Virus record (IMG/VR): IMGVR_UViG_3300043444_000331
Location: 1-21,515 of that record
Reading direction: 5' to 3' (one strand)
DNA: 21,515 nt
DNA from: a virus
The position numbers and the translations under genes are program-made. Under the pieces are notes generated by a model. That model was not told the origin of the DNA. It was given only the letters and a program-made list of their open reading frames with translations, and did not search any database. Positions 1 to 21,515 of this stretch are shown here, piece by piece. The first letter of the stretch is position 1. Each line of letters starts with the position of its first letter.

Positions 1-289
1 GGATACAGGTGTTAGCGTTAATACCTATGCCACAGTTAAAACTGATTATTGGTCCGAATCTGTTAAAAAGCGTTATGATATTGATAATCCTTATCTGCAA
101 GAACTAGATTGGGCATTGAAAGATATCTGGAATGGTCTTGTTACTCGTCTGAAACTAACTTGGAACGTTTGGACTAAAGGTTATATCCGAGCAGAAACTA
201 CAATCCTAATGAGTGAGCAGCAGGCTCTTAACTACGCAGAAACTCTCAAATCCGCAATTCAAGATGTCAAAGATTTCAAAAAGCCCTGA
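1..289 (+). CDS. 3' end of an unrecognised phage protein (partial)
   Basis: An open frame enters from the left edge (first whole codon at base 2) and ends with TGA at 287-289, giving the last 95 residues of a longer protein. The visible part is rich in Trp, Tyr, Lys and Asp and looks like a soluble alpha-helical C-terminus ending in ...DVKDFKKP. I see no signal peptide, membrane segment or metal motif. The next gene starts inside its last codons in another frame, the normal packing in this genome. I do not recognise the family and infer no function. Reading-frame continuity across 95 codons and phage-like spacing to the next gene support it being real. Confidence 0.7.
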   Translation, partial: DTGVSVNTYATVKTDYWSESVKKRYDIDNPYLQELDWALKDIWNGLVTRLKLTWNVWTKGYIRAETTILMSEQQALNYAETLKSAIQDVKDFKKP

Positions 290-806
290 ACGACATACTT
301 TCCAAAAGGAAGGTTATGTTAAGCGTCAGGCAGAAAAAGGCGAACCCGTTAGCGAAGATTATCTCGATTGGTTTCAAAAAGTAATTGAAAATCACGATCA
401 TAAGTTTGACGAGCCCGAAAGCCGTATAAACAATATGGAATATGATCTCCTAACCACTGATTGGATTTTGGAGAAAGTTCGCACCAGCGAATCCTATGCC
501 CAAAATTTATATGCCGCAATGTGTAATAATGGATTTATTAAACTAGATGTTATTCCTATTCTTAAACAAGAGGAATGGGGATGCTCATGGCGCTATGCCG
601 GAGGTATAATCGCAGACATGCGACAATCAGGTGACTACATAGATTGGTATTGTTCTGGTATAAGAAATGATGGATATCAGGACGACCTAGATACTATCAG
701 TCCAAAACAATATGTATCCGAAGGACTGATTACCGACGAGATCCGGAATGATCTCCAGCGTCTTGGCTGGGCGATTGCGCCTGGTGGAGATTGGGAAGAC
801 TTTTAA
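264..806 (+). CDS. conserved phage protein of unknown function
   Basis: This encodes about 180 residues from ATG 264. A GTG at 213 in the same frame would add 17 residues but would overlap the upstream gene by 77 bases instead of 26, so I prefer the ATG. Neither start has a good ribosome-binding site, so translation may be coupled to the upstream gene. The N-terminal third is charged and probably helical. The second half carries an aromatic and cysteine-containing stretch (EEWGCSWRYAGGIIADMR followed by DWYCSG). From memory, similar WxCSWRxAGG...DWYCSG strings occur in proteins of unknown function from many phages. The C-terminus is acidic (GGDWEDF). No enzymatic motif is recognised. Confidence 0.75.
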   Translation: MSKISKSPERHTFQKEGYVKRQAEKGEPVSEDYLDWFQKVIENHDHKFDEPESRINNMEYDLLTTDWILEKVRTSESYAQNLYAAMCNNGFIKLDVIPILKQEEWGCSWRYAGGIIADMRQSGDYIDWYCSGIRNDGYQDDLDTISPKQYVSEGLITDEIRNDLQRLGWAIAPGGDWEDF

Positions 807-829
807 CTTAAGGAGATTAATAATTTATC

Positions 830-1021
830 ATGACCTGGGAACTTTACGAGGTCTGGGGTGTGGACGAAGCATTCCACGAAGCACTATTAGAAACCACCAG
901 TAGTAGAAAAGAAGCATACGATCTAGCCAAGGCTAATCTAGAATTGGGATATTTCCAAACTATCGTATATCAAGAAATTGATGGCGATTTGGAAGAAGTA
1001 GAACGATTTGAACAAGGTTGA
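830..1021 (+). CDS. small acidic phage protein, unknown
   Basis: A 63-residue acidic protein beginning MTWELYEVWGVDEAFHEA. An AAGGAG ribosome-binding sequence lies at 810-815, but it is 14 bases from the ATG, longer than usual, and there is no closer in-frame start. The protein looks like one small alpha/beta domain: a strand, a helix with many Glu and Ala, then a YFQTIVYQEIDG strand. No membrane segment or metal site is visible. The stop codon (1019-1021) lies inside the -35 hexamer of the next promoter. It probably forms an operon with the gene at 264. Function unknown. Confidence 0.7.
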   Translation: MTWELYEVWGVDEAFHEALLETTSSRKEAYDLAKANLELGYFQTIVYQEIDGDLEEVERFEQG

Positions 1022-1046
1022 CAAGATGATCATTTGGCAGTATAAT
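1018..1046 (+). promoter_or_regulatory. perfect-consensus sigma70 promoter
   Basis: TTGACA at 1018-1023, a 17-base spacer, and TATAAT at 1041-1046 match both hexamers and the optimal spacing exactly. Transcription should start near 1053, about 28 bases upstream of the ATG at 1081, with an AAGGAG site at 1066-1071 in the leader. The -35 hexamer overlaps the stop codon of the preceding gene. Such strong host-sigma promoters are typical of early phage genes, so the 1081 gene is probably expressed early. Confidence 0.85.
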
Positions 1047-1080
1047 ATACATATTATTAAACAGCAAGGAGTGAATCCAA

Positions 1081-2253
1081 ATGGCATCTAAACTCAAAAA
1101 AGCCAGTATCGCTATCCGTCAAAATAAAAACAAAGACCTAAGCCCTCGTTGGGATGGCGCCGACGAATGGGATGGTGATAAGTTTAACAAACACTTCCGT
1201 GTGTCTATGGAATATTATCGCCTTGAGTTTAGTTCTAAAGATCTCAAACCCAAAGTTATAGAGTGGATGAAGCAACAAGGATGGCATTCGGATTCGATCG
1301 CAGAATTTAAAAAGACCAAAGACAATCGTTGCTCAGGAACTATGGGAGGTATTGCATCCTGCCTGCTTCGTGGTATGCCAGAAGTTCATGCCGGATTTAA
1401 CGAAGGTCGAGATACTGCTAAATGGTTAGAAGGTGCTATCAACAAAGTTATTGCTGAAGGTGGAGACGACTATGAGGAACCCGAAGAAGTCGATACTACT
1501 AAACCTATAGTGGCTCAACCTAGCATCCAAGATCGTCTTCGTGAAACTGCGTTCCGCATGACTGAAGAAATCGAAAACGCTCTAGAATCTTTTAGTCAAG
1601 ATCCGGAAGCATTTGATCCTAAAGCATTTAAAATTCTCAATCTTTTGAAGAGCCAACAGGCAAAGGCAGCACACGCTCGAGTAATCCGTGACATCTATCA
1701 ACGCCAATATGACGAATATCTCGAACTACAGGCAGGTAAGTGCGAGCAGCTCAAAGAAGGTTACAGTCATTTGAGCAAGGCTCAAATCAAAAAAATCACA
1801 GGATTTTATCACGATATTGTGGGTGCCTGTGAAATGCTCATGCAAGAAGCCAAGGTTAATAAGAAGCCACGTGCTAAGAAGGCTGTCCCTGCAGAAAAGG
1901 TAGTGGCTAAACTCAAGTATATGAAGTCTGATCAGGCTAATAAACTTGTCAGTATCAATCCTACAGACATCATCGGTGCTAAAGAATTGTGGGTATATAA
2001 CACTAAAACACGTAAACTTGGCAAATATGTTGCAGGAGAGTTTAACGAACTCGGTGTTAAAGGAACTACTATCACAGGCTACGATGAAATCAAGAGTGTT
2101 CAAAAGACTCTGCGTAAGCCCGAAGAACAGATCAAAGCGTTTAAAGATGCTGGAAAAGTAGCTCTACGCAAGTTCCTTGAGGAGATTAAAGCAGTAGATA
2201 TTAAGCTCAACGGCCGTATCAACGAAGAAACAATACTGCTAAAAGTAAGCTAA
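1081..2253 (+). CDS. 390-residue phage protein of unknown function, probably early
   Basis: A soluble, Lys- and Glu-rich protein with no membrane segment. The N-terminal ~115 residues (including LSPRWDGADEWDGDKFNKHF and a Trp-rich WMKQQGW segment) look like a compact domain. An acidic linker follows around residues 127-145 (GGDDYEEPEEVD), then a long helical, possibly coiled-coil region of roughly residues 150-255, a basic stretch (NKKPRAKKAVP) near residue 260, and a C-terminal beta-containing part with ELWVYNTKTRKLGKYV. AAGGAG lies 9 bases before the ATG. A strong sigma70-type promoter directly upstream suggests early expression. Basic and acidic tracts around coiled coils fit DNA or protein binding, but I do not recognise the family and assign no function. 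Confidence 0.8.
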   Translation: MASKLKKASIAIRQNKNKDLSPRWDGADEWDGDKFNKHFRVSMEYYRLEFSSKDLKPKVIEWMKQQGWHSDSIAEFKKTKDNRCSGTMGGIASCLLRGMPEVHAGFNEGRDTAKWLEGAINKVIAEGGDDYEEPEEVDTTKPIVAQPSIQDRLRETAFRMTEEIENALESFSQDPEAFDPKAFKILNLLKSQQAKAAHARVIRDIYQRQYDEYLELQAGKCEQLKEGYSHLSKAQIKKITGFYHDIVGACEMLMQEAKVNKKPRAKKAVPAEKVVAKLKYMKSDQANKLVSINPTDIIGAKELWVYNTKTRKLGKYVAGEFNELGVKGTTITGYDEIKSVQKTLRKPEEQIKAFKDAGKVALRKFLEEIKAVDIKLNGRINEETILLKVS

Positions 2254-2274
2254 ATTCAAAACTTTCTAGGGATT

Positions 2275-2282
2275 GATAAATA
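2275..2282 (+). promoter_or_regulatory. T4-late-type promoter element (GATAAATA)
   Basis: GATAAATA matches the T4 late promoter box TATAAATA at seven of eight positions and lies in the 34-base gap before the structural gene at 2288. In T4 the start point is about 6 bases beyond the box, which here would fall on or next to the ATG. The same 8-mer occurs before the giant tail gene at 10901-10908, which supports it being a real signal. Confidence 0.5.
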
Positions 2283-2287
2283 TTCAT

Positions 2288-3142
2288 ATGAATAATCAAT
2301 CCCTAGATCAATCTATCGACGTTTTAGCCCAAGCATTGAAAGCTATTGCCTCGGAAAAAACTGCTGTATTTGACAAGCCTTTTCTAGACTTTCATGCACA
2401 ACAAGGTGAAACAAATTACGGCAAAGGCATAATCTTTAGCGGCCAAGGCACTACAAAACAATTTCTTTTAACTGAGCCTGATCGTTTTTTCAGTTCAGAA
2501 AACATCGAGTTAGCTAAAGACAAAGGATTCTTTGTCAACGGACTTAAAGTTCTAGATGCTAAAGAACTAGGTTCGACTATTACAAAGAGCTCATTAAGAG
2601 AAGTAGGCAGATTAAAAGGTCTTATCGTAGATGGCTCGGTCAGCATCGATAACTATCTTTACTACAATTCAGATATCAATAGACTAGGGTTTGGCACTGA
2701 AGCCCCTAACGCTGCTCTAAGCGTAGCAGAAATGGGCATCGAAGTGATGTTAGGCACTAACGACGATGCTAAAGGAATGGTAGGAACCTTTGCTTCTACA
2801 GATTTTAACATAGTCACTGATAACACATCAAGAATAACTGCCAAGGCCAATGGCGATATCATTCTTGGAAATTTCAATAGAAATCCTATACAAGTTTCAG
2901 TCAACGGAAAACTTTCTATTGGTGTAAAAAACCCAGATCCAAATGTTGATTTACATGTCGCAGGCTCTGTGAGATTCAACAATAAACTACACATGAATGC
3001 TGAACTTCCACCAACTAAAGGAAACTTTAATAAAGGTGACATAGTTTGGAATTCAAATCCACAGCCCAGAGGGTGTGTAGGTTGGGTATGCACTCGTTCC
3101 GGAGATCCCGGAGAGTGGAATCCGTTCGGAACAATTACCTAA
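2288..3142 (+). CDS. tail-fibre-like structural protein
   Basis: About 284 residues from ATG 2288; a TTG at 2273 would add five residues, but it would lie across the GATAAATA box. The N-terminal helix (SLDQSIDVLAQALKAIASEK) could trimerise. The middle is beta-rich, with strings typical of phage fibre shafts (GLIVDGSVSIDN, RLGFGTEAPNAALSV, LSIGVKNPDPNVDLHVAGSV). The C-terminus holds a module with GDIVWNSNP, GWVCT and PGEWNPFG, which I recall as a frequent end of aquatic-phage fibre and structural proteins. Role: probably a virion fibre or decoration protein. A weak AGGGA lies 15 bases upstream, so the start is not certain. The next gene follows after one base. Confidence 0.65.
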   Translation: MNNQSLDQSIDVLAQALKAIASEKTAVFDKPFLDFHAQQGETNYGKGIIFSGQGTTKQFLLTEPDRFFSSENIELAKDKGFFVNGLKVLDAKELGSTITKSSLREVGRLKGLIVDGSVSIDNYLYYNSDINRLGFGTEAPNAALSVAEMGIEVMLGTNDDAKGMVGTFASTDFNIVTDNTSRITAKANGDIILGNFNRNPIQVSVNGKLSIGVKNPDPNVDLHVAGSVRFNNKLHMNAELPPTKGNFNKGDIVWNSNPQPRGCVGWVCTRSGDPGEWNPFGTIT

Positions 3143-3143
3143 A

Positions 3144-3734
3144 TTGAAAATAGCAGTCCTAGGCAACGGTGAAAGCCGTCGACTTCTTGACCTTCAAATA
3201 TTAAAAACTGATCATATAATGGTTGGCTGCAATGCTATCCATAGAGATATCATTGTTGATCATCTAGTATGCTGTGATCGGAGGATGGCCGAAGAAGCAG
3301 TTCCGCACTGCCCTCCAGAAACATTGATATATGTTCGAGAAGACTGGTATCACTATTTTAGAAAAATCAAAAAGAACAAAAGTATAAGGCAAGTTCCTGA
3401 GTTACCTTACAAAAGTATCGACCGGCATGACCAACCATTTCATTGGGGTAGCGGTCCTTATGCTATTCTAATAGCGTCTTTACTTCCCGAATCCGAGATC
3501 CATCTATACGGATTTGATCTTTATTCTTTCAACGGCAAAGTTAATAACCTATACAAGAATACAGAAAATTATTCCAAAGCAGATAGTCAGGCTATTGATC
3601 CTAGTTATTGGATATATCAGATATCAAGAATATTCGAGAAGTTTCCCGAGAAGAGATATATAATTCATAACACACAGGATTGGAGCTTTCCTAAAGAATG
3701 GCAAAAAAATAATGTGTCTTATATTGTATTATAA
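3144..3734 (+). CDS. putative sialyltransferase-like / DUF115-type glycan protein
   Basis: A 196-residue protein starting at TTG 3144, right behind the TAA of the previous gene and without a clear ribosome-binding site, so translation is probably coupled. It opens with MKIAVLGNGESRR, then VGCNAIHRD and DHLVCCDRR, and later WGSGPYAILIASLL (about residues 100-113) and HLYGFDLYSFNG (about 120-131). A glycine loop (GNGxS), a conserved 'CN' and a GFDxY motif are the arrangement seen in GT42/GT29 sialyltransferases and DUF115/MptE-like proteins (family knowledge). No membrane segment. The nearby kdsA and GT8-like genes fit a role in a surface sugar acid. Substrate unknown; the assignment is by motif only. 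Confidence 0.5.
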   Translation: MKIAVLGNGESRRLLDLQILKTDHIMVGCNAIHRDIIVDHLVCCDRRMAEEAVPHCPPETLIYVREDWYHYFRKIKKNKSIRQVPELPYKSIDRHDQPFHWGSGPYAILIASLLPESEIHLYGFDLYSFNGKVNNLYKNTENYSKADSQAIDPSYWIYQISRIFEKFPEKRYIIHNTQDWSFPKEWQKNNVSYIVL

Positions 3735-3752
3735 GTATTTTTGTAATACAAT
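3724..3752 (+). promoter_or_regulatory. possible sigma70 promoter
   Basis: TTGTAT at 3724-3729 and TACAAT at 3747-3752 are separated by 17 bases. The -10 matches five of six and the -35 only three of six, and the -35 lies in the last codons of the upstream gene. Transcription would begin near 3759 and give an 85-base leader for the pterin-family gene at 3844. Confidence 0.35.
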
Positions 3753-3760
3753 TATCCTAT

Positions 3761-3795
3761 AGAGGACTTGAATGACGCTCACCCCTCTCTAAATA
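3761..3795 (+). promoter_or_regulatory. leader hairpin and T4-late-type element
   Basis: AGAGG at 3761-3765 can pair with CCTCT at 3784-3788 around an 18-base loop. TCTAAATA (3788-3795, core TAAATA) follows at once and resembles a T4-like late promoter box. It lies 48 bases before the ATG at 3844. The rest of the gap, to the AGGAGG at 3832-3837, shows nothing else I can name. Confidence 0.35.
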
Positions 3796-3843
3796 CTCTG
3801 CGTGTCATCAAACTTACTCGCTTATTTTTACAGGAGGCAAGAG

Positions 3844-4371
3844 ATGGCGAAATATCTTTCAACAAAAACATACGGCAACGACAGGGGTCTTAGTTGCTGC
3901 TTCAGACAATGGCGTGCCACTCACAGTCATTGCTCACTACTACATGGATACTCAATTGGTATTAGGCTAGTGTTTGAATGCGACACACTAGACGAAAAGA
4001 ATTGGGGCATGGACTTCGGTGGTCTTAAAGAATTTAAAGAATGGGCAGACTATATGTTTGACCATACTTTAGTAATAGCACAAGACGATCCTTTACTACC
4101 TAGATTTAAAGAGATGGCTGGTTGGAGTTCAAATCCCGAACACGACGGTAACTCAGAACGTGTTCAAACTGAACCATATCGACGCAATGGCGTTTGTGAT
4201 CTACGCATCGTAGAAGGTGTAGGATGCGAACTGTTCGCTAAGATGTGTTATGATAAGATGGATTGGTTATTAAAGAACGGTAATCATCGTTATCCACTCA
4301 ATCCAACAGTTCGTATCAGAAGTGTAGAAGTTTTCGAACATGCAGGTAACTCTGCTACTTACGAGGGTTAA
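3844..4371 (+). CDS. 6-pyruvoyl-tetrahydropterin synthase / QueD-family protein
   Basis: A 175-residue protein from ATG 3844, preceded by AGGAGG six bases away; the longer frame from GTG 3802 would bury that site and is rejected. The key segment is FRQWRATHSHCSLLHGYS (residues 20-37): H27 or H29 and H34 as zinc ligands, C30 as the catalytic Cys. WGMDFGGLKEF and the FDHTLV motif follow, both typical of the T-fold PTPS/QueD family. QueD turns 7,8-dihydroneopterin triphosphate into 6-carboxytetrahydropterin, on the way to preQ0/queuosine. The classical LHGHS is LHGYS here, so one usual zinc His is Tyr; from memory this variant defines a subfamily in phages and alphaproteobacteria. The exact reaction is therefore uncertain. 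Could serve 7-deazaguanine in tRNA or phage DNA. Confidence 0.75.
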   Translation: MAKYLSTKTYGNDRGLSCCFRQWRATHSHCSLLHGYSIGIRLVFECDTLDEKNWGMDFGGLKEFKEWADYMFDHTLVIAQDDPLLPRFKEMAGWSSNPEHDGNSERVQTEPYRRNGVCDLRIVEGVGCELFAKMCYDKMDWLLKNGNHRYPLNPTVRIRSVEVFEHAGNSATYEG

Positions 4372-4530
4372 TTGAAAAAACTATGGCGCATATGGGCCAA
4401 AGCCCTTGGTGAAAAATCAGGAAAGGATAATGATGAAGCAGATAAAGTCGCATTTGTTAGATCTTGTATTGTTTTATTCTACATTGTTACTAATCTTTTT
4501 ATTATCGCAGGGGTTATAAGGCATTGGTAA
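4372..4530 (+). CDS. 52-residue single-span membrane protein
   Basis: Starting at TTG directly after the upstream stop codon, with GAGG at 4363-4366 as ribosome-binding site, this frame reads [18 protein letters not shown], then an acidic/polar stretch and a hydrophobic segment of about 21 residues (near [18 protein letters not shown]), ending RHW. The basic amphipathic N-terminus and single transmembrane helix suggest an inner-membrane protein. From memory, near-identical small proteins (MKKLW.IW.KA.G.K.GK) recur in T4-like aquatic phages, which makes it believable in spite of its size and TTG start. Function unknown. Its last seven bases overlap the likely kdsA start. Confidence 0.65.
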
Positions 4531-5375
4531 ATAGTAATATGCGCACATTTTCAATTAACAGAGTCATTGCCGGCAATGACAATAAAATCTTTCTCATAGC
4601 CGGACCATGTCAGATCGAAAGTCAAACACATGCTGAATTTCTAGCAGGTAGCATCAAAGAAATCTGCGATAGCTTAGACATCGACTTGATTTACAAAAGC
4701 AGCTTTGATAAAGCTAATAGGTCTAGTATCAACACCAAACGAGGTATTGGGATCGACGAAGGTCTTAAAATACTAAACTCAATTAAGCACGAATTCGGAG
4801 TGCCAGTTTTAACTGACATTCACGAAAGTTATCAGGCAGAACTGTGTGCTACAGCTGGCATTGATGTCTTACAGATTCCTGCTTTTCTTTGCAGACAAAC
4901 TGATCTATTATTAGCAGCAGGTCGAACAGGCTGTGCTGTTAATGTAAAGAAAGGACAGTTTCTAGCGCCGCACGATATGAAAAACGTAGCGGCAAAGATT
5001 GCTTCAACAGGAAATGAACGCATAATGCTCTGTGAAAGAGGATATACTCATGGATATAATAATCTTGTTGTTGACATGCGTTCTTTACCTATTATGGCAT
5101 CTTCTAATTATCCCGTGGTCTTTGACGCAACACACTCTGTGCAAAATCCTGGAGGAATGGGAGAGAAGTCAGGCGGAGACCGCGAAATGGTGCCCTACTT
5201 GGCGAGGGCTGCTGTAGCCACCGGGTGCGTGGCTGGTGTGTTTATGGAGACTCACGAAGATCCAGATAATGCACCATCTGACGGTCCAAACATGGTCCGT
5301 CTAGACAAATTAAAAAATATATTAGAAGAATTGGTCACTATCGATGGATACGTCAAATCCAGAAAATCTCAGTAA
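4524..5375 (+). CDS. kdsA: 3-deoxy-8-phosphooctulonate synthase (KDO-8-P synthase)
   Basis: Condenses phosphoenolpyruvate with arabinose 5-phosphate to KDO-8-phosphate, the committed step to the KDO sugar of lipopolysaccharide. The 283 residues match the full family length: [75 protein letters not shown] and SDGPN appear in family order. C29, H204, E242 and D253 are the four metal ligands, so this is the metal-dependent class, unlike the E. coli enzyme, which has Asn in place of the Cys. All catalytic motifs look intact. Start is uncertain: TTG 4524 overlaps the upstream gene by seven bases; ATG 4539 is an alternative. The next gene overlaps its end by 32 bases. Clearly a host-type metabolic gene in a phage. 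Confidence 0.95.
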
Positions 5376-6153
5376 AGAAGAAAGAAAAAGACTCAAGGCT
5401 ATCAAACGTGCTGAAAAAGACGCAGAAGTAGCTAAAAAATCTTACGACCCTAATACAAAGATTACTGTATTATGTGTTAGGTTCGGAAATAGATATGGCA
5501 TGGATTATGTAGAGCGCCTACGTAATATGGTAGCAAGGCATATGACTATTCCGTATGAATTCGTATGTCTCACCGACAGCAACCATACCATCCAGGGTGT
5601 TAGAAATATAACACAACCTAATGCAGGTTATTCAAAAGGTTGGTGGCACAAAGTTCATATGTTTGATCCCACTCTACCTATCAGCGGAAGGATCATCTAT
5701 TTTGATCTAGATGTAGTCATACATGCAAACATCGATAAGTTAGCCACAGTATGGAATAATGATTTTTTAGGTATTAGAGATTTCAATAGGCACTTTTACA
5801 GTAGCTGGCAGTATCTAAACAGTTCAGTTATGGCTTGGAATCATGGAGAGCAGAGCCATATATGGAGAGATTTTAAAAAGAATCCAAACGAAGCGATGCG
5901 ACTTCCGGGAGATCAAGATTGGATCTGGAGAACTAGTAAAGATCGTATCAAATGGTGGCCTATCGAATGGATCCAAAGTTACAAGTGGGAAATACGTCGT
6001 CGTGAGGACCTCACTATACAGAACGGCAAAAGAAGATTTAAGAATCCCCAACATACAGTAAATATACATCCGGAATGTTGCGTTACTGTATTCCACGGCG
6101 ATCCTAAACCGCAAGATGTTACTGATCAATTTGTAGTGGACAATTGGAGATAA
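5344..6153 (+). CDS. GT8-like glycosyltransferase
   Basis: A 269-residue protein whose ATG lies inside the end of kdsA. After a charged helical N-terminus ([20 protein letters not shown]) comes a GT-A-type nucleotide-sugar domain: [12 protein letters not shown], then YFDLDVVI with the DxD motif (D121, D123) that holds the metal-diphosphate, LNSSVMAWN (acceptor-side strand), GDQDWI (D190-W193), and [10 protein letters not shown] near residue 249, like the HGxxKPW end motif of family GT8. It should transfer a sugar from a nucleotide donor; donor and acceptor are unknown. Together with kdsA and the sialyltransferase-like gene it suggests phage modification of a surface glycan, or of virion protein or DNA. 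The next gene follows at the TAATGTG junction. Confidence 0.7.
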
Positions 6154-6154
6154 T

Positions 6155-6985
6155 GTGTTAGATTTTTTTAGAAAGAAGAAAAGTTGGGTAAGATTTTATT
6201 CATTAGATCCTAATGTAGCTATCGCATATCCTGTAATTAATACAGCGGACGTTGATCGAGAATGGAATGGCTTAGGTAATACTAAAAGAAATAGACCGGA
6301 GCAAGGTCGCCAAACCGTTTTAAATTGTCCTGCGATTAAAACGATCGTTAATACCGGTTACGTTCTTAGAGCTCCTGCAGACTTTATTATCAAGACAGGC
6401 AAAGATCATCGTGACATCAGTTGGGAAACTCCGTTTATGTTCAAACGGCACAGTGACAAATATACGTTCAGCGGAACAGATTATTATGTTAGTTGGCACA
6501 GCCCCGAACAGACCGAACCACTGTTACCCAAAGAAGTCGCCCCAACAAATAAAGAATACCATCATTCTGCTATTAAAGTAGAAACTCCTTGGCGTGTAAA
6601 GGCCAGCGATGACATACTGTTATTACAGTTACCGGTTACTTATAACAATGAAGATCGATTCTCAGCAGCCATAGGGATCGTTGATCCAAAATATATGCAT
6701 GCCGTTAGTGTCCAATTATTTTGGCATATCACCGAAGGTGAAACATTAGTTAGAGCAGGAACACCGTTAGTTCAATATGTTCCTATTTCTAGATCGATGC
6801 TTCAAAAAAATAATACCGAATTCATAGTAGATACAGCAGATAAAGCCGAAGAAGAATTAGAAGATGCATATACATTTGTGAACCATAGCAGGTTTCCAAA
6901 AGCCGATACTGCCGGAAACAAAGTAAGAATGATCACAGAACTATTTGAGTATTTTAGAAACAAATATCCAAAAAAACGTATTTGA
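6155..6985 (+). CDS. phage protein of unknown function (276 residues)
   Basis: Starts at GTG 6155 (TAATGTG junction), with GGAGA four bases upstream; the ATG at 6153 meets a stop two codons later. The N-terminus is basic (MLDFFRKKKSWVRFY). The body is beta-rich, including GYVLRAPADFIIKTG, YYVSWHSPEQ, TPWRVKASDDILLLQLPV, then LFWHITEGETLVRAGTPLVQYVPISR. That last stretch looks like a jelly-roll strand set with a turn of the kind found in cupin-like folds. The C-terminus is helical and charged. From memory it may resemble the DUF6065 group, but I could not verify this. No catalytic residues can be assigned. It ends inside the -35 region of the uvsE promoter. Confidence 0.7.
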   Translation: MLDFFRKKKSWVRFYSLDPNVAIAYPVINTADVDREWNGLGNTKRNRPEQGRQTVLNCPAIKTIVNTGYVLRAPADFIIKTGKDHRDISWETPFMFKRHSDKYTFSGTDYYVSWHSPEQTEPLLPKEVAPTNKEYHHSAIKVETPWRVKASDDILLLQLPVTYNNEDRFSAAIGIVDPKYMHAVSVQLFWHITEGETLVRAGTPLVQYVPISRSMLQKNNTEFIVDTADKAEEELEDAYTFVNHSRFPKADTAGNKVRMITELFEYFRNKYPKKRI

Positions 6986-7010
6986 CTTTTTATACAAAGT
7001 GTGTTACAAT
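6982..7010 (+). promoter_or_regulatory. strong sigma70 promoter for uvsE
   Basis: TTGACT at 6982-6987, a 17-base spacer and TACAAT at 7005-7010 match the consensus at five of six positions each. The predicted start point (about 7 bases beyond the -10) is at 7016-7018, which is the ATG of uvsE itself. The -35 overlaps the TGA of the upstream gene (6983-6985). Confidence 0.75.
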
Positions 7011-7015
7011 ACTTT

Positions 7016-8080
7016 ATGACTAAACGTATTGGCTTCGCTTGCAAATGGATCGATCGCCCTGATCAGGTAGATGGCATTAAACCCAAGGACGATTGTAAAA
7101 AATATAACACAGGCTCTACTACAGTTGCCTGGTTAAATAGACAAACTAAGGATGTGTCTGTAGAAAAACTATGGTCATTGTTACATCAGAACATCGAGTC
7201 CAGTCGCCTCCTAGTTGAACGAGTAGGAGAATTGGATGAAGATCTTAGAATGGTTCGACTCAGCAGCGATATACTTCCTGTCTACACTGAGCCGACTTGG
7301 TGCTGGTTTTGGCGGCTTCCCGATGTCAGAGAAGCTTGTGAAAGAGGATTTCAACAGGTTGGGGATTTGGCTCGCTCGCGCAATGTTCGCCTTAGTTTTC
7401 ATCCTGGGCAGTTCACTGTCCTTGCTAGCGATAATCCAGATATCGTCAATAGGAGCATAGAAGAATTTGAATACCATGTGGACATGGCTCGTTGGATGGG
7501 TTACGGCAAGACGTTCCAAGACTTCAAGATCAACGTCCATATCGCAGGTAGACAAGGACCCATGGGAATCGTTGCTGCGCTGGCTCGCATGACGCCCGAA
7601 GCACGTAATACCCTTACAATCGAGAACGACGAGATTTCGTGGGGCATTGATTCTAGCATCGAGCTAGTCGACCATTGTGCCCTAGTCTTAGACATTCACC
7701 ACCATTGGATACATTCCGGAGAATATATTGAACCGACTAACGACCGTGTTAAAAGGATTATTGATAGCTGGCGTGGTGTGCGGCCTGTTATACATTATAG
7801 TGTTTCACGGGAAGAGCATCTTACTGACCATCCCACAGACACCCTTCCCGCCCTTGATGCGTTAATGACTCAAGGGCACAAAAAAGCAAAACTCAGAGCA
7901 CATTCAAACTTCTACTGGAATACAGCAGCGAATGAATGGGCACTGAGTTTTAGGGATTACTTCGATATCATGTGCGAGAGCAAGGCTAAGAACTTAGCCA
8001 GCTTTGCACTCTACGAAGAGGCAAAAAAAATTAACTTGCCTTTGGCTTACGACCACGCTTCGGAGCCGCTTCTTTCTTAG
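7016..8080 (+). CDS. uvsE: UV damage endonuclease (UVDE family)
   Basis: Nicks DNA directly 5' of UV photoproducts and starts an excision pathway independent of UvrABC. 354 residues from ATG 7016 (MTKRIGFACKW); the longer frame from GTG 7001 would run through the -10 box and is rejected. The TIM-barrel motifs are all visible in order: LSFHPGQFTVLAS, INVHIAG, TIENDE, LDIHHHWIHSGE, IHYSVSREEHLTDH and RAHSNFYWN, giving the His/Glu/Asp set that binds the metal cluster. Length is normal for the family. The last 50 bases overlap a minus-strand gene. There is no ribosome-binding site between promoter and ATG, so the message may be leaderless. The promoter suggests expression from host sigma70, probably early. 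Confidence 0.92.
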   Translation: MTKRIGFACKWIDRPDQVDGIKPKDDCKKYNTGSTTVAWLNRQTKDVSVEKLWSLLHQNIESSRLLVERVGELDEDLRMVRLSSDILPVYTEPTWCWFWRLPDVREACERGFQQVGDLARSRNVRLSFHPGQFTVLASDNPDIVNRSIEEFEYHVDMARWMGYGKTFQDFKINVHIAGRQGPMGIVAALARMTPEARNTLTIENDEISWGIDSSIELVDHCALVLDIHHHWIHSGEYIEPTNDRVKRIIDSWRGVRPVIHYSVSREEHLTDHPTDTLPALDALMTQGHKKAKLRAHSNFYWNTAANEWALSFRDYFDIMCESKAKNLASFALYEEAKKINLPLAYDHASEPLLS

Positions 8081-8264
8081 GAGCAGCAGGCTTCTTAGCA
8101 GGAGCCTTTTTCTTGGGCGCAGGAGTTTCTGCTACTGGAGCCGGAGCAGCTTCTACTACAGGAGCAGGGGCTGATTCAACTACAGGTGCTTCAACTTTGT
8201 ATGGGGCTTCCGCAGTTGCTTCTGCTGGTTTACCGCCAAATAGTTTTTTAATTAAACCTAACAT
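8031..8264 (-). CDS. small Lys/Ala/Pro-rich basic protein with AT-hook-like tail
   Basis: A 77-residue minus-strand gene with a strong AAGGAG (8278-8273) eight bases before its ATG. It starts MLGLIKKLFGGKPAE, a hydrophobic amphipathic head. A middle of Ala/Pro/Glu/Val repeats (EAPVVESAPAPVVEAAPAP) comes next, then a histone-H1-like tail (KKKAPAKKPAAPKK) ending KRGRKPKAS, where RGRKP resembles an AT-hook core. It looks like a disordered linker joining a small head to a DNA-binding tail. Possible roles are DNA compaction or binding to phage or host DNA (inference). The gene converges on uvsE and overlaps its end by 50 bases. The promoter is likely the minus-strand TAAATA element at 8290-8285. 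Confidence 0.75.
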   Translation of the reverse strand: MLGLIKKLFGGKPAEATAEAPYKVEAPVVESAPAPVVEAAPAPVAETPAPKKKAPAKKPAAPKKEAAPKRGRKPKAS

Positions 8265-8284
8265 GGTAAAATCTCCTTATGGTT

Positions 8285-8302
8285 TATTTAGTGCGGTAAA
8301 TA
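8285..8302. promoter_or_regulatory. back-to-back late-promoter boxes (divergent)
   Basis: TATTTA (8285-8290), GTGCGG, TAAATA (8297-8302) form a perfect inverted repeat with a 6-base centre. Read on the minus strand the left half is ACTAAATA, before the basic protein gene at 8264; on the plus strand the right half is GGTAAATA, just before the superoxide dismutase ATG at 8308. This is the arrangement expected of two divergent T4-type late promoters. Confidence 0.5.
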
Positions 8303-8307
8303 TTAAC

Positions 8308-8865
8308 ATGCTACATTTTATTAAAAGTCTAAAAGAATCCGAAGATAAACGTGAAATTTATCAAGATAAGCTCAAGTTCGATAAAAACGAGCTAGATCCT
8401 GTGATGAGCGAAGCTACCATCAAATATCATTACGATGGTTTGGCCAGCAAATATTCAGAACGATATAACAAAGGCGAAGGCGATGCTGATTTTAACTACG
8501 GCGGTGCTATGCTGCACAACATCTTCTTCGCTAATCTTACCCCTCCTAGAGCCGCTAATAAACCCGAGGGGCTCAGTAAATCTATCATAGACGACAAGTA
8601 TGGCAGCTTTGACAAGTTCAAAGAAGCCGTGGAAAAAACTGCTATGAGTATACAGGGCAGCGGTTGGCTATATATGGATAAGTCTGGTGAAATACAGACT
8701 ATACGCAATCATGAATATAAGAAGAACATGAAGATTGCACTGTTGATTGATTGGTGGGAACATGCATGGGCCCTTGATTATCAACAGGACAAAGCCAAAT
8801 ACCTTAACAACATTTGGCGTATCATCGACTGGGAAGTTGTTGATATTCGACTACAAGGAGCATAA
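8308..8865 (+). CDS. Fe/Mn-family superoxide dismutase
   Basis: Converts superoxide to peroxide and oxygen. Chosen start ATG 8308 (MLHFIKSLKES) gives 185 residues, about the size of bacterial SodA/SodB; a longer frame would run antisense through the minus-strand gene. Metal ligands H41 (TIKYHYDGL), H70 (GGAMLHNIFF), D148 and H152 (IDWWEHAWALDY) are all present, with GSGW (117-120) and the closing IIDWE. The gateway Tyr is kept (Y49), but the His that pairs with it is Leu (L45), and the outer-sphere Gln site reads NH (N134, H135); a His there is seen in some cambialistic or archaeal enzymes. So metal choice and activity cannot be taken as standard. No signal peptide: cytoplasmic. The TAA is followed one base later by the next gene's ATG. 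Confidence 0.88.
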   Translation: MLHFIKSLKESEDKREIYQDKLKFDKNELDPVMSEATIKYHYDGLASKYSERYNKGEGDADFNYGGAMLHNIFFANLTPPRAANKPEGLSKSIIDDKYGSFDKFKEAVEKTAMSIQGSGWLYMDKSGEIQTIRNHEYKKNMKIALLIDWWEHAWALDYQQDKAKYLNNIWRIIDWEVVDIRLQGA

Positions 8866-8866
8866 A

Positions 8867-8980
8867 ATGTTAGATACAATCTTATTATTATTAGTAGGTG
8901 CATTTATTGGTTGGCATTTTCCAGAGCCTGCTTGGGCTAAGGTAATCAAAGCCAAACTCTTGTCAATGATCAAGAAGTAA
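8867..8980 (+). CDS. 37-residue membrane protein
   Basis: Begins one base after the superoxide dismutase stop, with AAGGAG at 8855-8860. It reads MLDTILLLLVGAFIGWHFPEP, then WAKVIKAKLLSMIKK: a single transmembrane helix at the N-terminus followed by a basic amphipathic tail. From memory, short proteins with L.GAF.GW.FP.P.WAK are common in T4-like aquatic phages, often near structural or metabolic genes; function is unknown. The iscU ribosome-binding site overlaps its stop codon, so it belongs to the same transcript. Confidence 0.65.
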   Translation: MLDTILLLLVGAFIGWHFPEPAWAKVIKAKLLSMIKK

Positions 8981-8989
8981 GGAGATAGT

Positions 8990-9382
8990 ATGTCATACTC
9001 AGAGAAAGTGATCGATCACTACGAAAACCCTCGTAATGTAGGTAGTTTCTCTAAGGACGAACCCGGGGTGGGCACCGGTATGGTTGGTGCTCCTGCCTGC
9101 GGGGATGTTATGAAACTACAGATAAAGGTAGACGATGATACAGGTATTATTACAGATGCGAAATTTAAAACGTATGGCTGCGGATCGGCTATCGCGAGCT
9201 CGAGCTTGGTCACAGAGTGGCTTAAAGGCAAAACACTCGATCAAGCCGGAACAATCAAAAACTCAGCCATCGCAGAAGAACTAGCATTACCGCCAGTAAA
9301 GATACATTGTAGTATCCTAGCAGAAGATGCTATCAAGGCCGCGGTAGCAGATTACAAGAATAAACATGTTAACAGTAACTGA
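8990..9382 (+). CDS. iscU: iron-sulfur cluster scaffold protein IscU
   Basis: Scaffold on which [2Fe-2S] clusters are built from sulfur delivered by the desulfurase IscS, before transfer through HscA/HscB. The 130-residue protein is complete: [20 protein letters not shown], cluster ligands C37 (in APACGD), D39, C64 (YGCGSA), H106 and C107 (KIHCSI), and LPPVK at 100-104, the binding site for the HscA chaperone. It is strikingly like proteobacterial IscU over its whole length, pointing to a proteobacterial donor (from memory). AAGGAG lies five bases before the ATG. No IscS, HscA or ferredoxin gene is in the window, so host partners must be used. erpA starts inside its end (17-base overlap). Confidence 0.97.
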
Positions 9383-9677
9383 ATCGGCACAGGCTAAGAT
9401 TTTTGATATCTTAGCAGAAGAGAATAATCCAAAACTAAAAGTTCGGGCATTCGTCCAGGGCGGAGGATGCTCTGGATTCCAATATGGATTTACCTTGGAC
9501 GAAGAACAAAATGACGATGATTTTGAGATCAACGGCATATTAATAGATTCTATGAGTATGCAGTATATGACTGGTGCTACTATAGACTATAAAGAAGATA
9601 TACACGGTAGTCAATTTGTCATACAAAACCCTAACGCTGTTACTACCTGCGGATGCGGATCTAGTTTTTCAGTATGA
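9366..9677 (+). CDS. erpA: A-type Fe-S carrier ErpA
   Basis: Accepts clusters from scaffolds and inserts them into target enzymes. 103 residues with the three A-type ligands C35 ([11 protein letters not shown]), C95 and C97 (TCGCGSSF). The CSGFQYGF string and the CGCGSSFSV end are those of ErpA, not of IscA. It begins in the last codons of iscU, with only a weak ribosome-binding site (coupled translation), and ends overlapping iscA by four bases (ATGA). Compared with the E. coli protein it lacks only the short N-terminal extension. Function is very probably retained. Confidence 0.93.
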
Positions 9678-10000
9678 TAACTGTAACCGAAACTGCTAAA
9701 AATAAAATAAAACAACTGCTTAAATCTAGAGGAAAAGGAGCAGGAATCCGATTAGGTGTAAAAACCACAGGCTGTTCAGGACTGGCTTATACTCTAGAAT
9801 ATGTAGATGATTATCAAGCAGAGCTTGGAGTAACAAATTTTGCTCAAGAAGATTTCGTAGTATTAGTTGATCAAAAATCTCTTGTATATCTAACCGGTCT
9901 TACGGTTGACTGGGTTAAACATGGGCTAAATGAGGGTTTCGAATTTATCAATCCCAACGAACGAGATCGTTGCGGCTGTGGTGAGAGTTTTAGAGTTTAA
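9674..10000 (+). CDS. iscA: A-type Fe-S carrier IscA
   Basis: Second A-type carrier, 108 residues, the length of E. coli IscA. Ligands C34 (TTGCSGLAY), C100 and C102 (RCGCGESF) are intact, and [12 protein letters not shown] and [11 protein letters not shown] match IscA closely. Binds iron or a cluster and hands it to apo-enzymes. It starts at the ATGA overlap with erpA and ends in a one-base overlap (TAATG) with the oxygenase gene. ErpA and IscA share the fold but differ in targets, so the pair is not a recent duplication: the two carry distinct family signatures. Confidence 0.94.
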
Positions 10001-10584
10001 TGAGCGAACATAACACATATAATGCTGATCACTATCCAACAATTTTAAATCACGTAGAAACTAATACGGATTTAATTTATATCTTTGACAACACTGTTCC
10101 TGTTGAAGATTTAAAAAGAATAAAAAAATATGATTGGTTTTTAGGCGATTGGAACAACGGATATAACTATTGGCCTTCACCGAGCACGGAACTTCCCTTT
10201 GCAGATCTCCTCTGCAAAATCATGGTAGATCATTTAAAGTCTATCGATCAAAATATAAAAGTCGTGGAACATATAGGGTCTTATTATGTTTTAAGACATC
10301 AAACTAAAAATAACTTAACTGATAATATACACAGAGATTATTATAATAAAAAGCATGTATGGACTGGTGTTTTTCATCTGATAGGAGAATCTACTCCTAC
10401 AGTTTTTTATCCAAACTTTCAATCAGTTATTCCTATTAAACAGGTAGAATTTAAGCCCGGCAGGCTAGTTATATTCCCTTCTTTATACGCTCACAAAGCT
10501 GGAGATCTTGATATTAATGAAACGAGATTGATACACAGCATCAGACTGCTGTTAGATTGGGATAAAAATCAAAATTATTTTTAG
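10000..10584 (+). CDS. 2-oxoglutarate/Fe(II)-dependent oxygenase-like protein
   Basis: A 194-residue protein of the prolyl-4-hydroxylase-like jelly-roll type. The iron triad is visible: H111-x-D113 in NIHRDYY, and H165 in SLYAHKAGD, with R176 eleven residues on as the likely 2-oxoglutarate-binding Arg. TGVFHLIG and the FKPGRLVIFPS strand fit the fold. Such enzymes hydroxylate protein, nucleic acid or small substrates with loss of CO2 from 2-oxoglutarate; the target is unknown. From memory they are common auxiliary genes in T4-like aquatic phages. It is the last gene of the Fe-S cassette (one-base overlap with iscA). The stop overlaps the end of the convergent minus-strand gene by four bases. 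Confidence 0.72.
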   Translation: MSEHNTYNADHYPTILNHVETNTDLIYIFDNTVPVEDLKRIKKYDWFLGDWNNGYNYWPSPSTELPFADLLCKIMVDHLKSIDQNIKVVEHIGSYYVLRHQTKNNLTDNIHRDYYNKKHVWTGVFHLIGESTPTVFYPNFQSVIPIKQVEFKPGRLVIFPSLYAHKAGDLDINETRLIHSIRLLLDWDKNQNYF

Positions 10585-10868
10585 AATTTACTCACTGGTA
10601 AATCTAAACTAGCTGGCATATCCCATATCTTTTTGCGCTCGACTCCCTTACGCTGAGCAAACCTTTTAGGATCACAATCAGCACAACAATGAAAATAATT
10701 GTCGCTTAGGCGCTTTCTATCCACATGTTTAAGATCCCTGTTGAATTCCTTCCCGCAATTATCGCATAAAAAGATCGCCAGTGTCTTTTTACGCTTATAC
10801 GTATGAGCTTGGCCTAGCTTACTGACCCTTGTGTATTCACTTTCTGTTGTTATAGATTTCACGAACAT
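10581..10868 (-). CDS. zinc-ribbon phage protein
   Basis: A 95-residue minus-strand protein from ATG 10868; a GTG one codon earlier is possible. Two cysteine pairs, C35xxC38 (LCDNCGKEF) and C62xxC65 (with C61), suggest a treble-clef or zinc-ribbon site. The surroundings are basic (YKRKKT, KRFAQRKGVERKKIWDMP), which fits nucleic-acid binding. The arrangement recalls the zinc half of HNH-type nucleases, but I see no HNH catalytic His-Asn-His, so I do not call a nuclease. From memory the tail FAQ.KGVER.KIWDMP is conserved in related phages. No strong ribosome-binding site. Convergent four-base overlap with the oxygenase gene. Confidence 0.68.
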   Translation of the reverse strand: MFVKSITTESEYTRVSKLGQAHTYKRKKTLAIFLCDNCGKEFNRDLKHVDRKRLSDNYFHCCADCDPKRFAQRKGVERKKIWDMPASLDLPVSKF

Positions 10869-10900
10869 CACATATTTACATTCGGCTTATAAAATTTTCC

Positions 10901-10908
10901 GATAAATA
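10901..10908 (+). promoter_or_regulatory. T4-late-type promoter element (GATAAATA)
   Basis: Same 8-mer as at 2275-2282, here 30 bases before the ATG of the giant tail gene and in a gap that must hold its promoter, since the upstream gene is divergent. A start point around 10914 is expected. Confidence 0.6.
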
Positions 10909-10910
10909 AC

Positions 10911-10924
10911 TGAGCAACTGCTCA
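10911..10924. repeat. perfect 6-base inverted repeat in leader
   Basis: TGAGCA, AC, TGCTCA. It can fold as a 5-base stem with an AACT tetraloop at the predicted 5' end of the giant gene's message, five bases before its AGGAAG ribosome-binding site (10929-10934). As a short double-stranded palindrome it could also be a protein-binding site. Confidence 0.5.
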
Positions 10925-10938
10925 TTCTAGGAAGAATT

Positions 10939-13900
10939 ATGGCAAGAAAAGTTATTGATATAGGTTCTGTTGGTAATGACGGAACCGGTGATAGTATTAG
11001 AGACTCGTTTAGAAAAGTTAATGATAACTTTAGAGAACTCTACAGCTCGTTAGGATTAGGAGAACGATTAACTTTTATCGCTCTCGACGATACTCCAACT
11101 ACCTACGTTGGTCAAGAAAACGCGGTTCTAGCTGTTAACAGAACCACAGACGGATTAAAGTTTAAGCAGATCGCTGCTGGAACAGGTATCGTTATCGACA
11201 ACCTCACTAACGAAAGTGAGATTAGAATCAGCACACAGTTCTCTGAAATTTCAGGAGACCCTAGCCCGCAATTAGGTGGAGATTTAAGTGCTAGATCTGG
11301 CGGTAATCAATGGCGTATCAAAGATCTAACAACTCCTGTCAGCGCAGACGAAGCTTCTAATAAAGGTTATACAGATACTAAAATATCCAAAGCTGGTGTT
11401 GATGCTATAGATCCTGCCACAGGATTAGTGAATCCATCATTTGGTAGAATGTCTGGTCCATTGATTCTTTCTAGGAATCCGATACCAGAAGACGATACGA
11501 TCTACGGCGGACTTGTTGCTGCTACTAAAGCCTATGTTGATAACTCATCTTTCGGCTCTGTTACTAACCTCTATGTAGCACTTTCTGGCCAAGATGATCG
11601 ACCAGGCGTAAGTCCAGCACTACAAGGTCGTGCTCTTGCTTATGCTTATCGAACACTAGAAGCAGCATTAAAACGTGCTGAAGAAATACAATTAGAATCT
11701 AGACTAGAACTAGGTCCATACCAAAAATTACTAACATTTAATAACGGAGCAGGAACTTGCACGTTAACAGACATTGACAGTTCTCCAACTTCCGGTATAG
11801 GTTTCGCTGCCACTGTTAAGATGAGTATAGATACCATCACTGCTAATAACAACGGTGTTAACTATAACGTAGGTGATCGATTAACACTCAGCGGTGGAAC
11901 TGTAGCATCAGGTGGTGGTCCAGCTGTAATCGAAGTTCTTTCTACTGCAACTACTCCAGGTGCTATCGTAACATTTAGAATTATCTCAACTGGTGTTTAT
12001 ACTGTTCTTCCAGGAGCTACTGGAATCACAACTACCACAGACAGTGCATTCGGTAGTGGCGCAACATTCGACGTAACTTATAAAGTTAACTCGGTAGCTA
12101 TCACAAACGGTGGATCAGGTTATTCCTTAGTTTCTGTTAGGATAACAGGTGGTGGTGGAACTGGTGCATTCGGAACTGCTGTTGTTAGTGGCGGAGTTAT
12201 CACTTCCATCGTCATCGACGATCAAGGATCGGGATTTACTACTCTACCAACTATCATTGCCGACCTTCCTAGATTCTTAATTCGAACAGACAACTATAGA
12301 ACTGACTTCACTGGAGATGTTTTAACAAATACTCCAACTGCATATAGAGGTAGAGATATCCGAGAAGGACTCTATCTAAAAGGTCTCAACTCAGGAGCGT
12401 TGGCCCAAATACTTGCCCACTCTGGTGCATTAGACAGCGGCGGAAATGAAATATTCGATGTTGATATCAAATACGGTGCTTTCGAAATCGGCGAGCCTAT
12501 TATGTATGGTGATGCTGCTAGACAGACTCAAGTCACAGTTCTAGTCGAAAGCGGTATCTATGAAGAAAACTATCCGTTAAGAGTTCCGCAAAATACATCT
12601 ATCGTCGGCGATGAATTCAGACGTGTTATTATAAGACCTAGACAAGGAACATCATCAAGCCCTTGGGCATTCATGAAATTCCGTAGAGATTTAGAAAATG
12701 ACGGTTTGACCACTGCCGACAGACTCTTTGGATACCACTATCTACAGAACACAGCACAACCAGTCTACCCTAAAGTAGATAACAAGGGTGCATATAGACT
12801 AGCAGCACAGCTTCTAACACTGAATAGAATATTCTTAGCTGAAGAAACTGTGGCCTGGATCGATGATCAAATCTCTTCTGGCACCGCCCCGTTTACCACA
12901 ACATTTACCTATAATAGTGCAACCTGCAAACGAGATGCGAGCTTGATTATCGATGCTCTTATATTCGATCTTAAATATGGCGGTTATGCTAGAACCATTT
13001 CAGCTGCATTAAAATATTATCAAAATGCCAGCGGGCGCATCGCGATCACAACTCAATTATCACAGACACTGGCCGCAGTAGATAGATTAAATGTTATCGC
13101 TCGTCAAGTAGTTAATAACGTTGCCGTAACTGTAAGTCAAAGCGATTTCTCTCAAGTCATCGACACAGCTTACATAGCAGAATCAGGAGCCATTGATGTT
13201 ATCGACGATTTGTTCGTTGCACTCAAAGATGTAATGGACGGATCGGGATCTGTTAACTATCCTAAAGAAAACGATCAGATGGATGTATTCCTTGCTAACG
13301 ATGCTGTTCGTTGGCAGGCTATTACTGCTCAAGGACACGGCGGTTTCATGTGTGTGCTTGATCCAGAAGGACAGATCCTTGCTAAATCTCCATACGCTCA
13401 AGAATGTGCATCGTTCTCTAAGAGTATAGATGCACAGACATTCGCTGGTGGTATCTTCGTTGACGGCTTCGCTGGAAACTTAGAATTCAAGATTACTAAT
13501 GTTGTAAGTTCTACAAGATTAGAAGTAACTGGTTTAGATCGATATCCTCAACTACCATGTAGCTTTATCTATCTAGACACAGTATATCGAATCAACTACA
13601 TTAGAGACTTCGTTTATAACAAAGACGGATCGTCGGCTACATTCGTATTAGATGAAACTACTCAATGGCCTTACAGTTTATTCTCATACAACGAATCGAT
13701 CTGTAACAGAGACGTTGGATTGATCATAGATGGTCTAGGTTACGATGTTGTATTCCAAACTAATTACCATTCTAGAAAGGCTGGTTCGACTTATCGCTTA
13801 GCCAATGCCGAAGTTGTTATTGACAGCCAAAAAGATCTTACAATAAGAGCTATCGAATATGCTCACACATTAGCCAAAGACACTGTTGCTGATACAACTT

Positions 13901-16900
13901 CTAAAAATACCGTTGATACAAGTTCTTCGGTTATAACAAAGATCGTTAACAGAGGTTTGATATATTCTCCGACCTTGATAATGACCAATCCACCAGGATT
14001 ATCAACTGACCTAGCCAATGCTAAAACATTATTGTTGGCCAACGTTGACTATATCAAAGACGAAACAGTAGCTTGGATCAACGCACAGATCGCCGGTGTT
14101 ATATCACCGTTCACTGGATCATTTGTATATGATTCAATAACCTGTGCTCGAGACGTTGGCTTTATCTGCGAAGCAGTGGCCTACGACTTAGTCTACGGTG
14201 GAAACAGTCAAACTAGAGATGCCGGATTAAAATACTACGACGGTGTTGGTTCAGCTATCACTAACCAAATTACCGGTCAGGTCACTGAAACTGCTGCGGC
14301 ATTAGATTACACAAAGTATTTGATTAAACAGGTAATCCAAAACTTAGCACCAGCATCATCTTATTCTACTACACCAAGAGTCACAGGAACAGGTGCTACT
14401 GCAACAGAAGCTGCTACTGTAGAAACATTAATGGCTAATTTAGTAGCCACTGTCAGTGGCGGTGTTGGATCTGCTCCGGCAGAAACATTACCAAACTTAG
14501 GATCTTATTCTTATACCGCAGCATTGTTAACAGCAAGAACAGCATTGCAAACCAATAAGTCAACGATACAAACACAGACTATTGGGTTCGTCAACGTCAA
14601 CGCAAACTTGTATGAAATACTAATGCCTGGTAATAGATCTATCCTAGGCAATGACTTTACACAGGTCAACGACATGGGCTATGGTATTTTTGCTACCAAC
14701 GGCGCTTTAGTTGAAGCTGTGTCGATGTTCACATACTATTGCTACACTTCATACTATTCGTTGAACGGTGCTCAGATTCGTTCTGTGGCAGGTTCGTCAG
14801 CACACGGCGTATATGCTTTAGTTGCAGAAGGTTCAGACCCGCTGGAAGTTTCAACTCCTACAACAATGTATTTCGATGTAGCTCAAAGAGTTGATTGCTA
14901 TTATCCAAGTCCAAGCTATGCTAACACCACAGGCGGTTTGTTTATCTATGTAACCAATTACGATTATGAACCACTTAATAACTCAGAACTAGAAGTTGAT
15001 CATGGTAATTTGATCTACAGATATCCAGTTACTTCTGTTACCACAGCTGACCTACCAACAGGTGTTGCTAGATTAAACTTAACCAGCGATACCACAGGAA
15101 ACTTTGACGGATTGTATGCATCTATCGCAGACGGAACAAAGATGTCATTGAGATCTAATTCTCAAATCATCTTAACCGGCGACCTAGTTGAAGTAGCTGT
15201 TCGACCATCTACTGGTCTAGTATTAGCTGAATCGGAAGACGTATATCGTGTTCTACAGTTTGAAGACTACAGCGATACTAGAAACGAACCATATGGTGTT
15301 TTATTCACAGCAGGTTCGCCTGGAGTAATATCTTTAACTTCTACTGTAACAACTATCGCATCAAACGTTTGCACAACTAGTTCAAACCATAGATTGAGAC
15401 TGGGTGACAGATTCATTCCGACATCCACTGCCAACGGATTTACTTCTGGAACAACTTATTACATTATTGACGTTCCGGCATATAATCAATTTAAAGTTTC
15501 AACTTCTCCTTCGGGAAGTTCTGCTACATTAACTAACGGAACTGGACTTACTATCGTTGGAAGAAGAACTCATAGATTCTTAGAAAACTTTACAGTCAGT
15601 TTCACTACTACAGGAACTTTACCAACAGGTTATGCTATAGGAACTACCTACTATGTTATATCAGATGGATTAACTAACACTGATTTTAGATTAGCTGCTT
15701 CAGCCAACGGAACCCCTATAGTCATAGCCAGTGCAGGATCTGGAACACATAGACTGTTCATGGAAGGTCTGACTAAGACAACTCTTAGAGAAAACTACAA
15801 CTACATAGATTTTACATATTTCCAACCTGGAGAATATGTCTCGGGAACAACAGCAACCTGCACCGTAACAATAGCTTCTCCAGCAGTGGTTACCAGACTG
15901 TCACATGGATTTGCGGCAGGTGATGTCTTAAAATTCACAACCGATGGAAGTTTACCGACAGGTATCAGTTTAAACAAACACTACTTCGTTCTTTCAACAG
16001 GACTTACCACTGATACTTTTAGAATTTCTGAAGCTCCGGGCGGCACGGCCGTTGATACTTCTGGTTCACAATCCGGAACACATACTGTAGGTAAGGTAAC
16101 AGGTAGAGCAGGCGATACTAATTTCGCAGTGGTAGCTCTAAGCCCTGCAGACACTGCCAGAGCCGACGGAAGTAAATTTGTATTCCGTGGCGAAGAATAT
16201 ATCGTTTCTAACTACGAAAACGAAACAGATACAGGACAACCATACGGTAGAGTTACACTTAATAGAGCTCTAGTTGATCCGATAAATGCCTATCAAAATT
16301 CACATACGATCAAAGCAGGTGTTCCTATCAGATCGGATGGCGCTGATGGTTCTCTAACTATTCGTATTTCGTTAACTCGTGTAACCGGTCATGATTTGTT
16401 AGAAATCGGAACAGGTTCTTATGCCGACACTAACTATCCAAACGAAATTTACGGGCCGCCAGTTAATGCTGTTAACGATGCTAACGAAGTCGAAGAACGT
16501 AGCGTAGGTCGTGTATTCTATGTAACCACTGACCAATTTGGTAACTTTAGAGTTGGACCTTACTTCAGCGTTGACCAAGGAACTGGTAGAGTATCGTTCT
16601 CAGCGGCTATCGCTCTAAGTAACTTAGACGGTATTGGTTTCAAACGTGGTGTGCCAATCTCAGAGTTCTCAACAGACTCCGGAATGACTGACAACGCCAC
16701 AGACACTGTGCCTACAGAGAATGCTACTAGAACATATATCGATAGAAGATTAGGTCTATCACACAGCGGTAGTCCAGTAGTCAGTGCCAGTTTAATACCC
16801 CCAGTCAGCGGAGGCTTTATGGCCCTAGACGGTCAGTTAGGCATGAAGGGAACCATGGATCTTAATAATAACAAGATCATCAACCTTTCAAACCCAACTA

Positions 16901-18282
16901 ATCCGCAGGACGCTGTTAACTTAAGAAGCTTGACATTTAATAACTTACAAGAATTTACAGTAACAGATGTTCAAGCAGCCGATGTTATCACATTCACTGG
17001 CTCTGGAAACAGTGCCATCAATGCTAGGATCATTGGTGATATTTCTTTTGAATTAAGATCGGGTGTTGACAGTGCAGTAAATCAAATCGATGCTCAGATC
17101 CAAGCAGGTGCTATCCTTAATGCTGATGTTAATGCTTCAGCGGCTATCGATCAAAGTAAGCTGAACATGAATGCTGCTACCACCAGGGGTAACGCCACTG
17201 GTATTACACAGGCAGATAGAGGACTAGCAAGTTTTGATTCTAATCAGTTTGATGCGACCAGTGGTTGGATATCTGTTAAGAATAACGGAATATTAACTAG
17301 CAAAATTGAACAGATCGGAACAAAGACTGTTTTAGGTAACTCCGGACTAAGCACAGCCAACGTAGCAGCAGTGGCATTTACCACAGTGGTCAACGACGGT
17401 GGTGCTGTTAAGAAAACACAATATAGTTCATCTGGCTTCTTAAGAAGAACAGGCGGCACAGGTGCATCCGACGGCGACTACACTGTGATCGATTCTGCTG
17501 CTGGTTCAAGTTCATCTGTCGAAGCTAGCAAACTTATCGTAAGAGACAGCAATGGTGACTTCGGTGGAAGGACTGCTGATCTTCAATCATTGAAGATCGA
17601 CACTAACCTAGCTGTTGATACTGCAACTGCTGGATCAGGCGGCTACATTAGATTCTATGGTTATAACACAGCAGGTGGTATTCTAATATCAGATGGAACA
17701 TTGGCTATCGATAAGAAAACCGCTTACTGGAACGATGCACATAACTTTAAAACACAGAACGGTGTTAGCGATGCGCCTATTACCTGTTCAAGTGTGCAGA
17801 CAACTGCATTAACCACTGGTGGTAATACTACATCAGGAACTATCACAGGACGTTGGACTCTAACAGGAACATCACCAAACGAATCAAGATTACAGGCAAC
17901 ATATTCCGCCGACCTAGCAGAATACTACGAAGGCGACAAAGAATACGAAGTAGGCACAGTTCTTGTGTTTGGTGGTGACAAAGAAGTTACTACTACGAAC
18001 ATCAAAGGTGATACCAGAGTAGCTGGTGTTGTTTCTAACACCGCAGCGTTTGTCATGTATGATGCTTGTCCAGGATTTAAGAACTTGGTCGCACTACAAG
18101 GGCGTGTTCCTTGTCGTGTAGCAGGAAAAATTAAGAAAGGCGATCTGTTAATAACATCATCAATAGCTGGTGTTGCAATAGCCGCTGTAGATGTGAAGGT
18201 AGGAACTGTGGTCGGTAAGGCCTTACAAGACTACGACTCAGATCATATTGGAACAATTGAAATTGCGGTAGGGAGAACATAA
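10939..18282 (+). CDS. giant multi-domain tail/fibre structural protein
   Basis: 2447 residues. Residues 1-38 carry the anchor motif (VIDIGSVGNDGTGD, FRKVNDNFREL). A GPLILSRNP segment and a pectate-lyase-like beginning (ALSGQDDRPGVS, residue ~215) follow, with Gly-rich strands at 389-440 and SGIYEENYPLRVPQNTSIVGD near 535, the pattern of right-handed beta-helix tail proteins. Three copies of a CxRDxG module begin at about 655, 915 and 1062. An MPGNRSILGND segment lies at ~1229. Three beta repeats with GTTYY/PTG/GTHR run from ~1469 to 1720. The C-terminal ~120 residues (DLAEYYEGD, VALQGRVPCRVAGKIKKGD) form a domain I recall as a frequent end of aquatic-phage tail proteins. Role: virion adhesion or baseplate-attached fibre (inference). 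AGGAAG lies before the ATG; a late-type promoter is upstream. No frameshift seen. Confidence 0.85.
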   Translation: MARKVIDIGSVGNDGTGDSIRDSFRKVNDNFRELYSSLGLGERLTFIALDDTPTTYVGQENAVLAVNRTTDGLKFKQIAAGTGIVIDNLTNESEIRISTQFSEISGDPSPQLGGDLSARSGGNQWRIKDLTTPVSADEASNKGYTDTKISKAGVDAIDPATGLVNPSFGRMSGPLILSRNPIPEDDTIYGGLVAATKAYVDNSSFGSVTNLYVALSGQDDRPGVSPALQGRALAYAYRTLEAALKRAEEIQLESRLELGPYQKLLTFNNGAGTCTLTDIDSSPTSGIGFAATVKMSIDTITANNNGVNYNVGDRLTLSGGTVASGGGPAVIEVLSTATTPGAIVTFRIISTGVYTVLPGATGITTTTDSAFGSGATFDVTYKVNSVAITNGGSGYSLVSVRITGGGGTGAFGTAVVSGGVITSIVIDDQGSGFTTLPTIIADLPRFLIRTDNYRTDFTGDVLTNTPTAYRGRDIREGLYLKGLNSGALAQILAHSGALDSGGNEIFDVDIKYGAFEIGEPIMYGDAARQTQVTVLVESGIYEENYPLRVPQNTSIVGDEFRRVIIRPRQGTSSSPWAFMKFRRDLENDGLTTADRLFGYHYLQNTAQPVYPKVDNKGAYRLAAQLLTLNRIFLAEETVAWIDDQISSGTAPFTTTFTYNSATCKRDASLIIDALIFDLKYGGYARTISAALKYYQNASGRIAITTQLSQTLAAVDRLNVIARQVVNNVAVTVSQSDFSQVIDTAYIAESGAIDVIDDLFVALKDVMDGSGSVNYPKENDQMDVFLANDAVRWQAITAQGHGGFMCVLDPEGQILAKSPYAQECASFSKSIDAQTFAGGIFVDGFAGNLEFKITNVVSSTRLEVTGLDRYPQLPCSFIYLDTVYRINYIRDFVYNKDGSSATFVLDETTQWPYSLFSYNESICNRDVGLIIDGLGYDVVFQTNYHSRKAGSTYRLANAEVVIDSQKDLTIRAIEYAHTLAKDTVADTTSKNTVDTSSSVITKIVNRGLIYSPTLIMTNPPGLSTDLANAKTLLLANVDYIKDETVAWINAQIAGVISPFTGSFVYDSITCARDVGFICEAVAYDLVYGGNSQTRDAGLKYYDGVGSAITNQITGQVTETAAALDYTKYLIKQVIQNLAPASSYSTTPRVTGTGATATEAATVETLMANLVATVSGGVGSAPAETLPNLGSYSYTAALLTARTALQTNKSTIQTQTIGFVNVNANLYEILMPGNRSILGNDFTQVNDMGYGIFATNGALVEAVSMFTYYCYTSYYSLNGAQIRSVAGSSAHGVYALVAEGSDPLEVSTPTTMYFDVAQRVDCYYPSPSYANTTGGLFIYVTNYDYEPLNNSELEVDHGNLIYRYPVTSVTTADLPTGVARLNLTSDTTGNFDGLYASIADGTKMSLRSNSQIILTGDLVEVAVRPSTGLVLAESEDVYRVLQFEDYSDTRNEPYGVLFTAGSPGVISLTSTVTTIASNVCTTSSNHRLRLGDRFIPTSTANGFTSGTTYYIIDVPAYNQFKVSTSPSGSSATLTNGTGLTIVGRRTHRFLENFTVSFTTTGTLPTGYAIGTTYYVISDGLTNTDFRLAASANGTPIVIASAGSGTHRLFMEGLTKTTLRENYNYIDFTYFQPGEYVSGTTATCTVTIASPAVVTRLSHGFAAGDVLKFTTDGSLPTGISLNKHYFVLSTGLTTDTFRISEAPGGTAVDTSGSQSGTHTVGKVTGRAGDTNFAVVALSPADTARADGSKFVFRGEEYIVSNYENETDTGQPYGRVTLNRALVDPINAYQNSHTIKAGVPIRSDGADGSLTIRISLTRVTGHDLLEIGTGSYADTNYPNEIYGPPVNAVNDANEVEERSVGRVFYVTTDQFGNFRVGPYFSVDQGTGRVSFSAAIALSNLDGIGFKRGVPISEFSTDSGMTDNATDTVPTENATRTYIDRRLGLSHSGSPVVSASLIPPVSGGFMALDGQLGMKGTMDLNNNKIINLSNPTNPQDAVNLRSLTFNNLQEFTVTDVQAADVITFTGSGNSAINARIIGDISFELRSGVDSAVNQIDAQIQAGAILNADVNASAAIDQSKLNMNAATTRGNATGITQADRGLASFDSNQFDATSGWISVKNNGILTSKIEQIGTKTVLGNSGLSTANVAAVAFTTVVNDGGAVKKTQYSSSGFLRRTGGTGASDGDYTVIDSAAGSSSSVEASKLIVRDSNGDFGGRTADLQSLKIDTNLAVDTATAGSGGYIRFYGYNTAGGILISDGTLAIDKKTAYWNDAHNFKTQNGVSDAPITCSSVQTTALTTGGNTTSGTITGRWTLTGTSPNESRLQATYSADLAEYYEGDKEYEVGTVLVFGGDKEVTTTNIKGDTRVAGVVSNTAAFVMYDACPGFKNLVALQGRVPCRVAGKIKKGDLLITSSIAGVAIAAVDVKVGTVVGKALQDYDSDHIGTIEIAVGRT

Positions 18283-20147
18283 TGCCATTAGAACAGATAA
18301 CATCAGGCTCACCACCGTTACTTTGGAGTAACGTTAATGACGCATTTACTAAAATTAATGCTAACTTTGAAACATTAGCAGCGTCTATCAGTGGGGGCGG
18401 ATCGTTAATCGATTTTGAACAGTTTGATAATAATTTAATACCGACTACCTCAAATACGATCCGGTTAGGCGATATCATCAAACCATGGAAACGATTGCAC
18501 GTTGACAGTTATAGAGATAACTTAACTGATACCATGAACGGCCTTTGGTTAGGACCAGCTCACATTAAAGGAATCGATACTAGCATAGATCTTCCTGCTG
18601 GTTCTATGGTTAACGGAAATTTAATCATTGATCCAGAAAAAACTTTCTTCAAGCGTGTATCAGTTGACGACTTTAATGTCATCGAAGCTAACGAATTTAG
18701 TGATACTCTAAATCTTACAGCCGGAACTGCGATGCAGTTGGTAGTGGATAGTTCAGCAGAAAGAATCACGATCAACAATGCTGGTGTAACAGGATTAGTG
18801 GGAGGGACTGCTATATCAGTTAGTGCTGCCACAGGCAACATCACTGTAACTAACACAGGTGTTACCAGCTTAACAAATTCAACTTCATTGCCCAGTGGAC
18901 TAACTGCCGGTTCTGGAATTTCTGTAAGTGCTGCCACTGGCGGAGTTTTAATTACCAACACAGGTGTGTTAGAAGTCCAACAAGGTTTCGGTATCACAGT
19001 ATCAACAGATCTTGCTACAGGTATCGCAACAATTTCAAACTCTGCCCCGGCGCAGGTTACATTTAGAAACTATGTGATCAATGGAGATACACTAAACCCG
19101 ATCGTAGCTGACAGCACATCAGACACCATGTATATCAACACAGGTTACGGACTGATCACTACTAAAGATGTGGCCACAGACACAATTAATATTTCCTTAA
19201 ACCAAAGAATAGATATTAATGGTTCTGTGTTCGGTGATGATTCATCGATATTAGTAGACGGTGTTAACAATTATATCTATGGTAATGTTTCAGCAACAAC
19301 GCTAAGGACAAGTGAAACGAGCATCTCTCTTGGATATCGGGCTAGAGCTTCAAGCAGCACTGGATATAGCGTAGGCATTGGTTGGCAAGCAGGTTTAACT
19401 AACCAAAATGGTTATGCAATAGCTATCGGGCAACAGGCTGGAGAAACCTCTCAGGGAACAAGCTCAATAGCATTTGGACCTCAGGCAGGACAGACTAGCC
19501 AAGGAAGCATTGCCGTTGCTATTGGTCAGAGCGCAGGTGAAACCAGTCAAGGTTCTTCCGGAATAGCGATTGGTTATTATGCCGGCAAGGACACTCAAGA
19601 TTCAGGGGCAGTTGCCATAGGTTATACCGCAGCTCAAATTACACAAGGTCAAGCAGGTGTAGCAATTGGTTGGAGTGCTGGTCAAACCAATCAAGGCGAC
19701 TATGCTATCGCCATTGGTTATAGAGCAGGTTTTACAAATCAAAATTCAAGTTCCATAGTATTAAATGCCAGCGGCGCGGCACTAGAAGCAGCAGCCGCTG
19801 GATTATATATTAATCCAATACGTTCATCCGGCAACGGCCGACCACTGATGTATGACACGACCACCAGTGAACTATTTTCAAGTAACGTATTAGAATTCGT
19901 AGGCAGCACTATCTCAACCAGCGATTCTAGTGCTGTGCAGTTTGATAGTCCGGTTAATTTTCAAACTTCTATTATCATTGACGGAAATACAACATTTAAA
20001 GACAGTTTGATTATTTCTAGCGGTGACATAACGTTTCCGGATTCAAGCAAACAAACAGGCGCTGCGATCAGTATTGCAGAATTGAAATCGTTAGTGGCAG
20101 CGGCTGCTACCTATGCTGATTTCCAAACAGCTATAGCGGCATTATAA
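18282..20147 (+). CDS. tail/fibre protein with YadA-head-type repeats
   Basis: 621 residues; its ATG shares one base with the preceding stop (TAATG), behind an AGGGAGA site. The N-terminus is a divergent form of the shared anchor (NVNDAFTKINANFETL). Residues ~175-255 hold repeated ISVSAATG..T.TNTGV strands. Residues 361-488 are eight 16-residue units with the AIGxxAG core of YadA-type trimeric adhesin heads (Hep_Hag), normally a left-handed beta-roll. The C-terminus contains FPDSSKQTGA, similar to a common fibre motif, and a helical TYADFQTAIAAL end. It is probably a trimeric fibre that contacts the host surface; it follows the giant protein in the same operon. Confidence 0.82.
   Translation: MPLEQITSGSPPLLWSNVNDAFTKINANFETLAASISGGGSLIDFEQFDNNLIPTTSNTIRLGDIIKPWKRLHVDSYRDNLTDTMNGLWLGPAHIKGIDTSIDLPAGSMVNGNLIIDPEKTFFKRVSVDDFNVIEANEFSDTLNLTAGTAMQLVVDSSAERITINNAGVTGLVGGTAISVSAATGNITVTNTGVTSLTNSTSLPSGLTAGSGISVSAATGGVLITNTGVLEVQQGFGITVSTDLATGIATISNSAPAQVTFRNYVINGDTLNPIVADSTSDTMYINTGYGLITTKDVATDTINISLNQRIDINGSVFGDDSSILVDGVNNYIYGNVSATTLRTSETSISLGYRARASSSTGYSVGIGWQAGLTNQNGYAIAIGQQAGETSQGTSSIAFGPQAGQTSQGSIAVAIGQSAGETSQGSSGIAIGYYAGKDTQDSGAVAIGYTAAQITQGQAGVAIGWSAGQTNQGDYAIAIGYRAGFTNQNSSSIVLNASGAALEAAAAGLYINPIRSSGNGRPLMYDTTTSELFSSNVLEFVGSTISTSDSSAVQFDSPVNFQTSIIIDGNTTFKDSLIISSGDITFPDSSKQTGAAISIAELKSLVAAAATYADFQTAIAAL
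19362..19745 (+). repeat. eight 48-base coding repeats (16-residue units)
   Basis: Eight consecutive in-frame units, each with the pattern xxAIAIGxxAGxTxQG, e.g. SIAVAIGQSAGETSQG. DNA-level identity is moderate, so the units are old rather than freshly duplicated. The pattern is that of YadA/Hia head repeats. Confidence 0.85.
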
Positions 20148-20160
20148 TTGGAGCGGATAG

Positions 20161-20418
20161 ATGGCTAAACAATCAATAAACATAGGCGCAACAGCAAACG
20201 ATAGGACCGGTGATAGCCTTAGAGCCGCTTTCAACAAAGTTAATGCTAATTTTACAGAGCTATATGCAAGACCAGTTCCTTCGACAAGTCAAGGCGCATT
20301 AGGTGACGTTAAAGGAATGGTAGCTGTAGACTACAACTATTTGTATATCTGTGTAGCAGATTATGACGACAGCACAGTTATTTGGAAGCGTATTCCTTGG
20401 CCAGATGATACCTGGTAA
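20161..20418 (+). CDS. minimal anchor-plus-tip tail protein (85 residues)
   Basis: Residues 1-36 repeat the shared anchor almost exactly (INIGATANDRTGD, AFNKVNANFTELY). Only about 45 residues follow, containing GDVKGMVAVDYNYLYICVAD and ending IWKRIPWPDDTW. This looks like a small beta module rich in Tyr and Trp, broadly like the Trp-rich end of the protein at 2288. GGAG is seven bases before the ATG. It appears to be a reduced member of the family: anchor and one small end domain. Probably a virion protein; partner and ligand unknown. Confidence 0.75.
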   Translation: MAKQSINIGATANDRTGDSLRAAFNKVNANFTELYARPVPSTSQGALGDVKGMVAVDYNYLYICVADYDDSTVIWKRIPWPDDTW

Positions 20419-20421
20419 ATA
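20414..20421 (+). promoter_or_regulatory. possible late-type promoter element (GGTAAATA)
   Basis: The TAAATA core overlaps the TAA stop of the 85-residue gene and lies 19 bases before the next ATG. The overlap with a stop codon makes a chance match more likely than for the other boxes. Confidence 0.3.
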
Positions 20422-20439
20422 TTAAAGAGAGCGTAAATT

Positions 20440-20988
20440 ATGGCTATACAGACAATCAACATAGGTAATCAAGTAAACGATGGTTTAGGTGATGACCTAC
20501 GCACGGCATTTGAAAAAGTTAATGCCAATTTCTCAGAGTTAGTATCTAATGTGTTTACCACTGCTTCTAACATCGGTGACACAGGCACAGGGCTGTTTAA
20601 GCAGAAAGTGGGTGCCGATCTACAGTTTAAGAAATTAGTATCAGGAACTAAGATCTTAATCGACGATGCTCCAAATTCAGTTATTATCAATAACACAGCA
20701 CCTGATGCATTTACTAGGATTGATACCAACGCTGGAACAGTAAGTGCAGGAACGTTCCAACAGATCACTATACAAGGCGGCGACGATATCGATGTCACAG
20801 CATTAGGATCTGTGATCACAGTTAGCAATGTTATTCCTGTAACCAGCATTTTAACTACCTATGACTTCGGTCCTATAACAGGAGCATTTACAAATTCATC
20901 TCAACTAGCACTGGCTTTTTCAAACGTTGATTTTGGAACAGTTACTACACCTTCTACAGTCAATCTTGATTGCGGTAGTATCGTTTAA
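20440..20988 (+). CDS. anchor-type tail protein (182 residues)
   Basis: The N-terminus is again the anchor (TINIGNQVNDGLGDDLRTAF, EKVNANFSELVSN). Beta-strands typical of phage fibres follow (FKKLVSGTKILIDDAPNSVII, TFQQITIQGGDDIDV, LGSVITVSNV), then a C-terminal part (TTYDFGPITG, SNVDFGTVTTPSTVNLDCGSIV) that may be a small tip domain. No catalytic motif. The next gene has AAGGAG overlapping this gene's stop. Its place between two other tail proteins makes it a virion component by context. Confidence 0.75.
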   Translation: MAIQTINIGNQVNDGLGDDLRTAFEKVNANFSELVSNVFTTASNIGDTGTGLFKQKVGADLQFKKLVSGTKILIDDAPNSVIINNTAPDAFTRIDTNAGTVSAGTFQQITIQGGDDIDVTALGSVITVSNVIPVTSILTTYDFGPITGAFTNSSQLALAFSNVDFGTVTTPSTVNLDCGSIV

Positions 20989-21000
20989 GGAGCAGGCTAG

Positions 21001-21515
21001 ATGGCTATTACTTGGCTAACACCAGCAGGAAGCCTAGGAACAATCACTGAACGTGTGATTCAAAACATCACGGTCTCAGCAATAACGAACACATCAAATC
21101 CTGTTACCTATTCAGTGATATCTGGTTCTTTGCCTAGAGGCTTGAGACTCAGCGGAAATAAAATCGTTGGTTCTCCTGTCGAAGTTAGAAAATATACCGA
21201 AAGTAGATTCGTTATCCGTGCATCGGATTCAGTAGACATAGAAGATCGAACATTCAGTATCTCCGTCGACGGGTCCGATATCCCTCAATGGATAACTAGA
21301 GAAGGATTTTTAAATGTTGGTTTCGGAGATGCATATTTTGTTTTAGACAATAGTTATGTTAACTTCGCGCTAGACGTTTACGATCCAGATTTAAATGCTG
21401 GAGAAGTTTTAAAATTTTATCTCACTCCCACAGGAGGAGAATTACCTCCAGGTCTTAGCATCAGCGAAGATGGTGTGATTTCTGGATACACTGATCCTAT
21501 ATTTGCTGTTGAATA
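21001..21515 (+). CDS. Ig/cadherin-like repeat tail protein (5' part only)
   Basis: 171 residues are visible before the window ends with the frame open. AAGGAG (20987-20992) lies eight bases before the ATG. Two putative-Ig (He_PIG-type) units can be recognised: VTYSVISGSLPRGLRLSGNK with IVGSP around residues 37-60, and LPPGLSISEDGVISGYTDP near residues 149-167, with ISVDGSDIPQW between. Such xLPxGLxLxxxGxIxGxP units are adhesion repeats. It does not carry the anchor motif, but begins ITWLTPAGSLGTI. Likely another surface or tail protein; total length unknown. Confidence 0.8.
   Translation, partial: MAITWLTPAGSLGTITERVIQNITVSAITNTSNPVTYSVISGSLPRGLRLSGNKIVGSPVEVRKYTESRFVIRASDSVDIEDRTFSISVDGSDIPQWITREGFLNVGFGDAYFVLDNSYVNFALDVYDPDLNAGEVLKFYLTPTGGELPPGLSISEDGVISGYTDPIFAVE

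Follow-up and report, generated by a model that had tools for sequence, protein, structure and literature searches.

A T4 gp9/gp10-type N-terminal segment on four neighbouring tail proteins of an uncultured phage, with the distal part replaced at one gene position

We analysed a complete IMG/VR virus record, 21,515 bases long and called the window here. It carries four neighbouring genes, at positions that we call slots A to D, whose products begin with related N-terminal segments of ~36 residues, the anchors (Table 1). The record L003 continues the window: its bases 1-2657 are identical (100%) to window 18859-21515. In G001, a related record of 134,843 bases, we found homologues of T4 gp5, gp6 and gp25 as well as a portal and a prohead protease. 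The group is therefore T4-like with a contractile tail, the joint presence of gp5, gp6 and gp25 homologues being a property of G001 and not of the window itself.

Table 1. Features of the anchored gene cluster in the window
Feature	Position	Strand	Evidence or remark
Slot A, giant fibre-like protein, 2447 aa	10939..18282	+	PF07880, 28.6 bits at residues 3-39
Slot A anchor, residues 1-37	10939-11049	+	87.5% conserved among slot-A orthologues
Slot B, 621 aa, YadA-head-like repeats	18282..20147	+	E 1.4e-4, leave-window-out profile
Slot B divergent anchor, residues 1-36	18282-18389	+	NDG.GD loop replaced by PPLLW
Slot C anchor, codons 1-35	20161..20265	+	PF07880, 26.9 bits; 90.4% identical to L012 (with 20 nt upstream)
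Slot C distal part: ~12-residue linker and small terminal cap (GDVKGMVAVDYNYLYICVADYDDSTVIWKR)	20266..20418	+	differs among relatives
Slot D, 182 aa	20440..20988	+	68.3 bits, leave-window-out profile; PF07880, 17.5 bits at residues 4-136
Slot D anchor, residues 1-37	20440-20550	+	leave-window-out profile
He_PIG (Ig-like) tail protein, start, after slot D	21001..21515	+	PF05345; 823 aa, complete in L003

Outside this cluster the window holds host-type metabolic genes at 3802-10000: a PTPS/QueD-like protein, a member of the DAHP/KDO8P synthase family, a UV endonuclease UvdE, an Fe/Mn superoxide dismutase, a NifU-like scaffold and two IscA-like Fe-S proteins. A small conserved ORF lies on the minus strand just upstream of the giant fibre gene (window 10581-10871; 286-573 in G001). 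Another fibre-like protein, at 2273-3142 and with start codon TTG, has PHROG matches to tail fibre C-termini and is devoid of anchor. Rfam gave no match in the window.

The anchors were assayed with a profile built from 38 anchors that lie on other contigs, the window's own copies being excluded (leave-window-out profile). It detects the proteins at 20161 (E 6.7e-26), 20440 (2.9e-21) and 10939 (2.2e-20), and more weakly the one at 18282 (14.9 bits; Table 1). The window contains no further match below E 1, and in controls made by shuffling and reversing the ORFs of every locus (about 1 Mb protein) none reached E ≤ 1. The initial annotation had noticed this shared N-terminal motif from the letters alone, and the profile bears it out. 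It had also described the parts behind the motif as very different in length, and indeed from about 50 to about 2410 residues follow the anchor in the window proteins. Among the relatives, the start codon lies directly at the anchor in 245 of 246 anchored ORFs.

The weaker copy proposed at 18282 is genuine too. Its orthologues lie at the same position and some display intermediate forms of the anchor (MAKQIIDPKKAPILWETVYDAFGKINDNFTELY), while the profile of these orthologues aligns with the anchor profile over its full length (hhalign, 97.8%, E 1.3e-12); the 18282 copy is thus homologous to the anchor, in a protein without any match in Pfam or PHROG. The slot A protein, for its part, has PHROG tail fibre matches in its middle and ends with a ADLAEYYEGDKEYEVG... 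domain. A further protein, starting SINENFPVAGEDNDTQVFRDNFDTIK (L012 4823-5422), has an anchor-like appearance, but the profile comparison gave 5.8% and we do not count it as another anchor. It follows the He_PIG protein, is very conserved, occurs also in L003 and G001 (22392-22979), and has no Pfam or PHROG match. G001 further carries, at 75391-83613 on the minus strand (L089/L090), four adjoining tail-collar-like proteins with a different common N-terminal module (...GKNYSGFGEALNENLIKILENF...), a second family with a shared N-terminus in the same phage group.

Judged from profile matches, the anchor is a known module: it corresponds to the first ~36 residues of Pfam T4_gp9_10_N (PF07880), the N-terminus of the T4 baseplate proteins gp10 and gp9, and of phrog_677 and phrog_958, named "baseplate wedge tail fiber protein connector" and "baseplate wedge subunit". 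Against solved structures the profile matches T4 gp10 at residues 2-36 (E 8.3e-14) and T4 gp9 at residues 7-41 (E 5.1e-6), and in 9f4a it matches gp10 (1e-10) and gp9 (2e-8). As a control, the whole T4 genome searched with the anchor returned exactly gp9 and gp10. With the Pfam cut-off at 25 bits, the slot A and slot C proteins pass PF07880 and the slot D protein stays below it (Table 1); the 18282 protein has no match in this search. The full Pfam region has 175 positions and includes the domain behind the helix. The proteins at 10939 and 20161 match positions 1-37 of it only, while the slot D protein aligns weakly to positions 2-150, and slot D may thus carry a gp9/gp10-type N-terminal region.

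The anchor consensus is present in 1,773 of 50,697 phage records, at 1,799 places. The annotated matches listed in this search comprise unnamed ORFs and proteins of the baseplate or tail; no named non-structural function appears among the annotated reference matches listed. Modelled as monomers, the proteins at 20440 and 20161 reach low confidence (pLDDT 65.7 and 71.7, pTM 0.28 and 0.47 respectively), and both models place an extended N-terminus before a helix from residue 18/19 to 36/38. Fold searches with these two models gave no significant match. A match to T4 gp10 (2fl8; 35 columns, 2.2 A, 54% identity, E 8.9) is a hint only.

Four anchors are found in each of G001, G002, G004-G006, G014-G016, G018, G026 and G027, and five in G013, the fifth (L131) on a collagen-like protein. 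Elsewhere the numbers are lower: two in T4 and one each in Prochlorococcus phage P-SSM7, Pelagibacter phage Mosig and Bordetella phage PHB09; P-SSM2 yielded no anchor. The mean identity of anchors at the same position is 87.5% (A), 70.5% (C) and 76.5% (D), against 51-58% between positions, and the identity comparison gives no sign of homogenisation within a genome. In a tree of 105 anchors, which rests on 40 columns and leaves many forks unresolved, 4 changes separate the four positions (minimum 3; shuffled mean 51.5; 0/200 shuffles). Since slot D had at first been picked partly by its anchor letters, it was re-tested with distal homology only: GDDLR is present in 66/66 slot-D anchors defined in this way versus 13/181 others. 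The anchors therefore sort by gene position and not by genome; they are position-specific and old.

These data bear on the proposal of the initial annotation of one shared docking site on the virion, for which the four fibre proteins would compete or alternate. Homologous anchors in all four proteins and a single gene cluster would fit it. But different positions of one genome share only 48-59% identity, while the same position across genomes shares 70-88%, the tree separates the positions, and four or five anchors are kept together in many records. We thus hold a single site to be quite improbable. The position-specific sorting points instead to different addresses, each position probably having its own. 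Still less credit can be given to the idea that the anchors are leftovers of tandem duplication, sharing descent but no common function. The paralogues do lie side by side on one strand, as this would predict; nevertheless their divergence is old and purifying selection is strong, and the anchor is conserved across contigs of very different origin and beside distal parts that are not. We regard this last explanation as very improbable.

At slot C the distal part is replaced. Compared with the window, L011 and L012 show 87% identity over 11700 to 19309, 90.4% over 20141-20265 (20 nt upstream and 35 anchor codons) and 94.2% from 20414 on. Behind the anchor, from codon ~35 to the stop, the window has 148 nt where L011/L012 have 1,642 unrelated nt, encoding 546 unrelated residues. 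At base level the similarity stops at FTELYA and resumes at GGTAAATATTAAA, at the stop codon. The same pattern of replacement separates the window from L097, with a 482-residue protein. Relatives display at this position stubs of 66-74 residues (~30 of them after the anchor), anchor-plus-cap proteins of 85-89 residues, forms of 110-120 residues and fibres of up to ~970. In L110 the anchor is combined with a shaft of the L012 type and with the cap seen in the window; the slot C protein of the window therefore looks like an anchor and a cap without shaft. The cap itself is modelled as a small beta domain (local pLDDT around 82), for which the fold search hints only weakly, and non-significantly, at small chitin-binding domains (E 0.6 and above). 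Its motif GD..G..A.D..Y.Y.C..YD.ST.IWKR occurs at window 20266-20418, at the end of L110, and in L004, L005 and L039; the cap thus recurs terminally on otherwise different anchored proteins.

The slots are not equal in this respect. The slot C distal part is homologous over at least 70% of its length in 40/465 pairs, versus 829/1128 pairs for slot D, whose distal part is common to 65/70 slot-D proteins. Even among pairs with slot-D proteins at least 60% identical, the slot-C distal parts are homologous in only 67/200. Six families of slot-C distal parts were obtained, a lower bound of the diversity because single-linkage clustering merged chains of partly shared modules. The distal part of slot A is related in 45/45 pairs, and the C-terminal end of slot B differs between the window and its near relative L011. 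The plug-in system with exchangeable distal parts, as first proposed, thus holds at 20161 and in part at another position, but not as a general rule. The replacement at the anchor edge of slot C would explain how such phages can exchange tail fibres.

Anchors are under purifying selection, with pN/pS of 0.13 (A), 0.20 (C) and 0.22 (D). For the stub-only proteins (66-70 aa) the values, from few pairs, are 0.07-0.15 in the anchor and 0.13-0.19 in the short tail; the stubs are therefore maintained proteins and not debris. This bears on a further explanation, in which the segment is mainly a start for trimerisation or folding of fibrous proteins and other parts attach them to the virion. The anchor helix could form a coiled coil, beta-rich fibrous parts come after it, and phages in which no T4-type wedge is known carry the anchor as well. 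But this explanation seems unlikely to us because conservation peaks in the NDG.GD arm and at N28, N30 and F31, with no obvious heptad pattern, because the anchors are specific to position, and because purifying selection persists with only ~30 residues behind the anchor, where there is no fibre to trimerise.

Attachment of the proteins to the baseplate therefore stays our preferred reading, and we consider it fairly likely as a whole: T4-type anchors, docking on the wedge at individual addresses, and a distal part swapped at 20161. On this reading all four are T4-type proteins, of the fibres or of the baseplate periphery, and belong to an uncultured T4-like phage. What carries each of them is a paralogue of the N-terminal T4 gp9/gp10 segment, in which an extended arm with NDG.GD precedes a single alpha helix; the segment is probably trimeric. 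T4 gp9 binds gp7 through its N-terminal domain and carries the long fibre on its C-terminal one, and the first 200 residues of gp10 are 23% identical to gp9 (PMC3004832). By analogy with T4 gp9, the most likely role of the anchor is to fasten each protein to the wedge, at the equivalent of gp7, and small differences between the copies would give each its own position. In G001 the candidate for gp7 is a protein of 4618 residues encoded after gp6. The partner need not always be gp7, since two phages of ~43 kb without known T4-type wedges carry the anchor at the start of a tail-region protein: Bordetella phage PHB09 (29897-31468, L082), a siphophage by name and layout, and Bradyrhizobium phage ppBeUSDA76-1 (32838, L137). 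Recombination between phages, with its upstream edge at the end of the anchor and its downstream edge at the stop codon, exchanges the distal part at 20161, and in part the end of the 18282 protein. Depending on the phage, slot C would then hold either a fibre that binds a receptor or no more than a short cap or stub.

The closest known system is T4 gp10/gp9 itself (PF07880; phrog_677, phrog_958): structural proteins of contractile-tailed phages with the same N-terminal segment, already two per genome in T4. Here, in contrast, four neighbouring proteins carry it (five in G013), including one of 2447 residues and one resembling a stub, and the gp9/gp10 domain behind the segment is not detected outside slot D. 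The gp9 of Kyanoviridae (e.g. P-SSM7, Mosig) bears the same anchor on a single protein per genome, encoded between the gp6 and gp8 genes and adjoining the wedge genes, whereas here the copies form an array in a separate cluster. In G001 all four anchored genes lie within 645-19452; some 80 kb separate them from the gp25/gp6 cluster, a distance that counts against our preferred reading. The O-antigen tailspikes of Klebsiella and E. coli phages (PMC10408124, PMC8262889) also combine a conserved N-terminal anchor with a horizontally exchanged distal part, conserved DNA being the recombination edge. Their anchor is another one, and the present phages carry several paralogous anchors each, with one position that can also be filled by a stub. 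In CBA120, several tail proteins are likewise attached via T4 gp10-related modules (PMC8825819), but there the XD1-XD3 domains branch from one anchored protein, TSP4, while here each protein has its own short anchor.

The module is thus a known docking module, found here in an unusually large array, and distal exchange can be demonstrated at one of its positions. More tentatively, the phages may possess an addressed array of 4-5 paralogous gp9/gp10-type anchors, one position each, in which one position takes either a fibre or a plug (the anchor and ~30 residues); one recombination event at the edge of the anchor could then switch a receptor-binding fibre on or off. In practice, the anchor is a 36-residue handle for tail and fibre genes missed by annotation, e.g. 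the 18282 protein. Slot C, a fixed position, offers a natural series of swaps that ranges from stubs to full fibres, and it becomes testable whether short anchors carry positional addresses. The docking segment of T4 gp9/gp10 and the modularity of receptor-binding proteins would thereby be united in a widespread group of uncultured phages.
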